A stretch of 64,000 bases of DNA from Cenococcum geophilum 1.58 (Eukaryota > Ascomycota > Dothideomycetes > Gloniales > Gloniaceae), in assembly GCA_001692895.1 (NCBI GenBank), contig KV748200.1, forward strand, positions 1,996,914 through 2,060,913, read 5' to 3'. Shown in pieces: positions 1-64,000 of the stretch. Position 1 is the first letter of the stretch. The number at the start of each line of letters is the position of its first letter. The notes under the pieces are model-generated. The model did no database searches and was not told the origin of the DNA. It was given only the letters and a program-made list of their open reading frames with translations. A program made the position numbers and the translations under genes.

Positions 1-3000
1 GTAGTGTTATCTTCCGACTATAATATGCTACTAGGTGCCATCTATTTTAATATTTTTGTATAAAGCACGCCCCTAGTATATAGTCTAATGCATTCGTTTC
101 TATAACCGTTTCTAGTCCTAGTTAATAAATCTTAAGAACTAGCTCCTAGGTAAACAATTCTTTAACCTTTTTAAATAGCTCCTATTGTTCCTTTCCCTAT
201 ACCTATAGTTTTTCTTTCTTCGTTAATCTTATAAGTGGCTTAATATCCTTTAACCATTAAGCTATAAACCTTCTATAGTAGTTGCAGAACCCTAGAAATA
301 ACCTTAACTATATTATATTTTCTAGTTCTTGCCAATTTACTATAGCCTCGATCTTCTTTAGATCTATACTAAGTTGGCCTAGTTTAATAATAAATCTAAC
401 AAAATCGGTCTTCCTAGTAAAGAACTTGCATTTCTTAATTGCTACTAGCATCTGTTCTTATAGTCTCTTTAAAACCCATTTAACATGTTCCCTATATTCT
501 TCTTCGTTCATTAAGTAAATAATATTATTATTAAGGTATACTATAACAAATTTATCCAAGTATTCTCCTAATACATTGTTAATACGCTTTTAGAACATTG
601 CTAATACGTTTATAAGCCCGAATTATATAACTAATAGTTTATATAGTCCTTCCTTTAACCTAAAGGCTGCCTTCTATTCGTCGCCTTCCTTAATCCTAAT
701 CTAATAGTACGCCTATCTCAGATCTATTTTTATAAAGATTTACGCATTACCTATCCTATCTTAAATTTCGCTAATTAAGGGTAAAGGATACATATCCTTC
801 TAAGTAATGCTGTTTAACTATCTATAGTCGATATATAGCCTTAGTTTGCTATTCTTCTTTAGTACAAACAGTACTGGATAACCTGCTAATAACTACGATG
901 GTCTAATATATCCCTTTTATAGGTTTTCTTAGATAAACTCTTTTAGTGCTCTACCTTCTTCTTTAGTAAGCTTGTAGATTAGAAAAAACTTTGGACTTAT
1001 TCCTAGTTCTAATTCTATTTTATAGTCCCATACTATATAATCTAATAGCTTTTTACTTTCCGGTGACTATAGTTTCTTACTATACTTATAATATCTCTTT
1101 AATATATAACTTAAGCCTTACTTAGTCTTTTTATATATCGCTCTGACCTAGTACTATACTAGCTTAGTTTATTATCGCATTTTGTGGCGTTAAGTATCTC
1201 TAATATTAACCTAACCTATAACCTAATCAATTTTTAGATTATATTCCTATAACTAAGGCATTCCTAATACTACCTCATCGTTCCCTAATAGTAATATGTC
1301 GAAAGACATCTTAACTTATCTCCCTTCGATGGTTATCTAAATAGGTCCTATTTTAAGATTAATAATACCTCCTCCGTAGGCTATCGGATCTCCTAAAATT
1401 GTTACTAATAAATAAGGGTGCTCCTTTTGCCTATATGGTAGCCCCATCCTTTTAACTACTGCTAGTAAGATATAGTTCCGTATTGCTTTACTATCTACTA
1501 ATACTTTAAACTGTTAATCTTACTATCTAACTCGTAAATTTAGGTGTTATTCTTAAATTCCTTTAAGGGTCTAAGGCTCTACTACTAGCTCCCTCTAATC
1601 CTATAGGCCTCCACTTTTCCTAACTATTAGCTGTTTAATCCTTATATACTTAGCTTATTCTTTAGCCAATACCTAGTCCGCTTTTTATCTTTAATATACC
1701 ATAGATAGGTATTCTCTAGATATTCCCACCATTATTGTCTATCTAGGCATTCTTCCGTAAGGAATCTTCTTAGTTAAAGTATTAAGTCTCCTAACTCCTA
1801 AACTTCTACTAGATGCTAGCCGTATATATACTTAACATTCCTATACTATCGCTTATCTAGCGCCCAATATATCCTTATAAGGTATTTCCAGTTTTTCTCT
1901 TTTAGATTTTTATGTATTTTGTATATATCGTCCACATATGCGATCTATAATAGCGTATAGTATACCGCGTGCTTTAGGTCAACTCTTAACTTGTCTTTAT
2001 CCTTAAGTTTAAACCTCTGTCGCGTTAATCTAAACGTTATAACTTTATTTATAGGTACTAAGACGCGTCTTTTACTTCTCTAGTCCTCTAATTATTCCTC
2101 TAAATCCTTTAATATTATAATTAAGGCTCCCTTAATATAAGTTATAGCCTTTTCCGTAATTAGGTGGTCCTAGATAACTTTTTTATTTAACTATATATAA
2201 AAGTCTTCCTACTTATTATTATATTGTTGTCTATACCACTTTTAGTATAGCTATTAGAGTGTATACGGCTTATCCATAAGGAAGTATCTTCTTACTATTA
2301 CGTTATAACAGCCCTTTATATATCGTTCCTTAAACCTAGTTAAAATCCCTAGATCCTCTTCGTTTTCCAATTTAGTAAACCATTTAGCTCTTAATATGCC
2401 TACTCTTAGCCTATTAGTAATTCTTTGTACTAGTGCTCTATCCCTTATACGTCCCAATGTACTAGATCTTATATCTAGTTTCTTTTCTTGCTATACGATA
2501 ATTCTTTACCTGAACTCTTCTATAGTCTCTTTTAGTTTATGTTTTGTAACTAGATCTTTAAAGTTCTCTTACTTCTTAATCTTAATATCAACTTTTTAAT
2601 CTTTAGGCCGAACACTGCGTTCCCCTAGTAAGTCTTCTAAGTCTATATATCTGTCTCCCAGTCTAATTACTATTTACACTATAGATTCTCTAATCTATAA
2701 AGAAGCCCTTTGCCTCTTACTTATAGGTGTCCTAATTTATACTCCGAATTCTTAGTCCCTTAGATCCTTTAATCCCGAGCTTGCTTCCGATTTAAGCTTA
2801 GCTCTAGCCTTAGTCCAACTAGGCTTTACTAGTATCCTTATCTCGTCTTAAAAGTCCTAAATCTTACTTATCTCGTCTTAAGAGTCTTATGCCTTTAGAA
2901 AACTTCGTCCTAAGCTTATTCGTATATTGCTAAACTGAGCTATTACTCTATCCTATCGGTTTTCGTCTGTTGTGGGTCCTTAAGCATACCTTATCTTATC

Positions 3001-4612
3001 TTAAAAATCTTAGTCGTCTTTTATCTCGTCTTAAGAATCTTAAGCCTTTAGCCTTTTGCCTTTATTAAGTAGTAAGCTAGCACTAGCAGTCGTCTGCTTA
3101 CTTAATCGTCTCTAGATATTACTCCTTCCGTCTTATAAAGTGATAAATACTGTATTTAACGGTGTTATAATACCCGTTACTAAACCTTGCTCTATAGCGG
3201 TCTTAGTCTCTACCTCTGTTATATTATTGAGGTTTAGATACCCCCAGTTAGTTCCTTTACTATCCTTGTCGCTATTAATTAATAAGTACTCCGATTCCAT
3301 TATTATTATTACTAATCTTTATCCGCTTATTACTGTAATATCTTAATCTAGCTTATAGAGTCGATCTTATTCTTTGTCTAACTCTTTAGTTCCTTTAAGT
3401 CCTCTTAACTCTGGCTCTTATAGCTAATAGCTTACACCGTACTTAGCGTCTTTATAAATTTAGTATGCGTTGTTATAACAAAACGCAAAACTTCTAATTA
3501 AACATTCTTTTATTCCTCGTAGTATACTATTATCCCTTTATATATATATATTATATACTGCTAGTCTAGTTCCCTTTACTACGTAATAACTCTAACTACT
3601 TTTACAGTCTCTAGCAAAATAACCCTGTTTTCCGCAATTTATATAAGCTCTATCTTTAAACTATTGCTTTTGTTATAGAGTCCGCTTAAATGTCTTCTAT
3701 TACTAAGATCCTTAGTTTAGCCTATGCTCCCTAGTCCTATAATCACTTAATCCTTAACCTCTAGGTTTCTATAGTTTCTTACTTTATCTCTTATAGGTTT
3801 CTTTGGTACTACTTAGGTCTATTAGCTCTGCGCCATACCATAGTTTCTAATTTAGCTTAGGTTGTTGCGTGCTCTACGTCTTATATAACTATAGAACTCT
3901 ATCCTAACCTCTTTTAGTCTATTCCCTTTAGTAGATCCTATTATTAATCTTTATTACTTAATCTATTAGTTCCCTTAAGGTATTTACATCTTCCATTAGA
4001 ATAATTACGTCCTAGACTTTAGCCTTAAGTCCCTATTTATACTATACCATAAGCGCCTTATTATTCCACTTAACTTATATTACTAATATTTAAAACTATA
4101 TTATATACTTAATTGCTAAGGTTTGCTGTGTAATGTCTTAGAGTTTTCTTTCCACTATAGTTATTACCTCTAGATCTCCAAACATTTGCGTAAGTCGTTC
4201 CACGAATTCATTCCAGCTTAAAAATATAAACCATACTTCTTGGTTTATAGTTATTAATCCGTTTGCCTATATTTCTATAAGGTAAGGCTTAAACCATTTA
4301 AGTGCTCTTCCTATTAAGAACAGTCCTGTATATGCTATTCGATCTATAGGTGTTACTAGCTTTACTCCCTTCTATACTACCTTAAAGTGCTTTTGCATAA
4401 GGAATCCTTTAAGCTTTAATCTCTCCCCTAAGAATCTTTTAATCGATAATAACTTAACCTTTGCTATGCCTATCCCATTAATCTTATTTTTAAGTACTGT
4501 ATTATTTTTTATTAACTAGTCAACTATTTCCTATAATTGTCCTACCGTCACAGGTTGTTGCGAGTCAGTGTCCGCTATACTAGTGTCACCCCTTAACCCC
4601 GAAGTAGTTGCC

Positions 4613-4868
4613 TGTAAGGCAGTATTGCTAGGGTGTACGGTAGGGAGCAGGCAAGCCGAGCATGAGTTATATAGGGAGTCGATGGAAGAGGACGATATGG
4701 TAAAGAGTAGGTAATAGCCTNGTACGGAGACGAACCGATGGGGGAGGAAGGAGGCTGCAAGCCCGAGGAGCTTATAAGGGGTGGCTAAGGCCTAGCCGAA
4801 GGCTAGCCTTGGCAGCCCCTGAGAGCTCCCGGGATGTAGCCGAGTAAGGGACCAAAAGTACCCTTACA
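4613..4868. mobile_element. Solo LTR or TRIM-like insert, 256 bp
   Basis: Absent from the otherwise collinear copy at 10323-18346. The insert starts TGTAAGG and ends CCTTACA (inverted ends) and is flanked on both sides by TTGCC (4608-4612 and 4869-4873), a 5-bp target duplication. TG...CA ends plus a 5-bp duplication point to a solo LTR or a very small non-autonomous LTR element rather than a MITE. It is GC-rich and shows no TA bias, unlike the RIP-altered DNA around it, so it arrived after the mutation pulse or is too short to be a RIP target. It carries an internal stem-loop built on AAGGCTAGCC-type arms near 4785-4815. One ambiguous base lies at 4721. Confidence 0.75.
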
Positions 4869-4951
4869 TTGCCGCCGTCAATAGCGTCGTGGTAGCTGCT
4901 TTTGGTGGCATATTATTTGACTTATTAAAACCGTAATTGTAGTAGTGATTG

Positions 4952-5372
4952 TATAATAGAGCCTTGTAGTAGGAACTACGGTGGACTTGTTAATAGGCTA
5001 AGTATATAGGTATTGTAAGTAAGTCAACAACGTAATAATAACTGGTAGAGTGATTGCCCAACAGATTAACTCTAATTGTATTCTAAAAATCACTATAAGG
5101 AAGGAACTATCTAGGTAGGGACTAAGGGTCCTTAAATACACAACCGTACTCCTAAGGAATCCTCCTTATATGTGATGTACGTGTTATACATAAGGTATGT
5201 AAGTTCCTCTCATCCCTTGCGTTTAATACGTAGCACATTATATAACCTCGGCTACTATTCCTCGTCACATAGTTCCACGGGTTCCATCCTAGACTGTGCT
5301 TGTATTAACTAACTAGCTTCTTCCAACTCCTCTTTAAGTAGTTGTAACATTGTACTTAAAGCGTTCGTAACA
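4952..5372 (-). repeat. 5' LTR of Gypsy copy A
   Basis: Read on the minus strand it begins TGTTACGAACGC at 5372 and ends near 4952. It aligns with the LTRs at 10323-10741 and 17927-18346 over both flanks, but its middle block (about 5155-5250) is unrelated to theirs, so it represents another LTR subtype. The target duplication cannot be checked because the partner LTR is outside the window. Confidence 0.8.
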
Positions 5373-5599
5373 TAACCTACCTTTACCGCGCGAGTTCTAA
5401 ACTATAAGTCCCGGTATATACTAGGCCTATATACTATATACATAGCCTATAGTATATGGCCGGAGTTTTAGTAGGGTTTATTTAGTGAATAGGCTAGGTA
5501 TATACCTAATATAGGGCGCGGGGTAATAGGCCTATATTAATTAATTTTTTATTTATTATGGAACTCTATATAATACCTTTTATATATATACCGTGTATA
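5373..5599. other. AT-rich flank, no gene seen
   Basis: Between the LTR of Gypsy copy A and the transposase relic. Contains repeated TATATAC-type strings and a small GC-rich patch (5510-5530). No terminal inverted repeat was recognised. Confidence 0.4.
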
Positions 5600-6645
5600 T
5601 ACGCCCTATATACTAACACTATACTTATACGCCTACTTCTTAAGCTCTGCTAGTTCCTTTGCTTTATTATATACGTCTTTAGCTTATTTTAATTCGTTAA
5701 TTTATTGCTCTATATTTTCTACACGTAGTATATATGCCTCCTTTTCTAGCTCCTCCGTAGATAAGTAAGACCTATACCTCTTACCTATAGTCCGGGGTGT
5801 TTAACTTCGCGATAGTAGTAGTAGCATCTCCGCTGCATATACGGTGGATATACGCGATATATCTAATACTAATGCAATATTATTATTTATAGTACTTATC
5901 TGCAAGATAATCTGGCTACTAAATATAGTAGGCTTAGGGGTATTAAATAGGTTCCGAGGATTCTAAGGAAGATTTAGTATAGGATTTCTAGCTCGCTACT
6001 TAGCTGCTTTCTGCTATTTTTATGCTACCTAAGCTTAGTATATACTTTATATATATAGGATATATATATATATTGTTTTTATAGCTATACTACTATCCAC
6101 TTTAAGTTGCTATAATTTTTCCATATATTATCTATTTCTGTCTCCTTATATAGCTCTTATAGATTAAACATTTCTTATATACGAAGCTTAAGCCTATATT
6201 AAAATATTAGAATATGCGGTGTATATACAGAGCGTATATATCTACCGTAGCACTGCGGCAAGAATGTATAATTTTTGACCAGTAAAGTTATTATCCTAAA
6301 AGTAACTACTTTTACTAATTCTAGTATGCTTCCGTATATACGCCCACTACTTATAAGGAATCTTTAACTTTTCCTTTATAAGTCTAGCTAGTATCTATAT
6401 TTTCTTTTTATTATTTATTTAGGACGTAAGCTCTAGATGTAGTGTTTATATACTTTATATATACGCTACCAGTTTCTACTCTATCTCCGCTTCCTATATC
6501 TGCTCTATAATATATCTTACTTTATATATTAGAAAGCACTTTATAAAGTTTCGTTTAATATATATTAGGCAGAATATAAGTATATACTAAAGGTGTTTAT
6601 CCTATTTATAGGATAGGTTAATTAAATATAAACAATCCCTAAAGC

Positions 6646-6703
6646 CTGTATATTATTAGCATATGCTCAGCATATACTAAACATATACTAAGCGTATACT
6701 TAC
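6646..6703 (-). other. Spliceosomal intron in MULE-like relic
   Basis: On the minus strand: donor GTAAGT at 6703, branch-like GCTAAT, acceptor ATACAG at 6646; 58 nt. It contains iterated TTAGTATATG strings. Coding-like frames flank it on both sides. Confidence 0.7.
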
Positions 6704-7166
6704 CGCCAGCTTGTTTCTTATATATATAACTATAGTAGTACAAAGTCTAGTTCCGTAAATGTGTGCAAATTATATAGATAATTAAGCAGTATTACCTAAA
6801 ACCTTAAATACTAGCTAAAACATCTTTGCGTATATAGCACGTATTTCTAGGTTAAGAAAGGCGTATACCTATACCTTAATTCCTATTATAGGTATTAGCC
6901 CATACATAGTATATACGAAGCATAGGGTATGCATACGTTTAGAATTCTTGTCCTATCCTACAATTAAGAATAGATTCATTTTGCCTTAAACCATCTTAAA
7001 TAATAGGTCCATTTCGATATATGTTACGCGTTGGAATGCCTTAGCTTACGCGTACGTATAGCATACAATAAGGAAATGCTTGTTATTAAAGTTATAAATT
7101 ACCCGAATCCATTGCTCGGTATTCTCTTTATACTAATTAATAGAGAACTCACATAGTATACCTACT

Positions 7167-7213
7167 CTGCTTAGGCTTTATATATACTTAGCGTATATCT
7201 AACCTATACTTAC
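7167..7213 (-). other. Spliceosomal intron in MULE-like relic
   Basis: Minus strand donor GTAAGTATAG, branch-like GCTAAG, acceptor CAG; 47 nt. It directly precedes the exon carrying the IEMD block. Confidence 0.65.
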
Positions 7214-7884
7214 CTGTATATACCATCCCCTCTAGGAACTATAGCATCCTTTCCTTTCTAATCAGAGTAGTAATTTAATCTTTAATATTAAGACTGCTAT
7301 GCACTACATATAGTGTCTATATTCTATACTTCTTGTATAAAATATAGTACTACGGCAATAGGATAAATCGACCTATATAATAGTAAGTAGTTTTATTCGC
7401 ATATATAGGGTATATATAGGGCATACACATAGTAAGGCTTAGGACTTCCCCCTGCTTTATTGCTTTAACTATATTATTAACAAGGTTAATTAGTAGCTTT
7501 ATTAGGTATAATAAATAATATATATAAGAATTCCGCGTAATAAGGCAAATATAAAAATACTATACTATATTGATAGGAATATAGCAATCTAACCATGCAC
7601 TATATATTCGGCCTACTACCCTACCTTAACCTTAGGGGTAGTCAAAACCTATATATGCTTAATATATACATAGCGTATATATAATATATATATTACCTAC
7701 CACAATATTTTCGCTTTAATATTATATATCCAATATAGGTACATTCTTATTTAAGTTCCTAAACTCTATATTTAATAAGTAGATAAAGGTATTAAATATC
7801 TACCCGGGCAGTCGTCGGTAATAAAGGCCAAGCAGTATACTATAGTTTAGTATCACTACTGCTAGAATAACCAATAAACTCTAG

Positions 7885-7931
7885 CTATATATAGTTAGTA
7901 TATATCTCGTATATACTAGCTATATACTTAC
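7885..7931 (-). other. Spliceosomal intron in MULE-like relic
   Basis: Minus strand donor GTAAGT, a consensus TACTAAC branch site, acceptor TATAG; 47 nt. All three signals survive although the surrounding DNA is heavily mutated. Confidence 0.7.
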
Positions 7932-8351
7932 TCTATACTAATAAAACATCATTAGTCTGCTTTCTCTATATACACGTTCTTATATACTAGGGTAAATATA
8001 CTACTACTATAATCATAGAATACTATAGTAGTAGCTGTATATTATAAGCATATACCTATTATATATAAACAATGTTTACTTCTCTATACTTTACTTTAGC
8101 TGTTTATTAATATCTCCCTAATATAGACGACTACTGCGCTTTTAAAGGTTATTAATAGATTTAAGCTTAACCCTATTATATGCAGAGGATATATAAAGGA
8201 TATCCTTATAGGCGTACTTATAGTGTCTAATGCCGCTACATTTAAACGCTTAATAAAATGCTTTTCCATTTTTCTAATTATTATTTTCTCTAAGGAGTTA
8301 TAGTCGTATAATCTTAGGGTCACTAGTTTTATAAAATAAGAATTAAATCTA

Positions 8352-8396
8352 CTAAAGATATAAATACAGCATATACCTAGTATATACATCACTTAC
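8352..8396 (-). other. Spliceosomal intron in MULE-like relic
   Basis: Minus strand donor GTAAGT at 8396 and acceptor TTTAG at 8352; 45 nt, no clean branch site. It joins the exon at about 8400-8610 to that at 8096-8351. Confidence 0.5.
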
Positions 8397-8867
8397 CTTT
8401 AATATATACTACTTAATAACCTTATATACTGTTTCTTTATCTATATCTATAGACAGTAGAGGTATTACTTTATAGATAAAATATACAATTTCTTCTTTTC
8501 TAGTTACTGGATATTCTGGCATTATAATATAATCTATTACCTCTTAGATAATAACTTAATACTTACTATTAGAGCTAATAAGTACTCTATAGTCTTAAAG
8601 TGTGTTCTAGCTATACTAAGTATATACATAGCCTATATATAGAGCAGTACGTAGTCTTACCTTAAAGAGACCTATATAAAATAGAACCCGCTATTATATA
8701 CTATCTTAACCCTCCTCCTCCTCCTCCTCCTTAATATTCTCTCTGCTAATTATATCATCTTAAGAACTATCGTCTTTGTGTTTAATATTAGGTACGCTAT
8801 AGGCTGCCTATATATACTTAGTATATACATAGTATATAGTTATTTAATAATAATAATAATAATAATT

Positions 8868-9245
8868 CATTGCTTAACGTCCGATTCGGATCCCTATTGG
8901 GCCCACGCGGACTACTCCTTATTTACATGTGGGGAGAAAACTCTATTTAAGAAAAATGAGAACCATCTCCCCGCCTTTTAGGACTCGCCTGCTTAGCGCC
9001 TGCGAGTCGCCTATGGTATATAGTTATTTATACTAACTAGTAGGCCGTTTAGCCACCCTGCTATACTCTTATCTACTTTAGTATAGTTTTCGCTTACTAT
9101 TAGTATAGCGAGGTATGTATAAATACGCGTATATATATATATATATGTATATATACGTATATTTATATATCTATATATCTACATATATATACTTAGCATA
9201 TACTCTAGATATTTTAGTTTATATAGTCGCTTAATTTAAATATGG
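8868..9245. other. Spacer with GC-richer patch and TA microsatellite
   Basis: 8868-9010 is close to unmutated in composition (contains GGATCC and GGGCCC sites) and follows a short TAA run (8848-8866). 9125-9170 is a (TA)n/(GTATATA)n stretch. It may be the 5' flank of the transposase relic; no gene recognised. Confidence 0.4.
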
Positions 9246-9275
9246 CTAGCGATACGTACTATATGGGCAAAAATA

Positions 9276-9385
9276 TAACCACGCCGACCTTTTGCCGGCG
9301 GTTCCATCGGTAACCACGCTTAACTTTCGCCGACCCCATCGGTGACCACGTTCAACTTTTCCGTGACCACGCTCAGCTGTACCCC
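9276..9385. repeat. Short imperfect tandem repeat, GTGACCACG core
   Basis: Four imperfect units built on GGTGACCACGCTCAACTTT with spacings of about 34, 32 and 22 bp. The segment is GC-rich and not TA-biased, in contrast to both neighbours. Confidence 0.6.
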
Positions 9386-9403
9386 GCGTTTATAGAGCCC
9401 AAT

Positions 9404-9540
9404 GTTTTGAAGTTCGTCACGTGAATTTTGTCACGACTTACTATCCGCAAGTTTTTTTAAACCAACCAGAAGCTGGCTTGGTAAAGTTTAAAAATTGGAA
9501 CACCTTAAAAGTATAAACCACTTATACCTCGGGTCAATAA
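9404..9540. repeat. Left arm of a large inverted repeat pair
   Basis: 137 bp that matches the reverse complement of 27188-27346 along its length, with several gaps. Shared landmarks are TTCGTCACGTG, AGAAG-TGGCTTGG and, at the inner end, CTCGGGTCAATAA. The inner end abuts the start of the Gypsy relic at 9541; the opposite arm abuts an LTR end. The two arms therefore bracket the whole nested block. Confidence 0.65.
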
Positions 9541-10322
9541 TATAATTTTAGTAATAGTAGATAAGTTAACTAAATAGGGCTACTTTATAGCATGCATAGA
9601 AGAAATTTTAGCGGAAGATATTACTAGAATCTATATTAAAGAAGTATTTATAAGATATAGAGCACTAAGTAAAATTATATTAGATAGGGATTTAAGATTT
9701 ATAGTAGTATTCTAAGAGGTATTCTTAGCGGAATAAGAAGTTAGAGTAGTAACTTTTATTATATATTATCCGCAGACAGATAGATAAATAGAAAGATTAA
9801 ATTAAACGCTGGAATAGTATCTAAGGTATTATATTAATTATGCACAGAATAATTAGGTATCGCTATTACTAGTTATATAGTTTATATATAATATAACACT
9901 ATAGAAAGGAATAGGCATATTACTATTTAAGGTAAATTACGGATATAAGCTAAGAATATTATTATTATTATAGCAAGTAAAGAAAATAAGTAATATAGCT
10001 AAAGAAAGAATAAAGATGTTAATAAATCTTTATATAGACCTTATAAAATTAAGGAAAACAGTATAAGAGAAAATAAAAAGGTACTGTAATGCTAAGAGAT
10101 CTAAGGGACTAGATCTTAAGGAGGGGGATAAAGTATAGCTACTATATAAATTTTTTAAAAGTTAATAACTAAGTAAGAAATTAAACTATATTAGAATTTT
10201 ACTAGTTATATTTAAGTTAAACCTACTAGTTAAGATAAAGATTTACCCTATATAGTATATTATAATGCTAAAGCTAGTATATAGGAATATTAGGCCACTA
10301 ATTTATAAAGAAAACACGTATA
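9541..10322 (+). mobile_element. Gypsy copy C, left part (integrase)
   Basis: Plus-strand integrase region homologous to the reverse complement of about 11700-12450 in copy B: catalytic-core part (about 9640-9790, including the zone around the Tyr-Tyr-Pro-Gln block) and integrase C-terminal part up to 10322. The 5' side of the element is missing. The text stops at 10322 because copy B inserted here; it resumes at 18347 after the duplicated GTATA. Broken many times; this copy is older than copy B, which interrupts it. Confidence 0.8.
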
Positions 10323-10741
10323 TATAACGGAACCTTATAGCTTAAACTACGGTGGGTCCTGCTAATAGGCTAGGTGTATAGGAATAGATAAGATAGTAAC
10401 ATAATAATAACTGGTGGAGTGTTTACCTAATAGATTAACTTTAATTATATTCTAAGAATTACTATAAGGAAGGAACTATCTAGGNAGGGACTAAGGGTCC
10501 TTAAATACATAACTATACTCCTAAGAAAGTCGTTGCTCTATCTGCTCCGTCTACTCTATTCGCTCTATAGTAGATCTTATAGATTATATAGATTATATAG
10601 ATCACATTACGTAATCCTACTTACTATTCCTTATTATATAGTTCTACGGGTTCTATCCTAGACTGTATTTATATTAACTAACTAGCTTCTTCTAACTCTT
10701 CTCTAAGTAGTTATAATATTATACTTAAAGCGTCTGTAACA
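10323..10741 (-). repeat. 3' LTR of Gypsy copy B
   Basis: 419 bp, nearly identical in layout to 17927-18346; differences seen by eye are mainly transitions. One ambiguous base at 10485. Confidence 0.88.
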
Positions 10742-10849
10742 CTATCTCCCTCCCTTCTATTTTTATTCTTAAAGATACCTAGTATCTCTAGGTCGTTTAC
10801 TAGAGGTATAATATCCGTTTAATTAATTTGGTTAATATCCTTACTTATA

Positions 10850-11560
10850 ATACCTAAAGCATCTCCTTCTTCTATAGCTCGTCGGTCTCGTACTATTACT
10901 ATAATATTATCTCTTAGTAAGATAATACTATCTCCGTATTCCCGTTATACGAAAAAGGGGTTAGTTTATATTGCGTTGGTAAAACCCTTTATCTTAACAA
11001 CCTTCCTTTTATTTGGAGTACACTAAGGCAAACATTTAATCGTTTTACGATATTCGTTCCATTCCTAATGCTAAGTATATATATTTTATTATTCTATATA
11101 GTCTTTAAGTTCCCTTATTAATTGCTACTAGGGTTTTAGGTTTAATCTACTACCGTAAGGCTTAATAATAAGCTCTTAAGCGCTCTTACTAAACTTCGTT
11201 ATTTTTATAACGCTAAGAAAGAGGCTACTAATACTTAGCAACGTGCCCTTAACTCTTGTCTTATTGCGTCTGCTCAGCTAATCCGTCTTAAAAAGGTTTA
11301 TAAAAAGGTCTATTTTAAGGAGTAAAAACTTATAGAATAAGGTTTATAGGAGCTTAGTAATAAAAGAACGGATTCTCTTCTAATAGAGAAGGAAACAACT
11401 CTAAGTAGTTTAGCAATCGTTCTTCCTATATCCCCCTTAGGTGGTTTATTCTTTAGTAATTCTTCTTCTTTAATACTGCCTAACCTTTTTTCTTCTGATA
11501 TTCCTGTACCTTTCCTATAGCATTTTTTAAATTCCCTAGTAGTTCCTAGGTAGTCTTATT
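10850..11560 (+). pseudogene. Antisense accessory coding stretch of Gypsy copy B
   Basis: Lies between the chromodomain end of pol and the 3' LTR, on the strand opposite to pol. The plus strand reads as a basic, helical, Lys/Glu-rich protein: RYFYNAKKEATNT near 11205-11245 and RLKKVYKKVYFKE at 11284-11322, followed by a Ser/Leu/Pro-rich tail. Upstream, at about 10930-10980, is a block that resembles a decayed Cys-cluster (TKKGLVYIALVK). The same arrangement with a matching motif occurs antisense in copy C (18590-19220), and a better preserved Cys-cluster form in relic E (26150-26540). I do not recognise the protein family. The element is a fossil; the stretch is broken several times. The start codon is unknown. 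Confidence 0.55.
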
Positions 11561-14500
11561 ATAGCTTATCCATTTTACTTTATACTATATTTTATTATTA
11601 ACGTCCTTATAACTAATAATCTTTAAAACTTACTATTTATCCTCTTTCTATCCTTTATATGTGTTTGCCTTATAGACCGGTGGCTTAATATTCCTATATA
11701 CTGGCTCTAGCATTGCAATATGCTATATAGGGTAGATCTTTATTTTGGCTAGTAGGTTTAACTTAAATATAACTAATAAAATCCTTTTTTTAATTTTTAA
11801 GGGTTCTAGTCTAACATAATCTAACTTTTTACTTAGTTATTAACTTTTAAAATTTTTATATAGTAGCCATACTTTATCTCCCTCCTTAAGATCTGGTTCC
11901 TTAGATCTTTTAGCGTTATAGTACCTTTTTATTCTTTACTATACCACTTTTACTATTTCCGTAAGGTTTATATAAAGATTTATTAGTATCTCTATTCTCT
12001 GCTTAGCTATACTACTTATTCTCTTTACTTATTATAGCGATAGCGATATTCTTAGTTTATATCCATAATTCGCCTTAAATGGTAATGTTCCTATTCTTTC
12101 TTAAGGTGTTATATTATATACGAACTATATAACTAGTAACAATAATACCCAATTATTTTATACGTGATTAAAATAATATTTTAAATACTGTTCTAGTATC
12201 TGGTTTAATCTTTCTATTTAACTATTTATCTGCGGATAATATGCGGTAGAAGTTGCTACTTAAATTCCCTATTCCGCTAAGAATACCTCCTAGAATGCTG
12301 CTATAAATCTTAAATCTCTATCCAATATAATCTTACTTAGTACTCCATATCTTATAAATACTTCTTTAACATAAATTCTAGCGATATCTTCCGCTAAGAT
12401 TTCTTCTATATATGCTATAAAGTATCCCTACTTTATTAGCTTATTTACTATTACTAAAATTATATTATAATCTTATCCGGTAATAAAATCTTTTAATTTT
12501 AGCAGCTTTACGATAAAGTCCTATAATATAACCTTCTACGGTCTCTTTAGTATTTTAATAGGTTATAGCCCTCTATATAGCTTATATCTTATTAGTTTAT
12601 TTCTTTAGTAATCTAGGTATTCTTTTATAACTTATCTTGCTAGTCCCTAGATTCCGTTAATAATGTATTTCTTTTAGAGTTTTAACACTAAGCCTATAGC
12701 TCCGTTATATCCCTAAGTTAGTCCCCTATAGAATAACTTAATAAATTCCTTTATAATATTCCTAGGTATATACGCTACTTCTTAGTTTTTATATTATTCT
12801 AAGTTCGGATCCTCTACCTATATGTCTTAAATCTTTTATAACTAGTTACTCTCTAGTAATTTATAAGTCTAACTAATTTCTCCTATTTCTATAATCTTCG
12901 GATAATTATATCTAATTAATCCGTCTGTGTCTTTTCGCAATAAAGCCCCTAATAGCTTTTTATCGTTTTATAGTTTAGCTTCTCTGCTTAGAGCATCCGC
13001 TCGCGTATTATCTGTACCCTTGGTATACTAAATCTTAAAATAGTACTCTATAAGTATTTCCGCCCATTTAACTTATCTTTAGTTAAGTTCTTTTGTTATT
13101 AGGAACCCCATTAGGTTCTTATAATCCGTTTTAACTATAAATAGCTTTTCTATACCTTATAAGAATGCTCTCTATTCCTAAAGTACTGTAACTATATCTA
13201 ATAACTCCTTATTATAGATATTATAGTTTAGTTCTAGTGGTATTATTTTCCAACTATAATATACCACTAGGTGCCATCCGTCTTTGTATTTCTATAGGAA
13301 GTATACCCCTAGTATAAAGTCTAATACATCTATTTTAACTATTATCTCTAGTTTTAGTTGGTAGATCTTAAGGATTAGGCTTTAAGTAAATAACTCCTTA
13401 ACCTCCTTAAATAGTTTCCTCTGCTCTTCTCCCTATACCTAAGGTTCTTCTTTCTTTATTAACCTTATAAATGACTCTATATCCTTTAACCATTAAGCTA
13501 TAAACCTTCTATAGTAATTGCAAAACCCTAAATATAACCTTAGCTATATAACGTTCTCCGGTTCTTACTAATTTACTATAGCTTTAATCTTTTTTAGATC
13601 TATGCTAAGTTGGCTTAGTTTAATAATAAATCTAATAAATTCTGTCTTTCTAGTAAAGAACTCGTATTTCTTAATTACTACTAGTATCTGTTTTTCTTAT
13701 AGTCTCTTTAAGACCTATTTAACGTATTCCTCGTACTCTTCCTTCCTTATTAAGTAGATAATATTATTATTAAGGTATATCATAATAATTTTATTTAAGT
13801 GCTCTCTTAATATATTATTAATACGCTTCTAAAACGTTACCGGTGTATTTATAAGCCTAAACTATATTACTAATAGTTTGTATAGTCCTTCCTTTAACCT
13901 AAAGGCTGCCTTTTATTTATCGCCTTCCTTAATTCTAACTTAATGGTACGCCTATCTTAGATCTATTTTTATAAAGATTTACGCATTATTAATCCTATCT
14001 TAGATTTCGCTAATTAAGGGTAAAGAATACCTATCCTTCCTAGTAATACTGTTTAACTATTTATAGTTAATGTATAATCTAAGTTTCCCGTTTTTCTTTA
14101 GTACGAATAGTACTGGATAACCTGCTAATAACTGCGATAGTCTAATATATCCCTTTCGTAAGTTCTCCTAGATAAACTCTTTTAGTGCTCTCCTTTCCTC
14201 TTTAGTAAGCTTATAGATTGGAAAGAACCTTAGACTTATTCCTAGTTCTAATTCTATTTTATAGTCCCATACTATATATTCTAACAGCTTTTTACTTTCT
14301 AGTGACTATAGTTTCTTGCCGTACTTATAGTATCTCTTTAGTACATAGCTTAGTCCTTTTTCTGTTTTATTATAGGTTGCTCCTACTTAGTACTATACCA
14401 TCTTAGCTTATTATTACATCTTATAGCATTAAGTATCTCTTATATTGACCTAACCTATAATCCAATTAATCTTTAGATTATATTCCTGTAAATAAGGCAT

Positions 14501-17500
14501 TCCTAATACTGCCTTATTGTTCCCTAATAGTAATATATTAAAGGACATTTCGACCTATCTCCCTTTAATAGTTATCTAAATAGGTCCTGTTTTAAGATTA
14601 ATAATGCCTCCTTTATAGGTTATTGGATCTTCTAAAATTGTTACTAGTGGATATAAGTGCTCTTTCTATCCATGCGGTAGCCCTATTCTTTTAACTACTG
14701 CTAGTAAAATATAGTTTCTTATTGCTTTACTGTTTACTAATGCTTTAAACTGCTAATCTTGCCATTTAACTTGTAAATTTAGGTGTCGTCCTTAAATTTC
14801 TTTAAGGGTCTAAGGTTTTACTACTAGTTCCCTCTAGTCCCGTAGGCCTCTACTTTTTCTAACTATTAGCTGCTAGATTCTTGTGCGCTTAACTTACCCT
14901 TTAGCTAATATCTTATTCGCTTTTTATCCTTAATATACCATAGATATATGTTCTCTAGGTACTCCCGCTACTATTATCCGTCTAAGTATTCTTTTATAAG
15001 GAATTTTCCTAGTTAAAGTATTAAGTCTCCTAACTCCTAAACTTCTACTAGATGCTAACTGTGTATATACTTAGTGTTCCTATACCGTCGCTTATCTGGC
15101 GCCTAATATATCCTTATAGGGTATTTCCAGTTCTTTTCTTTCGGATTTTTGTGTATCTCGCACGTATTATCTACACATATAATCTATAATAATGTATAGT
15201 ATGCTAGGTGCTTTAGGTTAACTCTTGGCTCGTCTTTATCCTTAAGTTTAAATCTTTATTATATTGGTCTAAACGTTACAACTTTATTTGCGGGTACTAA
15301 GATATATCTTTCACTTCTCTAGTCCTCTAATCGTTCCTCTAGATCCTTTAATGTTATAATTAAGGCTCCCTTAGTATAATTTATTGCTTTTTCCGTAATT
15401 AGGTAATCCTAGATAACTTTCTTATCTAACTACATATAGAAGTCTTCCTATTCGTTATTATACCTTTACCTATACTATCTTTAGTATAGCTGCTAAAGTA
15501 TATACGGTCTATCCGTAAGGAAGTATCTTCTTATTACTGTGTCGTGATAGCCCTTTATGTGCCGTTCCTTAAACCTAGTTAGGATCCCTAGATCCTTTTC
15601 ATTTTCTAGTTTAATAAGCCACTTAGCTCTTAGCGTGCCTACTCTTAACTTATTAGTAATTCTTTATACTAGTACTCTATCTCGTATACGACCTATTATA
15701 CTAGATTTCCTATCTAGTTTCTATTCTTACTATATAAGGATTCTTGCTCTAAATTTATCTATAGTTTCTTGTTGTTTATGTCTCGCAATTAAATCCTTAA
15801 AGTTTTCTTACTTCTTAATTATAGTATCGACTTTTCAATCTTTAGGCTGAACATTATATTCTTCTAGTAAGTCTTCTAGGTTTATATATCTGTCTCCTAG
15901 TCTAACTACTATTTACATTATAAATTCTCTAATCCGTGGCAAAGCCTCTTACCTCTTACTTGTAGGTGTCCTTATTTATACTCCAAATTCTTAGTCCCTT
16001 AGGTTCTTTAGTCCTAAGCTTACTTCTTTCTTAAGCTATACTCCAGCCTTAGTCTAACTAGGCTTTACTAATATTCTCATCTTATTTTAAGAGTCTTAAA
16101 TCTTACTTATCTTACTTTAAGAGTCTTGTGTCTTTAGGAAACTTCGTCCTAAGCTTATTTATATATTACTAAACTAAGCTGTTGCTCTGCTCTATCGGTT
16201 ATCGTCTATTATAGGTCCCTAAGCATACCTTATCTCGTCTTAAGAATCTTAGTTATCTCTTATTTTATCTTAAGAATCTTAAGCCTTTAGCTTTTTGCCT
16301 TTACTAAATAGTAAGCTAGCACTAGCAGTCGTCTGCTTACTTAATCGCCTATAGATATTACTCCTTCCGTCTTATAAAGCGATAGATGCCGTATCTAACG
16401 GTATTATAATATCCGTTACTAAACCTTGCTCTATAGCGGTTTCAGTCTCTACTTCTATTATATTATTAAGGTTTAGATACTCTTAATTAGTTCCCTTCTT
16501 TCCCTTATCGCTATTAATTAATAAGTATTCTAACTCTATTATTATTATTGCTAATCTTTATCCGTATATTACTATAACATCTTAATCTAGCTTATAAAGT
16601 TAATCTTATTCTTTATCTAACTCTATAGTTCCCTTAAGTCCCTTTAACTCTAGCTCCTATAGCTAATAGCTTACACCGTACTTAGCGTCTTTATAAATTT
16701 GGTATGCGTTATTATAATAAAACGTAAAACTTCGGATTAAATATTCCTTTATCCCTCGTAGTACACTATTGTCCCTTTATACGTATATATTACTTACTAT
16801 TAGTCTAGTTCCCTTTACTATATAGTAACTTTAACCACTCCTATAGTCTCTAGCGAAATAACCCTATTTTCCGCAATTTATATAAGCTCCGTCTTTAAAC
16901 AATTACTTTTACTATAGAATCCGCTTAAACGTCTTTTACTGTTAAGATCCTTGGTTTAGCCTATACTTCTTAGTCCTTTAATCACTTAATCCTTAACTTC
17001 TAAGTTTCTATAGTTGTTTTTCCTATCTCTTATATGTTTCCTTAGTACCGCTTAGGTCTATTAGCTTTACGCTATACTATAGTTTCTAGTTTAATTTTAG
17101 TTATTGCGTACTCTACGCTTTATATAACTATAGAACTCTATTCTAACCTCTTTTAGCCTATTCCCTTTAGAAGATCCTATTATTAATCTTAATCGCTTAA
17201 TCTATTAATTCCCTAAAGGTGTCCGCATCTTCTATTAGAATAATTACGTCCTAGACTTTTACTTTAAGTCCCTATTTATACTGTGCTATAAACGCCCTAT
17301 TATTCTACTTAACTTATATAGCCAATATTTAGAACGACGTTATGTACTTAATTGCTAAGGTTTATTACGTCAGGTCCTAAAGCTTCCTTTTTACTATTAT
17401 TATTACTTCCGGGTCCCCAAATATTTGCGTAAGTCGCTTTATAAATCCGCCCTAACTTAAGAATATAAACCGTACTTCTTAGTTTATAGTCGTTATTCTA

Positions 17501-17926
17501 TTTGCTTATATCTCTATAAGGTAAAGCTTAAACTATTTAAGTGCTCTTCCTAACAAGAATAATCCTGCGTATGCTACTTAATCCATAGGTATTAGTAGCT
17601 TAGCCCCCTCTTATAAAACCTTAAAGTATATTTATATAAGGAATCCTTTAAGCTTTAACCTTTCTCCTATAAATCGCTTAATTAATAGTAACTTAATCTT
17701 CGCTGCGCCTATCCCGTTAATCCTATTCTTAAGTATTACATTATTTTCCATTAACCGGTTAACTATCTCTTATAGCTATCCTACCGTTATAGGTTATTGT
17801 AAGTTAGTATCTGCTATACTAGTGTTATTACCTAACCTTAAAGTAGTTGCCGCTGTTAATAGCGTTGTAGTGGCTGCTTTTAGTAGTATGTTGTTTAACT
17901 TATTAGACTGTAACTAGGTAGTAATT

Positions 17927-18346
17927 ATATAACGGAACCTTATAGCTTAAACTACGGTAGGTTCTATTAATGGGCTAGGTATATAGAAACAGATAAGATA
18001 ATAATATAATAATAACTAGTAGAGTGTTTGCCCAATAAATTAACTCTAATTATATTCTAAGAATTACTATAAGGAAGGAACTATCTAGGTAGGGACTAAG
18101 GGTCCTTAAATACATAACCGTACTCCTAAGAAAGTCGTTGCTCTATCTACTCTGTCTGCTCTATTTGCTTTATAGCAGATCTCACAGATTATACAGATTA
18201 TATAGATCACATTACGTCATCCTGCTTACTATTCCTCGTCACATGGTTCCACGGGTTCCATCCTGGACCGTGCTTGTATTAACTAACTAGCTTCTTCCGA
18301 CTCTTCTCCAAGTAGTTATAATATTGTACTTAAAGCGTCCGTAACA
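17927..18346 (-). repeat. 5' LTR of Gypsy copy B
   Basis: 420 bp; on the minus strand it starts TGTTACGGACGC at 18346. It keeps more C/G than the 3' LTR, for example in the block near 18180-18290. It is followed by GTATA, the target duplication. Confidence 0.88.
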
Positions 18347-18589
18347 GTATAGAGGATAAGAAAAAGATAAATAGTAAGTTTTGAAGATTATTAGTTATAA
18401 GGATATTAATAATAAAATATAGTATAAAGTAAAGTAAATAGGCTACACTAAAACTACCTAAAAGCCACTATAGAATTTAAAGAACGCTATAGGAAAAGTA
18501 TAAGAGTATTAAAAAAGAACGAGTTAGGTAATATTAAGAAGGAGCTAAAGATAAAAGGATTAGTTAAAGGTAATAGGCGAGCTAGATTA

Positions 18590-19220
18590 TCTAAGGGATC
18601 TACTACTAGCGTATAAACTATTTCCGCCTCTCCTTAATTAGAACCCTTTTTAGCATTTTTAGCCTTAAGCTTAAATAGACCTTACTCTACTAAACGTAAC
18701 TCCTTTAAGCGTACCTCTTTACGGACCTTTACTAGACGGCTTAGGTAAGTATAAGCTTTTAAAGCCTAAGACGCCTTATTAAAATAACACTAAACATTAA
18801 TAAGGGCCTCGGCCAGCTTACTCTTTAGTCTTTTAGCTGCTACTAATACGCGAGACCCTAAAGTAGATTAGATAAGAAACTAAACGTATATACTTAGCGT
18901 TAGAGACGGATTAAACATTATAAGATAATTATATATTTCCTCGCGTATACTTAGTATAAAAGGAAGGTTAGTAACTAGATAGAGCTGTAATTATAATATA
19001 TACTAACTTTTTCTCTATATAACAAGAATAGAACGGCATAACTTTACTAAGTAAAAGGATAAACGTTACTAGCTAATTACAACGATTAAATGTAAAAGAT
19101 CTAATAGGATGCATTAAAAATAATAAAGGTTATTAAATTAAAAATAGGAATGTTATACCTCTAATAAACGACTTAGAGATAGGAGATATCTTTAAGGATA
19201 AAGATAAAGAGGAGGGGGAT
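18590..19220 (-). pseudogene. Antisense accessory coding stretch of Gypsy copy C
   Basis: Opposite strand to pol, between the chromodomain-like block and the purine tract. The minus strand reads KVRKEVRLKELRLVE at 18685-18729, which parallels KKVYKKVYFKE in the antisense stretch of copy B, and ARVLVAAKRLKSKLAEALINV near 18800-18860. The whole is basic and helix-prone. Its upstream part (about 18960-19060) shows a degraded pattern compatible with the Cys-cluster of relic E. Conservation across two independently mutated copies in opposite genomic orientations argues for a real gene of the element rather than a shadow of pol. Family unknown to me. Confidence 0.55.
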
Positions 19221-19222
19221 GG

Positions 19223-19599
19223 TATTATAGACCTTATATTAGCAGTAGTATAACTACTAAGGAGAGATATAAACGGGCTAGTTAAGATAGTATAGGAGGT
19301 GCTAGAACTAAGTTATATAGCTAGTTACGTTATAAGTTTAGAATATAGGAACGTAATATACTAACATACTAATGTACTAACGTACTTAATATATTTCTTA
19401 GGCGTAATATTATATATTTAAAGGACTATAGTCCCTACCTAGATAGTTCTCTTCTCCGTAGTAAATCTTAGAATATAATTAGAGTTAATCTATTAAGTAA
19501 CCACTTCACTAGTTATATTTACGTTGTTAACTATTTTATATTTATATAGCCGGCCTATTAACAAGTCTACCGTAGTATTTCCTATAAGGCTTTATTATA
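19223..19599 (+). repeat. Diverged 3' LTR of Gypsy copy C
   Basis: Clear homology to the copy A/B LTRs from about 19380 onward (AGTCCCTACCTAGATAGTT near 19427-19445) and weaker homology before that. It starts after a purine tract and ends TTATTATA. Confidence 0.7.
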
Positions 19600-19978
19600 T
19601 ATTACTATAACTAAACTTACAGATCTCTTCCTTAATAAAGTAGTACGCCGTTTTAGAATCCCTAGAGGGATTATATCTAATTATAGTAGTATCTTTACTA
19701 GTAAGCTCTAGTTAGAGCTATACTTTACTATAAAGATAAAACGCAGACTAAGTATAGCCTTTTACTTATAAACGGACGGGTAAATAAAATGCTAGAACTA
19801 AACGCTAAAGTATTACCTCCGTATATTTTATAACGAAAAGCAGAGCAACTAAGTAGGCCTCTTATTCCTAGCCAAATTCGCCTATAATAATGCTAAATAT
19901 AGTATAATAGGCGTAAGCCCGTTCTATGCCTACTGCGGGTTTTACCTATATTTAGAATACGAGGCTAAGGCGGACGAT
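19600..19978 (+). mobile_element. Gypsy relic E, left part (integrase core)
   Basis: Plus strand reads as a retroviral-type integrase core: RFRIPRGIISNYSSIFTSK at about 19649-19705, then the Gln-Thr-Asp-Gly block near 19775, then LAKFAYNNAKYSIIGVSPFY at about 19863-19925. It begins directly at the end of the copy C LTR and is interrupted at 19978 by element D, whose target duplication is ACGAT. It continues at 25930. Different lineage from copies A-C. Confidence 0.75.
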
Positions 19979-20349
19979 TGTCACGGAGTGAGTATAAGCG
20001 GCGATAATATATAGCAAGGTAGATATTATTAAGCTATATATATAAACTGTGTAAGGAGGTTAAGACGTTATATAAGGAAAGAAGGTAGGAAAACGGGAAG
20101 AAAGGGCATATATCTTTAACTTAGTTGCTTGGTTAATATATATATAGGGCAGAATAGGGTTTAGGTTGTAGTCCTAGCAGAACTTAGCAGAATTCGGTGG
20201 AACTTAGCAGAATATAGCAGAATGCCGTAGATTGCCGTTAGATTACTATTAGATTACTGTTAAATTGCTATTTTACGGTTAGTCTCTAATTGCTAAGTTG
20301 GTGGAAATAGGTGGACGTGTGCAAGGTGTCACGAGGGTGTCCTATAATA
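19979..20349 (-). repeat. 3' LTR of Gypsy element D
   Basis: 371 bp. Contains a run of AGCAGAAT-type short repeats (about 20178-20222) and GATTGCCGTTA repeats (about 20228-20265), both shared with the partner LTR. Confidence 0.88.
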
Positions 20350-23300
20350 GTACCCCCCCTTTAAACTTAAGCTTCTGCGAGATAGGGCTGTAGTAGTTTT
20401 AGGTAGAGTTCGTGAAAGTCTTCTGCGGCTTATATAAGTCCTATAGAGTTAACGGGTTCCCATAAGGACTTAGTAAAGCCTCTCCATTTTATAAGATATA
20501 TATATTAGCGTTTCCGTTTATCGTACTTAATATTATTAATTCTTTTAATAAAGTACTTATTCTCACTATCTACTTTAACTGGTAGGGGAGGGTCCTATAT
20601 CTATTTAGGCAGGGCGTCTAATACGGGGGCAGCAGGACGGAGGACTGACGTATAGAATACGGGGTAGATTTTAACCATATTAGGGAGCTTTAATCGGTAG
20701 GAGTAAGAGGAGACGACCTTCTCGACCTTATAAGGGCTAGCGTTCTTCCAATTAAGTTTCTTAGCAGGTCGTTTTGTATTTAGATTTCTTATATCTAGCC
20801 AAATAAAGTTACTAATTTAGTAGGCTAGTACTAGGGTTCGTTTCTTATTCGCTGCGGCTTTATAAACAGATTAGGCCCATATTATTTCGTTAGTAAGGAA
20901 CTGTTATAGTTCCTCCATCTTTTCTACAAATTTATTTACTTCTATAACTTATAAGGCTTAATAAGCGGGACGAGGAACGTTGCTAAAGGGTTTAAAACCT
21001 ATTTATAGATACTAGCCGTAGTTAGCCAGAAATAGGGAGACCTTTATAGTTTCTAAAATAGAATTATTCGCCGTAAACTTGGTAAATATAAGCCAGTCAA
21101 TCTAGTTATCTTATAAGTACGACGTGTATATCCAAATATACTGCTCCATTATAGCATTTACACATTCCATTTAACTATCCGTTTCTAGGTAGTATGCTAT
21201 AGACAATAGTGCTTTAATACGGAGTTAGGTAGTTAGTTCTTCCTAGAATATAGAGATAAACTAGCTACTTTTATTAGAGATAATCGTTTTGGGGAGTTTA
21301 TAGAGTTTCTATATGTAATCTAGGAACAGTTAGGCGACGGCAGGTATTAACATATTGGGGCAGGCAATTAAGTGTCTCATTTTAGATAGTCGGTCTATAA
21401 CTACCATAATATTTATGCAGCCTTTACTTATGGGGAGATTAATAACGAAGTTAATTAAGATATCCTTCTATCTTCGGTCCGGAGCAGGCAGTGGCTTTAG
21501 AAGGCCGTTGTACGTCTTATACGAAGCTTTAGCTCGCCGGCAGATATAGCAGCTAAAGACGTACCTTTATGTTGTATTATGTATATTCGGCTAATAGTAT
21601 TCTTATTAGAGCAGTTCTAGGGTTTTTCCTTAGCCTGGGTAGCCGGCTACTAGTAGATCGTATACGTGTTTAAGGAGCTTAAGCTTAAGCTTATTATAAT
21701 TAGGGATAACTAGATGGTTCTAGTAATATAGGCGGTTTTTACAGGCTTTATATTTACTTAGAGAAATCTTTCTAGAGCGTCTAATGCCATCTTATATTAG
21801 TTTAAGCGTCTCTTAGATAAACTCATTATTCGGGTATTTATCGACTATAATCTATTCAATCGATCGATCAGTTATTTTAAGAACGTATACCGTAAGATCT
21901 TTAGTAGGAGGGTTAAATAGTTTAGGGCGAAGTAGGGTCTAATTTCGGTAAGAGCGCGCTTCTTCTAGGGCTGGCGCGTCTTGTAAGCGTTAGGTTAGGG
22001 CATTAGGCTTCTAATCTTAGACGCCTAGGCGGTATATAATTAAGAATTAGAAGCGTAACAGATATTCTAACCAGCAAGCCTAATAATAACTTAACTGTTT
22101 TGTGGTCGTAAAGTACTATAGGTTCTTATAGTTGCTAAGGACCTTAATCGGAAATCCGGCGCCTTCTAGTTTAGGTCGCTATTACTTAAAGCATCTAATA
22201 ATAGCTAGCAATTCTTTATCGTAGATCTTGTAATTATATTCGGCAGGGCTTAGTTACTTTAAGAAGTATGCTACAGGGTATAATACTCCTTCTTTATTAT
22301 ATTAAGACAGAATACCTCTAGTAACGTAATTAGATAAGTCGGCTTCTATAACACTTATTTATTCTAGGTTAAAGTATTAGAGTATAGATGTAGTAGTAAA
22401 TATAACCTTAAGATACATAAAGGCCTTCTTACATTCTTTGTTAAAGATAAAAGCTTTATCTTTTTAGGTTAGAGTAATAAGGGGTAAAACTAAGGCGGAG
22501 AAGTTATTAATAAACTATTAGTAGAAGTTGGCAAATCCTATAAAGGCTCTTATATCCTTAACGTTCTTGGGTTCCTGCTAGTATACAATTGCTTTGACTT
22601 TCTTCAGGTCCATTTATATACCGTTTATAGAAATAAGGAGTCTAAGGTATAGGACTTCCGTTTTATAGAACTTGTATTTATCTATATCTAATTATAGACC
22701 AGCTCCGTACAGGGCTTATAGGATAAGGTCAACGTGTTTCCAATATTTAGTTAGGTTATTACTGTATATTAGGATGTCATCGATATAAGCAGTACAGAAG
22801 ATGTCTAGGTAGGGATGCAGGGTATTATTTACGTAATATTGAAACGAACTCGGGGTATTTGCGAGGCCGAATGGCGTCACTAAATATTTAAATAATCTAT
22901 ACCGAGTACGGAATGCAGTAAGCTATTTATCTCCTTTTACTATACGGAGGCGGTTAAATGCAGAGATAATATTAAGCTTTGTATAGTAGCGAGCCTTACT
23001 TAGTCGGTTTAATATCTCCTGTATTAACGGGATCGGATATCGGTTCTTAATAGTAACGGTGTTAAGAGCTCGGTAGTTTACGCAAAAGCGCAGACCGCCG
23101 CTAGGTTTCTTAACGAAGATCACTAGTGCAGCTATAGGCGACAAGCTCGCTCTAATAAATCCTTTACTTAGGTTCTTATCTAGATACTTCCGTAGTACTT
23201 AGAGTTCGTTTTAGAACATCCCGTATAGGGGTCTAAATCTAGGCTGCTTTCTGTCTTTAAGTACAATCTTATAGTTATACAATCGGTGTTCCGGTAGCTT

Positions 23301-25553
23301 ATCAGCTTCCTTCTATAAGAATGCCTCTAGGCGGTTATAGTACTCTACTAGTACCTTTATAGCAGGGTTAGTGTGCTTCTTCGGTGCTAAGGCCTTTTTA
23401 ATATCAGCCATAGTAACAGTAAAGATTGTATATTCAGGTTTCTTAGCAAGTTGTACTAACGGAGTAGCTCTAATTATACGGATATCTAGGGTGCCGAGTT
23501 CGCTTAAATTATCTATAGTTTCTTATTCGGGTTTAGGTTTAGTATTAGGTATAAAATTAGTATTAGATTTAGGTTTAGGTTCTTTAAGAATCCTTTTTAT
23601 AGTAGAATACTAGTCCTTCTGGTATTTTCGTGTATTAAGCTTAAGCTTCTACTTAGCTCGGGGTGGTATAGTGCTTAGTAATAGCTTATGGAATTTAGTA
23701 GAGTTTTCAGGTCCTTAGTAGATGTCGGTAGAATTCCTAGGTTAGTAGAATCTGGTAGATTCCTTAGGTACAGGGTGGACTGTTATAGAAATTTTAGACT
23801 GGTGGATCCTAGTAGATTTTTTAGATTTTAGTTCTTAGTCTAAGTAGTAAGTAGTAAGGTACTTTTGCTTATAATAGGAGGCGGTAAATAGAAGCTTAAG
23901 GTTATCCTAATTAATAGTTACCTTATATAGCTTTATCTAGGGTTGTCTAAGGATTACTAGGTAACCTAGGGTAGTAACAAAAAGCTTAATTAGTTCTTTA
24001 TGGTTTAGGTATTAGAGTCTTAGGGCTACTATATAGGTAATACGGCCTAAGACGGTGCGTTTGCTATTAAATCCAAATACGTTAATATACTGGTTAAGGG
24101 GGGTTAAGGTAAAACCATTATTATATATAAAGATCTTGTTAATAAATCCTATGCCACTAGCTTCTATATTAATTAGGATTTAAGCGTTAGCCTATTAACT
24201 ATTCTACTAAAGACAACAGTTAACGGTTATGCTATAATTCTAAGAGTCAAAGTTTATAACATCTAAAGTATTTAATGAGATCCTAAGGCAGAGCCGTTCC
24301 GGAGAGCAACTTAACTCTAAGATATACCTTTTAGTAATAAGCGGGAAGGGGTTTCTATAGAACGTCGGTTGTAGCTTTACCTTTATAAATAGTACTTATT
24401 AGATATGGGGCTGGAACCAGGTAAAGATCGGGGGCGGTAACTGGAAGATTAATACGGTAAACGGTTACTAGTATTAGCCGTTTGTAAATTGTTTTAGGGT
24501 ATAGGTAAGGGAATAAGACAGTATTTTAAGATATAGTCCTTACTTCCGCACTTAAAGTAGAGGCCTAGCTTAATACATCTTTCTTATTTAGGGGACCCTA
24601 GTAGGGCGTACTCTAGGGTTCCAGTGTTAATATCTATAGCGTTAGGGTGCTTAGGCTAAGATAATAACTTAGTGGACGTTTATAGGGTTGCCGTATTATA
24701 TTAGGGGGCGGACTTTAGTGTCAGGCGTAGTATATTATTATACCGTTTGTTAACGACGTTTGCGTAGGCATTAAGGGCTCCTAGTAGGTCTACGCCTATT
24801 AGGGAGGTTTTTAGTTTAGGGCTTAGAGATTTAATAAGGCTATTAATTAGTGCGGAGTCGTTCCAGCCTATTTCCCTTACGTAACGGTTAAATTCGGAGA
24901 AGTATACTAGGAAACTTTTCATTCCTTAAGCTATGTGGTTTATCTTTCTCTAGGTAATAGCTTAGCGATTTAGGTTACCGTATAAGGCTTTAAGAAGTAT
25001 AACTAGGCTTTATACTAAGGTTGGCTAAAGAGGTTTAATAAGGTTAGCTGCCTTTCTTCCTAGTTGACTTAGGGCATAATAGAGTTAGTTGGCTTCGGTT
25101 AGGTAACAGTCGGCGTTACCGGTTAGCTTATTTTTAAGCTAGCTTAGAAATAATTAGAGTTCTTATTATTTACTAGTAAATACCAGGGGATCTAGTAGTC
25201 GTTTAGATTATTTTAGTATAGTAGTTAGTTTAAGGTGGATAGTTACTATAGGTTTAGGGCTTGCATTCCGCGTGTTTATCTCTAGAGATAGTATTTAGTC
25301 TTAAGGCCCTAACGTGGGCATCTTAAGTATACAGATTTCTTCTTAGAGGTCCTTAATTAATCGCTAGTATCGTGCTTCTTATTTAGCTTATTATTAATTT
25401 AGAGTAGCTTAGTTTTATATAAGGGCGTCTATAAAAGACTTCTATATTTCTACTAGTTATTCTTAAAATACGGATATAATACCGGCGGCCGTTACGGAGG
25501 CTTTAGGGTTGTTCTATATTTCGGAGGTAGTATATAAAGTTAACGCAACGTAG

Positions 25554-25924
25554 TATCACGGAGTAAGTATAAGCGGCGATAATATATAGCAAGGTAGATA
25601 TTATTAAGCTATATACATAAACTGTATAAGGAGGTTAAGACGTTATATAAGGAAAGAAGGTAGGAAAACGGGAAGAAAGGGTATATATCTTTAACTTAGT
25701 TGCTTAGTCAATATATACATAGGGTAGAATAGGGTTTAGGTCGTAGTCCTAGCAGAACTTAGCAGAATTTGGTGGAACTTAGCAGAATATAGCAGAATGC
25801 CGTAGATTGCCGTTAGATTGCCATTAGATTACCGTTAGATTGCTATTTCACGGTTGGTCTCTAATTGCTAAGTTAGTGGAAACAGGTAGACGTGTACAAG
25901 GTGTTACGAGGGTGTCCCGTAACA
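25554..25924 (-). repeat. 5' LTR of Gypsy element D
   Basis: 371 bp, collinear with 19979-20349; the differences are mainly transitions. Followed by ACGAT. Confidence 0.88.
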
Positions 25925-26149
25925 ACGATAGTAGTTCTATCCTAACCGCCTCCGAGAGGATTAAAAGAATATCCCTTAAACGCGAAACGCTGGCGAAACG
26001 CTAGGAAAGCGCTGCTAAAGCATAGGCGAAATACTATAATTGTTATTACTAACTATAGATATATAATGTAGGGGATCTAGTCCTACTATCGACTAAGAAC
26101 CTTAAATAGGAAAGGCTAAATAAGAAGCTTGCAGCACCCTTTATTAGAC

Positions 26150-26540
26150 CTGTTAGTATAGCTAAACCAGTCGGAAAGTCTTCGCCCTCTAGGCGCTGGC
26201 GGAGACCGTATTTAGCGCCGGTGCGCACCAAGGTCTTAACATCCTTTGTGAAGGATTTCTGGGCGGCAGCGACGCGAGCGTCAAGGTTAGCCATGTCCCC
26301 GCCAGCAACCCAACGGCGCTTAGCCCTGTTAATAAGGGCGAGTAGCTCGTTTAGGCGGCTATAGAAGGCCTTAGGGACCTAGTCTTGTTAGCCATCAGAA
26401 CCTAAACTAACGCATATAGACTTACTGCTTAGCACAACTTATTTAGTCGTCGGCAGTAACCGCAATTATAGTTAGCCTGCTTGCCGCAGGTGGCCCGCCC
26501 AGCGGTAGCCCCGCGCTTGGCGTAGCGGAGGCAAATTGGC
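26150..26540 (-). pseudogene. Antisense Cys-cluster coding stretch in Gypsy relic E
   Basis: On the minus strand, opposite to the integrase and located between its C-terminus and the 3' LTR. At 26432-26533 a Cys-cluster is readable (CLRYAKRGATAG ... CGYCRRLNKLC; spacing roughly C-x14-C-x7-C-x2-C-x6-C). A helical part lies at 26150-26394: KAFYSRLNELLALINRAKRR and then, from an in-frame ATG at 26294, MANLDARVAAAQKSFTKDVK. I recall multicopy fungal proteins of unknown function with a comparable Cys pattern followed by a helical Leu-rich block. This part is GC-rich and better preserved than the same-position stretches of copies B and C. It converges with pol, so its own promoter would lie near the 3' LTR. 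Function unknown; a zinc-binding or nucleic-acid-binding role is only an inference. The frame is broken. Confidence 0.55.
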
Positions 26541-26983
26541 TTAAGTAAGGCTGGGGGAGCACCTTACGAACGACGTGGAAGTTTAGACGGCGTCTAGTAG
26601 GGTTAGTAACCGCTATAAGCTAGTGTGGAGAATACTTATAAAAGGTCCACTAGCAGGCAAACCGGCAGCTTAATGCTTGCAATTTATAGTTAATTAGAAG
26701 TTATAGAGACGGCGAGGCGTAGGCTAAAGGAATGGAAAAAGGTACGGTGAGGGAAATCTGGTGTCCTACCTTAGGGGGACTTCTACCTTTATAGGTCTCT
26801 ACGGGGCCCTAGCATTCTATTGTCCTATTATTCTATAATTTTATTACCCTATTATCCTATTATCTAATTGTCTAATTATATTATATTATATTGCACATTT
26901 CTTATTCGGCGAAGGATAATAACAACACTCTTATAGTACAATAGCGTCGGCTAAGGACAGCCGCTTAAAAAGAGGGGGGTAAT

Positions 26984-27186
26984 TATTAGGCCGTAGAGAC
27001 GCACTTGCCGTAACCAGCTTAGCGCAGGCGAGGCGTAGGCGAGGCGCCTATAAAACGTAGTCGCCCCGCACCTAAGAATAGTAGAATTTAGTTCTATAGT
27101 TCTACTTCATCAAGAACCAGATACCTATTGCATTCCGCTACTGTTATTACGTTACTATATACCCTTAGGGCCTTAGCGTCCTAATA
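26984..27186 (+). repeat. Candidate 3' LTR of relic E
   Basis: 203 bp following a purine tract; ends TATTAGG and CCTAATA are inverted. TATAAAA at about 27051 could be the promoter box of the LTR. No partner LTR lies in the window, so the limits are inferred. Confidence 0.5.
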
Positions 27187-27187
27187 C

Positions 27188-27346
27188 TTATTGACCCGAG
27201 GTACGAGTGGTCTATATTTTCGGGTCCTGGATTTCAAAGTTCCGCCAAGCCAACTTCTAATTGGTTAGAAATTCGGCTTCTAATTAGTTAGAAACAAAAC
27301 CGCGCGCGGTAAGGTGTGGCAGAATCCACGTGACGAATATCAAAAC
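27188..27346. repeat. Right arm of the large inverted repeat pair
   Basis: Reverse-complement counterpart of 9404-9540 (landmarks TTATTGACCCGAG, CCAAGCCAACTTCT, CACGTGACGAA). It is less mutated than the left arm. It contains a local direct duplication of TTCTAATT(G/A)GTTAGAAA (27252-27294). Confidence 0.65.
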
Positions 27347-28272
27347 CTTAAGTTCTACCAAAGCTCTACTAAAGCCCTATAAAACCTCTACACGAAGCTC
27401 CGTACAAAGCTCTGCAAAAGCTCTACTAAAAGCTCTACCAAAAGCTCTACCAAAGGCTTTGCAGCACCTCTGCCCACCCAGTATACTGGCCACTCAGTAT
27501 ATGGAGCACACAGTGCGCAGTGGGGTCCAAGAGGGTCTCCCCCTTAAAGCTCTGCTCGAAGCCCTGCTCGAAGCTTTACTCAAAGCCCTATACGGAGCTC
27601 CGAAGCTCTACTAACACGCAGCACTAGTATACTAGGAAGGTTCTGCAATCTGCCCATACGGTCAATCGCCGTACAATCGTCTCTACGAACGGCTCTACGA
27701 ACGGCTCCACGAACGGCTTTACGAACGGCTCTACAAACGTCTACACGATCGCCCGTACGAACGTCCATACAACTACCCATGCGATCGTCTCTACAAACGT
27801 CTCTACAATTGATCACCCGTACGAGCGTCTGCACCCTACACACCTACACGTGGCTCTATAGAAGCTCTATATAAAGCTCTATACAAAGCTCTATACAAAG
27901 CTTTACACAAAGCTCTGTATAAAGCTCTGCACAAAGCTCTGCAAAGCTCTATTAAAAGCTCTACTAAAAGCTCTACTAAAGTCTCTACTAAAGCCTCTGT
28001 AAGAGCTCTGCCTACGCAGTGAATAGAGTACGTAGTGCGCAGGGGAGTCCAAGGGGGTCTCCCCCTTGAGCTTAAAGCTCTACTTAAAGCTCTACTTAAA
28101 GCTTAATACGGAACTCTAAAGCTCTACTAACACGCAGCACTAATATACTAGGAAGGCTCTATAATTGTCTACACAAACGGCTCTATAAACGGCTCTACGA
28201 ACGTCTACACAATCGCCTGTACGAACGCCTATACAATTAATTAATTAATCAAACACCTATACAATTGATTAA
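27347..28272. repeat. Higher-order satellite of ~12-bp AGCTCT subunits (left block)
   Basis: Runs of subunits such as AAAGCTCTACTA and AAAGCTCTACAC alternate with a linker that carries AGGGGGTCTCCCCCTT, GCAGCACTA-TATACTAGGAAGG and a second subunit type ACGAACGGCTCT. Two linkers are present here (near 27510-27630 and 28020-28160), so the higher-order unit is about 0.5 kb. The frames seen in this block are repeats, not genes. Not RIP-like in composition. The block continues at 33628 after the Copia insertion. Confidence 0.85.
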
Positions 28273-28534
28273 TGTCGACCTGAATCGAAGTTCCTTACTA
28301 CCATCGTAATACTGTCTGACGACCTAGATCGTCTATACGAACTATGTCTCAGTTATCTCGTATCTTAAGCTCGTATGTCTCATCGAACGTCTCATTACCT
28401 ATTTCTCTTAACTATGACCTACTACATGACGACGTCGTCGTTATTGTATTTGGGACCTACCTAATGTATATAAGAGAGCTTCTAGAGCCCTCTTTAATAA
28501 AACAGAGTTCTTATTCCTAATTGTCCGTTTAACA
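28273..28534 (+). repeat. 5' LTR of Copia element
   Basis: 262 bp, TG...CA, with TATATAAGAGAG at about 28468 as a likely promoter box and AATAAAACAGAG near 28497. Preceded by ATTAA. Confidence 0.9.
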
Positions 28535-31500
28535 GTTATAAGCCCAGGCCGTTTACTGCATTATCTTTAATTCCAAAGCCTTTATTCCCATTGATTTTAA
28601 TTATTATCTTAATTGTAAACAACTACCCACAATAACTTCTTAACAAGAAACCCCTCTCGTTATTATATTATCCGTTATTCTTATAAGCCTAAACGATTGG
28701 GACAAATGGATTAAGGTTATTAAGTTAAAAGTAAATAATAATCGTCTCTAGAAGTATGTTAACCTATTGACACCTAAGACCGATCTGCTATAGCTTAAAG
28801 AACCTATTTATGCCTTACCTAAGGATGCTAATAGCCGGGGGAAGACGAAGCTCGCGGACCTAGATAAGGAGGAGAAGGAGGAGCTCCGTACGCTTAAAGC
28901 CGACCATAAGGACAATATGAAGCTATACAGAAAACAGTTGTCAGCTCTTAATACGTTGCGCAGCCACATCCTAAGCTCTATCTTACGTACCTACCTTATC
29001 TACACGTTTAAATGCACTACTATCTATAACGTCTTGGTATCTCTTAAGAAGAGAATTGCTCCGACTAACCATGCCCGAAAGCTTTAAATAGCTACTTAAT
29101 ATATAAGGCTTAAGAAGGCGCCTTAGAACCAGAACTTTGAGATCTGGTTATAAGAGTGGGAGAAGGTGTACACTAAGTGCAAGGAGCAAGCTCTACCTAA
29201 GGTAGATGGTAATCGTTCGGTAAAAGACTTCGCGTATATAGTTAAATCAATTACACTAAGCTAGTTAGAATATTGGAAGAACAAGCTTAATAAGCGTAAG
29301 TGGGAGAAGAAGACGCTTCCTACCTTCTTTAAACTGGTCAAAATATACCGAAACCACCATTGTACGGACCTTGCCTAGAAGGGCAAAACCCCACAAGGAG
29401 GATCATTTGGAGTCACCTTTAAAGACGACTTACCGAATTCGAAGCCTGAATTAAAGCCTTAATTATCAGCAGATAAGTAAAAGAAGGAGAGGCAACCGCC
29501 GCTAGAGTGCCTATGCGGAAAACGTCACTACTTTAACAAGTGCTGGTATATTGTAGAGTTAATTCCTCGCCCATTGTGGTTCAAACTAAGTAATGAAATT
29601 CAGAAGAAGGTAGATAAGAAGATTGCTAATGCGATGCCCGAAATTAAGACTCGTATTAAGCAAATTAAAAAGGACGATTAAGCTAATAAGGATAATCGAG
29701 CCAATAAAAAGCTAAAGGAAGGCAGCAATTAGAGCTTATAAGGGCCTACCGGAAACTTTATAGTTTATTATATAGGATCCAATAATACGACTTCTAATTA
29801 CAAGCTTCGCGATAGTGTGATTTTTAACTTAGGAACTAGCCTATACGTCTTTAACGATAGAGCTAGGTTTATCAGCGATATCGAGCCTATATTAGAACGC
29901 GTCTACATAGGCTCGCATATAGAAGAAATCGTAGGCTATAGTATAGCTGCAGTTATAATTAATAACCTAAAAGGGAAGAGATAGATACAGCTCTTAGGAG
30001 CAGCCTTTATACCAGGCTTCTATACTAACTTAGTATGTCTTAACAAGCTTAATAATAAGGGAGTCTATTAGAACAATAAAGAGAATACTCTCTTTTATGG
30101 CGACGACGAGACGTACGCCTACTATAGCCGCTACTATGGTTAAAACACCATCAAATATAATAAGCCAAAAAGTGACTTACCTGAGGCTTTATTTGCGATT
30201 TAATTAAAGCCAATAAAGCATTTATTAAAGCCTCTGCTGAATTAGGCAGAAGGCTATATATAGCACCAGCGAATGGGCCATATAGGAAAAGACGCGATTA
30301 AGTAACTACCTTAGTTAGTGACGGGCGCGATTATAAAAGGCCCAACGATAGTAGAATATAAATTGTGTGGAGTAAGTAAAGCTTATAAGGTGGTATTTAG
30401 AAGACCTCCGACTTGGTCACTGGTTCCTTTCTATAGAATCCACCTTAATTTAATACCCGGAATAGTCGCATTTAATGGCAATAAGTACGCGGTATACTTC
30501 CTTAACGACGCGACGCAAATAAATAAGGTAGAGACGATGGCTAAGAAGTCGTCCCTTACCTAAATTATCATTAAATATTGCAATGTCATTGAACGACGAT
30601 ATGGCTTTAAGGTAGCCATTATCTACATAGATAGAGAGACGTCTCTTATAGGCGAATTTAAGGAATAGGTAGCTAAACGAGGAATTAGTATTAAAAGATT
30701 AGTACCTAATACTTAATTACAGAACGGTCTAGCGGAATAATCTAGGGGGGTAATTATATAGAAGGCTTGGTGTATAAGAATTAAGGCTTATTTACCAGAG
30801 GAGCTATGTCCTAAAGTCTATAAAGTAGCTGCCTATCTACTTAATCAAACGCCTAGTAGAAGACTTGGGTGGAAGACACCGTTTAAGAGAATCTAGTTAG
30901 CTATGGGTATATTACCACCAAAACTAAATATAGGCCACCTATAAGTTTACGGCTGTAGGGCCTACCCTTTTAAGTATAATATTTTATGCCTAAATAAGCT
31001 TACGCTAAGGGCCTATATAGGATATCTGGTAGGATATAATTTGACGAACATATTCCGAATCTATATTCCCAGTTAAAAGAAGGTTATAAGAACTAGAGAC
31101 GTGAAGTTTAATAAGCGGTTGCTCTATAATGACTTATAGCTAGATCTAGCGAATATACTCCGAGTTAGAACTAACTAAATATTGGAAGTTATTAATGTCT
31201 ATTAAATATAGGATCTCCAAAACGAATTGGAATTGTTATTTAATAAAAGCGATAAGACTTAAGACGAGATTTAAGTTAATACTAAAGGGAGACGACAGGT
31301 GGAATCTGGTGGAAATAAGGAAGAGCCTAATATTAAGAGTAGTAAGTAATAAGATTTAAGCTCTAAAGACGACTTAGCTCTAGGGCTTTTTACTCTAAAT
31401 AAGATACCAGAACCTAACTTACCGGAGCCTTTACTACCGTCCTTAAATACCTTAGTAAAGAAGCCACACTATGTCCTAGTTCCGACCGATAAAGCTAAGC

Positions 31501-33363
31501 TAAAGAAGAAGATTAATGGCGATGTAGGAGAGCAAAACGTGGTTAAAGGAAAGAGACTTAAAGGATAATTAAAGATCTACGTAGGCTTTCTTGCTGATAT
31601 TACCAACCAGAGCCTTCCAGCTTAAAGATTAGCCTTTAATATAGGGCTCACATTTTATAAAAAGCTGCACCGCGATTAGCTCCCACTACTGCCTAGGAAT
31701 TAGAAGGAGCTTTAAAAACATTAATATAAGGAAGAGTTCGCGGCTGCTGCCCAAAAGGAATATATAGACCTTTAAAATCGAGGAACGTTTTAAGTTATTA
31801 ATAAGACAATCTATACCAAAACAGTGCCTGTTATCTAAGTATTTATATATAAGACTGATATTAACGGATATCTAACAAGGTTTAAAGCTTATCTTTACGC
31901 ACAAGGTAATCTATAAGAGTTAGTTTATAAGGACACCTATACCGCAACTTTAGCAGCAAGATCGTTTAGAGCCTTAATAGCTATTATCGCAATATTTAAC
32001 CTAGACTGCTAGTAAGGCGACGCTGTCAATGTATTTATAAATAGCGTAATTAACGAGATTGTGTATATTAAGTGTTTAGATAGATTTCTAATTAAGGGCA
32101 AGTGCCTACTTCTCTAAAGAGCCCTCTACGGATTAAGGCGATTACCTCTGCTATAGCATGGTGACTTAACAATAACGCTAAAAAAGGAAGGCTTAAAGCC
32201 AGTGGCGGAGGAGCCTTGCCTATATCACAACGATTGGCTAATAGTCTTCTTTTACATCGACGATATTATAGCTGTATTTAGGAAGAAAGACCTACTTAAG
32301 CTCTAAACCTTTAAGGAGCACCTTATAAGAAAGTACGAGATAAAGGACCTAGGTGACCTTACCTGGTTCTTAAGAATTTAAATCATCTACGATAGAAAGA
32401 ATAGGAAGCTCTAGCTTAGCTAGGATTCCTATATTAATAAAATTGCGACAAGCTTTAAAGTTAAAGATTATCGCAAGATACATACACTAATGGGTATTAA
32501 GGAACTTAAGCCTAATCCAGAGCAAGCCTCTAAGCAGGATACCTACGCCTATTAGAGGAAAGTCGGATCTATACTTTATGCAGCCAATATTACTCGTCTA
32601 GATGTGGCGAGAACAGCAAGCAAGCTATTAGAATTCTTATAAAATCCGTTACTAATTCACGACGCAGCTGCTACGAGGGTAATTGCCTACCTTAATTAAA
32701 CTAAGACTCTTACGATTGAGTACTTAAAGGAGAATATAATGAACTAGATCTTCGCAAGGGCTAGTAACGCATTATTTAGCGACGACCTAGTGAGTAGAAA
32801 GAGCATAGAAGGTTATCTATTTACCTTATTTAGAGGGCTAATTAACTGGCGATCTATAAAGCAGAAGTTAGTAATAAAATTAAGCACGGAAGCAGAGCTC
32901 CTGGCCCTGTCGCATGCAGCTACCAAGTTAATTTGGTGGCAGCAATTCTTTAAAGAAATTGGATTTAACCCTAATAAGAAGCAAATAATATATTACAATA
33001 ACCTGTAGACGATTTAACTACTTACTAAAAGCGACGCGGAGCTTAACACTAAGCTTTAACATGTTGATATTTATTACCACTGGCTCCGCCAGGAAGTTTG
33101 TGAAGGAAGCATTAATATTAAATGGGTGCCTACTGCGGACATAACAGCAGATGGCCTGACGAAGGCTCTGCCTTGTTAAAAGCATAAGACGTTCGTTTAG
33201 TAATTAAACCTTGTTAATATTAAGGATCTAATTTAATTTAATTTAAATGATATTTAGGCAAGGTAAATATATGGAGGATTTCCTTTGACTTAACACCAAA
33301 TTGCTATTGTAACTTTTTAGTATTTTCTACAGCAGCCTAGAAGGCTCTGTGCAGCTGGGGGGG

Positions 33364-33627
33364 TGTATTAACCTAAATTAAAGTTCCTTACTACCATCGT
33401 AATACTGTCTGACGACCTAGATCGTCTATACGAACTATATCTCAGTTGTCTCGTATCTTGAGCTCGTATGTCTTATCGAACGTCTCATTACCTGTTTCTC
33501 TTAACTATGACCTACTACATGACGACGTCGTCGTTATTGTATTTGGGACCTACCTGATGTATATAAGAGAGCTTCTAGAGCCCTCTTTAATAAAACAGAG
33601 TTCTCATTCCTGATCGTCCGTTCAACA
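33364..33627 (+). repeat. 3' LTR of Copia element
   Basis: Collinear with 28273-28534; preceded by a G-rich purine tract (33356-33363) and followed by ATTAA. Confidence 0.9.
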
Positions 33628-34530
33628 ATTAATCAAATATCCATGCAATTGCCTGTATAATCGTCTCCTACAAACGTCTCTGCAGTTAATCGCCCGTGCA
33701 AATGCCTGCATGTGGCTCTATATATAAGGCTCTGTATAAAGCTCTACTAAAGCTCTATATGAAGCTCTACCGAAGCTCTACCAAAAGCTTTACATAAAGC
33801 TCTACTAAAGCTCTATATAAAGCTCTACTAAAGCTTTGCATAAAGCTCTACCAAAGCTCTGGACAAAGCTCTACCGAAGCTCTACATGAAGCTCTACTAA
33901 AGCTCTGCACGAAGCTCCACCAAAGATCTGCACGAAGCTCTGCAAAAGATCTGCACGAAGCTCTGCAAAAGCTCTACTAAACGCCTCTACCAAAACCTTT
34001 GTAAGAGCTCTGCCTACGCGGTAAATAGAGTATATAGTGCGAAGGGGGGGGGGGGGTCTAAGGGGGTCTCCCCCTTGAGCTTAAAGCTCTACCTAAAACT
34101 CTACTTAAAGCTTAATACGGAGCTCTAAATCTCTACTAATATATAGCACTGATATACTAGGAAGGCTCTATAATTATCTATATAAACGGCTCTATAAACG
34201 GCTCTACGAATATCTACACGATCGCCCGTATAAACGCCTATATAATTAGTTAATTAATTAATTAATTGCCTACACGAACGCCCGTACGAACGATTAATTA
34301 AACGCCTATATAATTGCCTATATAATCGTCTCTACAAATATCTCTGCAATTAATCGCCAGAATAAACGGCTGCACGTTTATACGTCTGCACGTTTACACG
34401 TAGCTCTGCGCAAGGCTTTATATAAAGCTCCACACGAGGCTCTACTAAAGCTCTGCATAAGGCTCTACCAAAGCTCTATATAAGGCTCTATTAAAGCTCT
34501 ATATAAGGCTCTACTTAAAGCTTACCCCCT
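33628..34530. repeat. Higher-order satellite of ~12-bp AGCTCT subunits (right block)
   Basis: Continues the array of 27347-28272. A third linker lies at 34015-34150 and contains a long G run (about 34046-34059) and again AGGGGGTCTCCCCCTT, a 7-bp stem with a TCT loop. The last partial unit ends at about 34515 in GCTTACCCCC. Confidence 0.85.
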
Positions 34531-35145
34531 ACTACAAAGCACGACGGGGATATAGGATTGACGAAACAAATCCATACCTACTAGTATATGTTAATTAGAC
34601 TCTATACAATAAGGCTCTAAATTAAAGCTTTGTGTTAATTAATCGGCTTATTAATTATAAAGTCGGGTTAAAATTTTCGTTAGGGGGTACTAACGATCCG
34701 CATGTTATCTTAAGTTACTATTCTATCCCGCTGCCCTAAATGGATATACAAATAACTAGTATAGGTGGTGTATCGTTGTCCTAGATATATAAACGGATAA
34801 CTAATATAAGTAACCAATCGCCTTAAATAAGCCTTATTTATTAACCCTAATTATTATCTAGCTCTTATATATTATTTAATAAGCACTACTTGTAAGAACA
34901 AAGCTATAACTAATACGCTATAAGAACTCCGCCCCGATCGCCTTTAAAAGAAAGATTTTAAAGCTAAGTTGCTCTCTAGGACAGCTCTACCTTAGGATTT
35001 TATTAAATACTTTAGATGTTACAAACTCTAACTCTTAGAATTATAGTATAACCGTTAACTATTGTCTTTAGTAAAACAATTAATAGGCTAATACTTAAGT
35101 CTTAATTAATACGTTAGGAAAATTTTTACCAGCATTTTTATAGCA
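34531..35145. other. AT-rich spacer with a Gypsy D-like fragment
   Basis: No gene. About 34900-35110 matches, in plus orientation, the reverse complement of about 24170-24310 of element D (protease region; shared GTTGCTCTC and ATTAAATACTTTAGATGTTA), so a fragment of the D family lies here. The rest (34531-34890) is TA-rich without recognised content. Confidence 0.6.
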
Positions 35146-35220
35146 TTTGGCGGCATTTGGCGGCCAAATGCGCAATCCGAGCACTGCAACGTGTAGTGTA
35201 TAGTATTAACTTAGGTGCGG

Positions 35221-35524
35221 CATACTGCCGCATCTAACAACGTGGTGTAGTATACTTCCGTATCTAATAACGCGATACAGTATACTGCCGCCTCTAATAA
35301 CGTAGTATAGCATACTGCCGTATCTAGCAACGCGGTGTAAGTATACTGCCATATTTAATAACGTGGTGCAGTATACTGCCGTATTTAATAACGTGGTATA
35401 GCATACTGCCGTATTTAGTAACGCGGTATAAGTATACTACCGCATCTAATAACGTAGTGTAGTATACTGCCGTATCTAATAACGCGGTATAAGTATACTG
35501 CCGCATCTAATAACACGGTGTAGC
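35221..35524. repeat. 30/31-bp tandem array, ~10 units
   Basis: Units of GTATACTGCCGTATCTAATA-ACGCGGTGTA start at 35221, 35251, 35281, 35311, 35342, 35372, 35402, 35433, 35463 and 35494. The open frame across it on the minus strand is a product of the period and not a gene. It is preceded by GCATTTGGCGGCATTTGGCGG (about 35151-35171). Confidence 0.9.
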
Positions 35525-35703
35525 CAATTGCGTATTTATAGCCACCTAAGTAAGTAGTGCCTTTATTCTATTAAGCTCTCTTAACACTTAATATATAATT
35601 AATATATAATACCCCCCTTATGTATTCTATATATCTTGCTCACTTTAAGTAATAAATAAGCGTTGCTTTTCCCGCGCACTTAATAGTATTTACTTAGTTT
35701 ACG

Positions 35704-35838
35704 CAGTTAGTAATATTTACCTATTCTATATAATTAGTATACTTTACTTAGTCTACACAGTTAGTACCCTTTACTTATTCTATACAGTTAGTACCCTTTA
35801 CTTATTCTATATAGTTAGTATTCTTTACTTATTCTACG
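35704..35838. repeat. 27-bp tandem array, 5 units
   Basis: Units CAGTTAGTACCCTTTACTTA-TTCTATA at 35704, 35731, 35758, 35785 and 35812. The first two are the most mutated. Confidence 0.85.
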
Positions 35839-35992
35839 TGCCTGGCATATACTATATAAAGAATATATTTTAACCTAATAGTAGTATAGTATAACCTCAA
35901 TACGCCTAATAACGCCCTTTAGTTAACCTGCTATTTTAAGTTTAATGTTTATATAAGTCCCGCCGCGATAGTAGCACTATACTATTAAACCC

Positions 35993-37450
35993 CTAATTAT
36001 CTTTATTTTTGCTGTTATTTTTTCTATCTATTCTACTACCTTCTTTACTCTTATCCTCTTCGTCGCTATTATTTTTCCTATTTATTCCGCTGCCTTCTCT
36101 ACTCTTATCCTCTTTATTGCCGTTATTTTCCCTATTTATTTCTTTACCTTCTCTACTTTTATCCTCTTTATTAGTAAATTCTAGTATTACTAGTCTATCT
36201 CCACTTTATAGGCGGGCCTTTATATTCTCTAGTATAGTACTATCCGTAATATCTATAACCTTAGACTTACTAGTAAAAGTATACTATAAGATATAGTAAT
36301 TAATTCCTATTTCCTGTTTATTATTACCTTAAATTTATTTAAGGCGCGCTTAGATAGCGTTAATATTATAATTATATAATATTAAAATCATCTTATTAGT
36401 ATACTATAAGAAGGAGACCTTATATATAGTTTTAGGGTTTATTCTTAGCGATAAATATACTAGGCTACCGTTGTCCTATTATATTATCTTTATTAGCCCG
36501 CATATAATAATTAAAATAGTATAATATTGTAATATAGGAAACGGTAGTAAAGTGCTATGGTATATAGCAAGTATTGCGATATAATGTTGCGATATAATTA
36601 ATATAATATTATATATTTATACTTATAGTATATAGTTATTAAGTAAACCTATTATTATACTCAGGATCTAATTCCTTTAGATCTTTTATAGTATCCTTAA
36701 ACGGATTACTAATTACCTATTAAGTCTATAGTATCTTATCTCTAGTTATATTCTATATCTTATTAACTTATTATAGAAGTAGCCTATATAGCCTTTTATT
36801 ACGCTTAGGTTAGTAGCTCTTTTAGGTATTCTATAGTTGCTCCCAACTATCTATAATACGCTTTAGTAAGTATAGTAAGAGGCTTCCTATAGATTTACCT
36901 ATAATTATAGCGTTAGCTTTAAACTTATAAATAACTTATATTCCGCTTCTATAGTCCTTAAAAGTATATTAAATTGCCACGTATATAAGCTATATTGTAT
37001 TAGCTGTAATAGGTAAGAAGAGGTTAGTACTATTCTTATTAAGGGCAAGTAACCTTAGCCTAGTATTAAAAAACACGCGCTTAATATAACGTGTAATAAT
37101 CGGCGCCCTAAATCTTATCTTTCTATCCTAGCCTTAGTTAGTTAGGTATAGTAAAAGGTAGAGTACTAACTAGGCCACCAAGCGTAAAGCGGTTATCCTT
37201 AAGTAGTTCTACTACTTCCTTTACTATAGCCTCAGTATCTAGTTTAAGGCAGTAATAGCTTCTAGCAACGGTATCGCGTACTACATTTATTATATAATAC
37301 TAAAATATACTAAGCTGGTTATATAGCCAGAAAATTGGTTAGTATAGTGCTATTAAATCTAAGGACCGCGAACCTTATGTGCCGCCGGCCCTAGTAGCAT
37401 ACTTAATGCTCTATTTATTAGGTTTTTATAACAGTCTATAATAGCAATCG
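35993..37450 (-). pseudogene. Unidentified gene relic with acidic 18-residue C-terminal repeats
   Basis: Minus-strand coding-like DNA. The end is clear: three 18-codon repeats at about 36005-36172 read NKEDKSREGKEINRENNG, NKEDKSREGSGINRKNNS and DEEDKSKEGSRIDRKNNS, followed by a stop at 35993-35995. Just upstream is YTFTSKSKVIDITDSTILEN (about 36212-36271). Further upstream the frame is broken often, with helical blocks near 36650-36720 (KDTIKDLKELDPEYNNRF) and 37020-37100. Stops look like RIP products. I do not recognise the family; the start is not visible. It could be a host gene copy or a transposon gene. Confidence 0.45.
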
Positions 37451-37720
37451 CTTCTTTCTATATCTGCTTTATTAGTATATTTAGACCGCTTATATTTATT
37501 TCTGGCTAGAGAGAGAGATAGAGCTCTTTAGGCATAGAGCTTGTTATTACTTATTATCAGGATTTTTTTTGGGCTTGTTGTTACGGTTTGCGGCAATTTG
37601 CGGCAAACTATACGGTCGCGGTGGGTGGATATAGTCCTTAGCGATTTGCGCAAAACGCGCATTTTATAACAAAATTACAGCATCCTATAGCAAATTGCAG
37701 CAAAATACTTAACTACTGTG
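37451..37720. other. Spacer with GCGGCAATTTGCGG motif
   Basis: No gene. Contains a GA run (37507-37517), a T8 tract and TTTGCGGCAATTTGCGGCAAA at about 37587-37608, GC-richer than its surroundings. Confidence 0.4.
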
Positions 37721-37784
37721 CAAAATGTACGAAATGTACAAAATGTATAAAATGTACGAAATGTACAAACTGTACAAATTGTAA
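37721..37784. repeat. Short tandem repeat AAAATGTAC
   Basis: Six to seven 10-bp units of CAAAATGTAC / GAAATGTACA. Confidence 0.75.
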
Positions 37785-37954
37785 CTATATAAATTATATT
37801 ATATAATACCCAGATTATTATATATTCCCATAGATTACTATAATATTCTTTTAAATATATTTATATTATAACTATATAAAATATAGAGCTATCTACTTAG
37901 GTAGTAAGGGGGAAGCCTCTTATAGAGGCTCCAAATCGTTAATTGGCGGTATTT

Positions 37955-38262
37955 GCCTACCTACCTGCCTACCTACCTGCCTGCCTGCCTACTTACCTAC
38001 CTGCCTATCTGCCTACCTACCTACCTGCCTACCTGCTTGCCTACCTACCTGCCTACTTACCTGCCTACCTATCTACCTACCTACCTATTTATCTATCTGT
38101 CTGTTTATACCTACCTACCTATACCTACCTATCTATGCCTACTGTCTGTACTTACCTATCTACGCCTACTATCTGTACCTACCTGTCTATACCTACTATC
38201 TGTGCCTACCTATTTATGCCTACCGTCTATACCTACCGTCTGTACCTATCTATCTATACTAC
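37955..38262. repeat. CTAC/CTGC tetranucleotide microsatellite and derived 24-bp repeat
   Basis: (CTAC/CTGC)n at 37955-38110, passing into units of about 24-26 bp such as CCTACTGTCTGTACCTACCT (38130-38262). Two long overlapping frames (37943-38275 and 37953-38306) are by-products of the period, giving Tyr-Leu-Pro-Thr repeats. Confidence 0.9.
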
Positions 38263-38394
38263 CTCTAAACGGTAGTTGTCCGGGGTGCCTCTATAAAAAG
38301 GCTTAATTTAATTTAATTTGGTAATGGACTAATAATAAGGCTCTGGTTTAATTCGACCGATTAAATCGTTTAGTGTTTACTGGCTGGGTTGTTT

Positions 38395-38855
38395 AAACGG
38401 TTGGCGGTTGTCTAGCTTTGGTAATGGTCGTCTGGCTTTAGCGACAATCGTTTAGCTCTAATAACGGTTGTCTAGCTCTGGCGACGGTTGTCTGGCTCTG
38501 GCGACGGTCGTCTAGCTCTGGCGACGGTTGTCTGGCTCTAGCGACGATTGTCTAGCTCTAATAACGGTTGTTTAGCTCTGGCGACGGTCGTCTAGCTCTA
38601 GCGATGGTTGTCTAGCTCTAACGATAGTTGTCTAGCTCTAACGACAGTTGTCTGGCTCTGGCGACGATCGTCTAGCTTTAGCGACGGTTGTTTAGCTCTT
38701 GCGATGATTGTCTAGCTCTAGTAATAGTTGTTTGGATAACGACGGTTGTCTAGCTCTAATAACGGTTGTCTAGCTCTAGGGACGGTTGTCTGGCTCTAGG
38801 GACGGTCGTCTGGTTTTAGTAACGGTTATCTAGTTTTGGCGATAGTTGTCTACTG
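38395..38855. repeat. 20-bp minisatellite, ~23 units
   Basis: Units of GGTTGTCTAGCTCTGGCGAC with an almost exact period of 20 bp; one shorter unit near 38730-38740. Confidence 0.92.
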
Positions 38856-38974
38856 GCTGCCGTTCTAGTGCCTTTTTAGGTAGGGAGGATATAAGGAAGG
38901 AAGGGTAAAAAATAAGGTGGCTACCTATATATAGAGGCTATTAGGAATATAGCGGGGACCTAATAGTAAGTGTT

Positions 38975-39322
38975 ATGCGGAGCTTCGTATAGAGCCTCCG
39001 TATATAGAGCTTTGCGTAGAGCCTTGTATAGAGCCTCTATATGTAGAGCTTTGCGTAGAGTTTTATGTAGAGCTTTATATAGAGCTTTATGCAGAGCTTC
39101 GTATAGAGTCTTAGTAGAGCTTTATGTAGAGCTTTATGTAAAGCTTTGTGTAGAGCTTTATATAGGGCTTTATATAGAGCTTTGTGTAGAGCTTTATATA
39201 GAGCTTCGTGCAGAGCTTCGTATAGAACTTCGTGTAGAGCTTTATGTAGAGCTTTGTGCAGAGCTTTGTGTAGAGCTTTGTGCAGAGCTTTGTATAGAGC
39301 TTCGTGCGGAGCTTCTGCGTAT
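38975..39322. repeat. 12-bp minisatellite, ~29 units (reverse of the AGCTCT satellite)
   Basis: Units of GAGCTTTGTGTA. The reverse complement, TACACAAAGCTC, is the subunit of the satellite at 27347-34530, so the two arrays belong to one family in opposite orientation. The frames across it are period artefacts. Confidence 0.9.
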
Positions 39323-39480
39323 TTATAGCAATTTGCGGTAATTTACAGCAATTCGCATAAGCTACTTATAAGTAGCTGCGTATTTGTAGCAATTTACACA
39401 GGCTACTTATAAGTAGCTGCGTATTTGTAGTAATTTGCATAGGCTACTTATACGTAGCTGCGTGTTTGTAGCAAATTGCT
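39323..39480. repeat. 41-bp tandem repeat, ~3.5 units
   Basis: Units starting AGCTGCGTATTTGTAGCAAT at 39374, 39415 and 39456 plus a degenerate first unit. Each contains the inverted pair GCTACTTATAAGTAGC. Confidence 0.8.
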
Positions 39481-39499
39481 GCGAATCGCCGCAAATTGT

Positions 39500-41070
39500 G
39501 ACTTACGCAGGTTTTGTAGACCCCGATTTTCGCTTATAATAACGTGCCCAAAAAAATATTTCCTAATGATGTAATAAGACGTATCTAAGTAATACCGTAT
39601 ATCTTTATATTAACTAGGCTAAGTAGCTGCTATATACGTTGTCTAAAGTTATCCTATAGCGGTTGTTTATTTAAGTAATATATACGTTTCTTTAAGTATA
39701 GGTTTTAGATGTTTTGGGGTCGCTTAAGGTTTATAGGCTTTTATCTAATAAGAATAGAACTATCTATTAGGATAACGTTATTAAAATTAACAATAATAGG
39801 TTATACTATGGTATATTAATAACATCCTTACCTTTTAATAGAGATAGTTATAGTATAGAGCCTAACATTATCCCCTTTAAGATCTAGATTATCTTAGGAG
39901 CTACTACTTAACTTATAGCGTTTTTATTTACTTCTTTACGGAATAGGTAGAGAATAAGTATATTAGTTTAGTAGAACTATTTAGCTTTTATATACACCTT
40001 ACTTCCCTAAAAGACGCTAGATAGTCCGAAGTCTTATACTTAATATACTTTAAACAACAACCCGGTTAACTTTTATAATATAAATTAGGCATTTTTCGCT
40101 AAGTATATAGAAAGGAGTTTTAATAAACTTATAATAATAAGTTAGGAGGGCGGCCTAACTGTTTATTAAGCTTTATAATAGGGCGATTAGATTACCTTAC
40201 TATAGCGTAAGGTCCTACTTTATATAATATTTTTTCTATACCGTATAGAAGCCTAGTTTCTCGCGATATTTGCCTACTTTTAAGGTAAATAGTACGGTAT
40301 ATAGAATATAAAGGGTAGTTAGCGCGTAAAGGGTAATATATAGTAGTATTGTATTCTAGTTTATTATAGTCGTAGTAATTTACCCCTTTATTATAATCTA
40401 GCGCCGCTAGTTATAACTTACCGCTATTTTAGCTAAGTTGTATTTATTTACCGCCTAGTGTAAGCCTGTTCCCCTATATATGCATTAACCTATACCCTAT
40501 TTATTTACTTAAAATCTTTATTATATATAGCATTATATATATCCTAATTACTATAGTTATTTATAAAGAAACAGTCTATAACGTTAATGTCCGTTAATAT
40601 AAGTAAGATAGGCCTCGTAATATAGTTAATGTTATATATCTAGAGGGCATCCAGCGTATATTTCGTCCTGCTATTAAATAGCTTTATACTCTATACTCTA
40701 AGCATTCTAGTTCTTATATTAATCTTACTACCGTTATAAACTTAGAGGGTCTCTATTAACGCACTAGTATATTTTAGGTATTTACCCTTATTATCTAATC
40801 GCCTAATATTCTAGATTATAAGTAGTAAATAAAGCCTCCCTACTTTATTACTATAGAGGCTGTTATTTACCTGCTTATATTCTTATACTATTACAGCATT
40901 ATAGTAGGGGGCTCTAGTATTAGCCTATAATGGGGTACATTAAGCAAACACCTTATTAAGCTTATTAGTATTAGTGGCGTTTTTTCTAAAGCAAATGTAG
41001 TATATAACGCTGTAATAGATACTTAAGGGCATCTTTAATACCCAATTATTATCGGCCTTTAGTCGGTTAA
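39500..41070 (-). pseudogene. CACTA/Plavaka-like transposase relic, C-terminal part
   Basis: Minus strand coding-like DNA. Readable blocks include NNSLYSNKVGRLYLLLII (about 40814-40868) and KGKYLKYTSALIETL (about 40757-40803), then NINYITRPILLILTDINVID near 40595, and FINNYSN in the same tail. I associate this tail with a large fungal DNA-transposon transposase family (CACTA/Plavaka-like), from memory. It is interrupted at 41070 by Gypsy element F and continues at 47067. Below about 40200 the minus frame is weaker (GIEKILYKVGPYAIVR near 40200-40250). Stops are of the RIP type. No terminal inverted repeat was found near 39500. Confidence 0.5.
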
Positions 41071-41294
41071 TATTACGGCACTGATGGAAAACGGTAGATT
41101 GTGGCGGATAATTTTAGACAGTTTTATATAGTTGCAGTCACATAACTAGAGGATTGTATATAGCTTTAAGCGGCGCTCCCCTTCTTCTCCTTTCCTTTCT
41201 TTAGCTTTAGATTCTTATTTATAGACAATCCAATCGTATAGGCTTGCGCGTCCCTTTTGCCGTGCCCATGCCTTAATTGACCGAGTCGCTAACA
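41071..41294 (+). repeat. 5' LTR of Gypsy element F
   Basis: 224 bp, followed by the internal leader. It contains a C/T-rich stretch (about 41177-41205) shared with the partner. Confidence 0.9.
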
Positions 41295-44200
41295 TTATCT
41301 AAAGCTTACTCTACTCTTTCTTCCTAAGAAGGAACTTAAAAATATCTATAAGACTATAAATAGGACAAGAACACATAATAGGACCCTAAGGACATTACTA
41401 GGACCATAAGAACAGGACCTAAAAGAAAAGAATAGAACCCTAAGGAAAGGACCTATAAGATATGCATAGACCAGAACCCCTAAAGAAATTACCCAGAATT
41501 ACCTAATACCCCTACCACTATGCCATGAAATATAGCAGCAGGTAAAGCAGCTATAGAACCCTCAAATACTTTAGATAAAGAAATAATTAACGTTTTAACC
41601 CCCTAGGCGGAGCTTATGGCTGCTAATACCGAAATTAAACAACTGCGAGAGCTGCTTAAAGCCAGAGATACCCCTATATTTAATAATAAGTCATTATTAG
41701 ACAACTAAAGACTTACTATAGTCCTTTAGGCCCTATCCTAGCGCCTTAGTGGATCTACTAAGGCCTATATAGCACAAAAGCGGTTAGTAAAGGTCGCGGA
41801 TCCCCCGCTACTTATAGACGGAACCAACCCTATATTTAATAATTAGAAGCGTTAATTGCGGGATAAGCTTAAAGTTAATATAGACTACTTCCCTAACGCC
41901 CGAGCTAAAATGGCCTATGTCTTTAGCCGTACTAGCGGAGACGCCTAGATGCATTTACGCCCGCGATATACTAAAGGCTTAGCAGACCTCTTTATCTCTA
42001 AAGAAGAAATAATTAAATACTTGTCTTCTATTTATAAAGACCCTTTTAAAGTATAAAACGCCCGCCTTAGCTATAAAGGCCTAAATATAAAAACAACGGG
42101 GACCTTTTTGGCCTTTTAAACCTGCTTTTTACACCTAGCCGGATAGGCCTAGATCCCCTAGAAAGACCTACTACTAAACCTCTTTAACAAGCTTACCCTA
42201 GACCTATAGCGGGCCGTATTACTAGCTTATACTATAGTATAGACATTAAAGGAACTTATAGACTATTGCCTAGCTATTAACTAAGGCCTCCGTTAAATTA
42301 AGGTATGCGCTAATTAGCTAAAAACTAGAAACCTTGCAAACTAGGCTATAAGTACTACAAGTAAGGCCTATAGTGCCCTAGTATAATCGGCAACTCCTAT
42401 AGTTAACCCGGCTGCTAGCTGCGTAGCTACCCCTACTGCGAGCCTAGTGTACACCTAGCCTATATATAGCGACCCCTATATATAAGCTCTTAGTAATTAA
42501 GGAGCTTGCTTCTTATATGGTTAAATAGGCTACCCTATAAGGAACTACCTAATAAAAGTAAAGATAAACAAGGTCCTATTAATTTAGGAGGATAGTATAG
42601 AGCTAGAAATGGAGGAACCTTAAAGGAAGACTCCTTTCTAGGGTTAAAAGGGATTAATATGTTACATATCGATCTAGGTCGGCTAGTTAGTAGAAGAAGC
42701 TGCACTATCCCTTATACTTTATTCCGTAATAAATATTAAGTTTTAACCTCTGCTTTAGCTAACTGAGGAGTAAATGCCTTTACCTTAATTAATATAAAGT
42801 GCGCTGTAAAAATGGCTGACTTTTTAAATATACCCCTTAAAGAACTGCCTAAATTAATCCCTATTCGCGATTATAATGGACGGATAGAGCCACCTATTAT
42901 AACTATCTTGCGGATTTACCTTCACGTTAACGGACGAAGGTAGTATAATATCCCCTTCCTTATTATGGACCTTAGAAGCCATAATATAATCTTAGGGAGA
43001 AAATAGCTAGCCTATTTAGGCTTATAGCTTAACATACGGAATAGGCAGCTTATTTAGCCCAAAACTATACCCCTAACGCCTTCCTTTATAAAAGAAATTA
43101 GTATTATAATAGAAAACCTTATACGGCCGTAGATAAACACCGTTTACTAGGCTGATGCGACGCGTAGGGACTAGGCTTTTAAGAAGGATATATAGCTTAA
43201 TCCGCAACGGATTTATATACTACGCCGCCCCTAAACTGCCTATATTATACTACCCGCACTAAAGACTTAGGGAGTTAGTAGTAGCCTAGCTAAGTCTCTA
43301 ATGGAGAACTTAGGCCCCACGTAGCCATAAAGAAAGGCTAGGGATATTAAACAATATACTAAACTAATAGACTAAAAGGATAACTTATAGAAAATGGAAT
43401 GTAAGCTAAGAAAGACTATAAACCCTATACCGCAAAATACGGCCTAATAAATATCCGTAAAGAAACCCACGGACCTCCTACTAGTTAATATCTGCTGTAT
43501 TAGCGCTATAGGATTCTACTAGAACCTAGTTTAGCCTAATACCGTTACCTTTATAACTAGCTTATATAAAATTAATTAAATAATTAAAGAAAAAGACGCC
43601 CTAGCCTAAGAGAAAGGCAAGCTTATAGATAAGGAGCTAGTAGAACAGAAACTGCCCCGTTAATACCAGAAATTTAAAGACACCTTCTTTAAAGCAGCGT
43701 CTAATATACTTCCGCCTTATTAACTATATAACTATAAGATTAAAATTAAGCCGGACAAGGTGGTTACCCTTAGCTATAGCCCCCTCTAATAGTAATCTAC
43801 TGCCAAATTATAAGCTATAAAGTAGTATCTTATTAATAACCTGGACAAGGGCTTTATTAAGCCTAGTTAAGCCCCTTTTAACTTACCTATTCTTTGCCAA
43901 AAAGCTAAATAAAGGACTTCGTTTCTATATTGACTACCATAAGCTTAATAATTTAACCCTTAAAGACCGCTACCCACTGCCTTTACTTAATAAGACTTTG
44001 GCCTAAATAAGTAGAGCTAAAATCTTTATAAAGCTTAATATCCGCCAGGCTTTTTACTAAATTAGAATAGACCCTAAATTAAAAGACCTTATTGCGTTTT
44101 GGACCCGTTACGAAACGTATAAATATAAAGTACTGCCTTTTAGACTAACTAACGGACTGGCCACATACCAAAAATATATAAATGATGTACTCTTTAACTA

Positions 44201-46842
44201 CCTCGACGACTTCTATATAGTATACCTAGATAATATTATAATCTACTTTAAAAATAAACTGGAATATAAAGAGTATATCTATAAAGTCCTATAACGGCTT
44301 TGGGAAGCTAGCCTCTAAGCCGATATTAAAAAGTTAGAATTTAGTGTTAAGCGTATAAAGTACCTAGGGTTTATTATTAGTATAAACGGAATTAAGGCAG
44401 ACCTAGAAAAGACGGCCGTAATTAATTAATGGGTACCCCCAAGGGCCGTAAAGGGGGTGTAGTTATTCTTAGGGTTCTATAACTTCTACTAACGCTTTAT
44501 TAAGAACTATAGTAGGATTACCTGGCCACTAAGCCTACTTACCTATAAGGACCGGCCCTTTTACTTTAATACTATATATAGGCAGGCCTTTAACGAGCTT
44601 AAGAAACAACTGGTCTCTGCTCCCTTACTCGCCTACTTTAACCTAGAATGGCCCTTAATGCTAGAAACTAATGCCTTAGATAGTGTTATAGCTGGCGTTT
44701 ACTCCCAAAAGCAGACAGACAGAGAATAGCACCCTATTGCTTACTATTCGAAAACTATAGTAGATGCTAAGCTAAACTACCCGATTTACAACAAAGAAAT
44801 GCTGGCTATTATCTCTAGCTTTTAGCACTGGCGAGCCTAACTAGAAGGCACCCCTAAGTCTATCTAGGTAGTTTTTGATTATAAGGCCTTAGAATATTTT
44901 ATAATAATAAAGGCCCTTACGGCCCGATAGGCGCGCTAGGCGGATACCCTATCTTAGTTTAACTTTCTAATTATATATAAGCTAGGCGCCACCAACCATA
45001 CGGACGCTTTTATAAGGCGTAAACAGGATATAAATAACCAGACAGCCGTAAAGATCTTATTACAGACCTAAGCGCTACTATAACTAGAGTACCTTAACCC
45101 CTAGATATAGGCAGAACTAAATATAGGCCCTTTAGATGCTAAGATATGCCCCATTAACTCCATGGAACTAGACCTTATTAATAAACTACTATAGGCAAAC
45201 TGTACGGCCCCTTCTCTATAGGAGTACCGCGAAAAGGCGAAGAACGTTTTTAGCCTATAGTCCCTTAAAAGTGGACTACTTAAGTACTGCGAACGGCTAG
45301 TGGTAGCAGAGGAACAGAACTTATAGACTTAGCTTATTGCCGAAGTACATACCCAGGTCTTTACGGCCTACTCTAGAAAAAATAAGACCCGTAGGATTAT
45401 TGGCGATCGCTACTACTGGCCCGGAATAATTATAGATATTAACCGCTATATACAGAACTGCAATAACTACTATAAGTCCATAATTCTATAAGATAAGACC
45501 TTAGGACTATTAAAACCCCTCCTAATACCCAACCGCCCCTAGTAATATATCTCTATAAACTTTTATAAGCTACCTCTAGACCGTAATAGATATAATATAG
45601 TTATAATCCTAGTTAACCGCTTTAGTAAGCGCCCGTTTTTAATTCCCTATTATAAAAATATTAATGCTAAAGAGGCGGCCTAACTATATATCTACTACGT
45701 CTACCGAATTTACGGACCACTAGATACTATTATATCCAACCACAGGCCGCAGTTTATATCAGCCTTTTAGAATAAGTTTACCTAGATCCTAGGCATTAAG
45801 CTAAAGCTTTTTATAGCATATTACCCCCAGACAGACGGTTAAACGGAGATTATAAATTAATACTTAGACTAGAAACTCCGGCCTTTTATTAACTACTTCT
45901 AGGATAACTAAGCCAAACTATTACCCTTAATAAACTACGCCTAAGCGGCCTTACCCCACAACTCTACCGGATTTGCCCCTATTTAACTAAAAATAGGTTA
46001 CCTACCCCGTATAAGCTTTAACTAGGAAAGACTAGAAGGGCCCTAAACTATACGCGAAAAACTATCTTATAAGGAAGCCTAGTAGTACGCTAAGCGCTTG
46101 GAAGAAGCTTAAAAAGTAGCCCGTATAAGCCTAGAAAAGGCCTAAGAATTAATAAAATAGTAGGCGAATAAGCATAGGCGCGAGCCTGACTTTACTATAG
46201 GTAATATGGTCTAGGTTATAACAAAGAACTAAAAGATAGAACGGCCTAGCCGTAAGCTAGACTATAAGATAGTAGGACCGTATAAGATTTTTAATAAAGT
46301 AGGTAACTTATACAAGGTTAAGCTCCCAGACTTAATTAAAGTTCACCCTATCTTCTTACCGGATAAGCTATAGAAAGCTATAAATAACCTACTGCCCGGA
46401 TAAAAGAATAAACCTCCCTTACTAATTTAAGTTAATGGCGATAATAAATGGGAAACTAAAGAAATACTAGCCTATAAACTTGTAAAGGGAACGTTAAAGT
46501 ATCGTGTTAGTTGGAAAGGATATAACCCAGACCCCACTTAGTACCCTATATAGAACTTTATAGGTAGTCCCTATAAGCTTTAGGAGTTCTATAGCTATTA
46601 CCCTAACAAACCCGGACCGCTAAAGTACCTAGATAAGTGGATAGAATGCTAGCATAATAAAGATAATAAGCTACTAGAAGAACATAAGGACAAGAATACC
46701 CTAGAAATTTCTTAGTTACGTGAGGTCTTAAGATATCTAGGAACTTCGACTGGCGGTTAAAGTTGTCTAATTGGTCAAATTCTCTTACTAAGACTTTTAG
46801 CGACAAAGCCTAAGGGCAGGCTTTTTTAGAGGGGGGGGGTAA

Positions 46843-47066
46843 TGTTACGGCACTAATAGAAAACGGTGGATTGTGGCGGATAATTTTAGACAGTTTTATA
46901 TAGTTGCAGTCACGTAACCAGAGGATCGTATATAGCTTTAAGCGGCGCTCCCCTTCTTCTCCTTTCCTTTCTTTAGCTTTAGATTCTTATTTATAGACAA
47001 TCCAATTGTATAGGCTTGCGCGTCCCTTTTGCTATGCCTATACTTCGATTGACCAAGTCGCTAACA
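46843..47066 (+). repeat. 3' LTR of Gypsy element F
   Basis: 224 bp, TGTTACGG...GCTAACA; preceded by a G9 purine tract and followed by GTTAA. Confidence 0.9.
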
Positions 47067-49466
47067 GTTAACGTCCTAGTCTATTTACTAGATTCCGTTA
47101 ATCTACTTACAGCATTCCCTTATAAAGGGGGCTAGTTTAAATATAAAGTTAGTAATCTCTATCTGGCGCTATACCTCCTTAACTATACGCTAAATAGATA
47201 TATTAATTCTCCGGTCTTAAAGTGTCTAAGTTATATAGTCGTCGAAGTTCTATATATATAAGCGATGTGCGCATATATTAACTGTAGGGCCTAGTTATAT
47301 TGTCTATATTGCGCTTATTAGGTCTGCTATATTAATTATATTAGTTAACGCCTATAGCTTAAGTTTGTTTTAAAGCATAGTGTTATATTATAGTATCTAC
47401 TCTTTATAGTTGTTCCGTTTATTAGTCCTATAGTAAAATACCTTTTATAGCTTATATACTTACTCTAAATGCTCTATATCTATACCTCCGATTACTTTTA
47501 GTTACTAAATACTCTCTAGATAGTAGGTAATAGCATATAGTCCTACCTTACTTAGTTAAAACGGAAGGAATACATCCTTTATCTTATCCATTCTATAAAT
47601 AGCTACTGCTAAGTACTAAATGGTTGATCCGTTATATAATATATATTAAGAGAGTATAATAAAATCCACAAACGCCTAGATAAATAGCATAGCGCCTTTA
47701 TTCTATTTTAGTAAGGGTGCTATAGTAAGGACCAATTATTGTAATAGAAATTTATATATCTTTCCTATTTATTAGCCAATATTTACCTAGCTATCCCACA
47801 CTATTATATTAGTAAATCGTTCTACCTATATAAAGCGGGTGGTAATAAGTGCATTAATATTTAACATCTCCTAGCTGTAACCATCTATACGCGGGATATT
47901 AAGGCCCTAATATTTTCTAGCCTATATTTCGCTTTATATAAGCCCCTTAATCTAATATATAAGATATTTACTAGTGAGGCCTTTAAGCACCTAGTATAGG
48001 AAATTAGGCGCCATTATCTTGTAAATATTAAATAGATTATAGCCCTATATAAAGTTGCGGAACGGCCAAATATAATTTAAGTTATCCTTCTTATTAGTAT
48101 TATAACCTTCCTACTATATTTATATTTAGTCTTTTGTTAATTAATATATATAGAACGGCTACGGCCGCTAGATAGCAGTTATTAAGTTATATTATTTATT
48201 TATATATATATAATAAGTTAAATATTTACAGCTACTCTTAATACCTATAAGCGTAACCTATTCTTTATAATTAGCTATAAACACAGCCAGAAGTAGAAAG
48301 TAGTATTAATCTTAGCCATCCGCGTATAGGAGATATACTCCTTCTTACTAGCTTTCTCTAACGCTATAGGCATTATTAGCATAACTGTACTAGTAGTAGG
48401 GTTGTTACTAAAGTATACGTTTAAGGATAGCCGCAAGGGTCTTATATTACACCGCTAGTTATATTATTTAGTTACTAGGTATATAGACCAGGAGGTATAT
48501 AAGCTGTAATAGGGCTAGTTAATTTATAGATTGTTAAACGCGTAGTTTAATATTTCTAATTAAAATATAGAGCGGCTATACTTTCTTACCGCCGGCGTAT
48601 TATATTAGTTAGGTCTTATCGCTAGCTAATATAATTGGCACTATAGTTGCGCCAAGCGGTAGCTACTCTTACGTCTCCTACTACCAGTCTACCGTATTAA
48701 GCTTATTATATATTCTTATTCCTACTAATAAGTACTACCTTACTAGCGAGAAAGTTATACCTCCTTAGAAAGGGCCGTAACTAATAAAAAAGGATATAAT
48801 CTCTAAAGCATTTCAGTAACATACTAGTAGCTACTAGTCCCCTACGGTTACGATTATTTTAATCTACTGCGGTTAATTACTCTTAGATTACATCTATTTT
48901 AAAAGTAGTTTTACTTTAATATTATTAGCACTCTAGTAAGAAAAATAGTTAGTAAACACTCCCTAAAGCCTAATATCGTTAAACCACTTATTAGTAGCGC
49001 GGTTAGAAGTCCTGTGGCTTACTCACTATAAGACCTATATATATTCTGCCTTACTACCAAATAAATAAAATAGGGGAGGTGTCTTATCTAGTGTACTACT
49101 AGTACGCTTAATACGCGGCATAATATCGTATACTACTATAGTATCGTCCGCAGTTTATGGATTTCCTTAGTTCCGTCCTAGAGGCTTTCCTATAACGCGG
49201 CCAGTGGCCTCTTTAAATATTTTAGTTTAAAAGACATCTATAGATATTCTAGTTAAAGTTTACTAATTAGTCTTAACTATTACCAGGTTATATACCCTAT
49301 TAAATATTATAGAATTATTATTATAGTATATATCCGCAGCCCTATTATTCGGCCTATTAACAATATTATCGCCTAGAGTTTATATAGGTGGCTACTTATT
49401 ACCTTACTCCGATTTGGCCTTATAATTAGTTATATAATACCCTTCCGAGGTTTAATAGTATAATAG
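47067..49466 (-). pseudogene. CACTA/Plavaka-like transposase relic, central part
   Basis: Minus-strand coding-like DNA interrupted on the left by element F and on the right by element G. At 47400-47444 the motif KVFYYRTNKRNNYKE is readable. Upstream of it lie LKVIGGIDIEHLE and LSKVGLYAITYYLESI (about 47460-47550), then LAVAIYRMDKIKDVFLPF near 47600. Together these match my recollection of the fungal family pattern H-A-x2-x-Y-x-E-S-I ... D-x-E-H-x-E ... F-Y-x-R-T-N-K-R. Farther upstream, GNPQTADDTIVVYDIMPRIK-like text (about 49100-49170) is readable with one break. The role would be transposition of a cut-and-paste DNA element. Frame broken many times; RIP-type stops. Confidence 0.5.
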
Positions 49467-49723
49467 TGTGGTGGTGTACGTGGTCCCTCTTAGATAGGAA
49501 GTCACAATGCTGTCTATCTGTCGGTCTGTTGGTTGGTTGGTTGGTTAGTCGGTCAGTTAGTCGGTCGTTAGTTATAATCAATTAGTAGGAAAGCAGTCCG
49601 TAAGAAAGAAAGGAAAGAACGTATTCTGGTAGGTCGTAATAGAGAAAAGGAGAGAAGCCGAAGGCTTAATATATACAGGAAAATGCCAAGGCACTAAGTA
49701 GTGGCCCATTTTACCCCACCACA
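49467..49723 (-). repeat. 3' LTR of element G
   Basis: 257 bp including a GGTT/GGTC/AGTC tetranucleotide tract (about 49518-49565). Collinear with 56014-56270 apart from transitions. Confidence 0.88.
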
Positions 49724-49909
49724 TACCTTCCCTACTAAGAACGTTGTCCCCTAACGTTCTATACTATAGAAGAATAGCTAAACAAAAGTAAAGCAAAAGT
49801 AGAATAGAAAAAGGAAAGCACACCCCTAAAAGAACTCAGATAACTCTATCCTTAGCTCTCCTATAAAACTGTTTTACAGTACCCCTCTATTACCTATAGC
49901 TAAGATCCA

Positions 49910-50300
49910 ACCTAGTAACTAGAACAGCAGTAAACTAGAAACAATAACGGTAGCAGTAATAGTAGCAACAGCAGTAATAGCAGTAACAGTAACGGTAGTA
50001 GCAATAGTAATACGGCAGACAGTCAGCGCGGTAGAATACTTGGTAGAAGAATTCGGTAACAGTTAGTAAACAGTAGGACATCCAGCAGCAGAACTTTTAG
50101 TAGCAGAAATCTTGGTAGCGGCAGACGGTCGGTAGCAGACGGTCGGTAGCAGTCAGTCAGTAGCAGTTAGTTAGTAGCAGTTAGTAAGAACGGTAGCAGT
50201 AGAACAATCAGAACAATAGAACGGAACAGTCGGAATAGCAATGGCAGTAGTAGCAGCGGTAGAACAGCTAGTCGGCAGCAGTAGAACAGATCGGTTAGAA
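49910..50300. repeat. Trinucleotide-like CAG/TAG/TAA tract
   Basis: Long irregular run of AGCAGTAACAGTAGTAGC-type text inside element G. The overlapping minus-strand frames at 50167-50602 arise from it. Confidence 0.7.
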
Positions 50301-51173
50301 TAGTAGTATAGAATGGCATAACAGACCTAGCAGATCTAGCAGTAAATAGACCTAGTAGCGGTACAGATCTAGGACGGTAGAGACAGTAGTTGGTTAAGAC
50401 AGCAAGGACGAAATAGCTGGACGGAATAGCGGCAGCAGCGGCGGTGGCAGGACAGCCAATCAAGGTAGTAGAGGCTCTGGATTAACTCGATCGTTCCGCT
50501 ACCGTTTGATATCAAAACTCTGCATCTAGCTCTATATCGGTCTGCATTATACGCAGCTTCTCGATCAAAGCTCTGCCCGTGGCTTTGCATCAGGCCCTGC
50601 ATCTAGCTATGCGTCTAGCTATGCATCTCGCTGTACATCATGTACCGATTTCCTATATAGGCCTAGTGTCTGCGTGCATAGCTGCGTGCGTGGCTATATG
50701 TCTGCTTTAACTACCGGACGAAGACTGTCTAATTAGTTGGCAACGACGTGCTGCAACTGATCGTTCGGTCATTTAATTAAGGTAGAAAGTCGGCCCGGTC
50801 GAAGGCTCTGACTGTCCTAACTTAAATGCGGAGACGGCGTTTAACTAATTAAGATTTAATAAGGCCCTGGCTTAACTCAAGGTGTCTTCTGCTACATATA
50901 CGACTGGGGCTTTACATCCATAGACGGTTAATTAAAGCTTTTATATAGACGTCCGATTAGTTAAGGCTCCGCATCTACTGTTCAATCAAGGCTTCGCATC
51001 TATAGGCGTTTAGTCAAGCTGCCGTACTGTTGTCCAATCAAGGCTCTGCACCTGTATACTCCATATCCGTAGGCTCCGTGTAAGACTCCGTATAAAGATC
51101 CGTATCTATGTCTGCAGGAAAAATTGTTCTAGTTAACCAATCCGTGGGGGTCGAGACGGGCCGCAATTAATTA

Positions 51174-51520
51174 ATAAAGGGGGGGGAACAGTTGTAACCG
51201 ACTACTGAGGCTCGCATTACCTTATGACTCACCATCCGTTTCTTAACTCATATGTCTCTCGCCATCATATGTCTCATTACTGTATTACCCCTGTCTTTGA
51301 TGTCTACCTATCAATTGTTTCTATTACCTATTCATTACCTATCACCGACTGAGTGGCAATAGCGACCTCGTGGCAATTAAGTAACAGTTACAAATCATCG
51401 TCGGTATCGCCGACAACTTTAGCCACCTATTTCTTGTATATAGTATCCTTGATTTCCATAGATTTAGAATCAAGTCGCTTATTCAATTCTCCCACACTGC
51501 AAAGCTTACAACAGCTAAGG
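51174..51520 (+). repeat. Possible Copia-type LTR remnant
   Basis: A purine tract (AAAGGGGGGGG, 51177-51187) is followed by TTGTAACCGAC; the segment ends TTACAACA near 51514. Part of the interior (TATGTCTC...CATTAC, about 51240-51290) resembles the Copia LTR at 28273-28534. No target duplication was established. Confidence 0.35.
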
Positions 51521-52261
51521 GAAGAAGCTCTCGCAGAGGCCCTAAAACGTTAATTAACCGTGTTTCCGACGTTCTTCTGGCCGTGTACTAGTTTCCTAAT
51601 TAGGTCTAGTGCCTGCGTGCCTACATGCCTGCGGTGATGCATCTTTAACTGCCGATCGAAGACGTCTGACGGCGACGGTGACTAATTCGATTTAACTGTA
51701 ACAACGTACGATCAACTGACGTTTAAATAAGGTATTAGGTCGGCCCGACCGAAGGCTCTAATTTGACGACTTGGCTATAGAGGCAGTGTTTAACTAATTA
51801 AGATTTAACTAAGGCTCTAGCGTGACTTGAGGCTTCTTCTATTATACATACAACCTAGGCTCTGTATCTATAGGCTCTGCATCTACGGGCAATTAATTAA
51901 GACTCTGGCTGTGCAGTTGTTCGGTTAAAGCTCCGTATCTATGCAGTTAAATGAGGCTCTTAGTGTTCACCAGACGTCCAATCCAGAGACTAGTCTTAAG
52001 ACTTCCTTCCTTATAAGCATAAACGGCAGCTTTTTCTAAACCACTACTACGGCCTAATACTTTTCTGAGACGTCTCTTATAGCTACTTACTTCCCTTTCT
52101 AGGCCGTCTTTGCTTTTGACTTATTCGGCATATCCTTAGGCTTTTACGGCTGCTTCTTTATTCCCGCTGCTGGTAGTACACTCACATATCCTTAATCTTC
52201 TTCTAGCTTAAGAGCCTTCTTAGGGTTATCTTCTGCTCTTAGTCTCTTTGTCATTATCCTA

Positions 52262-52607
52262 CTAGTCCTGCGCTTTACTTAAGTCGTCCTTAGTATCATC
52301 CGGTGGCAGCTTCTCGGCTATTATAACTACCTCCGTCGCATATCCCTTAGCTTTATGTCCACAATACAGTCCTTTGTCAGACAACCTCCAAGGAAAAGCG
52401 CTAGCTCCTATACGTCCAATTCCTATTCCCCTTATAATCCCTAACAAGGCCCTTTACTAGCTTAACCAGATACGGCTTTGTCCTGTCTTTGGTCGCATAA
52501 GGATAGCTTGGGCTTAACGTGGTCAGCCGTGCCCTGTGTACAATCTCTTGTAGTGCCTTTTTGTATACTGCTCTACCGTTTCCGTAGTGCTTTGTCACTG
52601 ATATCAT
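52262..52607 (-). pseudogene. Coding-like stretch between modules of element G, unidentified
   Basis: Two overlapping open minus-strand frames: 52401-52607 (begins MISVTKHYGNGRAVYKKALQ) and 52262-52447 (contains DKGLYCGHKAKGYATEVVII). Composition is near normal and not TA-biased. Reading continues in coding-like fashion to about 52010. It might be the distal part of an element gene. Family not recognised. Confidence 0.3.
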
Positions 52608-53229
52608 GCTGTTGCCTTTGTGTAGGTCCCTTCCTTGTCGCGATATCCGTCCTTGTCGTGCAGCTGGCGCAGTACTGAATTCGGATGGCAGTGACAGTCG
52701 TGCTACGATCAGCTGTCGTTCGATTAAGGAATAAGGTCGGCCCGGACAAAGGCTCTAATTTAACGACATTCGACTGATTTAATGGCGACGTGCTGACATT
52801 AAGGCTCTAGCTTGATCCGATTCCTCGACCAGTCGCGGCTCCTGTGCAGTTATTCGATTGATTAGGGTTTCCGTACAGTCATTTAATCAAGGCTCTGCGT
52901 GCAGCTCTGCGTCTGGCTTTGCATCGTACAATTAGCTCTATATCCGTGCAATTAATTAAGGCTCTTGGTGCCGTTCTCGTCATGCAGCTGGCGCACCATC
53001 GAATTCCAGGGGCGGTGTAGAGTTCTGCCGGTTCTACTGCTAAATGGACCAATTAGGATTTTCCATACCGGGCATAGAAAATCGCTATTGGCTCGGTAAC
53101 AGGCGGTGAGCTAAACTAACATCTTTACAGTAGGCGTCTTAATGCGTCTTAACGCGTTACAACCAAGAAAGTAAATAAGAAAGGAGCTTTAGGAAATATA
53201 GTAAATAAGTAGACAAATAGAAATCTTTT

Positions 53230-55100
53230 ACACGGCCGTTACCTGCGTCCCCTCCCCCACCTTAGAACTTAACTGTCCCCTAGTTAAACATTCTACACCT
53301 ACTACGGAGCCTACTGCGGAGCCCGGCCGCACGGTCGTCTCTAAGGTCGCGTCTAAGGGTTGGACGATCCGTCCATAGGTACTACTTAATAATAGTCTTC
53401 CCTAGCTTCAGCTGCCTTATCCATAGGCCGTGACCTAATCTGGATGTAATCTCCTAATCATATATTCTTCTTCTGCTGCGGAGCCTACTGCGGAGCCTGC
53501 TGCGGAGCCTGCTGTGGATCCTGCAGCTTAACGGTTGTCCTAGTTGTACGGCTGTCTCTAAAGGTCTGCGGACGTTGCTGGCTAAGCGTTACTGCTAAAT
53601 CCGTGGGCCGTACTTAATAGTAGTCCTCCCAGTTTATACGCATTTTGTCACTGTTCTTTAGTACTACTCCGTCATAAAAAGCTGGTTGCTGCGTCTATTC
53701 TTTCCTTAGTCTATCTAGGTTAGTTCCTTAGTATATACGGAGCTAGTCCTTAATACCCTTTAGCCGTCCTTCATTACCAAGCCACGGAAGTACTAGTCCA
53801 GGTCAATTGCGTATCCCAGCTACCAGTCTTCCTCAATCAGACAGATATATAAATCCCTGCTAGATAAGGTCCTTTAGCCCTTAGCATTCGTACTCGGTAA
53901 AACGGTAACTTCCTCCGCATCTAAAACAGGTCCGTCGGCCTTGTCCTCGCGTGCCTTGCTAACCCCGTGCGTCCCATTGCGGCCGTCTAAAGGCAGTAGA
54001 ATTTTGCGGATATTGGGAGTCCTACGGATATCAATAATCCTGTAGAGGTTAAGAGTCTTGCGGAGATCAAGAGTCTTGCGGTATAAAGGGAGCTCGGGTG
54101 CTGTTCTGCCAGTCTTCATATCCTAGTACTAAGCTATATCCTTATACTAGGCTTTAAACTGCAACCTAATCTATAGCGGGTGACTGCTGCTGCATTAGGG
54201 CTCCTCCATATACACTTAGTCCAACTAGGTCCGTTTTCTAGCTGGCTTGACGGGCATTAGCTGTCTTATTTGGCTGAAAGATCGCAGGCGGTCAAAGGGT
54301 AGCATCTTTACTTATAACTGGCTGCTAATTACAGAACTGCTCAACCAGCTAACAAAGGCTCTGCTCCTTAGGGTCCATTTTTAACAGACGATCTGCGCTC
54401 TCATATAAACTAAGTCTGTCTTCTACGGCTCTTAGTAACTAATAAAAGTTAAAGGACTCTCATCTATCTAAATCAGCTCCCGTTTTGGCCATAGCGTGTC
54501 TTTAATATTTAAGCGGAAGTCCTTTTACAAACCAGTACCCTCGCTAAGCGTTCCCTAGATTGCCTACCTCCGTAACCCTTTAGGAGATTAGTGTAAACTG
54601 CCTACAGTACTCACGCACGCCAGGTGGGCTGCTCCTACACTATAGTACATAGGCCTCTAAGAATTCTACCGTTTCTATCTGCCAAAAGTGGTCACTTTCT
54701 TAATATTCTGCCCTAAGCTTTCTTATAAGCTCCGTCCAATTTCTAGCTGTAAATTTAGGCAAGCTTCGGATCCACATTCCTGTCTAGTAATCGCAGTATT
54801 CCGGAAAACCCTAGTACTTCTCCTTACTCGTCATATGATATCGGGCGCATAGCCGTTTATACTGCTCAATAAACTATAATACATTCTGTCCTACAAAGTA
54901 AGGAGTTCTAGCAGTTCCTAGGGCTGGCATAGGCTGAACCATAACATAGATCTTGTCTTAAGCCGTCGACTGCTAGTTATAGGATAGTGCATCTAGAGCT
55001 TCCTTAGGAGCTTATAGGTGATCCTTACGGCTCTTATCCTTTATCTGCTAATAGTCATTAGTCCTAGGTGAACACTGTGGTAGGTCTACTTGCATGGCCA
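53230..55100 (-). pseudogene. Gypsy-type gag of element G (decayed)
   Basis: Minus strand. An ATG near 55095 starts MAMQVDLPQCSPRTNDY; next come PALGTARTPYFVGQNVL, FIEQYKRLCARYHMTSKEKY, GMWIRSLPKFTARNWTELIR and SSPPGVREYCRQFTLIS, a good match to the capsid core of fungal Ty3-type gag (PYF-G ... F-E-x-Y ... Y-C-R-Q-F). A Glu/Asp-containing region (53874-54119, open) and a Pro/Gln-rich tail with short repeats (about 53290-53620) follow. No zinc knuckle seen. Broken several times. Structural coat role known for the family. Confidence 0.7.
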
Positions 55101-56013
55101 TAGTCTTAACAGAGGGTGTCCCAGATAGCCGTCCTGGTGGTACTTTGGTATATACATACTGCGGCTAGTCCACTTATACATCTACGTTCCTAATAGAAGG
55201 CACCTGCTTCTTGACGCCTAAGGGGGGGTCTCCCTAGGAGAGCACGGTGTCTTCATCATCTACCGCTACTGGGTCTCGATACCTCCATCTATTTTAGCCT
55301 ACTGCCATTCCATGCGGTAGGGTGCTGCTAAGCCTTAGGCTTCCACTTGTATCTGCTTCTTCATAGAACGCCTCTAGAGCCGCTGCTAATATAATCCGGA
55401 TAACTCAAAAGAGGATAAAGCTAAGCTAGAATAGGAAGCTTTTAAGGACAGATCTAATCTCGTATACTTGCGACCTTGCTCGGTATTATCTCTATTCTTA
55501 AAGGGCAGTGCTAACTTCCTCTGCCGCCAGATGTCTTAGATCTCGTTTCTATCTAATTGACTAGCTCTTAGCTACCTGTTGTCGTCTCTGCATCTTTAAT
55601 AAAGCTCTGGCCATGCTCGTGCGCGCGCAGGTAGTAAGATATTAGGTAACTCCGACTGCCAGTCAACATCGTCTAATTGGCTCGTTAGTTCGCTTAACGT
55701 CCTTATACGTAACTTTCCGAGACCGTTACCATTCTTTGGCCTATGCGTCGAGTCTAATGTCCGTCTTTTCCGCTATCTTTCTGTTTAGGGACTACCTGGT
55801 TCCCCTCGCTATCCAATACTGCCTAGTTCTCTCTACTTCTGCTATCTCATTAGTCTAGCTAGCGGTTCTTTTACAGCCGGTCGTTCTTCTGCAGCTAGCG
55901 GTTCTTCTATAGCTGTAGTATATTCCTGCGTACCTCCTGTATATATAGTTATATATAAAATGCCAGACTTCTAATCTAAAGAGCTTGCCGTCATCCCCAC
56001 GTGGAATGCCATA

Positions 56014-56270
56014 TGTGGTAGTATACGCGGTCCCTCTTAGATAGGAAGTCACAATGCTATCTATCTGTCGGTCTGTCGGTCGGTCGGTTAGTCGGTCGGT
56101 TAGTCGGTCGGTTATCAGTCGTAATCAATTAGTAGGAAAGCAGTCCGTAAGAAAAAAAGGAAAGAATGTATTCTAGTAGGTCGTGATAGAGAAAAGGAGA
56201 GAAGCCGAAGGCTTAATATATACAGGAAAATGCCAAGGCACTAAGTAGTGGCCCATTTTACCCCACCACA
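56014..56270 (-). repeat. 5' LTR of element G
   Basis: 257 bp with the same tetranucleotide tract (56066-56113), here GGTC-rich. Followed by ATAG. Confidence 0.88.
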
Positions 56271-56900
56271 ATAGTATATTATCGTCTATATATTATATAA
56301 GTGGCCACTTATTATATTGCTTTAGCTTAGCCCTATAATAGGCTATCTAATACTTCTCTGGGCTTTAATAGCGTAAGGGTATATTATTATTTATCTCTTT
56401 AATATTAACGCCCTTATATCTACCCTCCTTCCGTTTCTATTATTTTAGACAATATTATTTATAATAGGTTAAACCGCCTATACTTTTTACTTTAGTCCCG
56501 TACTTTCTATATTACCGCTAAATAGAGCTTATTTATAAATTACCGTATTAAGCTGCAATTTGCTATAGTTTGGTTAAAAGGGGGCTAAAAATAATATCTA
56601 TGTAGAACCGTATATTTAAAGTAATATTTATAGCTTATACTATATTATAAGCTAGTTAAGATAGGAGGAGTATAGTAAAAGCATAGCGATATCCATAGAC
56701 ACTAACGCGCTAAATAGCGCAACTTGTTACGTTTTACGCTAATTTACGCTAGATCGCGTTATATTAGGCTAGGAAACTCTACTTATTACTAATATTACGC
56801 CGCCTCTCTATTATACTAAGTATAGGATTCTAAACACTACTATTCCCTACTTAGGATACTAGACTATTTTTTATAATAGGACGCAATATATAATAGTAGT
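56271..56900 (-). pseudogene. CACTA/Plavaka-like relic, probable N-terminal part
   Basis: By position this continues the transposase relic on the far side of element G. The minus strand has helical coding-like text (YTLTLLKPREVLDSLL near 56345-56390), but no diagnostic motif is visible. Assigned mainly by the target duplication and collinearity. Confidence 0.35.
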
Positions 56901-56979
56901 ATACTGTAAATACGGCGTAGTATAACTCTATAATCGCTATAGATCCGTAAAAAAAATATATAGCTTATTACTAGCTTAG

Positions 56980-58250
56980 GTATTACTATGGAGAGACTTA
57001 ATACTATTAAGCGGATTTTAAGCAGGTTATTATTGCGGACGGCATTCTATATGTTTTATTTTACAGATAACTAAATAATTTGCTACGCAAGTAGGCAATT
57101 TAGAAAGTTATCCGTTAGGTAGTAGAATATAAAAAGGCACTAGCGCTATAGGTATATAAGGCTATGCAGAATATACTAGCCCGCGTATAGTTAAATATAT
57201 ATAAGAAGATAAAGGTGCTAGAGTGGCCTAGTATTAACTATATAGTAAATGTAGAAAGGGGGTATATAGCTACCGCAAATTTATAGAGTTTATCCCAGCT
57301 TAACTATACGCAGAACTATAGCTATAATCTTAAATGACTTATTATACTACTTTATAGGCAGAAACTAAATAGTATAAACTTAGTCCTAAGTATAGATATA
57401 GCCTTAAGTCTAGTATTGCTGTCTAATACGCCTTAAGACCTACGCACAGTTAAATATCAGCTACTAGTTAAGATGTTTTTAGAGGCCGGGGTAGATTATA
57501 ATAAGAAGTAGATATAGGCCGCCTATATAGAGACTATACCTATCTAAAACAATAGGGCCTTAAGGGCTGCTCTATTAAGGGCAGTTTATTATAAGGTGGG
57601 CTAAGTTATATTTACGGCTATCTGCAAAGATAGTATATAAGTATCCGTCGTAATTATAATATATTACTAACGTTTATTTAGCCCTATCTTTAGCGTAATA
57701 TATTTTATTAGGTAGGCTAAAAGGCATTAATTAATTATAGTTAATCTAATCTACGTAGAAATAGTAACTTTAGTTAAGTTTGCCTTATAGTAAGACCTCC
57801 TATCGCACTAGGAAGCCCTAAGATTATTACCTATATATATAATCTTAGGTTATCCAAATATAGTATAGCGAATTGCCTTTACTATAGGCCCTTTTATTAG
57901 GGGCAACTATATAGACATTATATTTATCCTATATTTTGCTAGCTATTAGCTAGTATAGTAGGATAGGTATTATTTTAAGGGCCTATAGTATTAGCAACAA
58001 GTTTCTTAAGATATGGTAACGGTATACTAATACTAGAAATAGCATACCCAATATAAGCAAGAGAGGGCGTTAGGTTATATTACCTTAGCGGTAGCTATAG
58101 CAAGAAAAGGATTAAATCCTATTTAAGGTTATTATAGTTTAGTAAAAATAGAGGCGGCCTATACTATACGAAGAGTAATTAATAATAGTTATGGTTGTTA
58201 GCAAGATATCTAAACTACAATCTAACTAGTTAAGTACTTAGGGAATATTT
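56980..58250 (+). pseudogene. Unidentified gene relic
   Basis: Plus strand reads continuously as protein with stops only at RIP-prone positions. Open blocks include KKIKVLEWPSINYIVNVERG (about 57208-57265), VKYQLLVKMFLEAGVDYNKK (about 57450-57510) and RALGYITLAVAIARKG (about 58052-58100), then LVKIEAAYTIRRVINNSYGC near 58140-58200. It is basic at the N-terminal side, helical, without a clear signal peptide. The first readable block starts near 57005; no convincing start codon. It ends before an AT-rich spacer at 58250. I do not recognise the family. It converges with the helicase relic downstream. Confidence 0.45.
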
Positions 58251-58899
58251 AGTTATAAGTTTAAATTAGAATAAGGGCTTTAGAATAGAGTTAATCTAGA
58301 GCTCTAATCTAATTCTAAGGTAACCGTTCGGTTAAATTCTAGTTTAACTTAACTTTAGCTACAAAATTTTAATATTTTAAAAAACACGCTAAAAGTTACT
58401 AAAAAGTTAGCAACTTTACTATATATAGAATCTAAACTAAGGTCTTAGCGTTAGTTTAAATTAGGAGCTTAAAACTCCTTATTTAAACTTTAGATTAAAT
58501 CTAAAGGCTTTAGATTATATACGTCTATATAACTTATAGAGCTACAAATATATATTAAATTGGGAAGAAATATGTTCTTTCTACTAGACTTTTAATTTAG
58601 ATTTAAAAGCGTTAAATTATAACTAAATAACTCCTTAAAATCTAGATTATGGATTAGTATTAATTAACTGCTAGCCTATAAGGAATAGAAACCAAAATTA
58701 CTAGGCTTTATAAATTAGGCTATCTTTACCGTAATGCGCTTATTTATTTTAGAGATTATAATTATTAAGAGTTTATCTTATTTAGCTATAATATATAATA
58801 TCGCAATATACTGTATTTTACCTAGTACTATAGTAAAATTATAAATATTAAAGGCCTATAGCTACTACTACTCTTAACTTCTATCTAGTGTCCCTATTT
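58251..58899. other. AT-rich spacer, no gene
   Basis: Over 80% A/T by eye with TTTAGATT/AATCTAAA words in both orientations (for example 58300-58520). Nothing coding recognised. Confidence 0.5.
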
Positions 58900-61800
58900 A
58901 AGGGTCTCGCTACTAATAAAGTCTATAACATTTATCCTTACTACCCTCCTTATATTTTAACGCCACTAATCTCCTCTCTATTATTATTATCCTTATTATT
59001 ATTACCGGCACCGCCCTAGCTATTATTATTAGCGCCCTTTCCATCGGCCTTATTTTATACTTTAGTATAATTACTAGTGCCGCTAATATTTACTATACCC
59101 ACGAAGTTAGGGATAGTAATATTAAAGTTAATATCCATACTATATAAAATAGGCGTATAATTAGCTATATGCTAGCGGTAGATACGCTATATAGTTTTAT
59201 TAACGTTAAATAGGGCAATAAGTTACTAGAAGTGCTCTTTCTATTTAAGATTCTTAATAGTAATAAATACCTTATTATCCTTATACTACTTCTTAATTTT
59301 ATAATACGCGGTATTTATAAAGGTCTTATTACCGGTATAATAATTATAGATTACCTAGGAACTACTAATAATAATAAGGCCCGCTTATAGTCTAGTAATT
59401 ATAAAAAGGTTCCTTACTATATTTTAGATAAATTTTAGCGGACTAGTAACTATTATATTATATACTAATAACTCTACCTAGCCGCCTTAGATACCGTTAA
59501 CAGTAAAGACCTTAATCTCGCTAACTACTAGCGCAAATTCCTGCCACTTACTGCCATCTTACTGGGCGTAGCACTATTCTTTAAGCGCATGCAGCGCTGC
59601 GAAGTAGATAGTAAGTTAGGCTATATATAAAACGGTAAGGCTAACCTCTAATGGCTTAAATCTAAAGTCTATTAGCGCTATAGCTACCTAAAATACGCGT
59701 TAAGCGTAGACTAAGTTATACGTTAATTAGCTAAGCTTATTTATCTATATAGTACTATTAACGGTAAGAAAGGCAACAGGGTGGTTATAGCACAGTATAT
59801 TCTTAAAAAAGCTTACTGCCAGCTTTAACTACTCTTAGTCCTTAACTATTAGGCTTATCTAAAGCTGGCCGTATAGTAGGACGGCATTTATAAGATATAT
59901 AATATCTTTAATAAATTAATATTATAGTAAGAACTATACCGTATCCGTATTAGCCGCGAGGAGACGCGTATAGAGGGAGATAGATTTTTAATAGTAGAAT
60001 AGATTATTAAAATTAGAACTAAGGATTGGTTTTAGTTAGTATATATTACTAAGAAAAACCTAAGATATAGGGTTACTAGCTTAGATCTATAAACCTCCTT
60101 AAATTAAATATAATCTACTTTAGGCAAACCTAGCGAAACTACCTAGCTTGGACGCCTTCCTGGCCTTATTATAGAAAACTATATATATAGCGCTAATAGA
60201 ATATATATAAGTTTATAAGACTATATTAGGTATTATAAAAATAATATTAGCCTTCTTAGCTAGGTTTATAATAACTACGTTAGCTATAACTATTAATTCT
60301 ATCTTATTATTTTGCGTTATATTATTACTAAGCGTAAATTAGTATAAGTATTAGCGGAATTCGGCGTATTTAGTTATATTAGGGTCTACAATAAAATATA
60401 GGTTTCTATTACTATTTAAGACACCTATAAGGCGTAATAACTACTAACCTTTAGATAAATCTATAACCTATAACTACTTATTAAAGCTAGTGGTATTACT
60501 AGCCTTAAACGTATGGTAGAGTAGGAATACTATATTTAGCATAGACGCGTCCTTATTAATTATAGCATAGTTACCCTATTCCTTAAAATACTTAGAATAA
60601 GTGTTAATACTTACCGCTATTCGCTATATAACGGTATCCTGCTTATAAACCTTAGTTTCTATTAAGCGTATATAGCGGCAAAGGATAATAGGAAATTTAG
60701 CGGGACGGCCTTATATAATTAGTGCCTTATAGTCCTCTATAAGCGTATTATTAATTATCTTAGCTAGCATATCTAGTTAGTAATTAAGCGGTAATAGGAC
60801 CTAGATTCTAGTAGGATCCTACTAAGGCAACCTAAGTTAATACTGGTATCGTACTAAGATAGTTAGAAAGGTTAATTTCCTAATACCACTAGGGCCTTAT
60901 ATTAGTAAAATACCGCCTATTATATATTTAAGCGCAATATAGGCACCTATTTACTCTTTATTAAATAGTAGCAAAACGGCTTTAAGGGCATTATTAACCG
61001 AGTTCTTTCTATACTTAGCAATATTATAGTTAAAGTAACTAATACGCGGGAGATCTGTAAAGTTGTTAGATAGTATAATTTAGCGCTTAATATAGAAACT
61101 GTTGCCTCCTTACTATAGGTAGCATAGAGTATTAATCTCTTAGGAGATTCTAACCTTAGGGATATACTTAGTTATAAGACATTCAATGCCCTATACTATA
61201 ATTAGGGCCTTACTTAAGTTACTAATTATTATAAAGTTATTACTGCTTAGGATATACTCTAGAGCGAATATAGGGTTTAGTATAAACTTATAACCTACCT
61301 ATAGTTAAAAAATAAAAGTATAGTAGTTATAGCCGGAGTTAAAGGGAGTAGTATTAATAATAACTCCTTTCTAGCTAGCCTAGCTATTTGCATCTTTACC
61401 TAGAAATAAAATATTAATAAAGTTAGTGCGAAGGGTAAGACTATTAACTATTTAAATGGTAGCGTAGTAGACTTAGTCCGCGCTATTTAGGAAGGTAATA
61501 AAATAAATAGTAATAGGTACCTAAGGGTTTTAATTAACGGCCTTAAGGCTTATAACTACGGTATAGAACTAGACCGTAAAATACTTAAGAACGCTATTAA
61601 ACTAATACCTTACGGGGATTTTATATAATAGTCGGTCCTTTATTAAGAGCTGCATACTAAGCTAAATATTTATATTATAGTTCTTCCACTAGCGACCTAA
61701 AGGATTGTTAACGCTCTGCTGTTATAGGCTTGCGTTTAGGCTTACGATATAACTATTAAGCTATTTAGTGCCTAGCGTAAAGAAGTAGATAATAACTATA

Positions 61801-63500
61801 GGACTATTTAATAGCATATTCTAAGCTTTATAGATTTATAGTATAAATAGGCCGAAGTCCCTATTAACGAAGAAGTACTTACTAAGTAATATGCGCGTAT
61901 CTAGTATAAGTTTATTAAAGGTAATAACAAACCTAATATAGTAAAGTTATAGGGTTATAGCATCTTATGGGAGAATATAAGTAAGATGCTTAAGCGTAAT
62001 TAGACGTAATAGTTATTAAATAACTAAAGAAGCAGTATTAGCAGTATTAACCTTAATATTACCAGCGATATTAGTATCTATAAATTAGATAGACGCTGTC
62101 TTATATAAATAATAAGTAGGTATTTTACTAATCTTATAAGATACCTAAAACGTAATGCTATATACTATAATATGCTTTTTAATAATTTGTATAATAAACT
62201 AAACTATAAAGTAGTTATTATTTAAAAGCTAGAGTATATCTAAAGGTTCAGCTATTATAGAATCGCTATCCTCTATATTGGTGTCTAGATTATCTACTAG
62301 GCTATCCGCTACTAGATAGAAGCCGGCTATATTAAGAGGTTTAGGCAATAGAGAGGTAATAACTGTACTTAAAGTAGTAGTACCTAGTGTATTTACCTTA
62401 CCTAAAGCGGTTGCGGCGTCTATTATCTAAATTAAAGTAGGTCTACTTATATAATTATTAATATTATGCCCTATAACTTTATAGTTCTTATATACCTAAT
62501 TATAAAAGACAGTTTAATAGTCTAGGGAGCTATAGTTTAGGTAAGTCTACTTCTTTTTACCTAATAGCTAGGGACAGTCTTACTTTCTATAGCCTATAGC
62601 ACTATATTAGTTACATATTATACTAAAATAGTTACTTTTAAGATAACTAGCTTCCCTATAATTATTATATATAGGGTTAAGGTAGTTAGCTTTAAGATAA
62701 CTAGCTTTACTATAGCCGCAATAAAGTTAAGAAGCTTTCTTAAGAGGATAATTGGCGCGTATATAGCCGGTAAACAGATAAAAATAGTATTTTAAAGTAT
62801 TATTAGCTAAGAGGTATAAACTATTAAGCTTTAGAAAAAGAGGCTTATTAAATATAGGGCCCTTACTATTACCTTATAAGATACTAGAGCCCATAGCCGC
62901 TATAGTTAAGGCAATCTTAAAAACTATAACGCCCTTAGTAAATTTTTTATGGTTACGGATATAGTTAATATCGCAAGTTATAAAATAATTAGTAGGTAGG
63001 TCCATTTTAGTAATAGGCTATATTAAGCAGTAGTTTATATAAACGTATTAATAAATATAGATTCTCTATTATATAGCTAAGGCTAAAAATAAGGTAGCTA
63101 ATTTACTATATTATAAGGCTTTATAGCTTAAATAGATCTATAAAAGCACTGGTTATAAAGGTAGATACTAGTAGAATAGGAGTAAGGGTAGGTAGTTAGT
63201 AGAATTAGGTTAACTAGTAAAGATAAGGAAATAAGGCGCGCCCTAATAAAATTATATAAGTAAGGCCTTAGCGGTAAAGTATATGGTTATATACTTTATA
63301 GGTTAAATGTATATAAGGGTAAATTTATAGTAATAAGACTAACTTATAAAGGAAGACGCGGTATAATATAAGTTACAGGGACTACTCTATCTAGCCTATC
63401 TCTTAATATAGGCTAGGCGATAGTCTAGCACTATTAAGCTCTTATAGTTTATAATGCGAGTATATAAATATATAGAAGGGTAAGGAAAAAGAGAAGTAAG
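58900..63500 (-). pseudogene. SF1 UPF1/NAM7-like helicase gene relic
   Basis: Minus strand. Core 59150-61560 is convincing. ALKAVLLLFNKE precedes the nucleotide-binding region, where GPSGIRKLTFLTILVRYQY (about 60839-60895) occupies the Walker A position of the family (usually GPPGTGKT). PLNYQLDMLAKIINNTLIED (about 60737-60796) corresponds to motif Ia (APTN), and ALII and GRPAKFPIILCRYIRLIETK follow. IVIANVVIINLAKKANIIFI (about 60235-60294) precedes the motif II position. IKVFTVNGI (about 59492-59518) and AGLIIISSS (about 59365-59391) correspond to the C-terminal helicase block with the VALTRAR-type motif. The tail is Asn/Asp/Glu-rich (about 58960-59030). Upstream to about 62450 an acidic linker (ADSLVDNLDTNIEDSDSII) is readable; the N-terminus up to 63500 is uncertain. 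Key catalytic residues are altered and the frame has many RIP-type stops, so it is non-functional. A host gene duplicate or transposon cargo are both possible. Confidence 0.6.
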
Positions 63501-64000
63501 TAGTAAAGTAAAAGCACCTTACTATAGGTAGGCTAATTATATTATAGGTAAACGGAAACTTAAATACTATAATCCTTTAAAAATATTACTAATAAGTATA
63601 GCCTACTATTATTAGAAAGTATAAGTTTTTTCCTCCCTTAATTAGTAAGAGAAAAGGTATTATTAACTAAATAATCTCTTACTAGAGTACTAGGTGGGGA
63701 GTGGGATATTATAAAATTATATATAGTTTTAAATAGATCTAAAATAAAGATATTAAATTTAAGAGACTTTAACGCAATAAATACTATAGTAGAATACTAA
63801 CCTTTTATATAATACCAAATAGATAAATAGTAAGATAAGTTAATATTACTAAGCGGCTAGATACTAGTATATACAATATATCTACTATCCTAAAATACCT
63901 TAAAATGCCGCAAAATGCTATAAAATGCTATTAATTATATAAACTTATAATATAAGATATAAAACCTCTTACTACCTTTTATAGTAGATATGCGTTTAAA
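63501..64000. other. AT-rich DNA, no gene seen
   Basis: Heavily TA-biased to the window edge. No motif, LTR or tandem array recognised. Confidence 0.4.

Follow-up and report, generated by a model that had tools for sequence, protein, structure and literature searches.

Antisense accessory genes of LTR retrotransposons have mainly been a subject of plant research, and their functions have yet to be established. Antisense genes called aORF-3R are described in the plant elements Grande, RIRE2, Retand and PvRetro13, where they occur in most copies of a family (PMC7264820). The antisense protein of Grande is nuclear, and its gene has its own promoter (PMC7264820). In Retand, the pol-to-LTR region spans 2.9-6.6 kb, and TRP28 may bind DNA (PMC11963269). 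Capture has been described for some extra ORFs (PMC7264820). An ascomycete case is also on record. The element Boty of Botrytis has an antisense gene, brtn, between pol and the 3' LTR (PMC7264820), which has been called an additional ORF of BcGypsy1 (PMC8365987).

We analysed the window, a stretch of 64,000 nt on contig KV748200.1 of Cenococcum geophilum 1.58, whose genome assembly has 177 Mb in 162 contigs. Element B was inserted into the older element C, and element D into element E. The pol strand of C was read as plus because of its homology with B. B integrase pieces were located by tblastn, with queries taken from D and from copies of the E family; the D query was SH3_Tf2-1 (Pfam). The elements and the antisense parts of B and C were as follows.

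10323-18346, pol on the minus strand: element B, a complete Gypsy-type element with LTRs and a target duplication
10323 to about 10848, and about 17847-18346: 3' and 5' LTRs of B, 88.7% identical over 425 nt
10318-10322 and 18347-18351: target duplication of B, GTATA, 5 bp
12490-12221, minus strand: integrase of B (tblastn)
11699-11872, minus strand: integrase end of B, SH3_Tf2-1-like (tblastn)
10937-11048, plus strand: antisense gene of B, Cys cluster as six Tyr codons, with a frame slip within the window copy
11150-11330, plus strand: antisense gene of B, Lys/Arg-rich part with KVYKKVYFKE, helical by eye
9537-10322 and 18347-19602, pol on the plus strand: element C, older, split by the inserted B
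About 19120-19602: 3' LTR of C
18920-19030, minus strand: antisense gene of C, Cys cluster as all Tyr codons with the spacing of B
18680-18870 (approximate), minus strand: antisense gene of C, Lys/Arg-rich part with KVRKEVRLKE
19600-19970 (left part) and 25928-27186 (right part), pol on the plus strand: element E, split by the inserted D
To about 26172, and 26986-27184: integrase end and 3' LTR in the right part of E
19979-25924, pol on the minus strand: element D, complete, inside E, with the 5-bp duplication ACGAT

The elements were strongly RIP-like in composition. RIP is a C-to-T mutation of repeats; it yields transitions only and turns Cys codons into Tyr codons. The TpA/ApT ratio, which is read as a sign of RIP, was 1.45-1.86 in the seven stretches computed. 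D has almost no space for an antisense gene past its integrase. A search of the 64-kb window against Rfam at gathering scores gave no match.

The preliminary description had placed a coding-like stretch between the integrase end and the 3' LTR of B, C and E, on the strand opposite to pol. This was confirmed, and the stretch is a protein-coding relic in all three, most clearly in E. Both of the motifs it named were present, KVYKKVYFKE at 11293-11322 on the plus strand of B and KVRKEVRLKE at about 18729-18700 on the minus strand of C. The best explanation as a whole, which we consider probable, is that at least three Gypsy families carried an accessory gene antisense to pol, located between integrase and 3' LTR. 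The gene has the position of an aORF-3R and is, like it, antisense to gag-pol and coding, though no sampled copy is intact. Plant aORF-3R genes share the place and strand of the E and B/C genes, but their hosts and domains are different. The pol-to-LTR region is about 1.5 kb in E and about 0.85 kb in B, compared with 2.9-6.6 kb in Retand, and exon 2 of E had no TRP28 match. The likeness to brtn, judged by description only and without its sequence, lies in the ascomycete LTR element, the antisense gene and the pol-to-3' LTR position. Thus the layout was already known from plants and Botrytis, and the present gene looks new, with brtn compared by description only. The preliminary claim that no fungal counterpart had been described fails, since the Botrytis gene was known; the observation itself holds. 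Zhao et al. 2011 is said to be the paper on brtn. A literature search, with most subscription papers outside its scope, found no fungal LTR-element antisense gene with introns or a zinc cluster.

The window copy of E adjoins the nested D and could pass for an independent piece. The relics would then be a separate gene or small element inserted beside each retrotransposon and not part of it. The genome-wide copies make this very improbable. Exon 2 of E matched 123 places, and 10 of them, including the window copy, were stop-free. For the antisense of the integrase end (the tail), 25 of 29 matches lay within 1.6 kb of an exon-2 match and four were unpaired; the pairing drew on 84 of 121 exon-2 matches. 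All 25 pairs were on the same strand, with a spacing of 572-736 nt in 24 and 164 nt in one. SH3_Tf2-1 matches picked for their closeness to exon-2 matches were on the opposite strand in 11 of 11 cases. When 11 E loci were compared with L030, seven co-aligned through pol, gene and LTR for 5.7-5.9 kb, and the remaining four gave shorter or split alignments. The E-family LTR is short (204 nt, 89.7% identity between both ends of one copy). A separate nested gene was rejected on the pairing of exon-2 copies with the integrase end and their co-alignment with pol and LTR. For family B, the stretch 10850-11560 had relatives in at least 40 places (the best 40 of 3098 candidates were scored). Two less mutated Gypsy 3' regions (L070 and L071) were inspected by eye, and no relative of the antisense gene was seen in them.

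To describe the E gene we aligned 24 copies from the LTR to the integrase end. They comprised 12 loci of 9.9 kb, 11 further exon-2 matches and the window copy; a stop-free exon 2 was among the reasons for choosing 12 of the 24. A stop was called fixed when it was present in at least 90% of copies without any precursor codon. The parts of the gene in the window copy are listed below.

26640-26687, minus strand: candidate exon 0, in a frame that lacks fixed stops between 389 and 575 (family positions)
26594-26639, minus strand: putative intron 1, 46 nt, phase 0, 5' site ATAAGT in the window copy
26426-26593, minus strand: putative exon 1, 168 nt, 56 codons, Cys cluster at 26432-26533
26379-26425, minus strand: putative intron 2, 47 nt in the window copy, phase 0, GTAAGT...GCTAAC...TAG
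26173-26378, minus strand: putative exon 2, at least 71 codons in the family, shortened by a deletion in the window copy

On the antisense strand of the 24 copies, the putative introns were 46-47 nt long and mostly had GTANGT at the 5' site, a CTAA branch and a 3' TAG. Intron 2 began with GTAAGT in 15 copies, GTACGT in 8 and GTATGT in one, contained a branch-like CTAAC or CTAAT in all 24 and ended with TAG in 24/24; its length was 46 nt in 22 copies and 47 nt in 2. In the 23 copies covering intron 1, the 5' sites were GTAAGT (15), ATAAGT (6), GTAAAT (1) and GTCAGC (1), the 3' sites were TAG (18) and TAA (5), and all 23 had a length of 46 nt and a CTAA branch. In the 24 copies, a strict intron pattern had 50 matches on the gene strand and a single one on the pol strand. 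The two strands of the whole 64-kb window had 1 and 3 matches.

The reading frame of E shifted at both introns, which occupy family positions 551-596 and 765-810. The exon 0 frame has fixed stops at 389 and 575, the exon 1 frame at 594 and 786, and the exon 2 frame at 808 and 1132. Thus the nearest fixed stops of each frame lay within introns (575; 594 and 786; 808) or past the gene (389 and 1132). Splice signals and frames together suggested that the E antisense gene is spliced. It would have at least three exons and two 46-nt introns, with transcription coming from the side of the 3' LTR and heading for pol. The 71-codon version of exon 2 ends with a stop at 1024; since one copy has CAA there, exon 2 is perhaps longer. 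A start codon of the E gene was not found in these copies; the upstream in-frame candidate is ATA in 23/23.

The check suggested in the preliminary description, on other natural copies in the same genome, upheld the strand and position of the gene in the E family, and 0 of 24 E copies were stop-free in exons 1 and 2 together. The Cys part was stop-free in 0/28 copies of B and 0/9 of C. The B sample was 28 of the 40 scored places (the window copy and the 27 best others), and the C sample was 9 of the 40 (the window copy and 8 picked others). In E, stops fell in 6 of 56 exon-1 and 4 of 71 exon-2 codon columns, and every such column was open in other copies. C-to-T changes on either strand turn CAA, CAG, CGA and TGG into stops. 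At seven of the ten stop columns the other copies held only these codons, and at three they also held others. Exon 2 alone was stop-free in 10/24 copies, a share raised by the copy choice, made partly for a stop-free exon 2. RIP broke every sampled copy.

Cys/Tyr columns were searched because RIP converts Cys codons to Tyr codons. A column qualified when at least 95% of copies had Cys or Tyr and at least one had Cys. Exon 1 of E encodes C-x2-C-x11-C-x7-C-x2-C-x6-C, Cys or Tyr in all covering copies: 23/23 for codons 21, 24, 36, 44 and 47, and 24/24 for codon 54. The antisense strands of B and C have in common C-x2-C-x6-C-x13-C-x2-C-x8-C. Its six columns were Cys or Tyr in 28/28 B copies each, and the same six were all Tyr in 9/9 C copies. 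Since C has no Cys at the six columns, C alone gives no layout match. When all six frames were scanned, both E and B had a layout with two C-x2-C...C halves in the antisense frame only. Random column placement gave it in 0.065% (E) and 0.03% (B) of trials per frame. The preliminary description spoke of a degraded cluster in B and C and a better kept one in E; the window copy of E retains five of the six Cys, and those of B and C have Tyr codons at all six. Its Cys cluster followed by helical text needs a correction: the two parts lie in different frames in B, C and E alike. For E, this is explained by the two introns.

Introns were also sought in B and C. The strict pattern had no match on either strand of the 37 copies, and we claim no introns there. 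A relaxed pattern gave 33 gene-strand matches, 31 of them in C, and 5 pol-strand matches; in most copies they lay away from the frame change. The loop lengths of the E and B/C Cys layouts differ. With hhalign, the exon 1 profile was aligned to that of the B/C Cys part and the exon 2 profile to that of the B/C helical part; the score was 9.7, and shuffled profiles had a mean of 9.3 and a maximum of 14.3. We do not claim E and B/C as one protein family, as this score was no better than shuffled.

B and C were compared by tblastx. The best match was on the antisense strand for 250 of 252 pairs and on the pol strand for 2, with maxima of 87 and 71 bits, respectively. The test of selection used transversions, as RIP makes transitions only. 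The Cys part (22-297) had 38 transversions fixed between B and C, 21 at third, 11 at first and 6 at second positions. In the antisense frame the nonsynonymous fraction was 0.59 versus 0.81 expected, the best of six frames (p about 8e-4, where this and the other p-values are too small because the copies are related, and, with several tests, are guides). The pol-strand mirror frame gave 0.66 (p 0.01), and the other four frames gave no signal. In the helical part (298-520), the frame of KVYKKVYFKE was the lowest of six, with 0.72 versus 0.84 (p 0.04). When only B copies were used, no frame gave a significant signal in the codon test. This test had no power, since pol gave no signal either and the flanks were badly aligned.

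Within E, a column counted as a transversion column when two or more copies had a transversion there. There were 24 in 330 positions from the LTR to exon 1, 7 in 205 in the exon 1 stretch (560-764, which includes part of intron 1), 1 in 213 in exon 2, 13 in 471 from the gene to the integrase end, and 3 in 211 in the integrase end. Exon 2 had fewer than the LTR side (p 8e-5); it did not differ clearly from the other (3') side (p 0.08). Five of the seven columns of the exon 1 stretch were at third positions of the Cys frame, and the nonsynonymous fraction was 0.40 versus 0.81 expected (p 0.03). These are signs of purifying selection, read from the alignments, between B and C and within exon 1 of E.

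These stretches could instead be a C-terminal tail of pol, which the antisense frames would mirror through a common third codon position. Opposite exon 2, the pol strand runs for 66 codons with no majority stop, and in B it also holds the longest such run (86 codons). Of the 13 transversion columns in the part of E that separates pol from exon 2, 9 shared a phase that suited the pol strand best, and in one E copy the similarity to pol continued past the first fixed stop. However, the pol frame of E has fixed stops about 570 nt ahead of exon 2 (family position 1595, then 1397 and 1385), the antisense frame fitted the B versus C changes better than its mirror, and the pol strand had neither the splice signals (1 versus 50) nor the Cys layout. 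We disfavoured a pol tail on the B versus C frame test and the fixed pol stops in E, and consider it quite unlikely.

A piece of a host gene could also have been captured and be hitch-hiking without use to the element. Such capture has been described for some extra ORFs (PMC7264820), and the exon 1 signal comes from seven transversion columns. The selection signal between B and C, the few transversions in exon 2, the splice signals retained in most copies and the same place in three families speak for a gene of use to the element and make idle capture unlikely.

Exon 2 is modelled as a helical hairpin. The single-sequence model of the window copy had helices at residues 3-24, 29-56 and 59-65 with a pLDDT of 77. 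Foldseek found no match to this model at E 0.001 or better, and sequence searches of Pfam, NCBIfam and PDB gave no reliable match. Ten exon-2 pieces had no match to Pfam TRP28 (PF04195); one of them touched HTH_WhiA, a weak bacterial match (E 0.05). The fungal DNA-binding Zn(II)2Cys6 cluster of GAL4 type has the spacing C-x2-C-x6-C, a linker of about 5-12, and C-x2-C-x6-8-C. The E and B/C layouts have likewise two C-x2-C...C halves, and C-x2-C-x6-C and C-x2-C-x8-C of B/C fit both halves of the known cluster. They differ from it in the linker of 13 in B/C and the first loop of 11 in E. The 36-aa Cys piece of E, a mutated piece and the only one scanned, matched no Pfam family at E 1.

The E product would be a small protein with a six-Cys cluster of binuclear zinc cluster layout, followed by the helical hairpin. 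That of B and C would be similar, with a Cys cluster and then a Lys/Arg-rich, probably helical part. Most likely the protein is a zinc-cluster regulator. It would bind zinc and nucleic acid, act in the nucleus and regulate the element's own expression. Alternatively, it may help the element to enter nucleus and chromatin. Antisense control of pol, as in the preliminary description, is conjectural. Running antisense to the genomic RNA, the introns would not be spliced from it and would survive retrotransposition. RIP would have ruined the sampled copies later. A wider reading is possible but doubtful: several fungal Gypsy lineages, anciently or independently, acquired a host-like binuclear zinc cluster protein as an antisense, intron-containing gene, and by binding chromatin or the LTR of its own element this protein controls integration or the sense transcript's synthesis. 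If true, it would be a fungal parallel to the antisense regulators of some retroviruses, and antisense introns would by their very design keep the mRNA of the regulator distinct from genomic RNA.

Introns together with an invariant Cys layout in a fungal element provide evidence of a real gene and its strand despite heavy mutation. Whether such proteins regulate the element becomes a testable question in fungi, a kingdom well suited to experiments. Genes can be read through RIP by means of Cys/Tyr columns, of fixed stops that fall in introns and of a restriction to transversions.

In the window copy of E, about 0.7 kb between the integrase end and the antisense gene is deleted at 26172/26173. 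An open frame of 109 aa runs across this point on the minus strand (26049-26378). Its first 68 codons are exon 2, and the remainder is the reverse of the integrase end. This frame is a fusion made by the deletion in the window copy.

At positions 1030-1500 of the family E alignment (24 copies of a RIP-damaged Gypsy-type element), between the integrase end and exon 2, the part of the antisense gene modelled as helical, 9 of the 13 transversion columns shared one phase. This coding-like bias fitted the pol strand best. Despite it, every pol-strand frame in the stretch was broken by fixed stops, present in at least 90% of copies.

A Gypsy 3' end with far less mutation was found (L070, G000:C141:12200-14300). 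By-eye comparison of its long antisense open frames revealed no likeness to the antisense genes of E and of the Gypsy elements B and C. A chromodomain-like stretch, also judged by eye, was observed in L070.

Two further LTR elements lie in the window.

19979-25924, pol on minus: complete element D, nested in E, target duplication ACGAT
20601-20816: SH3_Tf2-1 (integrase-end domain) piece of D
41065-47066, pol similarity on plus: another LTR pair, Gypsy-like element

The 3' LTR of D reaches 20342, only about 0.25 kb from the SH3_Tf2-1 piece, so D has scarcely any space for an antisense gene. The LTRs of the Gypsy-like element (41065-41294 and 46837-47066) share 93% identity. Its Gypsy pol similarity lies at 43.8-46.4 kb, and about 0.48 kb separates the final pol match from the LTR.

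The window also contains tandem repeats.

27350-28250, 33700-34520 and 39005-39340: short-period repeats (12 and 23 nt), AAAGCTCTA-like units
37930-38860: arrays of TGCC/TACC-like units and with a 20-nt period

The AAAGCTCTA-like repeats at 39 kb are inverted in orientation relative to those at the other two sites.
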